A program made the position numbers and the translations under genes. 59,009 nt of DNA, taken from contig JADZEY010000018.1 in NCBI GenBank assembly GCA_020850315.1, positions 1-59,009 of the forward strand. Direction: 5' to 3'. This DNA is from Armatimonadota bacterium. GTDB taxonomy: Bacteria > Bacteroidota > Ignavibacteria > OLB7. The first letter of the stretch is position 1. The number at the start of each line of letters is the position of its first letter. The notes beneath the pieces were generated by a model, which did not search any database, was not told the origin of the DNA, and saw only the letters and a list, made by a program, of their open reading frames with translations. Below, piece after piece: positions 1-59,009 of this stretch.

Positions 1-34
1 ACTGAGTAAGCCAGTGGTGGCCCCTGATTTTTCC

Positions 35-55
35 GCGCAGGCTAAAGACCTGCGC
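35..55. repeat. Short perfect palindrome downstream of the permease gene
   Basis: A 7-bp perfect stem, GCGCAGG (35-41) with CCTGCGC (49-55), encloses a 7-nt loop. It lies just past the stop codon of the minus-strand permease gene. No T-run follows on either strand, so it is more likely a REP-like palindrome or an mRNA 3'-end stem-loop than an intrinsic terminator. Confidence 0.35.
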
Positions 56-66
56 CTACCCGTATT

Positions 67-1134
67 CTACGTCTTCAACCGCGGGTCCAGCGCGTCGCGA
101 AGGCCGTCGCCGATAAGGTTGTAGCTTACCACCGAAAGGAAGATCATAAAGCCTGGGAAAATTGCCATCCACCAGGCAAACGTTGCCGTGCGTGAGCCAT
201 CCAGAATTGATCCCCACGTCACCACTTCCGCCGGAACGCCAAGCCCCAAGAAGGAGAGTGTTGACTCGGTAAGAATTGCCCCAGCAATGCCGAACGCAAT
301 CGAGACCAACACCGGGGCAAGCGCGTTGGGAAGCACCTGCCGCCAAATAATGCGGAACGTCGGGAACCCGACAGAGTTCGCCGCCGTGATATACTCCATG
401 TTCCGAATCCGCAGCACCTCACCACGGATCAATCGTGCAATTCCGGTCCATCCGGTCAGGCCAATCACCACCATCATAAAGAAGATATTCGCCCCAAAAA
501 ACGCCACCACTGTGATAATCAGGAACAGGGTCGGGAAATTGAGAAACAGCTCGATCAACCGTGAGATCAGAATATCCACCCATCCCCCCAAATACCCCGC
601 CATTGCCCCAAGCGTGATGCCGATAAACGCAGCAATGCTCATGGAAATAAACCCAACCGAAAGTGAGATGCGCGCCCCGTGGATCAACCCCGCCAGCAGG
701 TCGTGGCCCACCTGATCGGTCCCCAAGTAATGGTTGCTGCCGGATGAGAATGGCTCGACAAATGGGTTTGCTCCATCAATTCCGTTGCCGTGATACTTCA
801 CTGGTGGGAAGAACGACCAGTCGTACTCCAGCGATTTCCACTCAACATTGTTGAGTTCTGCCGGGTATTTGTACATCCCCATCCCCTTCAAATAATCTTG
901 CACCACCGGCATGTAGAACTCCCCTTTGTACGAGCAAGCAATGGGGCGGTCGTTGGCCAAGAAGTCGGCAAAAATTGCCACGAAGAACATGAAGTAGGTG
1001 AAATAGAGTGCCACCCGCGCAAGGCGATTCTTGCGGAACTGCCGCTTCACATACTGCAAGTATGTTTCGCTGGGAAGATGCTGCCCTTCCCCACCGTTTG
1101 GGGTTGGCTGGGTTGTGCTTGTATTGTTCTGCAT
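67..1134 (-). CDS. Oligo-/dipeptide ABC transporter permease (OppC/DppC type)
   Basis: An inner-membrane permease of about 355 residues, one half of the channel of a peptide (family 5) ABC importer. The N-terminus carries one membrane segment (about residues 40-60) followed by a long periplasmic stretch, as in proteins with the OppC N-terminal domain; about five more hydrophobic helices follow. The cytoplasmic ATPase-contacting loop is visible near residues 245-275 (MEYITAANSVG). It ends with DALDPRLKT, typical of OppC/DppC. The ATG at 1134 lies 17 nt after the stop of the upstream permease, so the two are probably co-transcribed after the binding-protein gene. No ATPase (OppD/F) gene is in the window; it may lie beyond the left edge or elsewhere. 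The substrate is not predictable. Confidence 0.93.
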   Translation of the reverse strand: MQNNTSTTQPTPNGGEGQHLPSETYLQYVKRQFRKNRLARVALYFTYFMFFVAIFADFLANDRPIACSYKGEFYMPVVQDYLKGMGMYKYPAELNNVEWKSLEYDWSFFPPVKYHGNGIDGANPFVEPFSSGSNHYLGTDQVGHDLLAGLIHGARISLSVGFISMSIAAFIGITLGAMAGYLGGWVDILISRLIELFLNFPTLFLIITVVAFFGANIFFMMVVIGLTGWTGIARLIRGEVLRIRNMEYITAANSVGFPTFRIIWRQVLPNALAPVLVSIAFGIAGAILTESTLSFLGLGVPAEVVTWGSILDGSRTATFAWWMAIFPGFMIFLSVVSYNLIGDGLRDALDPRLKT

Positions 1135-1151
1135 AATCGGTTCAAACGGAG

Positions 1152-2168
1152 TTAGCTGGATTTCTTGGAGTACGCAATGCGGGGGTCAACAACGGAGTAG
1201 AGGAGATCGCCAACAAGCACACCAATCATGGTGAGTATCGCGCTCATCGTCAGAATCCCCATCACCACAGGGTAATCCAATTCGGTGGCGGCTTGGAAGG
1301 CAAGCTGGCCAACGCCAGGAAGGTTGAATATCCGCTCCACCACCACCGACCCACCAATGAACGCCGGAAACAACCCAGCAAACAGGGTGATAATCGGGAT
1401 CAGCGAGTTGCGCAGCGCGTGGCGGTAGGTAACGGTTTTGTTTGCAAGCCCTTTTGCCCGTGCGGTTCGGATGTAATCTTGCCGGAGCGTCTCCATCATG
1501 GATCCGCGCATCTGGCGCGAGATGTAGGCAAAGCTGCCGTAGGTATAAACCGTGATCGGCAGCACCAGATGCCACAGGTAATCCATCATTCTTTTGAAAA
1601 ACGGCCAAGTTTCGGACCCAGTGCTGGTTAGGCCGTTGTTGGGGAAAATCTCGAAGTAGTTGCTGCCAACCGTCAGAAAAACGATGAAGAGCGTGCCGAT
1701 CCAGAAATCGGGAAGGGAATAGAGCATGAATAGTCCCGTGGAAAGGGATCGTTCCCCCACCGAACCAGCGCGGGTAGCGGAGTAGATACCGATGGGGATA
1801 GCGATAAGGTAGGCCAGAATGGCGGAGACAACGCTCATCAACACCGTCAGCGGAAGCCGATCCAGGATTTTATCCATCACCAGCTTGTCATCCTTGAACG
1901 ATTTGCCAAAATCCAGCTGCACCATTCCGGCAGTCCAGATCATGTATTGAACATAGATCGGTTTATCCAGATTCCATTCTGCGCGCAGCCGCTGTATCCG
2001 TTCCTGCGACAATTCTCGGTTGGCTTGTTGCTGCCCCTCCCTTCCCATTCCAGCTTTCCGTTCGGCGGGGTCGCCCGGGACAAGCCGGCTGATGCCGAAC
2101 GTCAGGAACGTGATGGCAATGAAGGTGGGGATAAACAGGAGGATGCGTTTTAGGATGTACGTACCCAT
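1152..2168 (-). CDS. Oligo-/dipeptide ABC transporter permease (OppB/DppB type)
   Basis: Partner permease of the peptide importer, 338 residues from the ATG at 2168. That start gives the classic OppB opening MGTYILKRILLFIPT, a membrane helix, then SRLVPGDP; the open frame runs further upstream but through the intergenic hairpin and into the binding-protein gene, so longer starts are rejected. The EAA-like loop DYIRTARAKGL is near residue 225 and about six hydrophobic helices are visible. It ends VVDPRIAYS, usual for the family. There is a rather long periplasmic region between helices 1 and 2 (about residues 30-110) rich in Q, R and E. It lies between the binding-protein gene (191 nt upstream) and the OppC-type gene. 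Confidence 0.93.
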   Translation of the reverse strand: MGTYILKRILLFIPTFIAITFLTFGISRLVPGDPAERKAGMGREGQQQANRELSQERIQRLRAEWNLDKPIYVQYMIWTAGMVQLDFGKSFKDDKLVMDKILDRLPLTVLMSVVSAILAYLIAIPIGIYSATRAGSVGERSLSTGLFMLYSLPDFWIGTLFIVFLTVGSNYFEIFPNNGLTSTGSETWPFFKRMMDYLWHLVLPITVYTYGSFAYISRQMRGSMMETLRQDYIRTARAKGLANKTVTYRHALRNSLIPIITLFAGLFPAFIGGSVVVERIFNLPGVGQLAFQAATELDYPVVMGILTMSAILTMIGVLVGDLLYSVVDPRIAYSKKSS

Positions 2169-2272
2169 CGGGCAGGTGTCCTTCCAGATAAATGTGCGTG
2201 AACGTGGATGTACAGTTGGTTGGCTGAACCAAGCGGCTGGCGAAGATAAGCAAACTTCCCCCCCCACAAACC

Positions 2273-2316
2273 AACGCGCCCCACCGCAAAATGTGCGATG
2301 GGGCGCGTTTTTTTTT
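2273..2316. terminator. Strong stem-loop between binding-protein and permease genes
   Basis: An 11-12-bp G+C-rich stem (about 2273-2284 with 2298-2309) is followed by nine T on the plus strand (2308-2316). Both flanking genes read on the minus strand, where the hairpin is followed only by TTGGTTTG. On the minus strand it could be a leaky terminator or 3' stabiliser that lets the binding protein be made in excess over the permeases; on the plus strand it would stop antisense transcription. The structure is certain, the role is inferred. Confidence 0.6.
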
Positions 2317-2359
2317 GATCCTTTATGATTTTTTGCGAGCAGTGGCGGGCAACGCCGCG

Positions 2360-4159
2360 CTAGTTCATCGCCACTGGCTGCTGGGCTTTGTACTTCTGGG
2401 CCGTTAGCGGAACCCACCACGTGTTGGCCAAGAAGCAGGGGCGCGGCGCGTACCACGTCACGTTTTGGTAACGGCTGCTGTAGCCACCAGTTGCCTTCGA
2501 GGAAACCAGAAGGTTGTACGGCTGCTCCTCGTTGAACAGACGCTGGAACTGCTTGGTGATCTCGAACCGCTTGGCTTGGTCGAACTCCGTCCGGATTGCT
2601 TCCATCAGCGAATCGGCGGTTGGGTTAGACCAGAACACGTAGTTCGAGCCGGCACCGATTGATTTGGAATGGAATAGCTGGTAGTTATCCCCTTCAACAA
2701 TGTCCATTGCCCACGCGCCGATGTAGGCATCGTAATCGCCAGCGCGGGTGTTTTTCAGGAAAATTGCCCAATCAAGACTTTTGGTTGATACTTCAATCCC
2801 AATTTTTTTCAGATCACTTATCAGAATCTGCGCAATCTGATCCACTGTTGGTTTGCTTGCTGTGGTCAGCATTAACTCAAATTTGAAATCCGTCTTTTTT
2901 CCATCAATCATTTTATCTAAAACCCCATCGCCGTCGGTATCGTTCCATCCAGCTTCGGCCAACATTTTTTTGGCTTCTTCAAGATTGTATTTGATGATCG
3001 GTATGGTGGTATCGCACTCGGGCCGCTTGTAAAATATCGGCGATTGAATTGCCCGTGCATAACCGAAATAGACGTTGCTGACAATTTCGTCCCGCTTAAT
3101 TGCCCGGGCAAGAGCTTGGCGCACCATTTTATCTTTGAACAATGCCTTCTTTTGGTTGTAGCCAATGTAGTTGTAGCTTGGGTAATCATACTCTGTTGGA
3201 GTAATTCCCCTGCCAGCGAACTGCGGTTTTTGTTGTTTATACAGCACTTTTGGCATTGTGGGCATAACGTCAATTTCACCGGCACGCATGGCGTTCACCG
3301 CTGCAACGTTCTCCTGGATTGTTTTCCAAATAATTTTATCAGGGTAGGTTTTTCCGTACTTGCTATCCTTATTCCAATAATTCGGATTTCGGGTCAGCAC
3401 AATTCGGTCATACTGGGTGTAGCTATCGAACATATATGGCCCAGAGCCGATAAGAATTTCCTTCTTAAATGCCTTGTCGCTAGACTGATACCAATCAGCG
3501 AATTCCTGGATTGCTGGGTTTTTGGAGTTCCCAGAATTCAGTTCATCAAAAGTCATTTTGTCAGTTAAATTTTGCGGATCCAGAATATGTTTGGGCATTG
3601 CAAAAAGCCCACCCAAATAATCAGCCGCAAGGAAATATGGCTCGCGCATGGTGAACCGGACCTGGTACGGGTCGCCATTGATTAACTCTGCCGATTTCAC
3701 CCGTTCGTAATATCCAGCAAGCGGCCCCGCATTTTTAATTGCCGGGTTTTTGATTGCTTTCAGCGTGAAAATAAAATCGTTTCCGGTCACTGGCTTTCCG
3801 TCGCTAAACTTGGCGTTTTTTTTCAGACGGAAATCGTAGGTCAGGTGATCGGGGCTGACCACTGGCAACGAATCGGCAAGCCAGGGCATTGGCTCCAGCG
3901 TTTCCCAATTTGGCAGCATCAACCGGTCGTAGATGTAGCTGATGATCTCTTGCTGGCTGGCATCGGTTGCCACAAGCTCGCGCATATCTTCGGGGTCGGC
4001 GGTGCTGTGGATAATCACCCAATCCCCCTGCACTGGCGCTCCAGCATCCCCAGTGGTTGTGCCGCCGTTGTTTTCCCCACCACCACACGCGGTAAATGCC
4101 AACGGAGCCGCCATGCAAAGCAGCGCGAACAGTTGGCGGAAACGATGTTGTTTGTTCAT
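2360..4159 (-). CDS. Peptide ABC transporter substrate-binding lipoprotein (SBP family 5)
   Basis: A 599-residue extracytoplasmic binding protein of the OppA/DppA family (SBP_bac_5), expected to capture peptides for the two downstream permeases. Residues 1-25 form a lipoprotein signal with lipobox LAFTAC; the cysteine at about 25 is followed by GGGENN, a flexible linker. Family features include YDFRLKKNAKFSDGKPVT near residue 110 and the cluster LVRQALARAIKRDEI-like near residue 345. The NDTDGDGVLDK loop near residue 410 resembles a calcium-binding loop and is common in this family. The C-terminal domain keeps DAYIGAW and LFHSKS. The ATG at 4159 is the only start giving a complete signal peptide. 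It is the first gene of an apparent three-gene transcription unit. Confidence 0.93.
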   Translation of the reverse strand: MNKQHRFRQLFALLCMAAPLAFTACGGGENNGGTTTGDAGAPVQGDWVIIHSTADPEDMRELVATDASQQEIISYIYDRLMLPNWETLEPMPWLADSLPVVSPDHLTYDFRLKKNAKFSDGKPVTGNDFIFTLKAIKNPAIKNAGPLAGYYERVKSAELINGDPYQVRFTMREPYFLAADYLGGLFAMPKHILDPQNLTDKMTFDELNSGNSKNPAIQEFADWYQSSDKAFKKEILIGSGPYMFDSYTQYDRIVLTRNPNYWNKDSKYGKTYPDKIIWKTIQENVAAVNAMRAGEIDVMPTMPKVLYKQQKPQFAGRGITPTEYDYPSYNYIGYNQKKALFKDKMVRQALARAIKRDEIVSNVYFGYARAIQSPIFYKRPECDTTIPIIKYNLEEAKKMLAEAGWNDTDGDGVLDKMIDGKKTDFKFELMLTTASKPTVDQIAQILISDLKKIGIEVSTKSLDWAIFLKNTRAGDYDAYIGAWAMDIVEGDNYQLFHSKSIGAGSNYVFWSNPTADSLMEAIRTEFDQAKRFEITKQFQRLFNEEQPYNLLVSSKATGGYSSRYQNVTWYAPRPCFLANTWWVPLTAQKYKAQQPVAMN

Positions 4160-4290
4160 GGTTGTTGATTCAAAGTTGCTGATTCAAAGTTGTCGGTTGG
4201 TTCTTTTGGTGCAGATGTTTCGATTGCTGGCGAAGATATAAAAACCCTTCCCGCCTTCCTACCCACCGGTGCAATCATTCATCATTCAGG

Positions 4291-4516
4291 CCACACTTGG
4301 ATAGCCCTCACCCCCAACCCCTCTCCCGATGCGCCGATGTGAACAACGCTTCACTCCGGCGGGAGAGGGGGGCAGGAAGGAAAGAACGAGATGATGCTTG
4401 AACGATGCTCGCTCCCTCCACACTTGCAAAGCCCTCACCCCCAACCCCTCTCCCGATGCGCCGATGTGAACAACGCTTCACTCCGGCGGGAGAGGGGGGC
4501 AGGAAGGAAAGAACGA
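4291..4516. repeat. Tandem copies of a CTCTCCC...GGGAGAG inverted-repeat element
   Basis: Two near-identical copies of about 99 bp start at 4291 and 4418 (127-bp period). Each begins CCACACTTG, continues GCCCTCACCCCCAACC and carries an 11-bp perfect inverted repeat, CCCCTCTCCCG with CGGGAGAGGGG (4318-4328 and 4360-4370 in copy 1), around a 31-nt spacer. Related elements lie at 29936-29990 and 19178-19245. They look like non-autonomous palindromic repeats (MITE- or REP-like); no transposase is nearby. Confidence 0.75.
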
Positions 4517-4623
4517 AATGCCGAATATCGCAAATCCAGCATCCCCCAAGCTGAATCTCCCCAAACCATCTCCTCCCTCCCTCTCTCTCTCTCTCCCTTC
4601 CTTCCCACCACGCTTGGGGGGAG

Positions 4624-4651
4624 CGATCTGCTGCTTGCAGCACGATCAAGG
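4624..4651 (-). repeat. Copy of a dispersed 28-bp repeat core
   Basis: The 28 bp at 4624-4651 are the exact reverse complement of a block found twice near 28.5-28.7 kb (core CTGCTTGCAGCACGATC). Its left flank (GCTTGGGGGGAG) is a diverged version of the palindromic arm seen in those copies. It abuts the 3' end of the M61 peptidase gene. Confidence 0.7.
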
Positions 4652-4658
4652 GGGGCAA

Positions 4659-6467
4659 TCAGCGGGAGAGCCAAATATCCATCAGCCGCTGCTCTTCTTC
4701 AGTTGGCTGAGGCTTGCAGGTTAGTTTCCAGACCACCCGTTCTTCCGGCTGCATTGTTGCCTGATAGACCCTCCCCTCGGTTGCGGCGATAATCTCCAGC
4801 GGATTCCCTGCCAACAACGCCCCCCGATAGACAGCATCCCACTGCTTGCTGCTCCCCACACGCACCCCGTTCAGTGCCAGCACTTCATCGTCGGCCCCAA
4901 GCCCAGCGCGTTCGGCGGGCGAGTCGCGGATCACCCGGCTTACCTTCAATCCGGTCTTGATTTCTTCCACCTGCAATCCCCCCCATGTTGCCGGGAACGG
5001 ACGCTGATACGGAAGATTCTCCCCAAAATTCTGTGGTTCGGCAACTGCGATGCTTTGCCCCCACTCCAATCCAAACCGCTCCAGATATTCGGCAAGAGGA
5101 AGCTCGTCGGTGCTGGCAAGCCATTGGCGCAGGTGAATTCCAATCTCCACCCCGGTTGCTTCGCTCACAATCTGGATGAATTCTTCCTCGGTCAGGCCAA
5201 CCGCTGGGTTTGCTTCGTAGCGCGCCATCAATGCCCGCATCCCGTCGTCCAATTTTTTTGAGCCGTTTGATTCGGAGATAATCAGAATATCCAGCAACAG
5301 GAAGATCACCCCCCCTTTCAGGTAGTAGCTGATCTGGCGGTTGTTCTGGTCGGGAGTTGGGACGTAGAGTTTCACCCATGCAAGAAAGGAGCTATCCTTG
5401 ATGGACATTGCCTTACGGCCCGGAATGGACATCAGCGCGGAAAGGTGATCCGAGCCCAACGTCTGCAGATATTGGTTGCGGTTGTAGAATCCGCAGCGGT
5501 AGGTCATCAGGTCGTCGTAGTAGCTGGTGCAGCCTTCGGCAAGCCACAACATGCTGGAGTAGATTTCGCGGTCGTAGTTGAACGGGCCGAACTCAACCGG
5601 GCGGATCCGCTTCACGTTCCACAGGTGGAAATACTCGTGGCAGAGCAATCCCAAGAATTTCACAGCGCGCTCGCTGTCGTTAAAAATTTCCGAATCGAAG
5701 ATGTTCACCGAGCAGCGGGAGTGCTCAAGCCCGCCATACAGCCCGCTAAGAAGCTGATTGATGAACACGTAGCGGTCGTATGGCAAGCGGCCCCACAGCT
5801 TCACGGCGGTGTCAACGATGATCTTGCATTGCTCAACAATCCAATCGGGATCGAAATCGCCCGCGCCGATCACCGCTACTTCGTGGGTTGCGCCGTGGCT
5901 TTGGAACGTGGCCACAAAGTGGTCGCCAAGCTCCATTGGGGAATCCACCAAGATGTCGTAGTTCAGCGCGCCCCACACCCCCGGACGCACCGCCGAAAGC
6001 GGTGTGCTGATTTGGGACCACGGGTTGTGGATTTCTACATGGTGGAGTTCATCGGTGCGCCCCTGAACGTACATCATCACATTTGCGGGATTGATGAAGG
6101 CGTGGAATCGGTTGATATGGCTAAGCCGAACCGAACGCTCGTTCCCGTACCAGTTCCACGAAGCCCGCACCGTTCCGGCGGTGGGGACGTTCAGTGTGAA
6201 GCGATTTTTTGCGCTCCATTCTGGCGTTAGCGGTGTGCCATCGGGGGCAAAAACTTGCAGGTCGCCCTGATTGCTGACGAAATCGCGAACCTTGTACGAA
6301 CCGGGGATCCAGTTGGGAAGCACCAGTGTCAGTTCTCCCGCTTCGGTGTCAATTTCCATCTCCACATTCACCAGATGCTGCGCTGCCTGCGGGAAGGTCA
6401 GTCGGTAGCGGATTGCAGCCACGGTATCCAGTAACTGTGCGTCGGTTTGTTCGATGTTGTAGGCCAT
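4659..6467 (-). CDS. M61 family metallopeptidase (glycyl aminopeptidase type) with PDZ domain
   Basis: A 602-residue zinc peptidase of family M61. The N-terminal beta-rich domain carries the family signature around LVLPNWIPGSYKVRDF (about residues 48-63). The catalytic part has the zinc-binding HEYFH followed by LWNVKRIRP (about residues 275-290) and the downstream glutamate in WLAEGCTSYYDD (about residue 313). A PDZ domain follows at about residues 495-570, including AGLGADDEVLALNGV. No signal peptide is visible, so it is probably cytoplasmic. The length matches the family. The ATG at 6467 gives a clean N-terminus. It lies alone between two repeat-bearing spacers. Family members cleave N-terminal glycine or alanine from peptides; the physiological substrate here is unknown. 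Confidence 0.93.
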   Translation of the reverse strand: MAYNIEQTDAQLLDTVAAIRYRLTFPQAAQHLVNVEMEIDTEAGELTLVLPNWIPGSYKVRDFVSNQGDLQVFAPDGTPLTPEWSAKNRFTLNVPTAGTVRASWNWYGNERSVRLSHINRFHAFINPANVMMYVQGRTDELHHVEIHNPWSQISTPLSAVRPGVWGALNYDILVDSPMELGDHFVATFQSHGATHEVAVIGAGDFDPDWIVEQCKIIVDTAVKLWGRLPYDRYVFINQLLSGLYGGLEHSRCSVNIFDSEIFNDSERAVKFLGLLCHEYFHLWNVKRIRPVEFGPFNYDREIYSSMLWLAEGCTSYYDDLMTYRCGFYNRNQYLQTLGSDHLSALMSIPGRKAMSIKDSSFLAWVKLYVPTPDQNNRQISYYLKGGVIFLLLDILIISESNGSKKLDDGMRALMARYEANPAVGLTEEEFIQIVSEATGVEIGIHLRQWLASTDELPLAEYLERFGLEWGQSIAVAEPQNFGENLPYQRPFPATWGGLQVEEIKTGLKVSRVIRDSPAERAGLGADDEVLALNGVRVGSSKQWDAVYRGALLAGNPLEIIAATEGRVYQATMQPEERVVWKLTCKPQPTEEEQRLMDIWLSR

Positions 6468-6582
6468 GAACGTTGTGTTGAAGCTCTATTGGTTGAGTTG
6501 TTATTGAACTTGTGCAAACAATGTATCTGCTCGGCAGCTTGCTTCGGCAAACTCAGGGTTCAGCATAAGCGGATGCTGGAGT

Positions 6583-6673
6583 AGTCATTGGTCATTAGTC
6601 ATTGATCATTGGTGAAGAAGCTCTTCGTCGTTCGTTTTTTCACCCTTCACTCTTCACTTTTCACTCTTCACTC
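6583..6673. repeat. Two tetrads of tandem heptanucleotides
   Basis: 6583-6610 is four successive 7-mers (AGTCATT, GGTCATT, AGTCATT, GATCATT). 6646-6673 is a second set of four (TTCACTC, TTCACTT, TTCACTC, TTCACTC). The 35 bp between contain GAAGAAGCTCTTC. Comparable heptamer sets lie near 28.4-28.7 kb and 50.1-50.2 kb. The second set ends 2 bp before the stop codon of the minus-strand flavin-reductase-fold gene. Confidence 0.8.
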
Positions 6674-6675
6674 CC

Positions 6676-7683
6676 CTATCCCTCACTCGACGGTAGCGTT
6701 GGTTCCGGCTGGCGGAGCAATGCTTCCGATAGCGCGCAGTTCCAAGCGTTGGTTACGTCGTTCTTTTTCAAGAATCCTTGGATGATGCGGTGCAGCGTTG
6801 CTGTGTCGTTTCCGCACCACTCTCCCCCTGCAATTCTCCCCGCCAAAAACGCCCTGAACGCCTGCTCCGGCGCGCCAACCCGAAGCTCGGTGGAAAGGTC
6901 ATCGGGGGTGTTTGTGGCAAGGCTTGCAAGCTCGGTTGCGATGAACGCCTGCGCCCCGGCAAGGTCGGGAAGCTGGTTCACCCCAGCCAGCTTTGCCAGA
7001 TCGCTCCCCGTGAGGATTGTGCTTTCCAGAAGATCAGCCGGAAGCGCGTCGAACCCGATGCCGTTGTGGGTTGGCTTGGCAAGGGTGAACACCGCCGGCC
7101 CGCTTGCACGGCAGTAGTTCGGCCCTCCCATTCGGGCAACAAGGTCCAGCCGATCGGCGCTGGGATATTGGCCATCGAAGATTGATTCCCGCAGGTGGAA
7201 CATCACCACTTCCCCAATCAAGATATTTGCCGACCCCGGCGCGCTTCCAACCGGAATGTGGTGCAACAGTTTGCACTCCATCACCATCGGCGACTGGGCT
7301 ACGCCCGGCGGCTTGATTTTGTGGCTTGGCAACTTTGTGAACCCAGCTTTCAGGAATTCATCCACCCCTTCCGGAAAATCGCACGAGGCAAGGCTGATCT
7401 GCTCCACCATTGCGTAGCTAACCACCGAAATGGTGAACTCACCCGTGGCCAACACATTCAGCAGTGTATGCTTTGGGCTGCCGTCGGTCCCGCGAAACGC
7501 TGGCGAGAACGCAACCACTGGAGGATTGGCCCCAAAAGCATTAAAGAAGGAGAACGGGGCAAGATTTGGGCGGCCTTCGGAATCCACCGTTCCGGCAAAC
7601 GCAATCGGGCGGGGGGCAACGCAACTCAGCAAATACCGGTGCGATTCGCTGTGATGGATTGTGGCAGGGTCAATGTGGCGCAT
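6676..7683 (-). CDS. Flavin reductase / FMN-binding split-barrel protein
   Basis: A 335-residue protein whose first 200 residues match the flavin reductase-like (flavoredoxin) split-barrel fold: SCVAPRPIAFAGTVDSEGR (about residues 20-40), NLAPFSFFNAFGANPPVVAFS, and HTLLNVLATGEFTISVV. Such domains bind FMN and act as NAD(P)H:flavin reductases or ferric reductases. The last third (about residues 230-335), including DDLSTELRVGAPEQAFRA, is an extension I do not recognise. I start it at the ATG at 7683 (MRHIDPATIHH); a TTG four codons upstream (7695) is possible. The purine nucleoside phosphorylase gene ends 141 nt upstream on the same strand. The physiological partner is unknown. Confidence 0.85.
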   Translation of the reverse strand: MRHIDPATIHHSESHRYLLSCVAPRPIAFAGTVDSEGRPNLAPFSFFNAFGANPPVVAFSPAFRGTDGSPKHTLLNVLATGEFTISVVSYAMVEQISLASCDFPEGVDEFLKAGFTKLPSHKIKPPGVAQSPMVMECKLLHHIPVGSAPGSANILIGEVVMFHLRESIFDGQYPSADRLDLVARMGGPNYCRASGPAVFTLAKPTHNGIGFDALPADLLESTILTGSDLAKLAGVNQLPDLAGAQAFIATELASLATNTPDDLSTELRVGAPEQAFRAFLAGRIAGGEWCGNDTATLHRIIQGFLKKNDVTNAWNCALSEALLRQPEPTLPSSEG

Positions 7684-7711
7684 TGGCAGATTCAAGAAGG
7701 TTTTGGAGAAG

Positions 7712-7741
7712 GTTCGGAGCCAGCAACGTTCGGAGCCAGCA
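7712..7741. repeat. Short direct repeat upstream of the flavin-reductase-fold gene
   Basis: GTTCGGAGCCAGCA occurs at 7712-7725 and again at 7728-7741 (16-bp period), 29 bp upstream of the chosen start codon on the minus strand. It could be an operator-like site or a chance slippage duplication; nothing else supports a role. Confidence 0.4.
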
Positions 7742-7824
7742 GCTTCAGAGGTTGCTTGGGGAGCAAAGGTACAAAAGGCGTGGGTGGGATTTCGTAAAGA
7801 GCTGAAGAGCCAACCGAAGCAATG

Positions 7825-8583
7825 TTACTGTACAGCATCCAGGATTGCCTCAATCGCTTTTCTCACCTTCGCTACCGCTATGGCCCCTTGCACCACCACG
7901 TGGTGGTGATCCAGCACCCCGGCTGGGGCCTCGCTGGCGATGTTGGTGATAAGCGACATCCCGACCACCTCCATCCCGCGCTCCTTTCCTGCTGCCGCCT
8001 CTATCAGAGTTGACATCCCGACGGCATCGGCCCCCAATCGGCGGAGCATCCGGATTTCGGCGCGGGTTTCGTAGCTGGGGCCGGTGGCCATTGCGTAGCT
8101 ACCGCGCTGCAACGCCACGCCACACTGCAATGCCGCAACCTCAATCTGGGGGTATCGGTTGCTGCTGAAGTTGCACTCCGTTGGGGTTCCGCTGGGAAGC
8201 CGGGTCATCGGCATGGCGAAGGCAGTGGTGATCAGCATCAGGTTGCCAATGCTCAGTTGTGGATTCAGAGCCCCGGCGGCGTTGGTCAGCACCAGCAGCC
8301 GCGCCCCGCAATCGGCAGCGGCCCGAACGGTGGATTCGATTTCCGTACGTCCAACGCCTTCGTACAGATGCCGCCGCCCAAGCGAAAGGAGCACTCCATC
8401 ATCGGGGTTGCCCAACATTGCCAGCATTCCCCGATGCCCGGCCACACCCGTTGGCAGCGTAGCAACCGGGGTCAGTTCGGCATCGCCAAACGCCCCCCCC
8501 ATTCCGCTACCAAGCACCACAAGTGTGGAAAGGCGCGGCACGCCAATGTGGGCAAGGTGATCGGCAAGGAAATTGAACAGCAT
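7825..8583 (-). CDS. punA: Purine nucleoside phosphorylase (trimeric, PNP/MTAP family)
   Basis: A 252-residue enzyme that splits purine (deoxy)ribonucleosides with phosphate into free base and (deoxy)ribose-1-phosphate in purine salvage; cytoplasmic. Landmarks are the phosphate loop GSGMGG (25-30), the phosphate-binding histidine in GHRG (50), GRRHLYEG (69-76, His72), NAAGALNP (101-108), GPSYETRAE (168-176), DAVGMST (186-192) and the base-contacting asparagine in LITNIAS (214). It is somewhat shorter than the usual 270-280 residues, with a short N-terminus. The ATG at 8583 faces the divergent thrS leader. Methylthioadenosine phosphorylase is an alternative within the same family, but the GPSYET and LITN segments fit PNP better. 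Confidence 0.9.
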   Translation of the reverse strand: MLFNFLADHLAHIGVPRLSTLVVLGSGMGGAFGDAELTPVATLPTGVAGHRGMLAMLGNPDDGVLLSLGRRHLYEGVGRTEIESTVRAAADCGARLLVLTNAAGALNPQLSIGNLMLITTAFAMPMTRLPSGTPTECNFSSNRYPQIEVAALQCGVALQRGSYAMATGPSYETRAEIRMLRRLGADAVGMSTLIEAAAGKERGMEVVGMSLITNIASEAPAGVLDHHHVVVQGAIAVAKVRKAIEAILDAVQ

Positions 8584-8791
8584 GGAGTAGCATCAGTTTC
8601 TGAAACTCTTAAACTACCATTATCCCTCCCTTTTCTTCTCCTCTGCTAATTTCAGTTTGGTTGATTCGAACATATCTGACGTGATACCACGCAGCAGCAC
8701 CCCATCTTGCACAGGGCAGTGAGATTCCCGATGACGGTATGTGAGTGCCGACGGAGAATCTTCAACTCCAATTTTTTCACAACCACACCGG

Positions 8792-8821
8792 TTGCATTGG
8801 CCGCAGGCGTTGGCGTATCTT
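8792..8821 (+). promoter_or_regulatory. Candidate promoter for the thrS leader
   Basis: TTGCAT (8792-8797) and TATCTT (8816-8821) are separated by 18 bp. This is a plausible housekeeping -35/-10 pair placing transcription start near 8828, just ahead of the structured leader. It is inferred from spacing and consensus only. Confidence 0.4.
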
Positions 8822-8827
8822 CGCGGT

Positions 8828-8948
8828 AACAAAAATCTGCACGCCTGTTGTACTGGCTACACCAATTCCATTGAACTGACGAAGGGCAATGAGCGAACAA
8901 CACAGGCGTGCGCTCATTGCCTTTTGCATTTTTTCAGGAGCGATCACA
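8828..8948 (+). promoter_or_regulatory. Structured thrS 5' leader, probable transcription attenuator
   Basis: About 120 nt lie between the candidate promoter and the thrS ATG. An intrinsic terminator (8885-8934) sits directly before the ribosome-binding site AGGAG (8936-8940). A 9-nt segment at 8839-8847 (GCACGCCTG) is perfectly complementary to 8903-8911 in the terminator loop and the first base of its 3' arm, and CATTG (8869-8873) can pair with CAATG (8887-8891) in the 5' arm, so a competing fold can be drawn. I see no T-box consensus and no threonine-rich leader peptide with a good start, so the signal sensed is unknown. Confidence 0.5.
8885..8934 (+). terminator. thrS: Intrinsic terminator inside the thrS leader
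   Basis: A perfect 11-bp stem, GGCAATGAGCG (8885-8895) with CGCTCATTGCC (8911-8921), has a 15-nt loop and is followed by TTTTGCATTTTTT (8922-8934). It ends 14 nt before the thrS start codon and downstream of the likely promoter, so unless readthrough occurs it would silence thrS. Confidence 0.75.
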
Positions 8949-10964
8949 ATGATCCAGATCACACTGTTGGACGGCTCGGTCCGCGAGTTCCAAGACGGGG
9001 TGACGGGGATGCAGGTCGCCGAAGCGATTAGCTCCGGCCTGGCCCGGAACGTCCTTGGCATCTTCGTCAACGATCAACCCTACGACCTTAGCCGCCCAAT
9101 CACTGAAGATGCCTTCATCCGCTTTGTCAAGTTCGATGATGAAGAGGGGAAAGCGATTTTCTGGCACAGCAGCGCGCACTTGATGGCCGAGGCTGTCGAA
9201 GCACTCTTCCCCGGAACCAAATTTGGCATTGGCCCCCCCGTGGAGAACGGTTTCTACTACGACATGGACATTGCCAACGGCCACACCCTAACGCCGGATG
9301 ACCTTGCCAACGTGGAAACCAAAATGGCCGAACTTGCAAAGGCCAATAGCACGTTCAAGCGAATCCCCGTGACCTGGGAGGAAGCCGTTGCGTACTTCCA
9401 ACAGAAAGGGGATGAGTACAAATTGGAGTTGCTGGAGGATTTCAAGGATCGCGAGATAACGCTGTACCAGCAGGGAAATTTCACCGATTTGTGCCGTGGC
9501 ACGCACGTGCCATCCACGGGGGTGATAAAGGCCATAAAATTGACCTCCGTCAGCAGCGCGTACTGGCGTGGCGACATCAAACGGAAGCAGTTGCAGCGGG
9601 TGTATGGGGTCAGCTTCCCCAAAAAATCCATGCTGGACGAACACATGGTGATGCTGGAGGAAGCAAAAAAACGGGACCACCGCAAACTTGGACGCGAGCT
9701 TGAACTGTTCCTGATCACACCAGAAATCGGGCTTGGATTGCCGCTGTGGTTGCCAAAAGGAACAGCCCTGCGCGAGACGCTGGAAGGCTTCCTCCGGGCC
9801 GAACAAAAAAAGCGGGGATACACGCCAGTGGTTACGCCGCACATCGGCAACCTGGATCTGTACCGCACCAGCGGGCATTACCCCTACTATGCCGAAAGCC
9901 AGTTCACGCCAATCAAGCTGGAGGAAAATGAGGAGTATCTGCTGAAGCCGATGAACTGCCCGCACCATTGCCACATTTTTGCCAGCAAGCCGCGCAGCTA
10001 CCGCGATTTGCCGGTTCGGTTGGCGGAGTTCGGGACGGTGTATCGGTACGAGAAATCGGGGCAGCTGAACGGGCTGACGCGGGTGCGCGGATTCACGGTG
10101 GATGACTCCCACTTGTTCGTCCGCCCCGACCAAGTGGAGCAGGAATTGCAGAGCGTGCTGGGGCTTATCAAGTTCGTGATGTCGGTCCTGGGCTTCAAGG
10201 ATTTCACCATCCGACTTAGCCTGCGCGACCCCAACAACAAAACCAAATACGTTGGCAGGGATGAACTGTGGGAAACAGCCGAAGCAGCACTGCTGAAAGT
10301 TGCCGAATCGGTTGGTTTGAATTTCAACATCGGCATCGGCGAAGCGGCCTTTTATGGCCCCAAAATTGACTTCATGGTGCGCGATGCCATTGGCCGCCAG
10401 TGGCAGCTTGGCACGCTTCAGCTTGACTACAACTTGCCGGAACGTTTCAACCTTGAATACACCGGATCGGACGGCCAGAAGCACCGCCCAGTGATGATCC
10501 ACCGCGCACCGTTCGGGTCGCTGGAACGCTTCATCGGGGTGCTGATTGAGCATTACGCCGGGAAATTCCCATTCTGGTTGGCACCGGTCCAAGCCATTGT
10601 GCTGCCGTTATCGGAACACTACATGGAGTATGCCCAACAGGTGCAACAACGCCTTGACGGATTAGGATTCCGTGTGGAGCTGGATAACCGCTCGGAGAAA
10701 TTAGGCTACAAAATCCGTGAGGCGGAGATGCAGAAGATCCCGTACATGCTGATTGTTGGAGCCAAAGAACAGGAGGCTGAGTCGGCATCGGTGCGGGCCC
10801 ATGGCGAGGGGGATAAGGGGATGCAATCGCTGGATGAGATCATCGCCCAGTTCTACGATCTGAACAACGTGGAGAAGTTGGCGGCGCAAGCACACCAGGA
10901 ATCGGCAATCGAGATCAAGCATCACGAAGCCATTGAACACGCCGTGCCGGATGCGCGGGAGTAG
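8949..10964 (+). CDS. thrS: Threonyl-tRNA synthetase
   Basis: A 671-residue class II aminoacyl-tRNA synthetase that charges tRNA-Thr. Domains in order are TGS (about 1-60, MIQITLLDGSVREF), the editing domain with HSSAH (about 80) and CRGTH (about 185), the catalytic core with zinc-ligand region MNCPHHCHIF (about 336-345), motif 2 around YRYEKSGQLNGLTRVRGF, motif 3 HRAPFGSLERFIG (about 515-525), and the anticodon-binding domain after about 550. I chose the ATG at 8949 because AGGAG lies 8 nt upstream and the TGS domain begins there; upstream in-frame codons run through the terminator hairpin. The length is near the family norm plus a short C-terminal extension. The gene appears monocistronic, closed by a hairpin at 10986-11018. 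Confidence 0.97.
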   Translation: MIQITLLDGSVREFQDGVTGMQVAEAISSGLARNVLGIFVNDQPYDLSRPITEDAFIRFVKFDDEEGKAIFWHSSAHLMAEAVEALFPGTKFGIGPPVENGFYYDMDIANGHTLTPDDLANVETKMAELAKANSTFKRIPVTWEEAVAYFQQKGDEYKLELLEDFKDREITLYQQGNFTDLCRGTHVPSTGVIKAIKLTSVSSAYWRGDIKRKQLQRVYGVSFPKKSMLDEHMVMLEEAKKRDHRKLGRELELFLITPEIGLGLPLWLPKGTALRETLEGFLRAEQKKRGYTPVVTPHIGNLDLYRTSGHYPYYAESQFTPIKLEENEEYLLKPMNCPHHCHIFASKPRSYRDLPVRLAEFGTVYRYEKSGQLNGLTRVRGFTVDDSHLFVRPDQVEQELQSVLGLIKFVMSVLGFKDFTIRLSLRDPNNKTKYVGRDELWETAEAALLKVAESVGLNFNIGIGEAAFYGPKIDFMVRDAIGRQWQLGTLQLDYNLPERFNLEYTGSDGQKHRPVMIHRAPFGSLERFIGVLIEHYAGKFPFWLAPVQAIVLPLSEHYMEYAQQVQQRLDGLGFRVELDNRSEKLGYKIREAEMQKIPYMLIVGAKEQEAESASVRAHGEGDKGMQSLDEIIAQFYDLNNVEKLAAQAHQESAIEIKHHEAIEHAVPDARE

Positions 10965-10985
10965 TAGCCCCAAGAATGAAAACGC

Positions 10986-11018
10986 AACAGCCCGCTGAAC
11001 AACATCAGCGGGCTGTTT
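10986..11018. terminator. Bidirectional terminator after thrS
   Basis: A 12-bp perfect stem, AACAGCCCGCTG (10986-10997) with CAGCGGGCTGTT (11006-11017), is followed by TTTGCATATTGTTT on the plus strand and preceded by an A-containing run for the minus strand. It lies between the convergent thrS and metallophosphatase genes. Confidence 0.8.
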
Positions 11019-11073
11019 GCATATTGTTTGGTGGGGATATCAGCATGAGCAGAGGAGTTTTGGGCCTTGCAAG

Positions 11074-11889
11074 CTAATGCTTGTACCGCACCCCTTTGCT
11101 TGGGATACTGACGGTTTCCATGGTGGGATAGCGCAAGGCTGTCAACGCCCCACCGAACACGCATCCGGTATCAATGCCGATTGCATGGTGCTGGCGGTAG
11201 GGCGTGGGATAGACTTGGTGGCCAAAAATCACAAACTCGGGGCCGCCATAGTTTGGTGCCCAGTCAACTCTATCGGGAAGTCCATCTTGCCGTTTCAGCC
11301 CCGTCACCGGGCCGTGCAGCGCGTAGCGGCGGAAATGTTCTTCGCTGATGTCGCTGTGCAGAAGCTCGGCGTGCCATGCCGCGTGCACCACCAACCCCGC
11401 CCCCCCATCGAACCGAATTGCCCAGGGGGCTTCCTCGAAAAATGCAATCAGCTCCTTTTTCCACCACTCAAACTCAGTGGCTGGCAGTTGCAAGAATTGC
11501 TGGATGGTGAGTTCCAGCCCATGTTTCAGCTCAACATCGCGGCCATGCAGCCACCGCAGGAATCGGTAATCGTGATTGCCCATCACCATCAGCGCATGGC
11601 CATTGCGGCAAAGGCGGTGCACCAGCTTGACAGTTTCAACAATCCGGTCGCCACGATCCACAATGTCGCCAACGAAGATCAATCGCGGCTTCATTCCTGG
11701 TGAAGTTTTTGGCAGGTTGGGGTCAAGCAACTCCGCATGGCCAAGCGAGGTGATAAGCTCCGCAAGCTCATCAAAACAGCCATGCAGATCGCCAATGATG
11801 TCGGCACTACGAAGCGACAAATGGCGATGCACACGACGCTCGCGGAAATCTGCGGCTACCATGCTGGGTTGGCTTCTGGGCTGTGTCAT
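11074..11889 (-). CDS. Calcineurin-like metallophosphatase (PrpE/ApaH type)
   Basis: A 271-residue phosphoesterase with the dinuclear-metal motifs in order: GDLHG (about 33-37), GDIVDRGDR (about 73-81), GNHDYRF (about 102-108), then VHAAWHAE and FGHQVYPTPYRQH carrying later histidines. Such enzymes act as protein-serine/threonine phosphatases or as diadenosine-tetraphosphate hydrolases; the sequence does not decide between them. No signal peptide is seen, so it is cytoplasmic. The basic N-terminal 30 residues before the first motif are an extension. It converges with thrS, and the Spy-like gene and its terminator lie upstream. Confidence 0.85.
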   Translation of the reverse strand: MTQPRSQPSMVAADFRERRVHRHLSLRSADIIGDLHGCFDELAELITSLGHAELLDPNLPKTSPGMKPRLIFVGDIVDRGDRIVETVKLVHRLCRNGHALMVMGNHDYRFLRWLHGRDVELKHGLELTIQQFLQLPATEFEWWKKELIAFFEEAPWAIRFDGGAGLVVHAAWHAELLHSDISEEHFRRYALHGPVTGLKRQDGLPDRVDWAPNYGGPEFVIFGHQVYPTPYRQHHAIGIDTGCVFGGALTALRYPTMETVSIPSKGVRYKH

Positions 11890-11923
11890 GCCCAGAATAT
11901 AGATATGGCATCCCCAACAACAA

Positions 11924-11956
11924 GAAGCCCTGCTGCTTGTTTGGCAACAGGGCTTC
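11924..11956 (-). terminator. Terminator after the Spy/CpxP-like gene
   Basis: The stem GAAGCCCTG (11924-11932) with CAGGGCTTC (11948-11956) has an inner GC/TG extension. Read on the minus strand it is followed by TTGTTGTTG. It lies 39 bp past the stop codon of the Spy-like gene and before the start of the metallophosphatase gene. Confidence 0.65.
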
Positions 11957-11994
11957 GCGTGATGTGCAGCCGGAACTTCATTACCGGCTTATGA

Positions 11995-12498
11995 TTACTC
12001 TATTTTCTTCCCTTCCCCTGTCACCCCGTTTTGCCGTCCCTTCTTGCGCTCCCCTTTCTTCTGCTCACGGTGTTCTTTCCGTTCGGCTTTGTGTTCCTCT
12101 AGTTGCTGGCGTTGCTCTGGGGTCAGCAGTGCCGAAATTTGCTGTTGCAGCTTTTCCCGGTCGGCTTGCAAGGATTGCTTGATGGTCTTCATCTTTTCGC
12201 GAAGCTGCTTTGCTTGCTCGCTATTCCCAGACCCTTTCAACTCGCGCATCTGTTGGCCAAGCGACTTCATCTCGCTTAACTGTGCTTCATGTTCTTTTTT
12301 GAAGTTATCGCGAAGTGCCTTGATCTGCGTTTTCTGCTGCTCGGTCAAGTTCAGCTTCGCTGCCATTTTCTCCATTTTTTCCCCCCGCCCCATTTTCCCT
12401 GAGCCATGCCCCGGTTGGGCATACAACGTTGTGGTAAGCGCAAGGGCCAAGGCGGCAACGGAAGCGGCTGCGGTGCGGAAGATCATTCGTGTGTTCAT
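11995..12498 (-). CDS. Spy/CpxP-family periplasmic protein
   Basis: A 167-residue secreted protein. Residues 1-28 form a signal peptide (RTAAASVAALALALTTTLYA) with cleavage after YAQ or similar. The mature part is almost all charged helix with two LTxxQ-type motifs, LNLTEQQKTQI (about 48-58) and LLTPEQRQQL (about 127-136), the mark of the Spy/CpxP fold. Relatives are ATP-independent periplasmic chaperones or stress sensors. The tail (HREQKKGERKKGRQ) is strongly basic. The ATG at 12498 gives the full signal peptide. It is transcribed alone, divergently from the FAD-dependent dehydrogenase, with its own terminator. Confidence 0.85.
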   Translation of the reverse strand: MNTRMIFRTAAASVAALALALTTTLYAQPGHGSGKMGRGEKMEKMAAKLNLTEQQKTQIKALRDNFKKEHEAQLSEMKSLGQQMRELKGSGNSEQAKQLREKMKTIKQSLQADREKLQQQISALLTPEQRQQLEEHKAERKEHREQKKGERKKGRQNGVTGEGKKIE

Positions 12499-12714
12499 TG
12501 TGTTTGCTCCTAAGAAGGGATGCGTTGTTGGTTACGTTCGTCAGGCCACTGGTAGCTGGCCCGAACGGACAGCGTTTGCTGTGTAATTGGTTTCAATGGA
12601 GCCATTGCTGAGCATTGTGTTTGTTGCCGACTGTGGTAGCAGCAACTGGCGGCTTAGAGCTATCTTCAACCTACAGGTTCCCGATAAAATTTGGCTGAGA
12701 AGGGGAACTCACAC

Positions 12715-14319
12715 TTGCTTGCAAAACCACAACACCTGACGATTCGCGTGAAGCAAACCGCTGAACTTATTCTTCCGATAGAGATTGCCGAGGACCCCAC
12801 CGCATTGCACCAAGCAGCGGCGCAACAGATGGGAATTGCCGCTGAACGGCTGTCGGCTGTTCGCATTCGTAAACGCTCGTTGGATGCTCGGCAACGGATC
12901 ATTCGGGTGCGGCTGGTGGTGGAAGCGATTGTTGATGAACCCGCCACCGACGACCCGCCCCCCAAAGCTGAGTATCGGGTTGTCCGTGGGGATCGCCGGG
13001 CCGTTGTTGTGGGGTCGGGCCCGGCGGGGTTGTTTGCGGCGCTACGGTTGATTGAGTTGGATATCACCCCAATCGTGCTGGAACGTGGATTCGATGTTCG
13101 CTTGCGCCGCCGCGACCTTGCGCGGATTCAGCGGTTCGGCACGGTGAACCCCGATAGCAACTATTGTTTCGGCGAAGGGGGCGCCGGAACCTATTCCGAT
13201 GGCAAACTCTACACCCGCTCTGGCAAGCGGGGAAGCATTGATGCAGTTCTTACAACACTGGTGGCGCATGGTGCGCCGCCGGAAATTCTGATTGACGCAC
13301 ACCCCCATATCGGCTCGAACAAACTGCCGAAGGTTGTTGCCGCAATGCGCCAAAGTATTTTGGATGCTGGCGGCCAAGTTCACTTCGGGAAGCGGGTGGT
13401 GGGGCTGATAACCAAGCCGATACACACCCGCAAACAATTGCGCGGGGTGATTACTGCCGACGGCGATGAATTCACGGGAGATGCAGTGGTTCTGGCAACC
13501 GGGCATTCCGCCCGTGACCTGTTCAGCTTGCTGCAATCGGAAGGGATCCGGATGGAGGCAAAGCCGTTTGCAATGGGGGTTCGGATTGAACACCCCCAGC
13601 CGCTGATTGATGAAATTCAATACCATCGCTCGATCCGCAACGAACTTCTGCCAGCGGCCAGCTACCGGCTGGCAACCACCGTGCAAGATCGCGGGGTCTT
13701 CTCCTTCTGCATGTGCCCCGGCGGGTTCATCGTTCCGGCGGCAACCGCGCCGGATGAAGTTGTGGTGAATGGAATGAGCCTTTCGCGCCGCGACTCCCCT
13801 TTTGCAAACTCCGGCATCGTGGTCTCGGTTGAAGCCGAAGACCTTCACCCCTTCAACAACCACGCCGAATTAGCGGGGGTAGCGTTTCAGAAATCGCTGG
13901 AGGTGATGGCCGCATCCGCTGGCGGGGGAATGCAGCGCGCCCCCGCACAACGCCTTACCGATTTCCTTGCCGCGAAGGTCTCCGCAACCCTTCCCAAGTG
14001 CAGCTACAAACCAGGCATCACCTCTGCCCCACTCCACTCATTGCTTCCCGCCTCCATTTCCACACGGCTTCAGCAAGGGCTAAAGGATTTTGGGACAACG
14101 ATGAAAGGATACCTCACCGAGGAAGCGATTGTGGTTGGTGTGGAATCGCGAACCAGCTCCCCGGTGCGCATCCCCCGCAACCCGGAATCACTGGAGCATC
14201 CAGATATGGCAGGGCTGTTCCCCTGCGGCGAAGGCGCGGGCTACGCGGGCGGGATAGTCTCGGCAGCCATGGATGGAGTGCGCGTTGCAACCGCCGTGGC
14301 AGCAATGGTGGCGGGATAA
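12715..14319 (+). CDS. NAD(P)/FAD-dependent dehydrogenase (COG2509-like)
   Basis: A flavoprotein of about 534 residues. After a roughly 85-residue N-terminal domain the Rossmann FAD-binding motif VVVGSGPAGLFAAL appears, then VLERGFDVRLRRRD, FGEGGAGTYSDGKLYTR, and a second dinucleotide motif VVLATGHSARDLF. The C-terminus closes with FPCGEGAGYAGGIVSAAMDG, the usual FAD-contacting end. This matches the widespread uncharacterised FAD-dependent dehydrogenase family; substrate unknown. There is no ATG: I prefer the TTG at 12715 because AAGGGG lies 9 nt upstream; an in-frame TTG at 12691 would add eight residues. It converges with the RNase R gene, leaving 38 bp between stops. Confidence 0.88.
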   Translation: MLAKPQHLTIRVKQTAELILPIEIAEDPTALHQAAAQQMGIAAERLSAVRIRKRSLDARQRIIRVRLVVEAIVDEPATDDPPPKAEYRVVRGDRRAVVVGSGPAGLFAALRLIELDITPIVLERGFDVRLRRRDLARIQRFGTVNPDSNYCFGEGGAGTYSDGKLYTRSGKRGSIDAVLTTLVAHGAPPEILIDAHPHIGSNKLPKVVAAMRQSILDAGGQVHFGKRVVGLITKPIHTRKQLRGVITADGDEFTGDAVVLATGHSARDLFSLLQSEGIRMEAKPFAMGVRIEHPQPLIDEIQYHRSIRNELLPAASYRLATTVQDRGVFSFCMCPGGFIVPAATAPDEVVVNGMSLSRRDSPFANSGIVVSVEAEDLHPFNNHAELAGVAFQKSLEVMAASAGGGMQRAPAQRLTDFLAAKVSATLPKCSYKPGITSAPLHSLLPASISTRLQQGLKDFGTTMKGYLTEEAIVVGVESRTSSPVRIPRNPESLEHPDMAGLFPCGEGAGYAGGIVSAAMDGVRVATAVAAMVAG

Positions 14320-14357
14320 TTTTCCGGCTTGGAATCGCGCAGGTGAGCGACCTTCGA

Positions 14358-16619
14358 TTACCGCTTCCCCTTTTTCTTGCTTCGCTGCTTCTGGGAATTT
14401 GGAGCGATGGCACGGGAAACCGGGCGGCTGGCGGGCAACTCTTCGCTCTCATGCTCGGCCTGCTCCACAAGCTCCATGTCAATTTCTGCACGCAGCTCAT
14501 CAACACGAACCACACGAACGAACACCGGGTCGCCGATGCGGAAGGTGCGGCGCGTGCGGCGGCCACGGAAGCTGAGTGACGCTTCGTCGAAGGTGTAGAA
14601 ATCATCATCCATCATCCTGACCGGCACCAACCCCTCGATTCCCAACGATGTGATCTGGGCAAAGATCCCGAACGGCATCACACCCGATATTCGCGCCGCA
14701 AACGTGTCGCCAACGTGGCGTTTCACAAACTGAACTTGTGCAATCTTGATGGAGTCGCGCTCGGCCTCCACCGCCGCACGCTCACGCTCGGAACATTGGT
14801 CGGCGATCATGCCAAGCTCGGCAGCGTATTCATTCCTGCGCCGAACCGGCATTCCCGCTTCGTACTCGGCAAGCATTCGGTGAACAATCAAATCGGGATA
14901 GCGGCGGATTGGCGAGGTGAAATGGGTGTACTGCTGGAACGCCAACCCAAAATGGCCAACGTTGTGCTCGGAATAGACGGCCTTCGCCATGCTTCGCAGC
15001 GTCAGCTCGTTAATCGCTTCTTCGTGCTCGCTTCCGCGCACGGTGTCCAGCAGTTTCTGGATGTCCTTTGGCCGCACGTTGTCGGTTGGCAGATTGACGC
15101 CAAGCCGTTTCACAAACGCGGCAAGCTCTATCAGTTTATCCTTTGGCGGGGTGTCGTGGATGCGGTAAATGAAGGGGTTCAGGTTTGCGCCGCGCTCCTC
15201 CCCTTTCGGGAATTTTCGTGCCGCAATGTGCTGCGCAACTACGCGATTTGCCAGCAACATGCAATCCTCAATCAGGCGTGTGGATTCGGTGGCGCGTTTC
15301 TGGACTACCTCAATCGGCTGGTTCTGCTCATCCAGCTTGAACCGAAGCTCGGCGCGGTCGAATTCCACGCTCCCTTGCCGGCGGCGGCTGTCGCGAAGAA
15401 CATGTGCCATGCGGTTCAAGGCAAGCAGTTGGGCGGCAAAATCCCCTTCGCCGGTTTCCAGCACCTGCAAGGCTTCCTCGTAGGTGAACCGCCGTTTGGA
15501 GCGGATCACGCTTTTGGCAACCTCATACTCCCGAATTGCCCCACGCGCCGACAAGCGAACAAACACGCTGTAGGCCAATCGGTCTTCATCCGGGCGGAGC
15601 GAGCAGAGGTTGTTGGAAAGGCGTTCCGGAAGCATCGGGATCACCCCTGTCACCAAATAGACTGAGGTTCCCCGCTTCAATGCCTCGCGGTCCAGCGCGC
15701 TCCCCTGGCGAACGTAGTAGCTAACATCAGCGATGTGGATTCCGATGGTCATCTCGCCGTCGTCGTGCTGCTGGATCGAGACGGCATCGTCGAAGTCGCG
15801 GGCATCGTGGGGGTCAATCGTGAACAAGTCCAGGCCGCGAAGGTCGCGCCGCTGCGCAAGCTCTTCCGGGGGAATGGAATCGGGAAAAGCCTCGGCTTCG
15901 GCGATGACTTCATCCGGAAAGTGATGCGGCAGACGGTGCTTCAGCGCAAGCGCGGCAATCTCGGCTCCCATCTCCCCCGCACGCCCAAGCGTTCGGATAA
16001 TGGTCCCCTCCGGTTGGTGGTAGGGGTCGCTCCATTCACGCAGTTTCACCAGAACCTTTTCCCCAACTTTGGCAACGCCAATCTGGTTTTTGTAAATGCC
16101 AATGGCGTGATGAATTTTCCGGTCGTCGGGGTCAACGTAGAACGTTCGGTTCCCATGTTTCAGCGTTCCAACAACGGTTTCGGTGGCGCGGCTAACAACG
16201 CGAACAACCTCACCTTCTGGACGTTGGCCAAAGCGGGCAGGCAAGGTGATTTTCACGCGGACAGTATCGCCATGCAAAGCGGTCCACGTGGAGCGGTGGT
16301 CAATCTGGATTGCGGCATCCATTCCCCCCTGTTTTGGGACAACCAGCCAGCGGTTTCGTCCGGCCATTTCCAGCCGTCCTTCAACGGCAACATCGGGGAT
16401 TGCAAGGTGGTAGCGGCGGCGCGCCCCACGGGTGACACGCCCTTCGCCCACCAGTTGGTCAAGCGATTCGCGAACCAGATCGTAGTCGGGATGGGTTGCG
16501 GGGATTCCTAATTTTTTGGAAAGCTCGTTGGTTTTCAGGTGGTCTGGGGCGGCCTCGGTCAGCAGCCGGAGGACCTCCTCACGGACGGCTTCAAGGGTGT
16601 GGTGTGAGTGTTTTGGCAT
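14358..16619 (-). CDS. rnr: Ribonuclease R (RNB-family 3'-5' exoribonuclease)
   Basis: A 753-residue processive exoribonuclease. Order of parts: N-terminal helix-turn-helix/cold-shock region (about 1-200), the RNB catalytic domain with metal-binding DLFTIDPHDARDFDDAVSI (about 270-290), SIRRYPDLIVHR-type loop (about 580), an S1 RNA-binding domain (about 640-720), and a lysine-rich tail ending KQRSKKKGKR. RNase R degrades structured RNA and, with tmRNA-SmpB, non-stop messages. The start is the ATG at 16619 (MPKHSHHTLEAV); the in-frame TTG at 16634 is less likely. The tmRNA gene lies 1.2 kb away, which may be meaningful. Confidence 0.96.
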   Translation of the reverse strand: MPKHSHHTLEAVREEVLRLLTEAAPDHLKTNELSKKLGIPATHPDYDLVRESLDQLVGEGRVTRGARRRYHLAIPDVAVEGRLEMAGRNRWLVVPKQGGMDAAIQIDHRSTWTALHGDTVRVKITLPARFGQRPEGEVVRVVSRATETVVGTLKHGNRTFYVDPDDRKIHHAIGIYKNQIGVAKVGEKVLVKLREWSDPYHQPEGTIIRTLGRAGEMGAEIAALALKHRLPHHFPDEVIAEAEAFPDSIPPEELAQRRDLRGLDLFTIDPHDARDFDDAVSIQQHDDGEMTIGIHIADVSYYVRQGSALDREALKRGTSVYLVTGVIPMLPERLSNNLCSLRPDEDRLAYSVFVRLSARGAIREYEVAKSVIRSKRRFTYEEALQVLETGEGDFAAQLLALNRMAHVLRDSRRRQGSVEFDRAELRFKLDEQNQPIEVVQKRATESTRLIEDCMLLANRVVAQHIAARKFPKGEERGANLNPFIYRIHDTPPKDKLIELAAFVKRLGVNLPTDNVRPKDIQKLLDTVRGSEHEEAINELTLRSMAKAVYSEHNVGHFGLAFQQYTHFTSPIRRYPDLIVHRMLAEYEAGMPVRRRNEYAAELGMIADQCSERERAAVEAERDSIKIAQVQFVKRHVGDTFAARISGVMPFGIFAQITSLGIEGLVPVRMMDDDFYTFDEASLSFRGRRTRRTFRIGDPVFVRVVRVDELRAEIDMELVEQAEHESEELPASRPVSRAIAPNSQKQRSKKKGKR

Positions 16620-16812
16620 AGTAGTAGAGATCAAAAAAATGGTGGTATATGATTCATCGTTTCATCAAACGAACGGGCAAAGGTCGCGAAGTAGCCGAAC
16701 GTGTGCAACGGATACTCCATTTTCGGACAGAATGAAACGGCGCGATTAGGCTGTATCGTTCCCCCCAGGGATTTCGCATATTGTGCCACCAATTCATCGC
16801 AATTTCTAACCC

Positions 16813-17622
16813 ATGAACCGACAACTTCAACTGCTTGCACTGATAGCTTTTCTCCCCCTGCTCTGCGCCTGTGGCAGTTCGCCGGCGATTGTTTCCTACG
16901 CCATCACCACCGATAACGGGAACGTCTGCTGCAAGACGCTGCGCTACCAGACCACCGATTTTCCGATGTCGCAACCGTCCACGCTGCCGGGGAATGGAGT
17001 AGTTGTCCGTTTTCTGGCCGACACGGTTCAAGCCGTGTGTGGGACTGAGTTACGGCTGCCGTTGGTGATTGCCAACAACAGCGATAGCGACCAGTACATT
17101 CCAATCTCGTACGAGCTTCAGCAGGAGGGGACAATTCGGCTGTTCCCCTGGATTGTGATGAACGAAGCGGACCCGGTGCGTATCGCACGGCAGATTCAAT
17201 ATGGAGACCTGCTGGAGCGGACTGACTCACGGTTGTTGTTCCATCGGCTTCCGGTTGGGAAGCAGGTGCGGCTTACCGGAATCGTTCCCAAAGAATGGCT
17301 CTGCCGAACCCCCAAATGGACTGATCCATCGTTGCTGACCGAAACGCTGAACCCGAAATACTACGCCGACTACTCGCGTGCATTGCGAACGCCAAAGTTT
17401 TGGCCGCAGGAGTCGCTCCACTCGGTGGTTGGGATACGGTACGACGTTGTTCACACCACGCTTGGCTGGCTGCAAACCGCCCCACAGCGTTCGGCGCACA
17501 CAACCAGCGCGGGGGATTCTATCAGCATTGGGCTTGGGGTGATGGATGAGCCGGGGATGATGCTGAATGCCTCCCAGCAAGTGGCCCAAAGCAATGTCAT
17601 CACAATGCAATTGCAGCAGTAA
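16813..17622 (+). CDS. Hypothetical lipoprotein
   Basis: A 269-residue predicted lipoprotein. The signal is MNRQLQLLALIAFLPLLCAC with the lipidation cysteine at 20, followed by GSSPA. The mature part is predicted all-beta with no recognised family; VQAVCGTELRLPLVIANNSDSDQYIPIS (split here only as seen: cysteine near 75, then a hydrophobic strand) suggests an immunoglobulin-like segment, as does the regular strand spacing. It lies divergent from rnr (193 bp) and 192 bp ahead of ssrA. No function can be assigned. Confidence 0.75.
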   Translation: MNRQLQLLALIAFLPLLCACGSSPAIVSYAITTDNGNVCCKTLRYQTTDFPMSQPSTLPGNGVVVRFLADTVQAVCGTELRLPLVIANNSDSDQYIPISYELQQEGTIRLFPWIVMNEADPVRIARQIQYGDLLERTDSRLLFHRLPVGKQVRLTGIVPKEWLCRTPKWTDPSLLTETLNPKYYADYSRALRTPKFWPQESLHSVVGIRYDVVHTTLGWLQTAPQRSAHTTSAGDSISIGLGVMDEPGMMLNASQQVAQSNVITMQLQQ

Positions 17623-17648
17623 GAACACACAGACCCTCTCTTTCTTAC

Positions 17649-17672
17649 CTCTGTGCCCTCTGTGTCTCTGTG
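17649..17672. repeat. Triple CTCTGTG short repeat
   Basis: CTCTGTG occurs at 17649, 17658 and 17666 inside a TC-rich tract between the lipoprotein gene and ssrA; GCACAGAG follows near 17704 in opposite sense, so a weak long-range hairpin is possible. No T-run fits a terminator cleanly. Confidence 0.45.
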
Positions 17673-17814
17673 GTTCTCATCTCTCTCTCTTTCTTGACCG
17701 AGGCACAGAGTGAAGAAAGAAGAGATCGCACAGAACCTCGACATCATGAAATAACTTCAGGTGGTGTGCCATCAAGCAGCGGCGTGTATATTGTGCTGGC
17801 AACAGCATATCACT

Positions 17815-18185
17815 GGGGATGCACTGGTTTCGACGGGGGGCAGATTGCTTGCGGTTGCGCTGTCGCGCTCTACTACTGTGGCGCGTTATCCCAACAGTAG
17901 TAAACGTAACTGCGGACTCCTACGAGTACCGTCTTGCAGCCTAAGTAGGAACTTAGCGCAGCAAGCATCCGACCAAAGCCTGCCTGTGGCGTTGGATTTC
18001 GGGTGTCGCAATACAGGATAGTGGTTGATGCTCGGCAAGTGGTATCAATCGCGAAACTTCAGCCTGCTGGCCGGCGGATAACCTTGTCAATCGGGATGCC
18101 GACGGTAAGATAAAAAGATTGACTATGCAGCGTAGTAGCTTCAGGGGTTTCTCTTCGGACGCGGGTTCGATTCCCGCCATCTCCA
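17815..18185 (+). ncRNA. ssrA: tmRNA (transfer-messenger RNA)
   Basis: A one-piece tmRNA of about 371 nt. The 5' end GGGGATG pairs with CATCTCC (18178-18184) to form the acceptor stem, and the conserved GGTTTCGACGGGG follows. The T-arm shows GGGTTCGATTCCC. The tag frame starts at 17900 with a GTA resume codon and reads VNVTADSYEYRLAA to TAA at 17942-17944. The LAA end is the usual protease-recognition terminus. CCA is not encoded (ACA follows the stem). tmRNA rescues ribosomes stalled on non-stop mRNA and tags their products for proteolysis. The last 56 nt are part of the 104-bp repeat shared with 18943-19047. Confidence 0.97.
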
Positions 18186-18233
18186 CACAGGAAAAAACCA
18201 GCGGCGATTTCCATCAAAAGAAATCGCCGCTGG
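18130..18233 (+). repeat. Proximal copy of ssrA 3'-end repeat (attL-like)
   Basis: These 104 bp comprise the last 56 nt of tmRNA, CACAGG spacer and terminator hairpin. They recur at 18943-19047: the first 91 bp are identical, then one extra G in the distal copy, then 13 identical bp. The two copies bracket the higBA genes exactly, as expected for site-specific insertion into a tmRNA gene that rebuilds its 3' end. Confidence 0.9.
18198..18233 (+). terminator. Terminator-like hairpin after tmRNA (proximal copy)
   Basis: A 14-bp stem, CCAGCGGCGATTTC (18198-18211) with GAAATCGCCGCTGG (18220-18233), has an 8-nt loop and is followed by TTGTGTTTG. Compared with the distal copy it lacks one G in the 3' arm and has a poorer T-run. 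Confidence 0.7.
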
Positions 18234-18270
18234 TTGTGTTTGTACTCACATCAATGCTATTGAACAATCC

Positions 18271-18292
18271 ACGTTATAACATTTACGTTATA
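18271..18292 (+). promoter_or_regulatory. Operator-like repeats upstream of higBA
   Basis: ACGTTATA occurs twice (18271-18278 and 18285-18292, 14-bp spacing). The same stretch holds the inverted repeat TATAAC-N6-GTTATA (18275-18292) and the 8-bp palindrome GTTATAAC. It ends 7 bp before the higB start, the place where HigA-type antitoxins autorepress. Overlap with the promoter -10 is likely. Confidence 0.55.
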
Positions 18293-18299
18293 TTGCTGT

Positions 18300-18635
18300 G
18301 TGAATTGGGAAATTAGATACTACAACGAACGTGTTTGGCAGCTCATCTTGGATTTACCTCCAAAGCTATTAGCGCGCTATCTACATCTTGCCGACCTTAT
18401 GGCAGAATTTGGTAGCAATCTTGGAATGCCCCACACTCGTTCAATGGGGAGCGGCCTTCTTGAATTGCGTGTTAAAGCAAGCGAAGGTATTGCACGGGTC
18501 TTCTACTGTACTGTTGTAGGTAAAACGATTGTCATTCTTCATGTATTTGTTAAGAAATCACAAGCAACGCCAAAGAAAGAACTTGAACTAGCGCGACGGC
18601 GCATGAAGGAGGTAATGAATAATGACGCACGATAA
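18300..18635 (+). CDS. higB: HigB-type toxin (RelE/ParE superfamily, Gp49-like)
   Basis: A 111-residue protein of the phage Gp49-like / HigB toxin group. Typical features are the YYNERVWQLILDLP opening, RSMGSGLLELRVKASEGIARVFY in the middle (here given by its residues at about 47-68; basic residues surround the predicted RNA-contacting face), and ILHVFVKKSQATPKKELELA near the end. Such toxins cut mRNA on translating ribosomes. The start is GTG at 18300. The 3' end overlaps the antitoxin gene by 14 nt, toxin first, the usual higBA order. The whole pair sits between duplicated tmRNA 3' ends, indicating horizontal acquisition. Confidence 0.88.
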   Translation: MNWEIRYYNERVWQLILDLPPKLLARYLHLADLMAEFGSNLGMPHTRSMGSGLLELRVKASEGIARVFYCTVVGKTIVILHVFVKKSQATPKKELELARRRMKEVMNNDAR

Positions 18636-18948
18636 ACTAAAACAAGCCGCATTATCACAACCAGAAGTCTTTGCCGAATACGAAGCATTGGCTCCTGAGT
18701 TCGAGATACTACGCCAGATGCTACAAGCCCGCGAAGCAGCAGGCCTAACGCAAGCAGAAGTTGCCGAGCGGATGGGAACCAAACAACCAGCGGTGACGCG
18801 ACTAGAATCAGCACTAAGTAGTGGAAAGCATTCCCCTTCGCTTTCAACGCTGCGAAGCTATGCTAAGGCTGTTGGTTGTCATCTTGAAATACGCTTTGTT
18901 CAAACAACCGAAGCCGATAAATCACGCCGTAATCGTCGTTCGGCGTAG
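18622..18948 (+). CDS. higA: HigA-type antitoxin, XRE-family DNA-binding protein
   Basis: A 108-residue partner of the upstream toxin. A helix-turn-helix of the Cro/C1 type is clear at about residues 38-90 (GLTQAEVAERMGTKQPAVTR, then SLSTLRSYAKAVG). HigA proteins bind and neutralise the toxin and repress the operon. The ATG at 18622 has AGGAGGT (18607-18613) 8 nt upstream, inside the toxin frame. The stop codon TAG lies inside the distal ssrA repeat, so the end of the protein (RRNRRSA) may have been set by the insertion junction. Confidence 0.9.
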   Translation: MTHDKLKQAALSQPEVFAEYEALAPEFEILRQMLQAREAAGLTQAEVAERMGTKQPAVTRLESALSSGKHSPSLSTLRSYAKAVGCHLEIRFVQTTEADKSRRNRRSA

Positions 18949-19047
18949 TAGCTTCAGGGGTTTCTCTTCGGACGCGGGTTCGATTCCCGCCATCTCCACA
19001 CAGGAAAAAACCAGCGGCGATTTCCATCAAAAGGAAATCGCCGCTGG
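18943..19047 (+). repeat. Distal copy of ssrA 3'-end repeat (attR-like)
   Basis: This second copy holds the 3' 56 nt of tmRNA (pseudo-tRNA half: T-arm and 3' acceptor strand only) plus spacer and hairpin. Lacking the 5' acceptor strand it cannot make tmRNA. Its hairpin is the more perfect one, suggesting that this is the original chromosomal end and the proximal copy came with the insert. Confidence 0.9.
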
Positions 19048-19051
19048 CTTT
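19011..19051 (+). terminator. Terminator hairpin (distal copy), now after higA
   Basis: A 15-bp perfect stem, CCAGCGGCGATTTCC (19011-19025) with GGAAATCGCCGCTGG (19033-19047), has a 7-nt loop and is followed by CTTTAATT. It now ends the higBA transcript and probably originally ended ssrA. Confidence 0.75.
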
Positions 19052-19415
19052 AATTCAACTATGCAGCAAGCTGTTCAGAACTGAATGTTCGGTAGCTGCG
19101 AATTCAGTCACTGGCTCCACTCCTACTTCGTCCGGCGGAACAGCGAAGCATCGAAATCCCTTTTCAGCTTTGGCTCCCTCTCCCACCCGACCAATGGAGT
19201 AGAAATAGTAGCATCACCCGATTGGGAGAGAGTCGGGGTGAGGGCTGGCAGCGAACGAGGGCAGGTGCGTAAGGTCAGTTATTACGTGTTGTTCCTGCCA
19301 ACATGATCTGACACAAACATATCCCACTTCTTCTTTGTCTCAATAGCCCATTACCGCGTTTTTTTAACCTCCCTTCTTTTTCCCACCGTTGTACCCCATT
19401 ATTATGCCGAAAACA
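19052..19415. other. Intergenic region with a diverged inverted-repeat element
   Basis: About 360 bp lie between the higA terminator and the convergent thiolase gene. It holds a diverged element at 19178-19245 and a T-rich tract near 19360-19385. The decamer ACTATGCAGC at 19058-19067 repeats the sequence at 18122-18131 in tmRNA. No convincing coding region is seen. Confidence 0.6.
19178..19245 (-). repeat. Diverged CTCTCCC/GGGAGAG element
   Basis: CTCTCCCA (19178-19185) pairs with TGGGAGAG (19223-19230) around a 37-nt spacer. On the minus strand it is preceded by GCCCTCACCCCGACT, matching the opening of the elements at 4.3 kb. It is less conserved than those and its spacer is longer. Confidence 0.6.
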
Positions 19416-20627
19416 TCACCCCCCCACCCTCTCAAAAATCGCACTGATCCCCTGCCCTACCCCGATGCACATGGTGGCAAGGCCGTAGCGGGCGTTGTCG
19501 CGGCGCGCCATTTCGCTGCCAAGCGTGGCAACCAATCGCACCCCCGACATCCCCAACGGATGCCCCAAAGCGATTGCCCCGCCATTCACGTTCACCTTGC
19601 CCAGCTCCAACCCCAACTCCCGAATCACCGCAATGGATTGCGAAGCAAACGCCTCGTTCAGTTCGATAAGATCCATTTGGTCTAGAGTAAGCCCGGCGGC
19701 GGCAAGGGCTTTTTGGGTTGCTGGAACCGGGCCAATGCCCATGTAGCGAGGGTCAACGCCGGCAACTGCTCCGGCCACATATTTCAGGACTGGCTTCAGT
19801 CCGTATTGCTCCACCGCACGCTCGCTGGCCACAAGCAGCGCGCCGGCACCGTCGTTCAAGCTGCTAGAGTTCCCCGGCGTAACGCTCCCCCCTTTGCGGA
19901 AGGCTGGCTTCAGCGTGCCAAGCTTCTCCACCGAGGTGTCCTTGCGTGGCGTTTCGTCGCGGCGGACAACGATTGGGTCCCCTTTTTTCTGTGGGATTTC
20001 CACCGGGATCACGGTGTTATCGTAGCGGCCGGCATCCCACGCCTCCACCGCCAACTGGTGCGAGCGGAAGGCAAACTGATCCTGTTCCTGGCGGCTGAGT
20101 TCCCATTTCTCGGCAACATTTTCGGCGGTCTCCCCCATCTGCTCCAGCGGGAACATCGCCTCCATTTTTGGATTTGGGAAACGCCATCCAAGCGCGGTAT
20201 CGTAGGCGGTAAGGTTGCCGAACATTGCCGCACCAGAGACATTTTTCGGCAGGACGTACGGCGCGCGCGACATCACCTCGGCCCCACCAGCAATCACCAA
20301 ATCGGCCTCGCCAGAGCGGACGGCACGGGCCGCAGCAATCACCGCATCCAAGGCCGAACCACACAAGCGATTGATGGTGGTTGCCGGGACGCTTTGCGGC
20401 AATCCAGCCAGCAGCACCGCCATCCGCGCCACGTTGCGATTATCCTCACCCGCTTGGTTTGCGCAACCGATAATTGCATCGTTGATTGCTTCAGGGGGAA
20501 CCCCGGTGCGCTCAATAAGGGTGCGAATAACAAGCGAGGCAAGGTCATCAACACGGACGGCAGAGAGCGCGCCGCCATATTTGCCAATCGGGGTTCGGAG
20601 CGGCGAGACGATGTATGCTTCGGACAT
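19416..20627 (-). CDS. Acetyl-CoA C-acyltransferase (thiolase)
   Basis: A 403-residue thiolase that cleaves or condenses 3-ketoacyl-CoA in fatty-acid or ketoacid metabolism; cytoplasmic tetramer in relatives. The acyl-accepting cysteine is in [11 protein letters not shown] (Cys89), the catalytic histidine in GHPLGMSG (about 356) and the second cysteine in CIGVGQG (about 387). The NEAFA motif is near 330 and the length is standard. A 3-hydroxyacyl-CoA dehydrogenase-like gene follows 'behind' it upstream on the same strand (51 nt between), suggesting a beta-oxidation-type pair, though that partner looks catalytically dead. Acetoacetyl-CoA thiolase and beta-ketoadipyl-CoA thiolase cannot be separated by eye. 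Confidence 0.94.
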
Positions 20628-20678
20628 GGTTGTTGTTTGGTCTAGTTAGAGTTGATGAGATGGAGTTCAGTGAAGTGT

Positions 20679-21434
20679 TCAGGCGTGGAACGGCTTGTTG
20701 GCGCGGGCAAGCTGACGCAGCAGCACGCAAGGACGGTAGCGTTCTTCGCGGTACTCCTGCCAGAGCGCGTCCAGAATTGATAGCACAACGTCGGGGCCAA
20801 TGCGGTCGGCCCAGTGAAGCGGGCCATCGGGGTAGTTGGTTCCTAACTTCATTGCAGTGTCGATATCGGCGGGGGAAGCAACGCCTTCCATCATGGCAAA
20901 CGCTGCCTCGTTTATCACCATTGCCACCACCCGCGCCGAAACCAGCCCGATGCAATCCGCCACCACCTCCACTTCCCGCGTGAACAGCCCCCGAATCGTT
21001 GCTAACGTCCGTTCCCGCAGCGGCTTATCCATCTGGAGCGATGGGGCAACCTCTACCAACGATGCCGAAGCAAACGTGGAGGGCAAGAAGCTGAAGCCAA
21101 CCACTGGCAAAGTTCCGCCAACCAGCGCGGCGGCTGCGGTGGCGGTCATCGTCAGGGTGTTGCTCAGGACGATGGTATCCGGCCCAGCGATGTGCGCGAT
21201 GAACCCGAGGTTGCTGTGTTTCTGGCCATCATCAACGCAGGAAAGCTCGATGATTGCCGAAAGATTGTCGGGAAGCTGCGATGTGGATTCCACCAGAACA
21301 AGGCGTTCGTTGGTTGGGGCGTTGCCGTCAGGGCTGAAGCCGTCGTTCCAGAGAAACAGCTGTTGATCGGGGGCAATCGCCACAGATACTTCGGCAGCAT
21401 GATGTGGGGAACCGAGAAGAAGGATACCGGACAT
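20679..21434 (-). CDS. Degenerate 3-hydroxyacyl-CoA dehydrogenase-like protein
   Basis: A 251-residue protein whose last 100 residues are a clear 3HCDH C-terminal domain: VINEAAFAMMEGVASPADID, AMKLGTNYPDGPLHWADRIG, then RYRPCVLLRQL. The N-terminal Rossmann part is eroded: the expected glycine-rich loop is GSPHHAAEV, the usual catalytic-histidine segment HFFNP reads FSFLP, and the usual asparagine after GFVSN is replaced (GLVSARVV). I therefore infer loss of dehydrogenase activity, with a possible acyl-CoA-binding or regulatory role next to the thiolase. The start is the ATG at 21434. A plain misassembled HAD is possible but no frameshift is evident. Confidence 0.78.
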   Translation of the reverse strand: MSGILLLGSPHHAAEVSVAIAPDQQLFLWNDGFSPDGNAPTNERLVLVESTSQLPDNLSAIIELSCVDDGQKHSNLGFIAHIAGPDTIVLSNTLTMTATAAAALVGGTLPVVGFSFLPSTFASASLVEVAPSLQMDKPLRERTLATIRGLFTREVEVVADCIGLVSARVVAMVINEAAFAMMEGVASPADIDTAMKLGTNYPDGPLHWADRIGPDVVLSILDALWQEYREERYRPCVLLRQLARANKPFHA

Positions 21435-21482
21435 TGGGAGAGTTATGGATTGAGAGAATAGATAATTGGGTGGCTGGCCTTA

Positions 21483-21498
21483 CCGGCAGCACTGCCGG
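21483..21498 (-). terminator. Short hairpin downstream of the PUR-family gene
   Basis: CCGGCAG (21483-21489) and CTGCCGG (21492-21498) form a compact stem about 85 bp past the PUR gene stop and before the next minus-strand start. There is no T-run, so termination is uncertain. Confidence 0.3.
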
Positions 21499-21582
21499 AA
21501 ACTAAAGAACCCCACACACCAACCAAGTGATGTATGGAGTTCTTGGATATTCACCATAAGCGCGTATGGCCTTGCGCAACGC

Positions 21583-21873
21583 TTAGTTTTCTTCGATGTA
21601 GTTCTCACGCTGGCGTGGCAGCGCGTTGATTTTGGCAAGCTCCTGATAAACGAAGTCCAAGGCTTCGTTCAGTGCTGCACGGAACTTTTCGAAGTCCTCC
21701 TTATACAGGAAGATTTTGAACTTCTCTTTTTCTTCCCCTTCAGCACTACGTTTGCTTTCCGTAATAGTCAGGTAGTAATCATGGCCGGAGCGAGTCGAAC
21801 GAACGTCCACGAAGTAGGTTCGTTTGCCAGCACGCACGCGCCGGGAAAAAACTTCATCACGATTGTTTTCCAC
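21583..21873 (-). CDS. PUR-alpha family nucleic-acid-binding protein (DUF3276)
   Basis: A 96-residue protein with one PUR repeat: VFSRRVRAGKRTYFVDVRST (about 8-27), DYYLTITESKR, then FKIFLYKEDFEKFRAALNEAL. This is the bacterial Pur-alpha-like family typical of Bacteroidota and spirochaetes, which bind single-stranded DNA or RNA as dimers. The GTG at 21873 is preceded by AAGGGG on the minus strand at suitable spacing. It stands between the PorZ-like gene and the HAD-like gene. Confidence 0.92.
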   Translation of the reverse strand: MENNRDEVFSRRVRAGKRTYFVDVRSTRSGHDYYLTITESKRSAEGEEKEKFKIFLYKEDFEKFRAALNEALDFVYQELAKINALPRQRENYIEEN

Positions 21874-21938
21874 TTGCAGTCCCCTTGTTTTTTTGATCGA
21901 ATCGTTTCTGTTCAGGCACTGTTGCTGGGCGCATCACC

Positions 21939-24233
21939 TTATTGCTGAACCACCGCAATTTTTCCAACCACGGTTTGTTCCCCCTGCTCGGTTCCGGCTG
22001 TCACCAGATAGATGCCGCTTGGAACCATTCTGCCGTTATTATCGAAGCCATCCCAGAAGGCGACTGCCCCACCGGGGGATTCAAACTGCCGAACAAGCAC
22101 ACCACTTACCGTCAAGATCTTCACCGAAGCATCGGTGGGCAATCCGGTAAGGCGAAGTGGCTCGGTTGCTGGAAGAAGAAACGGCTGAGGCGAGGCTACA
22201 ATCGTGGTAACGGTCTCCGGAGACTCAACGGCTGGCGTTGACACCCTGTTCATGCCATTTGCGGTGCCAATATAAACATCACCTGTTGCGTAATCCGTAA
22301 GAATTGATCTAACAGCGTTATCCACAAGGGGTGAGTTGTCAACGGTGTAGCGTTCCAGAAGCTCGGTGCCATCCAAGTTCATCACATAGACCCCTTGATC
22401 GGTGCCGACCCATTTGCGGTTCAAGGCATCCACGGCGATTGCCCGAATCCCGACATCGCGCAGTGCACGCACGGTGCGGAAGGTTGGCCGCCCACGGTTC
22501 AGCATGAACGAAGGGTTCACCAGCACCACTAACCCCGCCGGGGTTCCAATCCAAACCTCGCCATCGGGATCCACCAGCAAGGCTGATTGTTGGTTTGATG
22601 GAAGGCCGTCGTTGGTGGTAATCATCCCCCAAACTCCACGGTTTGTTGCCGGGGCCGAACCGGTGTCGCGGAACCATTGCAACCCCTGAAGACTAAGCGC
22701 GCCATCGGCTCCCAGCCACTTGGTTCCATTGCGGTCAACGGCAAGGTATCGGTAGGTTCGCGGGAACGGGCTTCGGTAGCTAACAAACCCGCTTCCATCA
22801 GCCGCCTGCTCGCCGGGGCGCAGCTGCACAACCAACACCGGCCCAATTGCCGAGGTGTTGTCCCAGTTCACCAGCCACGTCCGCCCGTTCTGTTCGGCAA
22901 TGCCCGCACCAACCACATACTCCTTCTCCTTGCCGTTGATCCCAATTAGGGGGGAATTTTGGGCGTTGTAGTTGCTCCATCCATCATCGTTAATGCGGGT
23001 GAAGCCGCCAGGGAACAGCCCCACCCAAACGCTGCTGTCGGCCCCGTTGCCAATGCACCACGTGCCGTTTGAAGGAAGGTTGGGAGTAGCCGGAAACGAG
23101 AACGATTCCCAGACGTTGTTTTGCAACTTGCTAATGCCGCTCCCCTCTTCGCCGGTTGCTGCGCCAACCCAAATGCCCCCCCCTTTCCCTTTCACTAACC
23201 CGGTAAAAGCGTTGGATACTGGCGAATTTGGGAACAGATACCGCAAGGTGTCGGCAGTGGGGATGGCAACTCCATCACGGTTTGTGGCAAGGGCAAACAT
23301 TCCGTTGGATGCCGCCGCCACCACTTGAATATCGGTCCCCGCACTTTGGATTTGCTCAAAACCGTAGGTGGTGTGGTTGTACCGAAAAAGGTTTGGGCTA
23401 GACCACGCCAGAACCACATCACCAGCACGGGTTAGCTTAAATGGAGCTCGGGCAAGGTCGCCACGGCGTTGGAACGTTCCATCAATCCGTTGGAACACGC
23501 CACCACCAGTCCCTATCTGAAGATTTCCACCGCCAACAGCAAGTGAGTAAGCGGTGTCCGATAAGCCATCTTGCAACCCAGCAACCGTCCAGGATTTTGG
23601 GTCGGTCAGCACCTTCCCCCGCTCTGGTGCCCATGCCAACCCGAACTCGGTAGCAACCCACACGGTGTCGCGGAAGAAGAGGATATCGTTGGCAGCAATA
23701 AATGGAGGAAGATTGCCGAATCGGGTGTAGCTGTCGCCGAAGGTGCTGTCGGTGGGGTTATAGACCGCCACCCCGAAGGCAGTTAGCACGTAGGTTTTTC
23801 CGTTGTGAAACCGGAAGCCGTTAATTTTTTTATCGGGGCGGCTTACGGTGCTAATCTCGCTGGAATAACTCCAACGGTTCTGTTGGGTGCGGTAGATACT
23901 GATTACCCCGTTATCGGAACCAACATACAGCAGCTTGGAATCGTCATCGTAGCCCACCGAGATTGCGGACAGCCGCAGCAACCCTTCGGTAGTACGGAAC
24001 ACGGCAAAAGAATCGGTAGCTGGATCGTACCGGAAAACACCACCAGTGGTGGCAGCCCAAACCCTCCCTTCGGCATCGAACGTTGTCCCCAGCACCTTCC
24101 GCATGGAGCTGTAAGCGTTCCAGACCGGAGCAGTTTGGGCAACAACAGAAGCGGAACCAAGCAGGAACAAGCATATTCCAGCCAAGATCACTCCCCAGCG
24201 TCGGGGCGTGTCAAGGAAGCGATGAAGCATCAT
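21939..24233 (-). CDS. porZ: PorZ-like two-propeller surface protein with C-terminal sorting-type domain
   Basis: A 764-residue exported protein. It has a signal peptide (about 1-33, GVILAGICLFLLGSASVVAQ), an N-terminal beta-propeller resembling PorZ (VWNAYSSMRKVLGTTFDAEG, then LLYVGSDNGVISIYRTQQNR and TAFGVAVYNPTD), a second region of two-component-regulator-type propeller repeats (VWIGTPAGLVVL, KWVGTDQGVYVMN), and a final FlgD-like beta-sandwich (SGVLVRQFESPGG... FWDGFDNNGRMVPSGIYLV). That domain order is the one known for PorZ, the T9SS component that brings anionic LPS to PorU. A generic propeller-containing T9SS cargo is the alternative. ATGs at 24233 and 24230 are both possible starts. 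Confidence 0.75.
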   Translation of the reverse strand: MMLHRFLDTPRRWGVILAGICLFLLGSASVVAQTAPVWNAYSSMRKVLGTTFDAEGRVWAATTGGVFRYDPATDSFAVFRTTEGLLRLSAISVGYDDDSKLLYVGSDNGVISIYRTQQNRWSYSSEISTVSRPDKKINGFRFHNGKTYVLTAFGVAVYNPTDSTFGDSYTRFGNLPPFIAANDILFFRDTVWVATEFGLAWAPERGKVLTDPKSWTVAGLQDGLSDTAYSLAVGGGNLQIGTGGGVFQRIDGTFQRRGDLARAPFKLTRAGDVVLAWSSPNLFRYNHTTYGFEQIQSAGTDIQVVAAASNGMFALATNRDGVAIPTADTLRYLFPNSPVSNAFTGLVKGKGGGIWVGAATGEEGSGISKLQNNVWESFSFPATPNLPSNGTWCIGNGADSSVWVGLFPGGFTRINDDGWSNYNAQNSPLIGINGKEKEYVVGAGIAEQNGRTWLVNWDNTSAIGPVLVVQLRPGEQAADGSGFVSYRSPFPRTYRYLAVDRNGTKWLGADGALSLQGLQWFRDTGSAPATNRGVWGMITTNDGLPSNQQSALLVDPDGEVWIGTPAGLVVLVNPSFMLNRGRPTFRTVRALRDVGIRAIAVDALNRKWVGTDQGVYVMNLDGTELLERYTVDNSPLVDNAVRSILTDYATGDVYIGTANGMNRVSTPAVESPETVTTIVASPQPFLLPATEPLRLTGLPTDASVKILTVSGVLVRQFESPGGAVAFWDGFDNNGRMVPSGIYLVTAGTEQGEQTVVGKIAVVQQ

Positions 24234-24353
24234 AATCCAGAATGTGAGATCAGCCGTAATTGGTGTTCAGTGGATAGGGCAAATCAACAGAGATTGCAAG
24301 GGGAACGCAAGGCAAAAACTTGGGGTGATGGGAACAAACCGGATGCGTTGGTG

Positions 24354-24818
24354 TTACAACTGCTTCAGCAGGCTGACCATCTCAATCGCTGTTTGTGCAG
24401 CTTCCCATCCTTTGTTTCCGGCTTTCGTCCCTGCCCGCTCAATCGCTTGCTCGATGGTGTCAACCGTCAGCACGCCAAAGGTGCAGGGGACGTTGGTTGC
24501 CATCATCGCGTTGCTGATCCCTTTCACGGCCTCGCCAGCAACGTAGTTAAAATGGGGAGTTCCGCCGCGGATCACCGCGCCAAGCACGATAACGGCATCG
24601 TAGTTCCCTGACTCGGCCAACCGCTTGGTGGCCAACGGAAGCTCGAACGCCCCGGGGACATAGACAATGGTGACATCATTCACATTGCCGCCGTGCATTT
24701 GAATGCACTCCATCGCCCCCTCCAGCAACCGTTGGGTGATGAACTCATTCCAACGGCTGACAGCAATCGCAAATCGGGAACCATCAGCGTTCAACACGCC
24801 TCTCAAAGTTTTTGGCAT
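24354..24818 (-). CDS. ribH: 6,7-dimethyl-8-ribityllumazine synthase
   Basis: A 154-residue enzyme condensing 5-amino-6-ribitylaminouracil with dihydroxybutanone phosphate, the penultimate step of riboflavin synthesis; forms large cytoplasmic shells in relatives. Signatures are SRWNEFIT (about 21-28), VPGAFELPL (about 54-62), LGAVIRGGTPHFNYVAGEA (about 79-97) with the catalytic histidine, and FGVLTVDTIEQAIERAG. The length is standard and the start is the ATG at 24818. No other rib gene is nearby. It lies 120 bp upstream of the PorZ-like gene on the same strand. Confidence 0.96.
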   Translation of the reverse strand: MPKTLRGVLNADGSRFAIAVSRWNEFITQRLLEGAMECIQMHGGNVNDVTIVYVPGAFELPLATKRLAESGNYDAVIVLGAVIRGGTPHFNYVAGEAVKGISNAMMATNVPCTFGVLTVDTIEQAIERAGTKAGNKGWEAAQTAIEMVSLLKQL

Positions 24819-24906
24819 AGCGAACTACTTTTCTGACTAAACTTGAATCACGTTTTGGACGACGCAGCAAACGCACATCATCAACAGCCAATATAACGAT
24901 AAGGCC

Positions 24907-25665
24907 ATGACCAGTTCACCAACCAAACGCTCACTTCTACAACGGATTGTTCTGCTCCATCTGCTTGCCATCACTACCGGCAGCATAGCGGTTGCTAACG
25001 GCGGAACGTTCGACCATTCCAAGTTCAACACCCTGCTTGGCCAAGCGGTATCGGGGGGGAAAGTTGATTACGGGAAGTTCAAGGGGAATGCAGAGTTCAC
25101 TGCATACTTGGCGGCATTGCAATCGGCCAATCTCTCCTCCCTTTCCGGTAACGAGGAGCTTGCGTTTTGGATCAACGCCTACAACGCTTGCACCATCAAG
25201 AACGTGCTGGACAACCCGGGGATGCGGAAGCCAACCGATGTGAAAGGGTTCTTCGATGCCAAAAAATTCAGCGTTGCAGGGCGTTCGCTTACGCTGAATC
25301 AAATCGAGAACGACATCGTGCGGAAGAAATTCAAGGAGCCGCTGATCCATTTCGGGCTGGTGTGCGCCGCGCGAAGCTGCCCGCCGATTATCAACAAAGC
25401 CTACACGGGGAAGAATGTGAAATCGCTGCTTGCAAGCAACGCAAAAGCATATTTGGCCAGCAAGCAAAACCGCTACGACGCAGCAACCAACACCCTAAGC
25501 CTCTCCAAAATTTTTGAGTGGTACCGTGCGGATTTTGGAGGTGAATCGGGACTGAAGGAGTTCGCTAAAAAATATGGCCCCCCCCAAATGAAAGCAGGGC
25601 TAACGGCAAACCCGAACGCAAAAATCACATCGCTGGAATATGATTGGACGTTGAACTCGAAGTAA
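24907..25665 (+). CDS. DUF547 domain protein, exported
   Basis: A 252-residue protein with a hydrophobic N-terminal segment (about 13-32, IVLLHLLAITTGSIAVANG) acting as a signal peptide or anchor. The DUF547 core shows NEELAFWINAYNACTIKNVL (about 82-101), IENDIVRKKFKEPLIHFGLVC-like and CAARSCPP (about 155-162) with conserved cysteines, and FEWYRADFGG. The family is widespread but of unknown function; the conserved histidine/cysteine region suggests an enzyme. The gene is divergent from ribH and closed by a strong terminator at 25691-25729. Confidence 0.88.
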   Translation: MTSSPTKRSLLQRIVLLHLLAITTGSIAVANGGTFDHSKFNTLLGQAVSGGKVDYGKFKGNAEFTAYLAALQSANLSSLSGNEELAFWINAYNACTIKNVLDNPGMRKPTDVKGFFDAKKFSVAGRSLTLNQIENDIVRKKFKEPLIHFGLVCAARSCPPIINKAYTGKNVKSLLASNAKAYLASKQNRYDAATNTLSLSKIFEWYRADFGGESGLKEFAKKYGPPQMKAGLTANPNAKITSLEYDWTLNSK

Positions 25666-25690
25666 CGCGCTGGTTCACCATCCAGAGAAC

Positions 25691-25729
25691 ACAACGCCGA
25701 TGCAGCAACCCTGCATCGGCGTTGTTGTT
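25691..25729 (+). terminator. Terminator after the DUF547 gene
   Basis: A 15-bp perfect stem, ACAACGCCGATGCAG (25691-25705) with CTGCATCGGCGTTGT (25711-25725), has a 5-nt loop and is followed by TGTTTG. It lies between convergent genes and can act both ways. Confidence 0.8.
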
Positions 25730-25746
25730 TGCTACTCATGCTTCTC

Positions 25747-26154
25747 TCACCTACACGAATCTCCCAGCACCACCGTGAACCTTCCCACGATCGGATACCC
25801 ACAACAACCTTCCACCATCCTGAGCCGAAGCCCCATTTGTTTGCCGCAACGCTGGCCGCGCATGGCACGGGCAAAAAATGAATTGCTTGGCAATTCCGCA
25901 GCATCACTCAGCACGTAGCTGGAATCGCTACTCATCGCCAGCGTGTCGAACACCACTGTGTCGGCTCCATTGACGCGCCACAGCGTGACCTGGGCATCGG
26001 GAACAAGCCGAGTTGACGTTGCGGAATCTTTCACCAAAATTGCCAACGGTGGCGGCGCGGGGGCGCACTGCAGATCAACACAATTGTCGTTGTTGCAACC
26101 GGTAGCGGTCAGCACCAGCATGGCAACCGCAAACAGCCTGAGGAGATTATTCAT
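25747..26154 (-). CDS. Small hypothetical lipoprotein coupled to the DprE1-like gene
   Basis: A 135-residue predicted lipoprotein. The signal MNNLLRLFAVAMLVLTATGC ends at a lipidation cysteine (20) followed by NNDNCVDLQC. The rest resembles one carboxypeptidase-regulatory-type beta-sandwich (ATSTRLVPDAQVTLWRVNG), with further cysteines near 103 and 115-116 (VEGCCGYP). Its ATG overlaps the TGA of the upstream oxidase by 4 nt (26151-26154), so translation is probably coupled. No function is known; the coupling suggests a cell-envelope role alongside the DprE-like enzymes. Confidence 0.7.
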   Translation of the reverse strand: MNNLLRLFAVAMLVLTATGCNNDNCVDLQCAPAPPPLAILVKDSATSTRLVPDAQVTLWRVNGADTVVFDTLAMSSDSSYVLSDAAELPSNSFFARAMRGQRCGKQMGLRLRMVEGCCGYPIVGRFTVVLGDSCR

Positions 26155-27653
26155 GGCGTTACGGCGTTGGTTTGCGTGAACTGTTCTTTTTTCGCGCCGG
26201 CTTCCGTTTCGGGGAACAATCGGCGGTAGAGGTTGGTTTCCAGCAGCCCGTTCGGGTCGCAGCGGCGTTTCAGTGCCATAAACTGTTCCACCGCTTCGCG
26301 CCCCAGATACTGCTCGGCACTGGCAGCGTGCAGCGTGCTATCCTTCGCAAAATAGAAGCGTCCGCCCGCCTTCAGCACAACTTCATCAAGCTGGGCCGCC
26401 AGTTTCCAGATCGCAGCGCGGTTCCTTTTGGTGATCTTAAAATCCAACGCCAGCGAGTATCCATCCACGCTGTGGGTCATCAGGAAATTATCGCGGCGGT
26501 GGCGCTTGAACACTGCCAAATACGGCGGGTAGCCCGCCTTCTGCGCCAGCCGCAGCTGCGCCTTGAACGCTTCGGCAGCGGTGGATTCGGGGACGAAACT
26601 TTGGTACTGAATCAGCCCGCCGCGCCCGTAGGAGCGTTTCCAGTTTGGGACGTAATCCAGCAGGAACGCAAACGCCGCGTGCGATTGCTGAAAAATTTTC
26701 CCACGATCCAACAAACGGCTTGCGTAAAATTTTGCGGTGTTCACCAACCTCACTCCAAGGTTGTTCACAAACGGCCGCATAAACCTCCACAAGGTTGATT
26801 TGGGAAGCAATCCAAAAATCGTGTCGGGAAGCTGTTGGTGTTCGATCCGCAACGTCTGCGCTGGGTTGGGGTCGTTGCCTGGTTTCAGGTAGTTGGCTTC
26901 GTGGATCACTCCGCGTCCAATCCCCTTTCCCCCTGCTACTCCATCAATCCATCCAACCAAGTAATCGGCATCGTCCATCCGTTGCTCAAACTCCTGCATC
27001 ATGGCATCAAGGTTTGGGACGTTGATTGCCTCCACATTCAAATGGCCGGAATAGACTTTTTTCAGTTGCAGGGTGATGCTGGTGAAGCACCCCAACATCC
27101 CGAAACCACCGATTGCCGCAAAGAAAATATCGCTGTTTAGTTGGCGCGAACAAGTGAGAGGCTCGCCAGTTGGAAGCAGGATCTCAAACTCAAGGATATG
27201 ATCCCCGATTGGCCCAACGGCAAAGTTGTTTTTGCCGTGGATGTTCATGCTGGCACAACCGCCAATGGTTGGGAACATGGTTCCGGGAACGATTGGCGGC
27301 CACCAGCCATCGGGAAGGGCGTACTGCCACAACTGTTGGATTGTCACCCCCGACTCCATTGTTATCACCCCGGTGTGCGGGTTCCATGCAAGGATTCGGC
27401 AGAAACGGGTAAGATCCAGCACAACGTTTTCGGCATTCAACGCAGCATCGCCGTAACTGCGGCCAGCACCACGGAAGGCAACAGTCCGTCCGGTGCGCTG
27501 CGCCAAGTTGAACACCTCCTGGATACCCTCCACCGTTGACGGGCGGAACACGTAGCCAACAGCATCGGTGCTTAATCCCCAACCATGAACAAGTTCAAGG
27601 TTCTGGAATGGCAGCGTTGATTCATCACGTAGCGTCGTCATGGGGTCTTGCAC
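26151..27653 (-). CDS. FAD-linked oxidoreductase, DprE1-like
   Basis: A flavoprotein of up to 500 residues of the VAO/PCMH family, resembling decaprenylphosphoryl-ribose 2'-oxidase. The FAD-binding loop is FRGAGRSYGDAALN (about 60-73), and IGGCASMNIHGKNNF (about 128-142) matches the DprE1 pattern. The C-terminal part keeps LIQYQS (equivalent of the Tyr314 region) and FAKDST (the conserved lysine). The position of the DprE1 cysteine attacked by benzothiazinones reads SLALDF here, so it is alanine. The start is GTG at 27653, one base after the SDR stop, or the ATG at 27641. With the SDR it could epimerise a polyprenyl-linked sugar, as DprE1/DprE2 make arabinose donors; the true substrate is unknown. 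Confidence 0.82.
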   Translation of the reverse strand: MQDPMTTLRDESTLPFQNLELVHGWGLSTDAVGYVFRPSTVEGIQEVFNLAQRTGRTVAFRGAGRSYGDAALNAENVVLDLTRFCRILAWNPHTGVITMESGVTIQQLWQYALPDGWWPPIVPGTMFPTIGGCASMNIHGKNNFAVGPIGDHILEFEILLPTGEPLTCSRQLNSDIFFAAIGGFGMLGCFTSITLQLKKVYSGHLNVEAINVPNLDAMMQEFEQRMDDADYLVGWIDGVAGGKGIGRGVIHEANYLKPGNDPNPAQTLRIEHQQLPDTIFGLLPKSTLWRFMRPFVNNLGVRLVNTAKFYASRLLDRGKIFQQSHAAFAFLLDYVPNWKRSYGRGGLIQYQSFVPESTAAEAFKAQLRLAQKAGYPPYLAVFKRHRRDNFLMTHSVDGYSLALDFKITKRNRAAIWKLAAQLDEVVLKAGGRFYFAKDSTLHAASAEQYLGREAVEQFMALKRRCDPNGLLETNLYRRLFPETEAGAKKEQFTQTNAVTP

Positions 27654-27654
27654 G

Positions 27655-28398
27655 TCAGATATTCAGCCGCCGGAAGATGAAGGATGGAAAGAAGCGAATC
27701 ACCGTCCCAACAAGCCGCCAACGCGCCGGGATGTAGGCTGTCTTTTTCCCCCGCTTCGCTGCTTTCAAAATCAACTCCGCTGCGCGTTCGGCAGAGATCA
27801 GCCAGAACAACCCAGGAAGCCCTTTGGTCATGTCGGTATCCACAAAACCGGGTTTGGCAACAACCACCTTCACCCCAAAACGGGCCACGCGATTGCGAAG
27901 CGATTCCAAGTAGGTATTCAGCGCGGCTTTGCTGGTGCAGTAGGCTGGGTTTCCGCGCCGGCCACGGTCGCCAGCGATTGAGGAGATGCCGACGATTGTC
28001 CCCCGCTTCACCCGCTCGAACCGCCGCGCTGCTTCGTTCAGCCACGCAAACGCGCCACGCACGTTCACATCAAGGATCAGCGCATCTTTCTGGATGTTGT
28101 ACTCATCCGGCGCAACCGCAGGCATCACCCCTGCGGCAAAGATGATAAGGTCCAGCCCTCCAAGATCACGCGTGATTTCCTGGAACAGCCCCTCTACCTC
28201 ATCCACATTCAGCACGTCATGCTGGTACGCGTGAGCCAGAGGTTGCCCTGCAGATGCGTTGATCTGGGCAGCAATCTGCTCAATCTCATCGCTGCGGCGC
28301 GCCACCAGTGCCACGGCGCAACCGGCCCTGCCAAGCTGCTGGGCAATCGCCGCCCCAATCCCCGCCGAAGCACCCACAATTATTGCGTGTTTGAACAT
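27655..28398 (-). CDS. Short-chain dehydrogenase, DprE2-like
   Basis: A 247-residue SDR. The NAD(P)-binding loop is GASAGIGAAIA (about 8-18), with FAAGVMP (about 89), the catalytic serine in GISSIAGDRG (about 139), and YCTSK (Tyr and Lys at about 153-157). The tail IRFFPSFIFRRLNI is a hydrophobic, membrane-associating end as in DprE2-type reductases. It lies one base upstream of the DprE1-like oxidase, so the two form an oxidase/reductase pair that could invert a hydroxyl on a lipid-linked sugar. A generic SDR is the fallback. The start is the ATG at 28398. Confidence 0.85.
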   Translation of the reverse strand: MFKHAIIVGASAGIGAAIAQQLGRAGCAVALVARRSDEIEQIAAQINASAGQPLAHAYQHDVLNVDEVEGLFQEITRDLGGLDLIIFAAGVMPAVAPDEYNIQKDALILDVNVRGAFAWLNEAARRFERVKRGTIVGISSIAGDRGRRGNPAYCTSKAALNTYLESLRNRVARFGVKVVVAKPGFVDTDMTKGLPGLFWLISAERAAELILKAAKRGKKTAYIPARWRLVGTVIRFFPSFIFRRLNI

Positions 28399-28400
28399 TG

Positions 28401-28428
28401 GTCAGTAGTCAGTAGTCAGTGGTCAGTG
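28401..28428. repeat. Heptanucleotide tetrad (GTCAGTA/G)
   Basis: Four abutting 7-mers: GTCAGTA, GTCAGTA, GTCAGTG, GTCAGTG. It starts 2 bp upstream of the SDR start codon (minus strand), so it occupies the ribosome-binding region of that gene. Confidence 0.85.
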
Positions 28429-28499
28429 GTAGGCAGGGGATGCTTTTTCATTTGGCATTCACCATTTTCCCATTCTCCATTCATCTCACTGTCAATTTC

Positions 28500-28744
28500 T
28501 CCATTCTCCGGTCTCCATTCTCCATTTCTTCGCGCCCTCCTTGATCGTGCTGCAAGCAGCAGATCGTTCCTCCCAAGTTTGGGAGGAAGTTGGACGGCGG
28601 CTTTCATTCACTATTCACCATTCACTATTCACTATTTCTTCGCGCCCTCCTTGATCGTGCTGCAAGCAGCAGATCGTTCCTCCCAAGTTTGGGAGGAAGT
28701 TGGACTGCGGCTCCCATTTTCCATTCTCAATTCTCAATTCTCAA
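28500..28744. repeat. Alternating heptamer sets and duplicated 79-bp block
   Basis: 28500-28527 is four 7-mers of TCCATTC type; 28524-28602 is the first 79-bp block; 28607-28634 is four 7-mers of TTCACTA type; 28634-28712 is the second block, 110 bp after the first and differing at one base (28596/28706); 28724-28744 is three TTCTCAA. The block contains CTTGATCGTGCTGCAAGCAG and a CTCCCAAGTTTGGGAG palindrome. A diverged inverted copy lies at 4.6 kb. Confidence 0.85.
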
Positions 28745-28748
28745 TTCT

Positions 28749-29894
28749 CTACGCTTTCATTGCTTGTTCGATGTCGGCGATAAGGTCTTCAGCGTCTTCG
28801 ATGCCGACCGAGAAGCGGACAAGGCCATCGGTGATGCCCAAGCGTTGGCGGATTTCGGGGGGGACTGCGCCGTGGGTCATCGAGACAGGGTGACAAAGCA
28901 GCGACTCCACACCGCCAAGCGATTCGGCGAAGGCGAAGACTTTTACCGCAGCACAGAACGATTGCGCTTTTTCCAGCGATCCAAGATCGGTGGAGATCAT
29001 CCCGCCGAACCCGCGCATCTGCCGCAGGGCAAGATCATGTTGCGGAAACTCCGGCAGCCCTGGGTAGTGAACCGCGCCGAACTCAGGGTGGCTGGCAAGA
29101 TATTCAGCCACCTTCTGCGCGTTGGCGCAATGGCGATCCATCCGCACCGCCAACGTTTTCAGCGAGCGGAGCGTCAGGTAGCAATCCATTGGGCCGGGAA
29201 CCGCGCCGCAGGCGTTTTGCAGAAACTTCAGCCGCTCGGCAATTCCGGCATCGGCGGTGACGACTGCGCCGCCAATCACATCGCTGTGGCCGCCAAGATA
29301 TTTGGTGGTGGAGTGAAGAACGATGGTTGCGCCAAGCGATAATGGGGTTTGCAGGTAGGGGGTCATAAACGTGTTATCCACCACCATCATCGCGTTGGCA
29401 GCGCGGGCAACATCGCCAATGGCCTGAAGGTCGCACAGGCGCATCATCGGGTTGGTGGGGGTTTCGGCGTAGATCATCCGGGTTTCGGGAGTGACCGCCG
29501 CGCGAACCGCTTCAACGTCGCGGAAATCAACGTAGCTAAAACGGAACCCCAACGGCTTCAGCACCTTATCGAACAGCCGGAACGTGCCGCCATACATATC
29601 ATCCCCCGCAACAACGTGGCCGCCCGGCGCAAGCAGCCGCATCACAGCATCAATCGCCGCCAACCCGCTGCCGAAAGCAAAGCCGTGGGTCCCCCCTTCA
29701 AGCTCGGCAAGGCATTGCTCCAGCGCGAACCGCGTTGGGTGGTGGGTGCGGGCGTACTCGAATCCCTTGTGGTCGCCAATCCCCTGCTGGGCGTAGGTGG
29801 AGGTTTGGAAAATGGGGACGTTCACCGCGCCAGTGACCGCTTCGGGTTCCTGTCCGGCATGGATTGCGCGTGTTGAAAAGCCGTGATGTTTCAT
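28749..29894 (-). CDS. Cystathionine gamma-synthase / gamma-lyase (PLP-dependent)
   Basis: A 381-residue Cys/Met-metabolism PLP enzyme. Landmarks are STRAIHAGQEP (about 7-17), TSTYAQQG, YARTHHPTR (about 48-56), FGSGLAAIDAV (about 74-84), ETPTNPMM (about 145-152), and the PLP lysine in HSTTKYLGGHSD (about 196-207). SVGIEDAEDLI near the end is typical. It makes or cleaves cystathionine in transsulfuration; synthase (MetB) and lyase (MctB/CGL-type) cannot be told apart by eye. The start is the ATG at 29894. It lies alone between two repeat-bearing spacers. Confidence 0.93.
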   Translation of the reverse strand: MKHHGFSTRAIHAGQEPEAVTGAVNVPIFQTSTYAQQGIGDHKGFEYARTHHPTRFALEQCLAELEGGTHGFAFGSGLAAIDAVMRLLAPGGHVVAGDDMYGGTFRLFDKVLKPLGFRFSYVDFRDVEAVRAAVTPETRMIYAETPTNPMMRLCDLQAIGDVARAANAMMVVDNTFMTPYLQTPLSLGATIVLHSTTKYLGGHSDVIGGAVVTADAGIAERLKFLQNACGAVPGPMDCYLTLRSLKTLAVRMDRHCANAQKVAEYLASHPEFGAVHYPGLPEFPQHDLALRQMRGFGGMISTDLGSLEKAQSFCAAVKVFAFAESLGGVESLLCHPVSMTHGAVPPEIRQRLGITDGLVRFSVGIEDAEDLIADIEQAMKA

Positions 29895-29935
29895 TGGAGT
29901 AGAGATTGATTTTGTAGAGTTGCCTTCGCCCCTAA

Positions 29936-29990
29936 CCCCCTCTCCCGATTCGCCGAACTGAGCTACGCTGCATTCCGGCGGGAGAGGGGG
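29936..29990. repeat. CTCTCCC/GGGAGAG inverted-repeat element
   Basis: A perfect 12-bp inverted repeat, CCCCCTCTCCCG (29936-29947) with CGGGAGAGGGGG (29979-29990), surrounds a 31-nt spacer. The spacer length equals that of the copies at 4.3 kb, and the spacer sequence is related (both contain CGCCGA and end TCCGG). It lies between the SBP gene end and the MetB-like start, minus strand. Confidence 0.75.
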
Positions 29991-30004
29991 ACCGGAATAA
30001 GTAT

Positions 30005-31309
30005 TCAGTGCCCTGCGGTTTCTGCTGCGTTGGCGGCTTCGCCTGTGGTTAGTTGGGTTAGGCGATATTGGGCATCGTTCAGGGCTTGCGCAGCTTCTTT
30101 GTTCCCCAAGATTGCTTGGGATACTTCCTCTTCAACAATCGCCTCGATATCCAACCACTTTGGGTGCACCGGGGTGAACCGGGCGGCCTTCATCTGGGCG
30201 GTGAAGTGCTTGCGGACCTCACTCTGCAGAAACGGGTCGCCAGCAACCGAAAGATCCGCAGGGGTCATTCCGCCGGGAAGGGCTTTGCAGAACTCTAGAG
30301 ATTGCTTGGCCGAGGTCAGGAATACCACAAGTTTTTTTGCAGCTTCTTTCTGCTTGCTGGCGTTGTTGATCGCCAGATACTCACCCCCGCCAAACGACAC
30401 AGCTTGGTGGCCAGCAAATCCTGGCATGGTTTGCAATCCGAACCGAAGCCCTGGGTTGTCCTTGCGGATGCGGTCGGCAAGCCACGGGCCCGAAATCCAG
30501 AAGCCGACATTCCCCTGCACAAACTGCTGATCCAGTGCCTTTTGGGTTTCGATTAACCCGGTGCGGGCAAGCTCCAGATAGGCTTCCAGTGCTTGGATAT
30601 TTTGGGGTGAGTTTATGGTTGGCGTGCCGTTGGCATCCATCACCTGGCCGCCGTTGGACCAGAAGAAGGGGATAATTTTTTTGTACAGCCGATGCTGATC
30701 CGGCCCGTTTGCGCCAAAGCCGTACGCCTGGGGATGCTTGGCTTTAATTTGTTCAGCTTTTGCCAGCACATCGCTCCACAGGGTGTCCGGCTTGGTGGTG
30801 TCGGCCCCAACGGAAGCAAGCAACGTTTTGTTGAAATAGAGCACCCGCGAATCCACCACCCAGGGCCAAGCAAACGTTCCTCCGTTCCACTGCCCGGGCG
30901 CAAGCACCTCGGCCGAGAATCGGGAATCGTTATCGCCAGCCATCCCTTTCTGGTTTGCCAACACACCGGCACTGCTGAACTGCGCCACCCAATCGCTTCC
31001 AAGCTCCAAAACATCAGGAGCGGTGCTGGAATTGAAGGCAAGTTGCAGCTTTGCTTTTCCGTCGTTCCAGCTTAGCTCCGACAGCTCCACGTAGGTGTCG
31101 GGGTTCTCCGCTTCGAAGGCTTTGATCCGCTCCATCAGCGCAGCTTTTTGGGTTGGCTCGGACCAAAAGTGCCAGAATTTCAGCGCAGTTTTTCCTTCTT
31201 TGGAGCGGCCATCGCCGGCGGAATCGCCGCCGCAGCCAGCAACGACCAGAGCAAGCAGGAGAAGAATGGCAAGGGCTGCCAAGCCAGAGCGTCGGCACAA
31301 TGTGTTCAT
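30005..31309 (-). CDS. Sugar ABC transporter substrate-binding lipoprotein (SBP family 1)
   Basis: A 434-residue binding protein. The lipoprotein signal (about 1-26, AALAILLLLALVVAGC) ends at a cysteine followed by GGDSAGDG. The mature part has the family-1 opening LKFWHFWSEPTQKAAL, then STAPDVLELGSDWVAQF, ALDQQFVQGNVGFWISGPWLAD (as seen near 255-276) and GGGEYLAINNASKQKEAAKK. Such proteins feed sugars to MalF/MalG-type permeases, but none is adjacent: the flanks are MetB-like and a small SLBB protein. The stop of the SLBB gene is 4 nt before this ATG (31309), so the two are probably co-transcribed. Confidence 0.9.
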   Translation of the reverse strand: MNTLCRRSGLAALAILLLLALVVAGCGGDSAGDGRSKEGKTALKFWHFWSEPTQKAALMERIKAFEAENPDTYVELSELSWNDGKAKLQLAFNSSTAPDVLELGSDWVAQFSSAGVLANQKGMAGDNDSRFSAEVLAPGQWNGGTFAWPWVVDSRVLYFNKTLLASVGADTTKPDTLWSDVLAKAEQIKAKHPQAYGFGANGPDQHRLYKKIIPFFWSNGGQVMDANGTPTINSPQNIQALEAYLELARTGLIETQKALDQQFVQGNVGFWISGPWLADRIRKDNPGLRFGLQTMPGFAGHQAVSFGGGEYLAINNASKQKEAAKKLVVFLTSAKQSLEFCKALPGGMTPADLSVAGDPFLQSEVRKHFTAQMKAARFTPVHPKWLDIEAIVEEEVSQAILGNKEAAQALNDAQYRLTQLTTGEAANAAETAGH

Positions 31310-31313
31310 GGAG

Positions 31314-31835
31314 TTATTTGACCCCGTTGTAGATGGTTAAAATGGAGACAAGCACCAGCCCAACATCCCGAATCACCGCCAGCACCTCGTTGAAGGTGTT
31401 CTCCTCTTCGGGGATGATGACTGTATCGTTTGGATAGAGCTTGGGATTGAGCGTGGTGTCGGCAGTTTGCTGATACCGGACTAGGTCATAGACCTGAATG
31501 GAGTTGCGGATGGTGCTATCCACCGTTAGGTCATGCACGATTCGAACTTCATCAAGCTTAGGTTTTGATCCAGTTTGCCCAGCGGAAGGTCCGCCAGCAT
31601 AGGAGATCAGTTGCAGCAGCGTGGTGGAAGAAGCGACCTTGTACCGCCCCGGGCGCGCCACCGCACCCCAGATATTCACTTCCATCGAGAAGCCAACCCC
31701 GGCAGTAAAATCATAGACCCCGCCAATGCCCCCCGCCCCCGATGGCGCCCCGCCACCTTGCGGTGATGCTTGGTACTGGATGGAAAGAATCAGCAGCGGA
31801 AGCAGGAACAGAGGAAAGCGGAACGATTGCGGCAT
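31314..31835 (-). CDS. Small SLBB-domain protein, exported
   Basis: A 173-residue protein with a signal peptide (FPLFLLPLLILSIQYQASPQG, about 7-26; cleavage uncertain), a single SLBB-type beta-grasp domain (VNIWGAVARPGRYKVAS at about 52-68, then LLQLISYAGGPSAG), and a C-terminal hydrophobic helix (VLAVIRDVGLVLVSILTIYNG). The last part resembles the end of the Wza-like protein at 46.1 kb. SLBB domains line polysaccharide export channels; this short form may be an accessory. It precedes the sugar-binding lipoprotein gene by 4 nt. Confidence 0.78.
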   Translation of the reverse strand: MPQSFRFPLFLLPLLILSIQYQASPQGGGAPSGAGGIGGVYDFTAGVGFSMEVNIWGAVARPGRYKVASSTTLLQLISYAGGPSAGQTGSKPKLDEVRIVHDLTVDSTIRNSIQVYDLVRYQQTADTTLNPKLYPNDTVIIPEEENTFNEVLAVIRDVGLVLVSILTIYNGVK

Positions 31836-31884
31836 TGGTTTGTTGGAAGGAGAGCCAGAGTCTGGAACGAGCGGAAAAGGTACG

Positions 31885-31917
31885 CCGGCCCCGCATCCGT
31901 TTCCGGTGTGGGGCCGG
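31885..31917 (-). terminator. Probable terminator after secA
   Basis: CCGGCCCC (31885-31892) pairs with GGGGCCGG (31910-31917), with extra inner pairs. On the minus strand CGTACCTTTTCC follows. It lies just past the secA stop. Confidence 0.5.
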
Positions 31918-31931
31918 TTCGATTATTGCAA

Positions 31932-35087
<3,156 letters not shown>

Positions 35088-35280
35088 AGTTCAATGTCCG
35101 GCAGGGCTTCTGCCATGTTGAAATGGGCAGCGAAGTTGCTGCCATGAACGTGATAGACGGCGAATATACCGAAGGGCGGTTGCTTCAACAACGAACAGAC
35201 TGTAAGAAGGCGGAAGCGATGGTGCGCGCAACCAGCAACCGTGCCGTGGGGATTGCTTGCTTCGGGCTTTTAGGTTGCGC

Positions 35281-36021
35281 TTATGACGTTTCTTCGACGT
35301 AGAGCATTGTTGCGCCAACCACTCCAACCGGTAATATCACAAAGCCAGCAAAGGGGATAAGCAGCAACAATGCCAGCCCCCCACCAAACCCCAGATAGAG
35401 TGACTTCCGTCCCCAAACGTGCCGAATTTTTTGGCGGAATGTGGTGTAGTGCCGCTCAAACACGTAATCGCTGAAGTCGAGTGAAAGAACCACGGCTGCG
35501 TACAGCAACGACAGCAACGGAAAAAGGATGAACCCAATGCCAGGGACAAACTGAGTAAAGAAAATTGGGGGATAACAGAATACAAAAATCACCAGCCGAC
35601 CCAGCGAAAATGCCACACTGCGGGCAACATCCTGCGCCAGTGAACTATCCAGCGAACTATCGCCAGCACGGAACCCAGGCCCGCGCAGATGTTGCTCCAC
35701 AGCAAGGGAGAGTTTGGAGTTCAGCGGACCAGCAATCGCGCTGCCAATCAACAACAGCAGAAAAAAGGAGACAAACACGCCAATCGCAGCCCCCAGAACT
35801 TGCAGGAACGTTCGGGCCAGAACCGCCAGCAATCCATCGCCGCTAACCAGCAGCCCAGAAAGCTCTATCGCCCCCCAGATACCAAGCGGAAGCCCCACAA
35901 TCATCAGCGCGATATTCACCATTAACGGACGCAGCGACAAGCGGCGCACCGACGCATCGCGCAAGATCAGCCGCGCCGCACGGAAGTGCGTTGTGAAACC
36001 GTGAATACTGTTGGAGGGCAT
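35281..36021 (-). CDS. EI24-domain (CysZ-like) membrane protein
   Basis: A 246-residue inner-membrane protein with four to six hydrophobic segments (about 30-60, 65-97, 135-178, 210-240). The segments LIGSAIAGPLNSKLSLAVEQ and FFTQFVPGIGFILFPLLSL are typical of the EI24/CysZ family. CysZ acts in sulfate uptake in enterobacteria; many other members are uncharacterised, so I do not assign sulfate transport. The ATG is at 36021. It reads toward secA with a 193-bp spacer holding only a small GGCAGC/GCTGCC hairpin. Confidence 0.85.
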   Translation of the reverse strand: MPSNSIHGFTTHFRAARLILRDASVRRLSLRPLMVNIALMIVGLPLGIWGAIELSGLLVSGDGLLAVLARTFLQVLGAAIGVFVSFFLLLLIGSAIAGPLNSKLSLAVEQHLRGPGFRAGDSSLDSSLAQDVARSVAFSLGRLVIFVFCYPPIFFTQFVPGIGFILFPLLSLLYAAVVLSLDFSDYVFERHYTTFRQKIRHVWGRKSLYLGFGGGLALLLLIPFAGFVILPVGVVGATMLYVEETS

Positions 36022-36197
36022 GGAATGGTTGATTGAGCAGAGTTTTTACTATTGCAATTCTGCTGGCAATATAAAGTGAGCAGTGGAATGAGGTAGCAAT
36101 AACAAGGCACTCCGCAGGTCTATCGGTGCCGGCGGCGGGGGTGGTTTTCCGGAACTCCTACCGAACAGCCCCCCCCGCGCCATCACCAGAATCTGTG

Positions 36198-39100
36198 TCA
36201 CCGCATCACCACCAACTTCTCAATAACCTCCTGCGTTGCGCTGCCGTCGCCGATGCGGACGCGGTAGTAATAGACCCCGTTGGCAAGGCGGTCGCCGTCG
36301 GCATCAAGCCCGTCCCACTCCACTTTGTTGAACCCAGTTTTCAGCCGGGCCGGGTCAATCGGGATTGTTTTCACTTTTCGTCCGCTTACCGTGAAGATTC
36401 CAATCTCCCCTTCGGTTGGCTGCTGCTCGCCACCAATCATAAACGTGAACGTTGTCTTGTTGGGAAATGGATTCGGCACGTTGGCAACTTGCCGAACGGT
36501 CAAGTTTTGCTCAACGTAGAAAATGATGATGTCGCTCTCCTGCTTGTTCCCTGTTGCATCGGTCAGCACCACTTTCATGGAGTGCTCCCCCGGCAGAAGT
36601 TTTTCCGACGGAGTGTAGAATAGGCTTGCCCGGTGGTTATCCCCCGTTTTGGCGAAGGTCTCCCAGCGTGTTCCGGTTTTTCGGGCATCAATTTTATCAA
36701 TGTCAAGGTAGATCACCACCGATGTCACGCTATCCAGCTTCAGGATTGAGTTATCGAACAGCCGCACCTCGAACTCAGGAATTGGCCGCACAATATCACC
36801 ATCAATCAAGCGGTTCCGGTCGGCATAAATAGTGAGTTCGGGCTGCGTGGAGTCAATCCCAATGCGGAGGCTGGCGCGTTGCAGATTGTTTTGCGTGTAC
36901 GGCTCGGCGGGAAGATCGCTTGGATTGACAACGGCAGTGAACTGCTGCTCCTTTTTCAGTTTGTCGGTGGCAATCCGCAGCCCCGTCACGGCGGAATCCA
37001 ACGGAGCCAAGTTGCTAACCCAGATAGAGTCTTCAAGGCTGGTCCCGCTTTCCAACTGCCGCCACAACATCACCGGAACGTTGTTGGCCGGATACTTCCG
37101 CGAGAGGTTCACCATGCTTGCGCTGGCAACCGCCGGAAACCCTTGCAACACCGAGTCGGGGGCGATGCGGAAGGTGGATGGTGTGATCGCAAGCTCGGGG
37201 GAGGGATCGAACGTCACGGCAATCGAACGCAACCGCTGCGTGCTATCCTGGCCGAAATTGGCGGCGGCTTCCAATCGGGGATAGAGTGCGACGTTGACCC
37301 CGGAAAGGTCAATGGATGATTGATCGGAGCGGATCAGCGTGTCGCGGCGGCCATCGCGGCGCAGGCCGTAGATCACGGTCTGCACCGGCGGCCCGGCAAC
37401 ATCCACCACCGCCGATTGCCAAGCCGTGGCCGGCCCAACCGTTGGGAACGCCACGCTTCCGCGCGGAACCAGCACCAACGTGTCTATCAACGTCAGCCGG
37501 TACGGCGGTTTCACCCCTGCTTTCCGGAGCGAATCGGTGTTGCTCCAGAGTTCCCGAACCTCGGTTGCGGGGATTCCCTTCCCCCCAATCATCACAAACG
37601 ATTCTTCGTTCAAGAATCGCCCCGCAACGCGGCTTCCCAACAGCCCCAACGCCTCGCGAAGGAAATCGCTGTGGCCCTGGTCGAAGGCTTTGTCGTACTG
37701 CTGGTGGCTGAAGGCAACCATCACAAGTTGCCCCGGCTGCACGGTGTCGCGCACGAAGTCGCGGAAGTTGCGGAACGTCTCGCGGTTGGCGTTAAAATCA
37801 TACACCCGCTTGGCACTGGGGGTGATGCTGTTCGGCGGAAGCACCAGAACATGGACTCCATCCAGCGGCAAGGGTGCGTAATTAATCCCTGGATTTCCCC
37901 CGATTCTCATCTCCACAATTTTGGTATCGGGAACGCGGGTGTTTTCATCAATGAAGGTCTGTCCAACGGAGTAGAGTGTGATGGGGATGGGAAGGAGCGC
38001 AGGGCCAATGCCGCGCTCGTCAACCACCACGTCGGAAATCTGCGACTCCTGAAGCTGATTCTTTCCGCGAATGATGAACTCCGCCGGGCCAGCGGGCTGC
38101 ACCGTGAACGACTCAATCAACGGGAAAAGCGCGGCGGCGGCGGTGTCGCCGGTGGATGAGTACGCACGCCACCAATAAGTGCTTGCCCCGCGGTGGCTTT
38201 GCGGAATGCTGAAACTCCATGTTGTGGTTAGTTCCTGAAGCTCCATTGTTCCAACATCACTGTTGGTGAACGGAGTTTGGAACAGCGGCGTGGTATCAAC
38301 GGCAATGATTGCGCCGGGGCCGCTGGGTGGGTTCAGCAGCCGGATCACCACGCTGTCGGGGCTGGGGACACGCCCGTAGGGGAGCGGCTCGATCGGCAAC
38401 GGCTGGCTTCCGCGAATCCGCAGGCGAAGGGTCAGCAGGTTGTCGTCGCGGTAGGATTCGGTGAATTTTTTCTCGGGGTCAATCTCAATCCGAATCGTGT
38501 ACTCCCCCGGCTTCCCGGTGATCGGCAACGTCAGAACAGCATCGGTGAAATAGCAGATCCCATCCAGCGGAAGCGTCACCCGCTGCTCACTTCCCAGGCG
38601 GTCAACAATCGTAGCGGCCACCGTCACCGCCGAATCAGGGTTTCCGGTTGGTTGGATTGGCCTTCCGAAATCCCACAAACGCACCCGAACCTTCACCGCC
38701 GTGTCGCCAATGGTTGGCGTTTGATCCTGCATATTGGTGATGGTCACGGTATTACTCTGCTCGCGGACGGCTAACTCCGGCGTGCTGCGCGAAGCAAGCT
38801 GCATGGCGGGGTCGCCAAGAAGGCAGTACATCAGCAGGTGGTTGCGCTGCCTGACGGCCCCCAAGTACCAGAAGTCCGTCACATCGCCAACAGCATCGGC
38901 AAACATCTCCCATTTAACATCGGTCAGGACTTGGCCAATTGTTCGCTGATACTGTGCGGTAATGTGGGAAACGAAGCCTTGTTTTAGATGTTGATCAATG
39001 TCAGTGTAGCTGAAACTGGTCCCGCCAATGGCGGCCACCGCGCCGGTGTGCGAGGTGACAAACCGCTCGTTCCGGTTCACCAAACCTGGTTCGGCGTAGG

Positions 39101-42100
39101 CCCCAGTTTGGCAGGAGTAGGTGGTCAGGACAAAGTAGCGGTTGCCAACGCTCAGGTCTTCGGGATAGCCGAAATTGAGGTCGAAGATATCCACCGCGCC
39201 GTGGCCACTGAACGTCACCCACAAGGTTCCTTGATTGATTTCCGAACGTGTCCAGTCAGCATCAAGATCATCGGGGAAGGCTAATCGGTTTTCGGGTGAG
39301 GTCCGCACCACCATTCCGGTATCGCCGCAAAATTCTGGGGCAAGCACGTAGGTGGTGGCAATCTGCTCGTGAAGCTCTTTGAAGCGGTCACGCTGGTTGG
39401 CATCGCCACCGCCTGCCAAGAAGACAAACCGTTTGTTCCAAGCATCGGGAGGAAGGTTTTCGTACTCAATGACTTTCCGCACCATGTTGTCGGCCTCGGC
39501 AGAAGTTCGCACGGGGAACCGCCCAATGTAGTAATCAGAGGCTTGCGAGGTGTCGCCAATTTTGATTGTCAGCAGGTAATCGCTCACCGGAATTCCCAGG
39601 CTTGGGATGTAATCAATCATCGTGGAATTATCAGCCTTGAACATCGGATCCCACGAAGCATCCCCCACCAGAAGAACGTACAGCGGCTTCGGCTGTGCCC
39701 ACGACTGGCTGGCGTAATGAAGAAACCGCCGAATGGCATACCCCGATTTAATGCCGTCGTTGAACTCATCATACACCGTCTCGACATCCACCACCCGCAC
39801 GTTCAACCCACTCCGTTGGCGGCGGTAGTTGGCAAGCTCCTCGCTGGCCTGGCGGAAGGCTTTGTGGGTGATGATAATCATATCAGCCTGGTTGGTTTCG
39901 GCAACCAACTCATCCTTGGGATGCCAACGGAGCAGCGGCGTTTTTGGGGAGTCGAAGATGAACTCCTCCCCCGCTTCCCCAACCAGTGTGGCGGTTGCTT
40001 GCCACGTCAGCCCCGGGAAGGTGCTGTTCTCTGGCATTGGGAAAAAGGCGTTGAAAGTGATGCCACGATTGTTGTCGAAGTCAGTTTTCATGAACTCCTG
40101 CGCCGATGCCGAATTCCCTTTGATTGCCACAAAGGACCAAGCGGTACTGGTCATGTCGTACCGTTCGATGTTGCGGCTTCCCAACGATTTGAACGCCGTG
40201 CGCAGAGCGTCGGAGAACTCGTTGCTGTACCCGCCGCCGCTGGAAAACCCTGCAACAATGAAGTTCCCATCCCTAACAGCGTTCAGGAATTCCACGGCAC
40301 GTTGGTACTCAGCTTGCGACTTCCCACCATCAAACGTCTGGAACCAAGAGCGGCGCAGAATTGTGCCGTTGTTCGCGTCAACCTCGGCGATATGCAGCCC
40401 CTGTTCCCAGGAAGCTGACCCAACGGAACTATCGCCATACTCCGCACGCCATTGCAGGTTAATCCGTTCGGGCCCCGGAAAGTGGCGGGAGGTAAACCGG
40501 AACAGCACCCCGCGCTGTGGGTTGGTGATGGCCGCCCTCCCCTTTGCCGATGCCGCCACGGTTGGTGGGTTGCTGAACCCGCCAACCACAACGCGAATTG
40601 GTTGCCCCGATTCAGAAATTTTCACCCTCGCGCTCCCACCAGATGATGCTGGCAGCCATGCCCCGCTGATCTCGAAATAGTCAATTTTCACCGAGTTGGG
40701 AATCGCTCCCGGAGGGCGGCCAGGCTCAACCCGCAGCACATTACGCCCATTAAACAGATAGCTGGAAGGGATGGAAAAACGGAACGTGACATCGCCGGTA
40801 TCGTTGGTAAGCACGGTATCGGCAACGGTGGAATATGCGTTCAGCACAAACTTCAACGGGTGATCGGTGAAGTTGATTCCGGCAAGGCGGATGCTGAGTG
40901 TGACGCGACCGTCGTGTTGGTAGTAGGGGAAGCAGGTGAAAGGGAACTCAATCCACCCTCCGTCGCGGATGTAGGTGGCATCGCTCCAGTACCACCGCTC
41001 GTTCTGCACACGCTCATTCACATGCAGCGTGAACTCGTCACTTCCATTGACGTTCATCCCGCCGAAATACTCCTTATCCTGCTCGAAATGGAGTGTGGAG
41101 TCAACCGATTGAAGTTGCTGGGAAGCATTGGTGGCAGCGATGGCTTGGACCCGTGGTTGCTCCGTGCCGCTGCCATCCCAGCGTAGCAGGTAGGCGTTGG
41201 TGTCGGTGGTTTGGTCGAAGTAGAAACCTTCGGGGGATTGGTTACGGCGTGCGGTGAACTCAATGCGGTCGTCGGGATCGAACTGGCCGTTGCTGCCACG
41301 GTCGTCCACAAACATCGGGACACTTGCCGTGCGGTTCCACAACCGAAGATCGGCAATGCTTTTGCCGATAACGCTGTGCCCCCCAGCAGCAGCAACTTCG
41401 GCACCGGTGATGGAATAGACCCCATCGGTTGGTGTCAGCAGAACCATCGCCTCCCCCATCCCACCGGTAATCGTTACGGCAGCTTGCAGCGCCGCACCTT
41501 GCTTGGTTGATTGATTCGTTGGCCACCCGCCACGCCAGCGTTTGGCTTGCTGGAAGTTCAGCACGGTTTGCGCCAGCGTCCGCTCGTAGTCGGGGTTCTC
41601 GCGGTACTCTCCCGCTTGCTTCCCCACCCCTCCGGTTCTGCGCCAAGTGATGGCAAACGTCAGGTTTGGCTCAACTATCAATCGGTTCCCTTCGGCACGT
41701 AGGGGACGAAGAATCACCTCCATCATCCGCACTCCACGTTTCACGTATGGCGTTCCAAGCTGGGCGCGTTGGGATTCATGCTTCAGGAAAGGGAGCGGCG
41801 CGGGAAGCAGGAGCGTATCGCGCTGGCCAGCAGGGCTGGGAAGTATCTGCAGATCAACCGCATCGAACGGAATCGCGACCGTGACACGCACCCCCGGCAG
41901 GCGGCTGCTATCGCCCGGAAGAAGGTTTGCAAACGCGTTGTGAGCCACCGCCACACTGTTCCCCTGCTTGCTGACGATTGCCCGAAGATTCGCCAGCTGC
42001 GCAGTGATTCCGGAATCGTCGGCACGCAGCAATCGAACAGCCCCTTGCGTTGGCTGCGGCTGCTGGGCAATCGCATGATTGCCAATACCCCCGGCCGATA

Positions 42101-42143
42101 AAAGGAGAGCAATGAAAAGGGAACGGAACAGCAGTTGTGCCAT
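36198..42143 (-). CDS. porU: PorU-like C25-family cysteine peptidase with C-terminal sorting domain
   Basis: A very large exported protease of about 1981 residues. The signal peptide is residues 1-25 (LLFRSLFIALLLSAGG...AIAQ). An N-terminal region resembles PorU (PYVKRGVRMMEVILRPLR). The gingipain (C25) fold spans about 740-1130 with ADMIIITHKAF, VLLVGDASWDP, the catalytic histidine in FSGHGAVD (about 979) and cysteine in TTYSCQTGAY (about 1010). Several beta-sandwich segments and a final FlgD-like T9SS domain follow (NVPNPFPNKTTF; NGVYYYRVRI). PorU is the T9SS sortase that removes cargo signals and attaches LPS; a gingipain-like cargo protease is the alternative. The ATG at 42143 gives the signal peptide and avoids overlap with the ligase gene 65 nt upstream. 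It is last in the polysaccharide gene run. Confidence 0.8.
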   Translation of the reverse strand: MAQLLFRSLFIALLLSAGGIGNHAIAQQPQPTQGAVRLLRADDSGITAQLANLRAIVSKQGNSVAVAHNAFANLLPGDSSRLPGVRVTVAIPFDAVDLQILPSPAGQRDTLLLPAPLPFLKHESQRAQLGTPYVKRGVRMMEVILRPLRAEGNRLIVEPNLTFAITWRRTGGVGKQAGEYRENPDYERTLAQTVLNFQQAKRWRGGWPTNQSTKQGAALQAAVTITGGMGEAMVLLTPTDGVYSITGAEVAAAGGHSVIGKSIADLRLWNRTASVPMFVDDRGSNGQFDPDDRIEFTARRNQSPEGFYFDQTTDTNAYLLRWDGSGTEQPRVQAIAATNASQQLQSVDSTLHFEQDKEYFGGMNVNGSDEFTLHVNERVQNERWYWSDATYIRDGGWIEFPFTCFPYYQHDGRVTLSIRLAGINFTDHPLKFVLNAYSTVADTVLTNDTGDVTFRFSIPSSYLFNGRNVLRVEPGRPPGAIPNSVKIDYFEISGAWLPASSGGSARVKISESGQPIRVVVGGFSNPPTVAASAKGRAAITNPQRGVLFRFTSRHFPGPERINLQWRAEYGDSSVGSASWEQGLHIAEVDANNGTILRRSWFQTFDGGKSQAEYQRAVEFLNAVRDGNFIVAGFSSGGGYSNEFSDALRTAFKSLGSRNIERYDMTSTAWSFVAIKGNSASAQEFMKTDFDNNRGITFNAFFPMPENSTFPGLTWQATATLVGEAGEEFIFDSPKTPLLRWHPKDELVAETNQADMIIITHKAFRQASEELANYRRQRSGLNVRVVDVETVYDEFNDGIKSGYAIRRFLHYASQSWAQPKPLYVLLVGDASWDPMFKADNSTMIDYIPSLGIPVSDYLLTIKIGDTSQASDYYIGRFPVRTSAEADNMVRKVIEYENLPPDAWNKRFVFLAGGGDANQRDRFKELHEQIATTYVLAPEFCGDTGMVVRTSPENRLAFPDDLDADWTRSEINQGTLWVTFSGHGAVDIFDLNFGYPEDLSVGNRYFVLTTYSCQTGAYAEPGLVNRNERFVTSHTGAVAAIGGTSFSYTDIDQHLKQGFVSHITAQYQRTIGQVLTDVKWEMFADAVGDVTDFWYLGAVRQRNHLLMYCLLGDPAMQLASRSTPELAVREQSNTVTITNMQDQTPTIGDTAVKVRVRLWDFGRPIQPTGNPDSAVTVAATIVDRLGSEQRVTLPLDGICYFTDAVLTLPITGKPGEYTIRIEIDPEKKFTESYRDDNLLTLRLRIRGSQPLPIEPLPYGRVPSPDSVVIRLLNPPSGPGAIIAVDTTPLFQTPFTNSDVGTMELQELTTTWSFSIPQSHRGASTYWWRAYSSTGDTAAAALFPLIESFTVQPAGPAEFIIRGKNQLQESQISDVVVDERGIGPALLPIPITLYSVGQTFIDENTRVPDTKIVEMRIGGNPGINYAPLPLDGVHVLVLPPNSITPSAKRVYDFNANRETFRNFRDFVRDTVQPGQLVMVAFSHQQYDKAFDQGHSDFLREALGLLGSRVAGRFLNEESFVMIGGKGIPATEVRELWSNTDSLRKAGVKPPYRLTLIDTLVLVPRGSVAFPTVGPATAWQSAVVDVAGPPVQTVIYGLRRDGRRDTLIRSDQSSIDLSGVNVALYPRLEAAANFGQDSTQRLRSIAVTFDPSPELAITPSTFRIAPDSVLQGFPAVASASMVNLSRKYPANNVPVMLWRQLESGTSLEDSIWVSNLAPLDSAVTGLRIATDKLKKEQQFTAVVNPSDLPAEPYTQNNLQRASLRIGIDSTQPELTIYADRNRLIDGDIVRPIPEFEVRLFDNSILKLDSVTSVVIYLDIDKIDARKTGTRWETFAKTGDNHRASLFYTPSEKLLPGEHSMKVVLTDATGNKQESDIIIFYVEQNLTVRQVANVPNPFPNKTTFTFMIGGEQQPTEGEIGIFTVSGRKVKTIPIDPARLKTGFNKVEWDGLDADGDRLANGVYYYRVRIGDGSATQEVIEKLVVMR

Positions 42144-42208
42144 AATTGAAACGCTTGCTACAGTTGAAATCAGGTCGCCCCGAAGATGCAGTATTCGCCA
42201 CACGAAAG

Positions 42209-43591
42209 TCAAGCCCCTAAAACGGTAACACCGTTGCCAGTCGAGCTTGGAGCCTGAAGATAGTGGCCCGACAAATTTTTGCGCGGCTTCCACGCGCCTG
42301 GAAGGTAGGAGGTCATCACCATCACAAAGGGGTACAGTTGCTGAAGGCGTTCGGCAAACACGGGGGTGAACAGACCCGAAAAAATCAGGATAAGAGTGCT
42401 GGAATAAAGCCACAAAGCAACAAAGCGGTGGAACGGACGGGTAGCGGTTTTCACGGTGCGGCGGTGCATGGCAACCATTGCAACCAGCACCCAACCCCAC
42501 GCAAACAAGCCAGCAATTCCGCCACGAAGCCACACGTACAAGTAAGCGTTGTGCGGAACCAGTTCGCTGATGTTCTCATACTCCAGAATTGTGTAGTTCT
42601 TGATCTTCTCCCCAAATGGATAGCCATACCACGGATTTTCCGCCAACATATTGGCAAGGTTGTACACCTCCAACGCACGATATGCCGCGGATCCATCCTT
42701 CCCCGGTTCGGCAATGCTGGAGACCCGCTCTACAAAATTCCCTATTCCAATTCCTAAAATTCCTACAACGAAGAGAAGTACGCTGGCAGCAATCACCCCT
42801 TTTGCGGCGCGGCGTTCGTTTCGGTTCATGGCAATCACCAGCACCGCCACAGCAATAATCACCCCAATTAAATAGCTACGACGAAGGCACATAACGAACA
42901 TGATTCCGGTAAACGGAAGCGCGCAAAGCAGAAAGGTTCGTATTCGCCGGTAGTAAGGGTCGTTGCTCGGTTTCACAGCGTAGGAAACGATAGCCCCCAC
43001 CACCATTAACGCAAGGATCATGGCATCCCCCCAGCCAGTAAGCAATCCCCATAACACACCAACATTAAGGTATATGGTGGAAGCCTCGATGGTTTTATAG
43101 ACTCCGCCGGCAATAATTATCCACACCATTAAATAAAGGTCGTCCGGCTCGAACACCAGCAACCACATAAAAAAGCAAAACACGGTCATCGGCACAGCGA
43201 ACATCTCCCACGAGAAACGGAAGCCTTGCTCAACAACAAACATTCGGATCATGGGGATCAGCCCACAGAAGATACTGAGAGCAATCATCGGTCTTGATAA
43301 CGAGCTTCGATAGATGGTCAGATGCCCACGCATCAATCGGCGAAGAACACCGAAAATGGGAATTGAGAAAAGTATGACATCCAACAACCCGAACCGCCCA
43401 CCAACCCAGGGATCAAAAATAGAAAGGACAAAAGGGGAGAAATTATCGGGGCGGGTTTCGTAATGGAGAATAAATACTGTTAGCAGAATAATGACTATTC
43501 CGCAAGGATCGCCAGCATGGTACAACCATCGCTGTAACGGCGGCCACGACGGCCATAACGATTGGGGAAATGTAGTCCGTTCGGTTTGCAT
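42209..43591 (-). CDS. O-antigen ligase/polymerase family membrane protein (Wzy/WaaL-like)
   Basis: A 460-residue polytopic inner-membrane protein with about ten to twelve hydrophobic helices. A large periplasmic loop at about 290-370 contains ALEVYNLANMLAENPWYGYPFG and ELVPHNAYLYVWLRGG; the NPWYG and PHN motifs are the hallmark of the Wzy_C/O-antigen ligase family. It polymerises glycan repeats or ligates them to lipid A core; which is not decidable. The ATG at 43591 is 11 nt from the glycosyltransferase stop, so co-transcribed. The PorU-like gene follows 65 nt downstream. Confidence 0.88.
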   Translation of the reverse strand: MQTERTTFPQSLWPSWPPLQRWLYHAGDPCGIVIILLTVFILHYETRPDNFSPFVLSIFDPWVGGRFGLLDVILFSIPIFGVLRRLMRGHLTIYRSSLSRPMIALSIFCGLIPMIRMFVVEQGFRFSWEMFAVPMTVFCFFMWLLVFEPDDLYLMVWIIIAGGVYKTIEASTIYLNVGVLWGLLTGWGDAMILALMVVGAIVSYAVKPSNDPYYRRIRTFLLCALPFTGIMFVMCLRRSYLIGVIIAVAVLVIAMNRNERRAAKGVIAASVLLFVVGILGIGIGNFVERVSSIAEPGKDGSAAYRALEVYNLANMLAENPWYGYPFGEKIKNYTILEYENISELVPHNAYLYVWLRGGIAGLFAWGWVLVAMVAMHRRTVKTATRPFHRFVALWLYSSTLILIFSGLFTPVFAERLQQLYPFVMVMTSYLPGAWKPRKNLSGHYLQAPSSTGNGVTVLGA

Positions 43592-43602
43592 TGTTGGAGG
43601 AT

Positions 43603-44811
43603 TTAGCGAAGGTCGCGCCCCGTTAGCTGCTCCAGAGTCTGGATTATTGCATCAGCAAATGTGTCCATACTGAATCGGCGTTTGGCGCGTACTCTCCCCC
43701 GTTGGCATTGTTGTTCGCGGGTGTCTGGGTCATCCAAAAAATGGAGCATTTTTTCCAGCAGATCATCTACATCTCCGGCCTGAAAAATATATCCAGCATC
43801 CCCAATCACATCTGGAATTCCCCCGCTGTTGCTGGCAATAATTGGCGTTCCGGCAAGCATTGCCTCAACATTCACCCGCCCAAATTGTTCGTCAATTTCG
43901 GTGCGGCTGGGAAGCACCATCGCATCGGCAGCGGCGATATAATATGGCATATCCTCCTGTGGGACCACATCGCGAAAATCCACCCCCGAAAGCTGAATAG
44001 CTTGTTGGCGCAATTCCGACTCATACTCCCCCCTTCCCACAATTAGCAATCGGACGGCTTGGTTGGGACGTTGCTGCTGCAATCGGGCAAACGCTTCAAT
44101 AAGATCCTGGACACCTTTTAACTCCACTAGTCGTCCGGCAAACAGGAATATCACCTCACTATTACTCTCGCCATTATTCAAACCAAGTTTTGCTCGGGCA
44201 TCCTGTTTGTTAATCTCCACAAACAGGGTATCGTTCACGCCATAAAACTGCTCGATAATCTGCCCCTGAAATCCAAGTTCTTGCAGTGCTGCAACCGCCT
44301 TGCTGTTGATGCAAAATGCAGCCGTCATCCGTGGGATCATCACCCGTGACAACAGGCTGTAGAGTGATCCCAGCCGATAGGCAAACGTTCTGAAGGAGGC
44401 GATGTGGTTATTATAAAAGATGATCGGGACACGGGGGGCCAGCAGCCAGCGCACAATCATAATTTGCAAAGCAAAAAAAGAGAAACCTTCCTCCAGCATC
44501 AGAATTATTTCTGGTCGCGAGTGCCGAAAAGCACGAATCAACCCTGTTAAATAAAATCCACGTTGCGCTTGACCTTTTGCTGCAACCTTCCCCAAAACAA
44601 CGGGAAACGAATCTGCTTCAGAAGATTGGTAAGTGATTAATCGGTCATTTTCAATCCAAGCGGTTGGTGCTAACAGGGTAATTGCAACATTAGCGCGCTC
44701 GGCAACCAAATAATGCCGCCAACGCACCGAGCGAAGCACCGAAACTTTATCAATGACCAAAACCCGCAACGGTGGCTCCAGCATTTGATCTGCCGACAAT
44801 ATCTCTGACAT
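43603..44811 (-). CDS. Glycosyltransferase family 4 (GT-B fold)
   Basis: A 402-residue cytoplasmic glycosyltransferase. The C-terminal Rossmann half shows FLFAGRLVELKGVQDLIEAF (about 222-241), RLLIVGRGEYE, and the donor-binding EQFGRVNVEAMLAGTPIIAS (E-x7-E at about 317-325), then SGGIPDVIGDAGY. It adds one sugar to a lipid-linked glycan; donor and acceptor are unknown. It overlaps tightly: 3 nt after the Wzz-like stop, 11 nt before the ligase/polymerase start. The start is the ATG at 44811. Confidence 0.92.
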   Translation of the reverse strand: MSEILSADQMLEPPLRVLVIDKVSVLRSVRWRHYLVAERANVAITLLAPTAWIENDRLITYQSSEADSFPVVLGKVAAKGQAQRGFYLTGLIRAFRHSRPEIILMLEEGFSFFALQIMIVRWLLAPRVPIIFYNNHIASFRTFAYRLGSLYSLLSRVMIPRMTAAFCINSKAVAALQELGFQGQIIEQFYGVNDTLFVEINKQDARAKLGLNNGESNSEVIFLFAGRLVELKGVQDLIEAFARLQQQRPNQAVRLLIVGRGEYESELRQQAIQLSGVDFRDVVPQEDMPYYIAAADAMVLPSRTEIDEQFGRVNVEAMLAGTPIIASNSGGIPDVIGDAGYIFQAGDVDDLLEKMLHFLDDPDTREQQCQRGRVRAKRRFSMDTFADAIIQTLEQLTGRDLR

Positions 44812-44814
44812 GAT

Positions 44815-46068
44815 TTATTCGTTGCTTCCTACATCAATCTGCTGGCGGTTTATGGCTATCTGTTGTTGTTTAGAATAGATACCGCGCTGCAATCCATCAT
44901 AGAGGTACACCCCCAACACAGAACAAACAACCAATAAAATTCCACTAACACTAACAATTATTGTTTTACGTGGAGCTGATGGGCGAAATGGAGTAGCCGC
45001 CCAATCCAACACCGCAACCGTGGGCAATTCCCGCGCTTCCTGGATTTGCTCTTGGTTATATTGTGCCTCCAACAGCATATACACCTGTGTTGAAACTTCA
45101 AGATTTAATTTTAGTGTAGCATACTGGCGTGCAAGCGCTGGAACATTTTTAAACGGTATCCCCAAAGCATCAACATCGCTTTTTCCTGTTTCTACATTCT
45201 GCTGTTGGCGTTGCAGCAATGCTAATTGCGAGCGCAGTGATTGGACTGTGCGCTGATCTGAATTCAAGTCCGATTCGGCACGAACAAGCTCTAATTTTGC
45301 TTTTTGAATCATCGCTTGGGTTTCGATCACCGAGCTAAGCGCGGCATCTAACTGTTTATCCAATGCAATCGCTTTATTCTGCTCCTGGAACAGTTGCATA
45401 GCACGCTGTGCGGAATCCATTTCTTTCCGCTTTTCCTCTTTCATTTTTTCTAAAAAAATGCGTGAGCGGCGTGCGCGTGTAACGCTTTTTTGTTGGTTCA
45501 GCTTGTCAAGAATATCAATGGCATTGTTGACGATAGCAGCAGTAAACACAGCCACTTCTTGCTGTTCGGTTTTGTCCGACAGAAACGATGTTTTTTCGCT
45601 ATAAGCAACTGATATTACACCTTGTTTATCTGATTCGGCTTCGATTCCCCCCATCACTTGTTCGATTGCCAGCGAACGGTTCGTTGAATCAACATCATAC
45701 CGCTGTAGCAAATTTAGTCGAGTTACTAGACTATCGGCCAGTGATCGGCTGGTCAAGATTTTCACAAACACCTCAGCCGATGAATTCTGACCAAGCGATT
45801 TCAAATCGAACCCCGAACCGCCGCCAAGAAGTAGATTATTTAGGGACATTCCTTCCGATTTCTCGGGGGGCAGCAACACGGCTTCAGCCGTAAACGTTTT
45901 GGGCATGATAAATGAATAAACAACTACCACAACAAGCCCTGTAATAATAATTGTTAGAAGCAGAGAGCGATAGCGGAGTAGAACTGCGAAATAATCACGC
46001 AGGTCCATGAGGGGAGGTGGAGCAGAATGTTCGGACACGTGGATAGAAGATTGTTTTGGGTTGGTCAC
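44815..46068 (-). CDS. Wzz/Wzc-type chain-length or polysaccharide co-polymerase protein
   Basis: A 417-residue inner-membrane protein with two membrane helices (about 33-54, LLLTIIITGLVVVVVYSFIM; about 372-395, TIIVSVSGILLVVCSVLGVY) flanking a long periplasmic region. The Wzz motif PKTFTAEAVLLPPEK (about 55-69) follows helix 1. Predicted coiled coil covers about 190-290 (KMKEEKRKEMDSAQRAMQLF). The proline-rich LDWAATPFRPSAPRK before helix 2 is typical. There is no C-terminal tyrosine kinase. It regulates glycan chain length with the Wzy-like enzyme. The start is GTG at 46068, 22 nt after the Wza-like stop. Confidence 0.9.
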   Translation of the reverse strand: MTNPKQSSIHVSEHSAPPPLMDLRDYFAVLLRYRSLLLTIIITGLVVVVVYSFIMPKTFTAEAVLLPPEKSEGMSLNNLLLGGGSGFDLKSLGQNSSAEVFVKILTSRSLADSLVTRLNLLQRYDVDSTNRSLAIEQVMGGIEAESDKQGVISVAYSEKTSFLSDKTEQQEVAVFTAAIVNNAIDILDKLNQQKSVTRARRSRIFLEKMKEEKRKEMDSAQRAMQLFQEQNKAIALDKQLDAALSSVIETQAMIQKAKLELVRAESDLNSDQRTVQSLRSQLALLQRQQQNVETGKSDVDALGIPFKNVPALARQYATLKLNLEVSTQVYMLLEAQYNQEQIQEARELPTVAVLDWAATPFRPSAPRKTIIVSVSGILLVVCSVLGVYLYDGLQRGIYSKQQQIAINRQQIDVGSNE

Positions 46069-46090
46069 GGTAATGTTGCTGAGTAATGTC

Positions 46091-47770
46091 TTAGTTATTT
46101 TTGTTATTTAGCAAACCAACCACCACAGCAATCACCGTGGCAACCTGTGCAACAATAGTAATTGCAGTAGCGAACCCTGACCAAAAATCTCCTTTCGCTT
46201 GTTCGGGTACAAAAATTGCATCACCCGATTCAATGTTATAATCTTCTTCACTGTCGGCAAGGAATGTTTCTCCGGTTCTTCCCTTTATCACTTTTTCCTC
46301 CCCTTCCTCAGCGTTCCAGCCGTAGCCGCCAGCAAGGTGGATGTAGTCACGGAAGGTGCGGCCAGAAACGTAGGATATATTTCCTGGGTTTTTCACTTTT
46401 CCGCTGACTTTCACAAAACCACGGGTTAGCGGGACAAAAATTGAATCATCATGCTGAAGGAATAGATTTTCGGATTCATCGTTGTTCATCAGCTTATTAA
46501 AATCTACGGTAAGGATTCCCGGACGCTGAAATTCGCGATTTTTTACGCGAAAATACTCTGTCTCCTCGGGCGTGCGTTGGTCGGGGTCAATCTGGGCGAT
46601 GCGGCCATATTCTGGGTCCTGCTCAATTAACCGCCGACGAATTAAAACGGCATCCGCAAGGGATGCCTGGTCGGTGAAACCGCCGGCACGTTGGATAATT
46701 TCGCGCAGCCGTGTCGAGCGTGGTTCGATGGAGTAATACCCGGGATATCTCACCTCACCCCACACCACCACCCTGCTTGGGGTGTGATATCCCTTTTTCT
46801 GGCGAACAAACACTTGATCCCCGATTTCTAACGGCTGATTGCCGATCACTTGGCCATCGGCCGTGGCGCGCAAGAACAAGCGCTGACGGATATTGCCAAC
46901 CTCATCCACTTTCACCACTTCAATGGAGTCCATCACAGCGTCCACAGTGAACCCGAACCCGTAACGAATCAGGCTTGAGACGGAGTCCCCTTCATGCCAT
47001 GTGAACTCGCCAGGGCGCTGCACACCGCCGGTGATGATGATGATATTGCGCTGATCTTGAACCCCAATTTTCACCACATCCCCCCCTTCCACTGTGGGGT
47101 TTGCTGATAGGTCGCCGCTGGCATAAAACGGAACAAGATCAACGGGGATGCTGTGGCCATTGCGCACAATTTGGATATCGCGTTTGGAGGCACGTGTGCT
47201 TGCCCCGCCGGCCAGATCAATCACCTCCGAAACCCTTGTTACTGGCGTGGCAACAACCATTCCGGTGCGCCGAACGGCCCCGATGACCGACACTTTGAAC
47301 TGCCGCATTCGTCGCAACGACACCGCCGCCATGGGGTCGCGATAGACCCGTGCAATCGCTTGCTGGATCAGCACCTCCGATTCGGCAAGCGAACGGTTGC
47401 GAACATCAACCACGCCAACGCCGGGAATTATCAGTTTGCCATCGGGGGCAACCACTAACTCATATTGGACTGGTTTGGAGAGGGTGAGCATCACGGTCAA
47501 CTGGTCGTTCGGGCCAAGCTGGTAGCGTTCGGGGTCAATTGGGCGTTCCAGCAGCACGCTTGATTCAAGGCTGCGCTGGCTTAGTTCGCGGGTAAGGGTG
47601 GTGTCGAATGGGGTGGATTGGCCAGTGGTTCCAAGCCCACGTGGCTCTTCACCAGTTGATGGTTGGGAATACCCCAAAACCGGTGTACACAACCAAAGCA
47701 AAACAGCAAACCCAGCCACAACCCATTGGTGGCGTTGTGGCAACCGTGATAACAGCAGTTGATGTTTCAG
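46091..47770 (-). CDS. Wza-like polysaccharide export outer-membrane protein (SLBB domains)
   Basis: An exporter of about 559 residues. A Poly_export domain opens the mature part (YQLGPNDQLTVMLTLSKPVQ, then APDGKLIIPGVGVVDVRNRS), followed by several SLBB domains (FKVSVIGAVRRTGMV; IIITGGVQRPGEFTW; RVVVWGEVRYPGYYS; KVSGKVKNPGNISYV) and a C-terminal hydrophobic helix (AITIVAQVATVIAVVVGLL). There is no ATG: the best start is CTG at 47770 with a perfect AGGAGG 7 nt upstream (47778-47783), giving KHQLLLSRLPQRHQWVVAGF and a normal signal peptide. A TTG nine codons later is the alternative. It is first in the polysaccharide/PorU run. Confidence 0.85.
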   Translation of the reverse strand: MKHQLLLSRLPQRHQWVVAGFAVLLWLCTPVLGYSQPSTGEEPRGLGTTGQSTPFDTTLTRELSQRSLESSVLLERPIDPERYQLGPNDQLTVMLTLSKPVQYELVVAPDGKLIIPGVGVVDVRNRSLAESEVLIQQAIARVYRDPMAAVSLRRMRQFKVSVIGAVRRTGMVVATPVTRVSEVIDLAGGASTRASKRDIQIVRNGHSIPVDLVPFYASGDLSANPTVEGGDVVKIGVQDQRNIIIITGGVQRPGEFTWHEGDSVSSLIRYGFGFTVDAVMDSIEVVKVDEVGNIRQRLFLRATADGQVIGNQPLEIGDQVFVRQKKGYHTPSRVVVWGEVRYPGYYSIEPRSTRLREIIQRAGGFTDQASLADAVLIRRRLIEQDPEYGRIAQIDPDQRTPEETEYFRVKNREFQRPGILTVDFNKLMNNDESENLFLQHDDSIFVPLTRGFVKVSGKVKNPGNISYVSGRTFRDYIHLAGGYGWNAEEGEEKVIKGRTGETFLADSEEDYNIESGDAIFVPEQAKGDFWSGFATAITIVAQVATVIAVVVGLLNNKNN

Positions 47771-48020
47771 AACCGTTCCTCCTCTTGAATATGACTTTGG
47801 TATGAGAGAAAAAGGGAAATCGCAGATGCTTGATGCAAACAACGGCGGCGCGAAGCCGTGACCGTAGCCTGATAAGGGAGCGAGTGCACGCAGAAGAAGT
47901 AGTGTAACCGAAGCGATAGCGTAGGGGACGTTGGAATGCTGCTGAAAAAAACAGCAGCCGCAACATACACCGAAGCCGCATCCGCGCAAGTGCAAAAAAC
48001 CATGTACCGGCCCACACTGC
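47771..48020. promoter_or_regulatory. Leader region of the polysaccharide/PorU gene run
   Basis: These 250 bp precede the Wza-like gene on the minus strand. The only clear element is AGGAGG (47778-47783 on the complement), an ideal Shine-Dalgarno 7 nt ahead of CTG. The open frame that reads through this region has cysteine-rich, non-signal-like content and is not believable. I cannot place a promoter with confidence. Confidence 0.45.
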
Positions 48021-48995
48021 TTATGCCCGCATTCGCTCGGCAATATGAGTAATCACCACTTCGGCATGATGTCTTCCATTTTCGATGAACACTTCCCACG
48101 TTCGGCAACCACACACCACCGACCCAGCCAAGTACAGCCCCTGCACGTTGCTCTCGAAGGTTGCCGGACTGAACAGTGGGATCAGCGTTTCAAGATCGTA
48201 GGCAATGCCACAGGCACGGAACAGGTGTTCATCGGGGCGGTGGCCAATCATTGCAAACAGTGCGTCGCATGGAAGGTGTGCTGTTTGCCCCTTGGCGTTG
48301 TTCCGCACCGTAAGCTCGGCTGGCTCTATCTGCACAACTTGGCTGTTCCAAAACATGGTGATCTGGCCGTTGGCTAGGCGATTTTCAATGTCGGGCCTGA
48401 TCCAGTATTTCACCCCGCGCCCTAACTCCCCCTGCCGGTGCACCATCGTGACCGAAGCGCCATGCCGGTACAGATCCAGCGCGGCTTCCACCGCCGAATT
48501 TCTTCCCCCAACCACCACCACCTGTTTGCCAAAAAACTGAAACGGCTCCTTGTAGTAATGATGCACATGGGGCAACTGCTCCCCGGGAACGTTCAACCGA
48601 TTGGTTGTGTTGAAGTACCCAGTGGCCAGCACCACAAATCGGCAATCGAACGCCCCAAGCGATGTCTGCACCACAAAGCCCCCACCCTGCCTGCGCTCCA
48701 CCCCGGTAACGCTTGCTCCTTGCTGGATATCCAGCCCCCGCTTCCGAACAACACCACGGTAGTATTGGATAGCCTCGGCTCGCGTTGGGCGGAAGTTGGG
48801 TGAGGTAAACGGCATATCCCCTAACTCCAACAAGTCAGGGGTGGAAAAGAAGGTCATGGAGGTTGGATAGCCAACGATAGTGTTGACCACCGTTCCCTGT
48901 TCCAGCACCAGATAGCGCAGCCCCAACGATTCGGCGTGCAGTGCGCAGGCTATCCCTGTTGGCCCGGCACCGATAATGATAACATCATGCTCCAT
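48021..48995 (-). CDS. ypdA: YpdA-family FAD-dependent (bacillithiol) disulfide reductase
   Basis: A 324-residue flavoprotein of the YpdA family. The FAD loop is IIIGAGPTGIACALHAE (about 6-22). GYPTSMTFFSTPDLLELG (about 42-59) is a characteristic YpdA segment. The NADPH-binding loop is VVVVGGRNSAVEAALDLY (about 158-175). YpdA reduces oxidised bacillithiol in Firmicutes; N-methyl-bacillithiol occurs in green sulfur bacteria, so a similar thiol may exist here. The C-terminal VVCGCRTWEVFIENGRHHAEVV is also conserved. Divergent from hemF (175 bp). The start is the ATG at 48995. Confidence 0.88.
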   Translation of the reverse strand: MEHDVIIIGAGPTGIACALHAESLGLRYLVLEQGTVVNTIVGYPTSMTFFSTPDLLELGDMPFTSPNFRPTRAEAIQYYRGVVRKRGLDIQQGASVTGVERRQGGGFVVQTSLGAFDCRFVVLATGYFNTTNRLNVPGEQLPHVHHYYKEPFQFFGKQVVVVGGRNSAVEAALDLYRHGASVTMVHRQGELGRGVKYWIRPDIENRLANGQITMFWNSQVVQIEPAELTVRNNAKGQTAHLPCDALFAMIGHRPDEHLFRACGIAYDLETLIPLFSPATFESNVQGLYLAGSVVCGCRTWEVFIENGRHHAEVVITHIAERMRA

Positions 48996-49170
48996 ACGTT
49001 GCGGGCAAAATTACGTGCCGAAGCGGGGGAGCCTGCGGTTGGAGTTGTCCCAGATTGTTTTCGCCAACGTTCGTTCCGCAGGGTAAAGTTGCCCGGAAAG
49101 TATATTGGCCACGCCCGAAAAGCAGCGGCATCTATCGGGCGTTTCACATTCCAATTTCCACTGTTGAACC

Positions 49171-50082
49171 ATGACCGAACCAGCATTCTGCTTGCAGCTG
49201 AAGGAGCCAATGGCCCAGTACGTTGCCACATTGCAAGACCGTATTTGCCAAGCCCTGGAACAGGAAGATGGGGCGGCCACGTTTGTGGAGGATCACTGGG
49301 AACGCCCCGGCGGCGGCGGCGGGCGTTCGCGGGCAATTGCCAACGGAGCCGTGTTTGAAAAAGGGGGAGTGAATACCTCCACCGTATTCGGGACGTTGCC
49401 GGAAGGGATTGCTGCAAAAATGAAAGTTGCCGACCCCAGTTTTTTTGCCACCGGGATTTCGTTGGTGATCCATCCAGCGAACCCGCACGTGCCAACGGTT
49501 CATGCCAATTTCCGCTACTTTGTTTCGGGGGAAAACGATGCGTGGTTTGGCGGAGGGATTGACCTAACTCCATACGTTGCCAACCAAGAAGATGCCCACC
49601 ATTTCCATGCTGTTCTGCGGGAAGCCGCCGCCCCGTTTGGTTTGGATCGCTACCGCAAGTTCAAGCAGTGGTGTGATGAATACTTCTTTATCCGCCACCG
49701 TGGTGAATCCCGAGGAATTGGCGGCCTGTTCTACGATTACTTGCGTGGCACATCGGAGGAATTGGCTGAGTTGTTCCAGTTCCAGCAAGCGATGGGGAAC
49801 TCCTTTCTGGAGGCGTACCTACCTATTGTGCAACGCCGGAAGAATACCCCATTCACCGAGCGTGAGAAGAAGTTCCAACTGCTGCGGCGCGGGCGGTATG
49901 TGGAGTTCAATTTGGTGTACGACCGAGGGACGCTGTTCGGACTGGAGACCAACGGACGCATCGAAAGCATTCTGATGAGCCTTCCCCCTGCCGTAAACTT
50001 CGACTACAACGCCCCAATGGAAACCACCGACAACGAGCGAGAGCTGATGGACTGGCTACGGAACCCACGGGGTTGGGAGTAG
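49171..50082 (+). CDS. hemF: Oxygen-dependent coproporphyrinogen III oxidase
   Basis: A 303-residue haem-biosynthesis enzyme that oxidatively decarboxylates coproporphyrinogen III using O2; cytoplasmic dimer. Signatures are WERPGGGGGRSRAI (about 43-56), GVNTSTVFG, HPANPHVPTVHANFRYF (about 100-116), WFGGGIDLTPY (about 125-135), and CDEYFFIRHRGESRGIGGLFYD (the segment at about 168-189, given here by its ends). It closes with MSLPPAVNFDYNAPM. The length is standard and the start is the ATG at 49171. It indicates oxygen is available to the organism. A repeat array begins right after the stop codon. Confidence 0.97.
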   Translation: MTEPAFCLQLKEPMAQYVATLQDRICQALEQEDGAATFVEDHWERPGGGGGRSRAIANGAVFEKGGVNTSTVFGTLPEGIAAKMKVADPSFFATGISLVIHPANPHVPTVHANFRYFVSGENDAWFGGGIDLTPYVANQEDAHHFHAVLREAAAPFGLDRYRKFKQWCDEYFFIRHRGESRGIGGLFYDYLRGTSEELAELFQFQQAMGNSFLEAYLPIVQRRKNTPFTEREKKFQLLRRGRYVEFNLVYDRGTLFGLETNGRIESILMSLPPAVNFDYNAPMETTDNERELMDWLRNPRGWE

Positions 50083-50431
50083 GTCAGTAGTCATTGGTCA
50101 TTGGTCATTCTTCCCCTTCTTTATTCGACGGTCAGTTGTCAGTTGTCAGTTGTCAGTGGCGAAGAGGCTATGCTTCATGCTTCCCTTCTTCCTTTCATAC
50201 TTCATACTTCATACTTTCAAAGGTCAGTGGCGAAGAGGCTATGCTTCATGCTTCCCTTCTTCCCTTCTTCCTTTCATACTTCATACTTCATACTTCCAAA
50301 GGTCAGTGGCGAAGAGGCTATGCTTCATGCTTCCCTTCTTCCTTTCATACTTCATACTTCATCATTCATACTTTCAAAGGTTAGTGGCGAAGAGGCTATA
50401 CTCTATCTCCATTCTCCATTCGCCCCCCCCT
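50083..50431. repeat. Heptamer tetrads and 71-79-bp minisatellite between convergent genes
   Basis: 50083-50110 and 50131-50158 are sets of four heptamers (GTCATTG and GTCAGTT types). From 50152 a unit beginning GTCAGTGGCGAAGAGGCTAT repeats at 50152, 50223, 50302 and (partial) 50380, with spacings 71, 79 and 78 bp. Each full unit ends in CATACTT heptamers (three at 50196-50216 and 50275-50295). No gene is supported here. Confidence 0.85.
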
Positions 50432-51073
50432 CTACTCTCCAACCCAGAATGGCATTCGCTTGCTGAGCTCGGCGGCCACCATTTGCCACGTTGTTTCCAG
50501 CTTCCGCGGATCCTCGACGGCGATATCGAGTTCACCAGTGGTCATCACCTTGCGGTTGTGGGCATCAAGAAGAATGAAGTTCGCCGATACGGCTTCATCG
50601 CCCCGCCCGCTTGGGCCGCCGCTGGTGTTGGTAATTTCCATGTTGCGCACCACAAGCATGTAGTCAATGTTCCCATCGCGCGATGCGCGCAACACCTTCT
50701 CCCAATCGGTTGGGCCGGCGTTGTTAAAGTCGTTGGTGGCGTTCAGCCCCACCATGCTGCCAACCGGTTCCTCGGAGTAATTGAACGTGGTGTTGGAGTC
50801 CATCTGTTGGTTCAGTGCGGGGATCAGCATGGTGCGGAACTCCCCCTGCAACATCTCGCGTGCGGTTGCCCCTGCAACGCCACGGGCGGCGGCAAATTGG
50901 TCTGGATTGCTCATGGTGACTTGTTCCGGTAGCGGTGTCACCACAAAGATTCGGCGACCATTCAGCATGGAATCGTCGTAGCCGCTAATGGTTGTGCGGC
51001 GGCTGCTGCCACACGAAGCCAGCAGCACTGCGAACAGCGCGACAGTGAAGAAACGGAGGTTGTTGGTGTTCAT
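50432..51073 (-). CDS. LpoB-like penicillin-binding-protein activator lipoprotein
   Basis: A 213-residue outer-membrane-type lipoprotein from the ATG at 51073 (MNTNNLRFFTVALFAVLLASC, cysteine at 21). An in-frame ATG four codons upstream is less signal-like. The domain resembles LpoB/PF13036: GRRIFVVTPLP, AAARGVAGATAREMLQGEF, AGPTDWEKVLRASRDGNIDY, DYMLVVRNMEITN and LDAHNRKVMTTGELD. In enterobacteria LpoB stimulates PBP1B; a structural family assignment only is claimed. It is convergent with hemF across the minisatellite. The GlmU-like gene ends 51 bp upstream. Confidence 0.78.
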   Translation of the reverse strand: MNTNNLRFFTVALFAVLLASCGSSRRTTISGYDDSMLNGRRIFVVTPLPEQVTMSNPDQFAAARGVAGATAREMLQGEFRTMLIPALNQQMDSNTTFNYSEEPVGSMVGLNATNDFNNAGPTDWEKVLRASRDGNIDYMLVVRNMEITNTSGGPSGRGDEAVSANFILLDAHNRKVMTTGELDIAVEDPRKLETTWQMVAAELSKRMPFWVGE

Positions 51074-51124
51074 TGTGATAATCATGATATGACGGATAGA
51101 GTACAGCCCGGCACTGCGGCGAAT

Positions 51125-52351
51125 TTACTCCGCAGAGCTGTGGTATTCAATGCCCCGCAGCAATTCTTCTTCGGCATCGGTCATGGCCACGTTTCGGCGC
51201 AGCATCACGGTTCGGGCGGTTTGGATTGCTTTGTTGCGGTCGTATTCTTCGCTCCCCCCGCTTCCCCCCCAAGCAAAAGATGAGATGAACTTTGGCGGAA
51301 ACCCTCCACCAAAAATGTTGGCCCCAACGCCGATCACTGTTCCGGTGTTCAGCATGGTGTTGATCCCGGTCTTGCTGTGGTCGCCAATCAGCGAGCCAAG
51401 GAACATTGTGCCGCTGTTCACCCCACCCCACGGGAAGGTGACGCGAACTTGGCCGTAGTTGTTCTTTAAATCGGAAGTGTTGGTGTCGGCCCCCAGGTTC
51501 ACCCATTCCCCCAAGTAGCTGTGCCCCAGGAATCCATCATGCTGCTTGTTGCTGAACCCCAGAATGATGGAGCCTTCCACCTCGCCCCCGATTTTGCACC
51601 AGGAGCCAATGGAGGTTTTCTCGTAGATCTTCGCGCCAATTTTAATGGTGCTGTTATCCCCAATAAAACATGGCCCCACCACCACTGCGTTGGCCATCAC
51701 CTTCACGTTGTTTCCAAAAACGATTGCCCCACCGCTGGCATCCAACACCACACCGGGTTGAATGCTGCACCCTTCCCCAACAATGATGTTCGCCGGGTTC
51801 ACCACATGCGCGCCAGCCATGTCCGGAAGTGTGCTGGAAGCTAATCCGGCGGCATCTTCCATCAGCATCCGTGCGTTGTCTTCTACCAACTCCCACAAGT
51901 AGCTGTACAACTTCAGCGTATCAGTTTTTATGATGGTAAGCCCAAGCCCTTCCCATTGATCGGGCGTGGAAGAAACCAGAAGGTGGGCGGGAATGGCGGA
52001 AGCGCGGGCGGCAAGAAGGTGAGTTCCATCGGTCAATATCCATCCACCGGGCTGGCTGTCAGGTTGACTGTTCAGGGGGAGGTGGTTCAGCAGATTGCTA
52101 TGCCAGCGGAGCCGGGCGTTCAGGTAGAGGGTGTCGGTGGTTGATTCTGGTTGGTGAATCGCATGGCCGTGGCTTTGCAGCACACGCTCGATTGGCTCCC
52201 TTCCCATCCAAGTAATCGCCGCCATGTTGGGAATCGCGCCAACCCGTTGGCACAGCGGTTTTGTGCCAACCAACAGTTGCGCCGGGTGGTGGGTTAGCGA
52301 CAGCGGATACAGATTGCCGACGTGCTGGTCTTCAAACAGGCAAAGGAGCAT
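51125..52351 (-). CDS. GlmU-like sugar nucleotidyltransferase/acetyltransferase (alternative Bacteroidota type)
   Basis: A 408-residue protein. The N-terminal half (MLLCLFEDQHVGNLYPLSLT) is the degenerate nucleotidyltransferase of the alternative bacterial GlmU group. The C-terminal half is a left-handed beta-helix with hexapeptide repeats (VVLDASGGAIVFGNNVKVMA, VVVGPCFIGDNSTIKIGAKI). The segment GEVEGSIILGFSNKQHDGFLGHSYLG resembles the acetyltransferase active region. GlmU makes UDP-GlcNAc for peptidoglycan and LPS. The ATG at 52351 is chosen because the extended frame runs through the tRNA-Ser gene and its terminator. Confidence 0.88.
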   Translation of the reverse strand: MLLCLFEDQHVGNLYPLSLTHHPAQLLVGTKPLCQRVGAIPNMAAITWMGREPIERVLQSHGHAIHQPESTTDTLYLNARLRWHSNLLNHLPLNSQPDSQPGGWILTDGTHLLAARASAIPAHLLVSSTPDQWEGLGLTIIKTDTLKLYSYLWELVEDNARMLMEDAAGLASSTLPDMAGAHVVNPANIIVGEGCSIQPGVVLDASGGAIVFGNNVKVMANAVVVGPCFIGDNSTIKIGAKIYEKTSIGSWCKIGGEVEGSIILGFSNKQHDGFLGHSYLGEWVNLGADTNTSDLKNNYGQVRVTFPWGGVNSGTMFLGSLIGDHSKTGINTMLNTGTVIGVGANIFGGGFPPKFISSFAWGGSGGSEEYDRNKAIQTARTVMLRRNVAMTDAEEELLRGIEYHSSAE

Positions 52352-52386
52352 AAGCTGAGGGAAGAAAAACGTGAGCGAATGCCATT

Positions 52387-52428
52387 GAAAAAAACAAGCG
52401 CGGCGACGTTCGGACATCACCGCGCTTG
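52387..52428 (-). terminator. Terminator after tRNA-Ser
   Basis: On the minus strand CAAGCGCGG (complement of 52420-52428) pairs with CCGCGCTTG (complement of 52395-52403) and is followed by TTTTTTT (52388-52394). It lies 10 bp beyond tRNA-Ser and before the GlmU-like start, separating the two. Confidence 0.8.
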
Positions 52429-52437
52429 CGTGTTCAG

Positions 52438-52526
52438 CGGAAAGGGAGGGATTCGAACCCTCGGTACGGTTTGCGCCGTACAAACGCTTTCCAGGCGTTC
52501 CAGTTCAACCACTCCTGCACCTTTCC
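52438..52526 (-). tRNA. tRNA-Ser (GGA anticodon)
   Basis: An 89-nt class II tRNA. The acceptor stem is GGAAAGG (5' end 52526) with CCTTTCC, then discriminator G at 52438. The anticodon loop CTGGAAA gives anticodon GGA (codons UCC/UCU). A long variable arm (TACGGCGCAAACCGTA) marks the serine class. The T-arm is GGGTTCGAATCCC. CCA is not encoded. Confidence 0.96.
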
Positions 52527-52624
52527 AGTGGTGTCCGTTGCTGGGATTGTTGGTAGCTGTTGGCGCAGCCTTGCCAGAACGGGCGGCAAATATACAGCCG
52601 AAGACTTCGGCAACGCAACAGTGA

Positions 52625-53314
52625 TTACTTCTGTTGCATGGATTCAAGTTGTTCTTGCTTCGGCGGCTCCGCTTCGGTGGCTGGGGGCAACGGAGCTGGT
52701 GGCTGGGCCAGCAAGGGAGCTGGTGATGGAGTTGATGGCGAACCCGATTGCTCCGTTCTGGCTTTCTGCTCCCTTGCCGGGCGCGCCTTTGGGTGGGCAT
52801 TCCGCTGCATGTATCCCGCCGATGCAGCCATCGAGACCAACGTGGTGACGTGCAGCACCAAAGCAAGCACACCAACCGCGAACTCCCCTTTCACCAGCAT
52901 GGAGTACGTCTGATGCTGGGCATTGAACTCACTCCGAAGGGATTCTTTCTCACTGGCCATCGCGTCGAAATCGCCGATGCTGACCCGCATGGCGTTGATT
53001 TCCGGAAAGAGCTGGAAGGCGTTGTAGCTGGCCGTGGCAAGCATCACAACCGAGCAGAGCAGGACGATCCAATTCAGCACCCGTTTCCCACGGACAGCCA
53101 TGTAGAGCGCGCCGGCCAGAACCACCACGCCGCAAACAACCTCCATCACCCCCAGCCGCGCCAGAATCGCGCTGTTGACCGCGCCGGCTTCCGTGCGGCC
53201 ATCTAACATTCCCGGAGCGAACAGCACGCTTGCCACGCCAAGCCCAAAAAACAGGATGCTTCCCAGCCATATCCCCAGCGCAAGGATCATCAGGATATTC
53301 AGCAGATATTTCAT
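52625..53314 (-). CDS. DUF4149-like four-helix membrane protein
   Basis: A 229-residue inner-membrane protein with four hydrophobic segments (about 4-33, 50-71, 79-100, 137-162): [39 protein letters not shown] and [19 protein letters not shown]. This arrangement matches DUF4149. The last 60 residues are a disordered tail rich in P, E and Q ([20 protein letters not shown]). Function unknown. It reads toward tRNA-Ser (98 bp) on the same strand. The start is the ATG at 53314; the isocitrate dehydrogenase gene ends 26 bp upstream. Confidence 0.8.
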
Positions 53315-53340
53315 TCGGTTGGCCAGCTTGGATATGAGCG

Positions 53341-54351
53341 TTATTTCAGCCGCTCGATGATTGCGCGGGTCATCTCGGTGGTTCCCACGCCCGATTCTTT
53401 GTTCAAATCCTTTGTCACGAAACGCCCTTCGGCAATAACATCGGCAAGAGCTTGCTCAATGTTTGCGGCGGCATCCGCGTGGCCAATGTGGCGCAGCAAC
53501 ATTGCCCCAGCAAGAAGCAGCGCGCCGGGGTTTGCAAGGTTCTTCCCTGCGATGTCCGGTGCCGAGCCATGCACCGCTTCGAAGATTGCAACATCGTGGC
53601 CGATATTGGCACCGGGCGCCAAGCCCAACCCGCCAACCAAGCCGCTGATAAGATCGGAAAGGATATCGCCAAACAGATTGGTTGTCACCATCACATCGAA
53701 CTGGTGGGGGTTAATTACCAGCTGCATCGCCATGTTATCAACGATTTTATCGTCGCTGGCAATCTGCGGGAACTCGGCAGCAACCTCCCTCCCCACTTCC
53801 AGAAATGTTCCCGATGTAAACTTCAAGATGTTGGCCTTATGAACAATCGTCACCTTCTTGCGCCCGTGCTCCACAGCATATTGGAAGGCGGCGCGGATAA
53901 TCCGGCGGCAACCTTCGCGGGTGACGATGGAGATAGATTCGGCAGCGTTCCGCTTGGCATCAATGTAATGCTCCACACCGGAGTACATTCCTTCGGTGTT
54001 TTCGCGGAACAGCACAAGGTCAATATCACTGTAGCGGCTGCTAACGCCCTTGAACGACTTGGCGGGGCGAAGATTGATGTAGAGGTCGAACTCCTTCCGC
54101 AGTGCCACATTAACGCTACGGAAACCACTGCCAACTGGGGTGGTCAGCGGCCCTTTCAGCCCAAGTTTTATATCACGGATCAGCTCCACCGTTGCCGCCG
54201 GAAGCGGGTCGCCAACGGATTCATAGGCTCCCAATCCAGCCGAGGCTTCAACCCATTGAATGGGAACGCCAGTGGCCTCGATAATCTGGATAGTGGATTC
54301 GGTGATGCTGGGGCCAATACCATCACCAGGAATAACAACAACACGGGTCAT
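53341..54351 (-). CDS. NAD-type isocitrate dehydrogenase (isocitrate/isopropylmalate family)
   Basis: A 336-residue beta-decarboxylating dehydrogenase. It opens [16 protein letters not shown]. Substrate residues lie in [18 protein letters not shown] (about 91-108). [14 protein letters not shown] (about 127-140) is typical of isocitrate rather than isopropylmalate dehydrogenase. [12 protein letters not shown] and [19 protein letters not shown] carry the catalytic lysine and aspartates; [10 protein letters not shown] forms the NAD-binding loop. It converts isocitrate to 2-oxoglutarate in the TCA cycle. The ATG at 54351 is chosen: the upstream extension runs through the tRNA-Gly terminator. Confidence 0.92.
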
Positions 54352-54549
54352 AAGCGGTTGGGCAAGCAGTATGTTAATGTGGATAGAGCCGATGGGCAGC
54401 ACTCTGATCGGGGAATCCCTTGCACGAAAGAACTCCACTGGCGAACTTACCAATAGTTCCACATGGCAAACGATGACACCGTTCAGCCCTTGCGATATGT
54501 TACCGAACCGAGGTGCGTTTGCGGTCTGTTTCTTCCAAGTTTTCTTTCC

Positions 54550-54587
54550 AAAAAAAACTCCCATCACACAAAATGTGATGGGAGTTT
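54550..54587 (-). terminator. Terminator after tRNA-Gly
   Basis: A 14-bp perfect stem (54555-54568 with 54574-54587, AAACTCCCATCACA / TGTGATGGGAGTTT) is followed on the minus strand by a run of eight T (54550-54557). It ends the tRNA-Gly transcript 10 bp past the tRNA. Confidence 0.85.
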
Positions 54588-54595
54588 AGATACCT

Positions 54596-54669
<74 letters not shown>

Positions 54670-54693
54670 GCTGCCCTTCCAAAAGGGAGTGCG

Positions 54694-54722
54694 AAAATAA
54701 GGCACTGAGCAGGGGATTGCAA
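54694..54722 (-). promoter_or_regulatory. Promoter of tRNA-Gly
   Basis: On the minus strand TTGCAA (54722-54717) is followed after 17 bp by TATTTT (54699-54694), a near-consensus housekeeping -35/-10 pair. Transcription would start near 54687, about 18 nt before the tRNA. The Bacteroidota-type -7 element (TAnnTTTG) is not what is seen here. Confidence 0.6.
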
Positions 54723-54829
54723 GTGTGGTTTACAACTCCACATATTCCCCACTAGAAACAAGTGCGTATTTGGGGGGCATCCCCTATCTTGGGCGCACCC
54801 AATTTGAGTATCCTATCAACCAGCAATTC

Positions 54830-55894
54830 ATGCGTAAACATCTCTGCACGGCTCTCCTGTTGGCAGCAGTATTTCAGCAATCGGCATTGGGGCAAGGGTT
54901 TGCCAACGCCAAGTATGCCAGCGAATTTTTATCGCTTGGCGTGGGGGCGCGCTCGGCAGCATTGGGTGGAGCCGGAACAGGGTTCACCGATGATGTCACG
55001 GCGGGGTACTTCAACCCTGCGGCATTGTCGTTGGTGAACTATCCACAGATCGCAATCTTCCACGAGTCGCGGTTTGGCGGGCTTTCCAACTACGACTACG
55101 CCGCCGCCACGCTCCCCATTGCCTTCAACCAAACCGTTGCGCTCAGCGCGTTCCGAATTGGCTACGGCGATGACATTAAGGACACACGCGGCGCGCTGAT
55201 TGACCAAAACGGCAACGGCGTGATTGACGAAGAAGACCGACTTGATGAAACCAAAATCAAGTATGGCAGCGCGTCCGATTGGGCGTTCTTTGGTTCCTAC
55301 TCACGGAAGATTGATGAGAAGCTATCGGTTGGCGGAAGCCTGAAAGTACTGCATCGGGCTGTGCTGGACAACACCGCCTGGGGCTTGGGGTTCGATATCG
55401 CTGCCAGCTACAAACCCGTTGAAAACCTTACCGTTGGCGCGGTGCTTGCCGATGCCACAAAGTCAATCCTGACGTGGGACACGGGAAATCAGGAGTTTAT
55501 CGTTCCCGCGCTTCGCCTGGGTGGGGCATACTTGCTGAAGCTGCATGAAAACCATTCGGTGATGCCAGTGGTGGATGGAACGTTCCGATTTGAAGGCCGC
55601 CACGAAACTGCGCAAGCCGACTTGGGAGTCGCCAGCCTTGATGCTAAAGTTGGGCTTGAGTACTCGTTTAAAAACCGTTTCTACCTTCGCGGCGGGTTCA
55701 ATGAAATTGAACAACTCAGCATCGGTGCGGGGATCCGGCTGCCCAAGCTGAACATTGATTATGCTTTCACGAACGCAGGAACAGAACTAAGCGGCTTTGG
55801 GGCCACCCACCGCATCTCGTTGATGCTTACTATAGAGGAAGCCAAATATCTGCGCCCAGCGGTTCCAGCAGTGGGCGAACCGCTCGATCACTAA
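54830..55894 (+). CDS. porV: PorV/PorQ-family outer-membrane beta-barrel protein
   Basis: A 354-residue outer-membrane protein. The signal peptide is residues 1-22 (LCTALLLAAVFQQSALGQ). The family opening is FLSLGVGARSAALGGAGTGF (about 37-56), then YFNPAALSLV. Regular amphipathic strands follow to the end. PorV shuttles T9SS cargo from the translocon to PorU; PorQ and the wider UPF0164 group are alternatives. A loop DQNGNGVIDEED (about 123-134) looks like a calcium-binding EF-hand/dockerin loop and is unusual for a barrel. The ATG at 54830 gives the signal peptide; longer starts do not. The T9SS cargo gene at 56005 follows on the same strand. Confidence 0.83.
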   Translation: MRKHLCTALLLAAVFQQSALGQGFANAKYASEFLSLGVGARSAALGGAGTGFTDDVTAGYFNPAALSLVNYPQIAIFHESRFGGLSNYDYAAATLPIAFNQTVALSAFRIGYGDDIKDTRGALIDQNGNGVIDEEDRLDETKIKYGSASDWAFFGSYSRKIDEKLSVGGSLKVLHRAVLDNTAWGLGFDIAASYKPVENLTVGAVLADATKSILTWDTGNQEFIVPALRLGGAYLLKLHENHSVMPVVDGTFRFEGRHETAQADLGVASLDAKVGLEYSFKNRFYLRGGFNEIEQLSIGAGIRLPKLNIDYAFTNAGTELSGFGATHRISLMLTIEEAKYLRPAVPAVGEPLDH

Positions 55895-56004
55895 CATCGG
55901 TTGCACACGCCAGCACCGGGCCCACTGACCTTTGGTGCTGGCACATCGTTATCTTGCAGGCCAGCGGCCAGTAATCTCACAATCGTCATTAACCTACTCC
56001 AGAT

Positions 56005-58449
56005 ATGCACCTTGCTTCAGCCTACCTTCCGGCACTGATTGCCCGGATGATTCCAGCGGTGTTGATGCTCGGTTGGGCACTCCAACTTCAAGCACAGCTT
56101 CCGCAATCGCAAACCGACACCAGCCGGCGCTGGATGATGATGAACCTGAACCAGTCCAGCGGGCTTGAGAACGATCTTGAGGAGCCGCAGTCCATCTTCT
56201 TCAGCTCCCCACAAGTTGGCTACTACGACCAGAAGTACGGGACCACCAATGGCGGCCAAACTTGGACGCGGCTTCCCAACATCGTGCCGGTTCCCCACAC
56301 AATGATGAACCCCACCTTCGGCATCAGCCCCAGCGGCTTCATCACAACCGATGGCGGAACAAATTGGGTTCCAATTCGCCCATCATTCACCGATTTTTCC
56401 AAGAACTACCGTGTGGTGGCGGCGCAAGCGTTCAGCCAGCAATCAATGGTGGTGCTTTACCGCTCGCATGAGGTTGATGGTGCAACCGGTGAGATCTACC
56501 CCGTTGGCCCCACGCGGCTTGCCTTCACGCTCAATGGCGGGAACGTGTGGAAGTTTGCCGACTCGGTCATCACCATCTCCGACCGATTGGAAGATTCCAC
56601 ATTTTTCGGTGAACTACCGATTCCAAACGGGCTTGCGCCAGTGTTCGCCAATGAGTGGTGGGGGCTTGGAGCCATGAGCGATTCCATCACAGCCAACGTT
56701 ATCACCAATGCATATGGCCGGTTCAACAACCAGCTCACCAATTTCTACTACCTGCTGCAGCTGAACCTAAAAACGGGAAAGATCACCGCAACAAACCTGA
56801 TGCCGATAGGGGATCAAGTTCCGCCGCTTTCTAGCTTGCCAGCAAACGTGCAATACATCAACCCCCAAGTACTCTACAGCTTTGCCTCGCGCCAGCCAAA
56901 CACAGCGGTCAACTACTATCAACTCCGCTCAATCAACGGCGGGAAAAACTGGGACTCACTCCCCTCCCCCGACTGGTTGGATTACGGGACCTTCCGTTTT
57001 ATCACCCCAACGCTTGGCGTGGCCTCGAACGGCATCACCACCGACGGCGGAATGAACTGGAAACGCTGGGCACACCCCTACGGCCAAACGCAATTCTACG
57101 CGCTGGACTCCGCCCACTACTACATCGCCGGAAGTTTCTCACTGTTCGCTTCCTCCAGCGATGCCGGCCACACATGGAAACGGAACGGAGCCGGAGCATT
57201 CCCCCGCGCGGTGGCGGCAAACCGTGGGACAGTGCTGATTGGCCGCGACTACCGCAGCCTTCTGTTCAGCACCGACACCGGAAAAACCTGGACCGATGCT
57301 GGCCTAACTGGCGGCATTCCCGGCGACGTTAGCGCGATTTGGGACATCGCTTTTGTGGATACCTCCAACGCCCACGCTTTCGCGCTTGCAACGTTCATCA
57401 CCTACGATGCCGAAAGCTATTTGGGGATGTTGGAAACCGTTGATCGGGGAAAAACCTGGTTCCGTGGCCAACGCATCCCTGAGCTTGAGGGGACCGAAGC
57501 CTCGGCAGTGATGCAGTTCGTCTCCGATACCGATCCGGAGACTTCGGCGGAGGGAGCTTGGGGATTTATCGGAAGCATTTTTGGCCTGGTGGGGTCCAAC
57601 GATGGAGGGCGGAACTTCACTTCTCGGAACTCTGGGCTCCCCTTCCGCGACATCGCCATGTACGATTCGGCAACCGGGGTTGCAGCATCGGGCGATGGTC
57701 TGTACAAAACAAGCAATGGGGGAAGCGACTGGACAAAAGAGCAAGCCTTCAATCCCAACCGCGATGAACCGATTGGCCTAACGGCCATTCCGAACGTGGC
57801 CACCGGCCAAGTCACATACAAGGTCATTCTTCCCGATCCCACCAAAGATTATCAGCAATGGGATATCGCCACAAAAAATGGAACCGGAGCTTGGAGCGTT
57901 GGCGCAATGACCGGCGCACCACGCCCGCTTGACCGCAGCGCGTACTGGTTTGGCCCCGACACAGTGTTTGCCGTGGGAAAAGGGGCTACTGTGCAATTTT
58001 CTTCGACCGGTGGGAACAGCTTCACGCTGCTGCGTGACTCTACCGCGCAGTTCAACAACGTTGGCGGGTGGGTTGTGATGGATGGCGACGGCAGAAACCT
58101 TTACATCGCCGGAACCGGAAACACCGCCGCACGCTGGGGGGTCTATGCCGAACCAGTGATAACATCGGTCCCTTCCACTGGCGTTGGGCGGCAGTACGCA
58201 CGGCTTGCGGCCAACCCAGTCATCACCGGGCAAGCCCAGCTGATGCTTGCGGTTGACCAGCCTGAGGAGCTAACAGTAGAAGTGGTGGATATGCTTGGCA
58301 GCACACAACTGGCACAGCGGATGGCGATAGCTAATGCGGGCAATTTCACCCTTGTCATCAATCTTCGGGGGCTTTCCAGCGGGCAGTATTTGCTGCGGGT
58401 TTCGGGAAGCCGCGGCGTTCAGACGCTGCCGCTGATGGTGCTTCGGTGA
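56005..58449 (+). CDS. T9SS-sorted sialidase-like repeat protein (BNR/Asp-box)
   Basis: An 814-residue exported protein. The signal peptide is about residues 1-31 (ALIARMIPAVLMLGWALQLQAQ). The body carries repeated Asp-box/BNR-like units (TTNGGQTWTRL, TTDGGMNWKRW, STDTGKTWTDA, SNDGGRNFTSR, TSNGGSDWTKE), which form beta-propellers as in photosystem II stability factors and sialidases. The C-terminus is a type A sorting domain (VEVVDMLGSTQLAQRM, SGQYLLRVSGSRG). No catalytic sialidase residues are evident, so it is likely a surface-binding protein rather than an enzyme. It starts 110 bp after the PorV-like gene, on the same strand. Confidence 0.83.
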   Translation: MHLASAYLPALIARMIPAVLMLGWALQLQAQLPQSQTDTSRRWMMMNLNQSSGLENDLEEPQSIFFSSPQVGYYDQKYGTTNGGQTWTRLPNIVPVPHTMMNPTFGISPSGFITTDGGTNWVPIRPSFTDFSKNYRVVAAQAFSQQSMVVLYRSHEVDGATGEIYPVGPTRLAFTLNGGNVWKFADSVITISDRLEDSTFFGELPIPNGLAPVFANEWWGLGAMSDSITANVITNAYGRFNNQLTNFYYLLQLNLKTGKITATNLMPIGDQVPPLSSLPANVQYINPQVLYSFASRQPNTAVNYYQLRSINGGKNWDSLPSPDWLDYGTFRFITPTLGVASNGITTDGGMNWKRWAHPYGQTQFYALDSAHYYIAGSFSLFASSSDAGHTWKRNGAGAFPRAVAANRGTVLIGRDYRSLLFSTDTGKTWTDAGLTGGIPGDVSAIWDIAFVDTSNAHAFALATFITYDAESYLGMLETVDRGKTWFRGQRIPELEGTEASAVMQFVSDTDPETSAEGAWGFIGSIFGLVGSNDGGRNFTSRNSGLPFRDIAMYDSATGVAASGDGLYKTSNGGSDWTKEQAFNPNRDEPIGLTAIPNVATGQVTYKVILPDPTKDYQQWDIATKNGTGAWSVGAMTGAPRPLDRSAYWFGPDTVFAVGKGATVQFSSTGGNSFTLLRDSTAQFNNVGGWVVMDGDGRNLYIAGTGNTAARWGVYAEPVITSVPSTGVGRQYARLAANPVITGQAQLMLAVDQPEELTVEVVDMLGSTQLAQRMAIANAGNFTLVINLRGLSSGQYLLRVSGSRGVQTLPLMVLR

Positions 58450-58470
58450 GGTGGCCCCGAACATGTACAC

Positions 58471-58514
58471 ATCTGGCCTGCGTTGTACTCTACTCGGTAC
58501 AGCGCAGGCCAGAT
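58471..58514. terminator. Bidirectional terminator between convergent genes
   Basis: An 18-bp stem (58471-58488 with 58497-58514; ATCTGGCCTGCG / CGCAGGCCAGAT outer part) has one G.T pair and an 8-nt loop. It lies between the stops of the two convergent T9SS-sorted protein genes; TATTTGG follows on the plus strand. Confidence 0.75.
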
Positions 58515-58545
58515 TATTTGGCTCATCTGCCATAGCACTCCCCTC

Positions 58546-59009
58546 TCACTTCACCACAACAATCGCTTGCTGCGATTGCCAATCGCCACTTACCACACGG
58601 CAGTAGTACACTCCCGAACTCTCTCGGCTGGCATCCCACCACAGATGATGCTCGCCAGCTGGTAATTCTTGCTCTATCAACCGCTCCACCACCTCACCCC
58701 GGCTATCGCTGATCTCAACAATCGTCCAGCCGGATAAGCCCAGCACAAACCGAAACTCCGTCATCGGGTTGAACGGGTTTGGCACGTTCGGCAAGAGTGC
58801 GTAGCCGCTGCTGCCGACCTCCATCAACCGCAGGCTTAGGCCGCAGATGGAATCTACTTCTATCCGGCCTCCAATGCTCGATAACTCCAAGCAATCGCTT
58901 GGCTCCATGTTCGCAGCAAGCATGATCTCCGTTCCCAACGAGTCGCCGATGAAGCCGCTCATCCGCAGCCGCGCTACTTCACCCGATGCTGGTAGCACTC
59001 CCGCACCGC
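58546..59009 (-). CDS. C-terminal part of a T9SS-sorted surface protein (cut by window edge)
   Basis: The last roughly 154 residues of a larger protein whose 5' end lies beyond the right edge. The final 75 residues form a type A sorting domain: LLPNVPNPFNPMTEFRFVLG, VEISDSRGEVVERL, HHLWWDASRESSGVYYCRVV. The preceding part resembles an extracellular beta-domain (IGGRIEVDSICGLSL). It would be exported by T9SS. Nothing can be said of the function. Confidence 0.8.
   Translation of the reverse strand, partial: GAGVLPASGEVARLRMSGFIGDSLGTEIMLAANMEPSDCLELSSIGGRIEVDSICGLSLRLMEVGSSGYALLPNVPNPFNPMTEFRFVLGLSGWTIVEISDSRGEVVERLIEQELPAGEHHLWWDASRESSGVYYCRVVSGDWQSQQAIVVVK

Follow-up and report, generated by a model that had tools for sequence, protein, structure and literature searches.

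Why should a gene for a PorU-like enzyme of the type IX secretion system (T9SS) close a run of polysaccharide polymerisation and export genes? The question is raised by a locus within a 59,009-nt stretch of DNA, the whole of which is called the window here. To our knowledge, the acceptor glycan of a T9SS sortase has been worked out in a few oral pathogens only. Operons pairing a sortase homologue with presumed glycan genes offer a direct route to acceptor glycans elsewhere and allow two anchoring systems to be tested side by side in one bacterium. In P. gingivalis, PorU cleaves off the CTD and moves the cargo to A-LPS via a linking sugar that bears an amino acid (PMC7468200), and PorZ delivers A-LPS to the sortase (PMC8545088). 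The locus consists of five genes:

46091–47770, minus strand: Wza-like outer-membrane polysaccharide export protein (Pfam Poly_export and SLBB), with a CTG start at 47770 behind GAGGAGG
44815–46068, minus strand: Wzz-like chain-length determinant (PF02706 and PF13807, Wzz/GNVR), with a GTG start
43603–44811, minus strand: GT4-type glycosyltransferase (PF00534, Glycos_transf_1, E 7.9e-36)
42209–43591, minus strand: Wzy_C O-antigen polymerase/ligase-like membrane protein (PF04932, E 3.1e-14) with about 10 hydrophobic segments
36198–42143, minus strand: PorU2-type protein of 1981 aa (Peptidase_C25, PF01364, E 1.9e-69), with its start (ATG) at 42143 and a signal peptide behind it

The preliminary description of the window had given this order, with gaps of 22, 3, 11 and 65 nt between consecutive genes; both proved exact, and Pfam backs each name. 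No terminator-like site was found at the junctions of the five genes by a scan whose overall yield was at shuffle level, and the five genes may be co-regulated, as judged from their spacing alone. With Wza, Wzz and Wzy all present, the locus has the make-up of a Wzx/Wzy-type export cluster. There is no Wzx flippase, initiating sugar transferase or sugar-nucleotide gene among the five; four PF02397 initiating transferases are encoded elsewhere in the genome, and a Wzx-like gene sits in a cluster on contig C10, so the initiating transferase and flippase for the glycan of this locus would come from other loci. Because the locus has Wza, an exported EPS- or capsule-like chain is as likely as LPS to be its product. 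The neighbouring SecA and EI24 genes were dropped as candidate parts of the unit, SecA not being near PorU2 in three related genomes (G001–G003). A GlmU-type UDP-GlcNAc pyrophosphorylase gene (51125–52483, minus strand; TIGR03991, 382 bits) lies about 3 kb upstream of the operon.

The order to which the bacterium belongs was represented by five genomes, G000 (that of the window) to G004, the last of them 95% complete and in 40 contigs. The five-gene order is kept in four of the five, that is, in every one that has a PorU2-type gene, and the run is beyond chance because it is conserved in three genomes besides that of the window. Thus, G001–G003 rule out a gene order peculiar to this one genome and bear out the conservation of gene order that the preliminary description had named as a check. 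In these three genomes, identity to the window's protein is 88, 44 and 42% for PorU2 and 91, 52 and 48% for Wza; Wzz and GT4 are conserved neighbours, Wzy_C has orthologues, and the Wzy and PorU2 genes of G002 and G003 stand at 36–44% identity. G004 has a canonical PorU and neither a long PorU2 nor orthologues of Wza (the best match, 28%, is in another cluster, one that the family shares) or Wzy. Within the order, the unit is either present or absent as a whole.

PF02563 has no match in the genome other than the Wza of the window. Contig C10 encodes another Wza-like protein, more distantly related, in a fuller Wza-Wzz-Wzx-GT cluster (L210, L211) that has a Wzy_C and an initiating transferase of its own; G000–G004 all share this Wza-like gene, and contig C10 yielded no C25 gene.

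The genome (4.24 Mb, 99.8% complete) encodes two C25 proteins. The canonical PorU is the one encoded on contig C24, with 779 bits to NF033707 against a cut-off of 420. The window protein reaches 254.9 bits on the same PorU model and 258.2 bits on the PorU2 model NF052324 (cut-off 450), so that by the curated cut-offs it is neither; two relatives in the class score 390–401 on NF052324. Hence the large protein is not the PorU of this genome. As NF052324 ('putative type IX secretion system sortase PorU2') is its best-scoring named family, it is classed here as a PorU2-type relative that falls short of the curated cut-off. The T9SS components SprA, PorV family and PorZ are also present, as are at least 150 T9SS CTDs, and presumably the canonical PorU serves the bulk of these cargo proteins.

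The earlier claim that the large protein is PorU-like holds for its architecture, which is not that of an ordinary protease. It comprises, in order, a signal peptide, a PorU N-domain, a FAM3/ILEI-like domain, the C25 domain, Ig domains, a second FAM3/ILEI-like domain, a CARDB-like domain, a pre-CTD region and a CTD. Three of these were delimited:

about residues 544–707: FAM3/ILEI-like domain 1
about residues 752–1122: C25 catalytic domain, with His981 and Cys1011
about residues 1384–1560: FAM3/ILEI-like domain 2

His981 and Cys1011, the C25 dyad, are invariant across the aligned set. The dyad, the N-terminal domain, the pre-CTD and the CTD are shared with P. gingivalis PorU (NF033707; 6ZA2), which acts at the cell surface and has glycans as acceptors, and the window protein is presumed to be alike in this. 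It exceeds the PorU of the same genome in length by about 600 aa and has two FAM3/ILEI domains and one CARDB domain that canonical PorU lacks; moreover, its gene is not beside PorV and closes a glycan operon, with a separate canonical PorU in the same genome.

The most serious alternative, which we nevertheless regard as unlikely, is that we are dealing with a C25 protease or adhesin bound at the surface and itself T9SS cargo, whose FAM3, CARDB and Ig domains either tether it to the polysaccharide of the operon or hold that polysaccharide down, with no joining of other proteins to glycan. It would account for the CTD-like tail (TIGR04183, 23.5 bits against a cut-off of 23) and for the adhesin-like Ig and CARDB domains, and in two AlphaFold2 models of the PorU2-type protein (pLDDT 84 and 87) the isolated C25 domain matches gingipain proteases at Z 40. 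Against it stand the PorU N-domain and the pre-CTD region, together with a sequence far nearer to PorU (6ZA2, E 4e-51) than to gingipains (gingipain R, E 7e-14). The profile of the window's family aligns to 6ZA2 over profile positions 214–941 and 1550–1765, covering the N-domain with C25 and the C-terminal region; a secreted protease of gingipain type would be closest to gingipains and have no PorU N-domain. Among the matches listed for the models, 6ZA2 is the only solved structure that covers both the N-domain and C25 (Z 20.9, rmsd 8.1, 576 residues), and the modelled C-terminal part also matches PorU.

The linkage to glycan genes was followed through the neighbourhoods of long C25 genes in 24 more genomes, picked by kinship and not by their neighbours, and on named contigs from a genome scan. 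In many Ignavibacteria, the PorU2-type gene closes a co-directional glycan cluster, often directly behind WecG; the linked clusters contain Wzx, GLF, GT2, GT4, GT9, a polymerase-like protein and WecG. Thus, the claim that a sortase-like gene ends a glycan run extends well past the window, since the linkage recurs across the class with different glycan genes. At nine loci (L038, L049, L055, L056, L058, L080, L105, L107 and L131), stop and start overlap by 4 nt (ATGA) with WecG or GT genes. In the paired comparison, made in the 23 genomes with a PorU2 as well as a canonical PorU, two or more of the five upstream genes are glycan genes for PorU2 in 16 genomes and for canonical PorU in none (McNemar p 3e-5). 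Counted over all upstream genes, the glycan share is 66/111 for PorU2 against 9/107 for canonical PorU, with 10/356 in random 20-kb stretches, the profiles for these counts having been seeded with proteins of the same loci and so being biased towards them. Because of this seeding, the upstream proteins were scanned independently with Pfam: 109 proteins upstream of PorU2 (a set without a few proteins of more than 1000 aa) include 21 GT4-type, 11 WecG, 7 GT2 and 6 GT9, and among 95 upstream of canonical PorU no glycan family occurs more than three times. In a C25 tree, whose support is moderate in places, linked genes fall into several clades with different glycan sets. The linkage has its bounds: in 10 of the 24 class genomes outside the window's family, the long C25 gene has no glycan gene ahead of it. 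No report of PorU-type genes in glycan operons was found (subscription papers and preprints lay outside the search), and searches for PorU2 or PorV2 by name and for Ignavibacterium with T9SS returned no relevant paper.

On the downstream side, a CTD is present in the first gene behind linked PorU2 in 7 of 41 cases against 15 of 356 random genes (p 0.015 for both downstream places); this is a weak excess only, and the idea that the cargo is encoded beside linked PorU2 was set aside. Five loci (L049, L087, L088, L121 and L139) have tandem pairs of PorU2-type genes closing one glycan cluster.

It could be argued that the linkage reflects only common expression or inheritance of surface genes, so that PorU2 would serve T9SS cargo at large, use the usual anchor and not have the neighbouring glycan as its substrate. 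We find this improbable: glycan neighbours are indeed missing from some PorU2 clades, and an acceptor of A-LPS type is not evidenced in the genome, but several PorU2 lineages have different glycan sets in the same upstream place, with 4-nt overlaps, and the canonical PorU of the same genomes has no such linkage. That PorU2 processes the export machinery or the chain itself (e.g., by maturation of a Wza/Wzi-like outer-membrane protein) and not T9SS cargo is very improbable, since, although it adjoins a Wza operon here and, in a single further clade (L135), a Wzi-like gene, neither Wza nor Wzi was detected in most linked clusters, and the CTD substrates of PorU-type C25 enzymes are processed outside the cell (PMC8545088).

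The likeliest reading, to which we give an even chance, is that the enzyme of this operon is a second T9SS transpeptidase, of PorU2 type, reserved for the glycan that its neighbours polymerise and export. The same pairing is found in many relatives with different sugar genes, so the PorU2-type enzyme probably acts on the sugar of its neighbours. Going by the gene families, GT4 and Wzy_C would build and polymerise the chain, Wzz would set its length, and Wza would export it. PorU2 would then reach the surface via Sec and T9SS and recognise the chain through its extra domains. Finally, the Cys/His dyad would cleave the CTD from a subset of cargo and join the C-terminus so exposed to a glycan amino group. 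The surface location, the transfer, the acceptor and the cargo subset are all suppositions of this scheme.

What the acceptor might be is constrained by one negative result. TIGR03019 is a VimA-related family (PMC7468200), and a search of G000, G001 and G003 with it gave no match at E <= 1e-5; nor were VimA-like genes seen adjoining PorU2. An amino-acid-bearing linking sugar of A-LPS type is thus not evidenced in this genome, and the acceptor chemistry must therefore be unlike that of A-LPS or rely on an enzyme not recognised as such. The suggestion in the preliminary description that the glycan made here anchors the cargo, known PorU chemistry being taken as the guide, is not supported as it was written.

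As for recognition of the chain, the extra domains offer a candidate. In the models, both FAM3-like domains have the fold of the POMGnT1 stem (Z 19.4, rmsd 2.2 over 146 residues, and Z 18.0, rmsd 2.7 over 148 residues). The POMGnT1 and FAM3C domains are carbohydrate-binding, and the POMGnT1-stem fold binds GlcNAc via Arg129, Asp179 and Arg207 (PMC9802357). This triad is lost from both domains in the window's family, which have QSS and DHE instead of RDR, so that GlcNAc binding by the window protein has no support at the level of residues. It is intact in 19 domains from 17 PorU2 loci of relatives, including KSB1 and several Ignavibacteria; for that reason, sugar reading is a fair inference for these relatives only. 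Fused FAM3/POMGnT1-like domains suggest how such an enzyme could read a glycan, and the fusion connects anchoring at the bacterial surface with a domain family of human glycosylation. PorZ brings the glycan to the sortase as a separate protein of a different family (PMC8545088), and FAM3-like domains might do so in cis. In the window, PorZ has its own gene (21939–24233, minus strand; NF052228, 302 bits against a cut-off of 260), some 12 kb past the PorU2-type gene.

A more general proposal, put forward tentatively, is that Ignavibacteria and their relatives possess a distinct class of T9SS sortases, each copy specific for its glycan cluster and equipped with FAM3-like glycan-reading domains, so that one cell could attach different cargo to different glycans through PorU and PorU2. 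Among the known systems close to it is the mainstream PorU2 of Bacteroidota, of which the Pontibacter copy tested (L100) also carries an ILEI domain; however, the mainstream genes lie behind a PorV2-like gene, whereas those of Ignavibacteria close glycan clusters. The exosortase/PEP-CTERM system (EpsH) is alike in gene logic, a protein-sorting transpeptidase being linked there with exopolysaccharide genes (PMC1569441), but exosortase is an unrelated inner-membrane enzyme with an unrelated signal and shows no homology. Exosortase genes beside VimA-like and glycan genes have been discussed by Veith et al.

The window also has a PorV2-like gene (54725–55894, plus strand), which scores 187 bits on NF052325 against a cut-off of 325 and above the cut-off on the PorV family, one of five PorV-family matches in the genome. 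It lies about 12 kb from the PorU2-type gene on the opposite strand, so the two are not adjacent, and neither are they in G001–G003. Directly behind it is a gene (56005–58449, plus strand) for an 814-aa protein with a T9SS CTD (match at 58213–58437). Other arrangements occur in the class. One PorU2-type clade has no glycan neighbours (L042, L043 and L060), a DNA polymerase III alpha gene following in L042. In several class genomes (L064–L067 and L073), the genes behind SecA are a PorU-like one that lacks the FAM3 module and a PorV2-like one, possibly a third arrangement of T9SS sortase genes.
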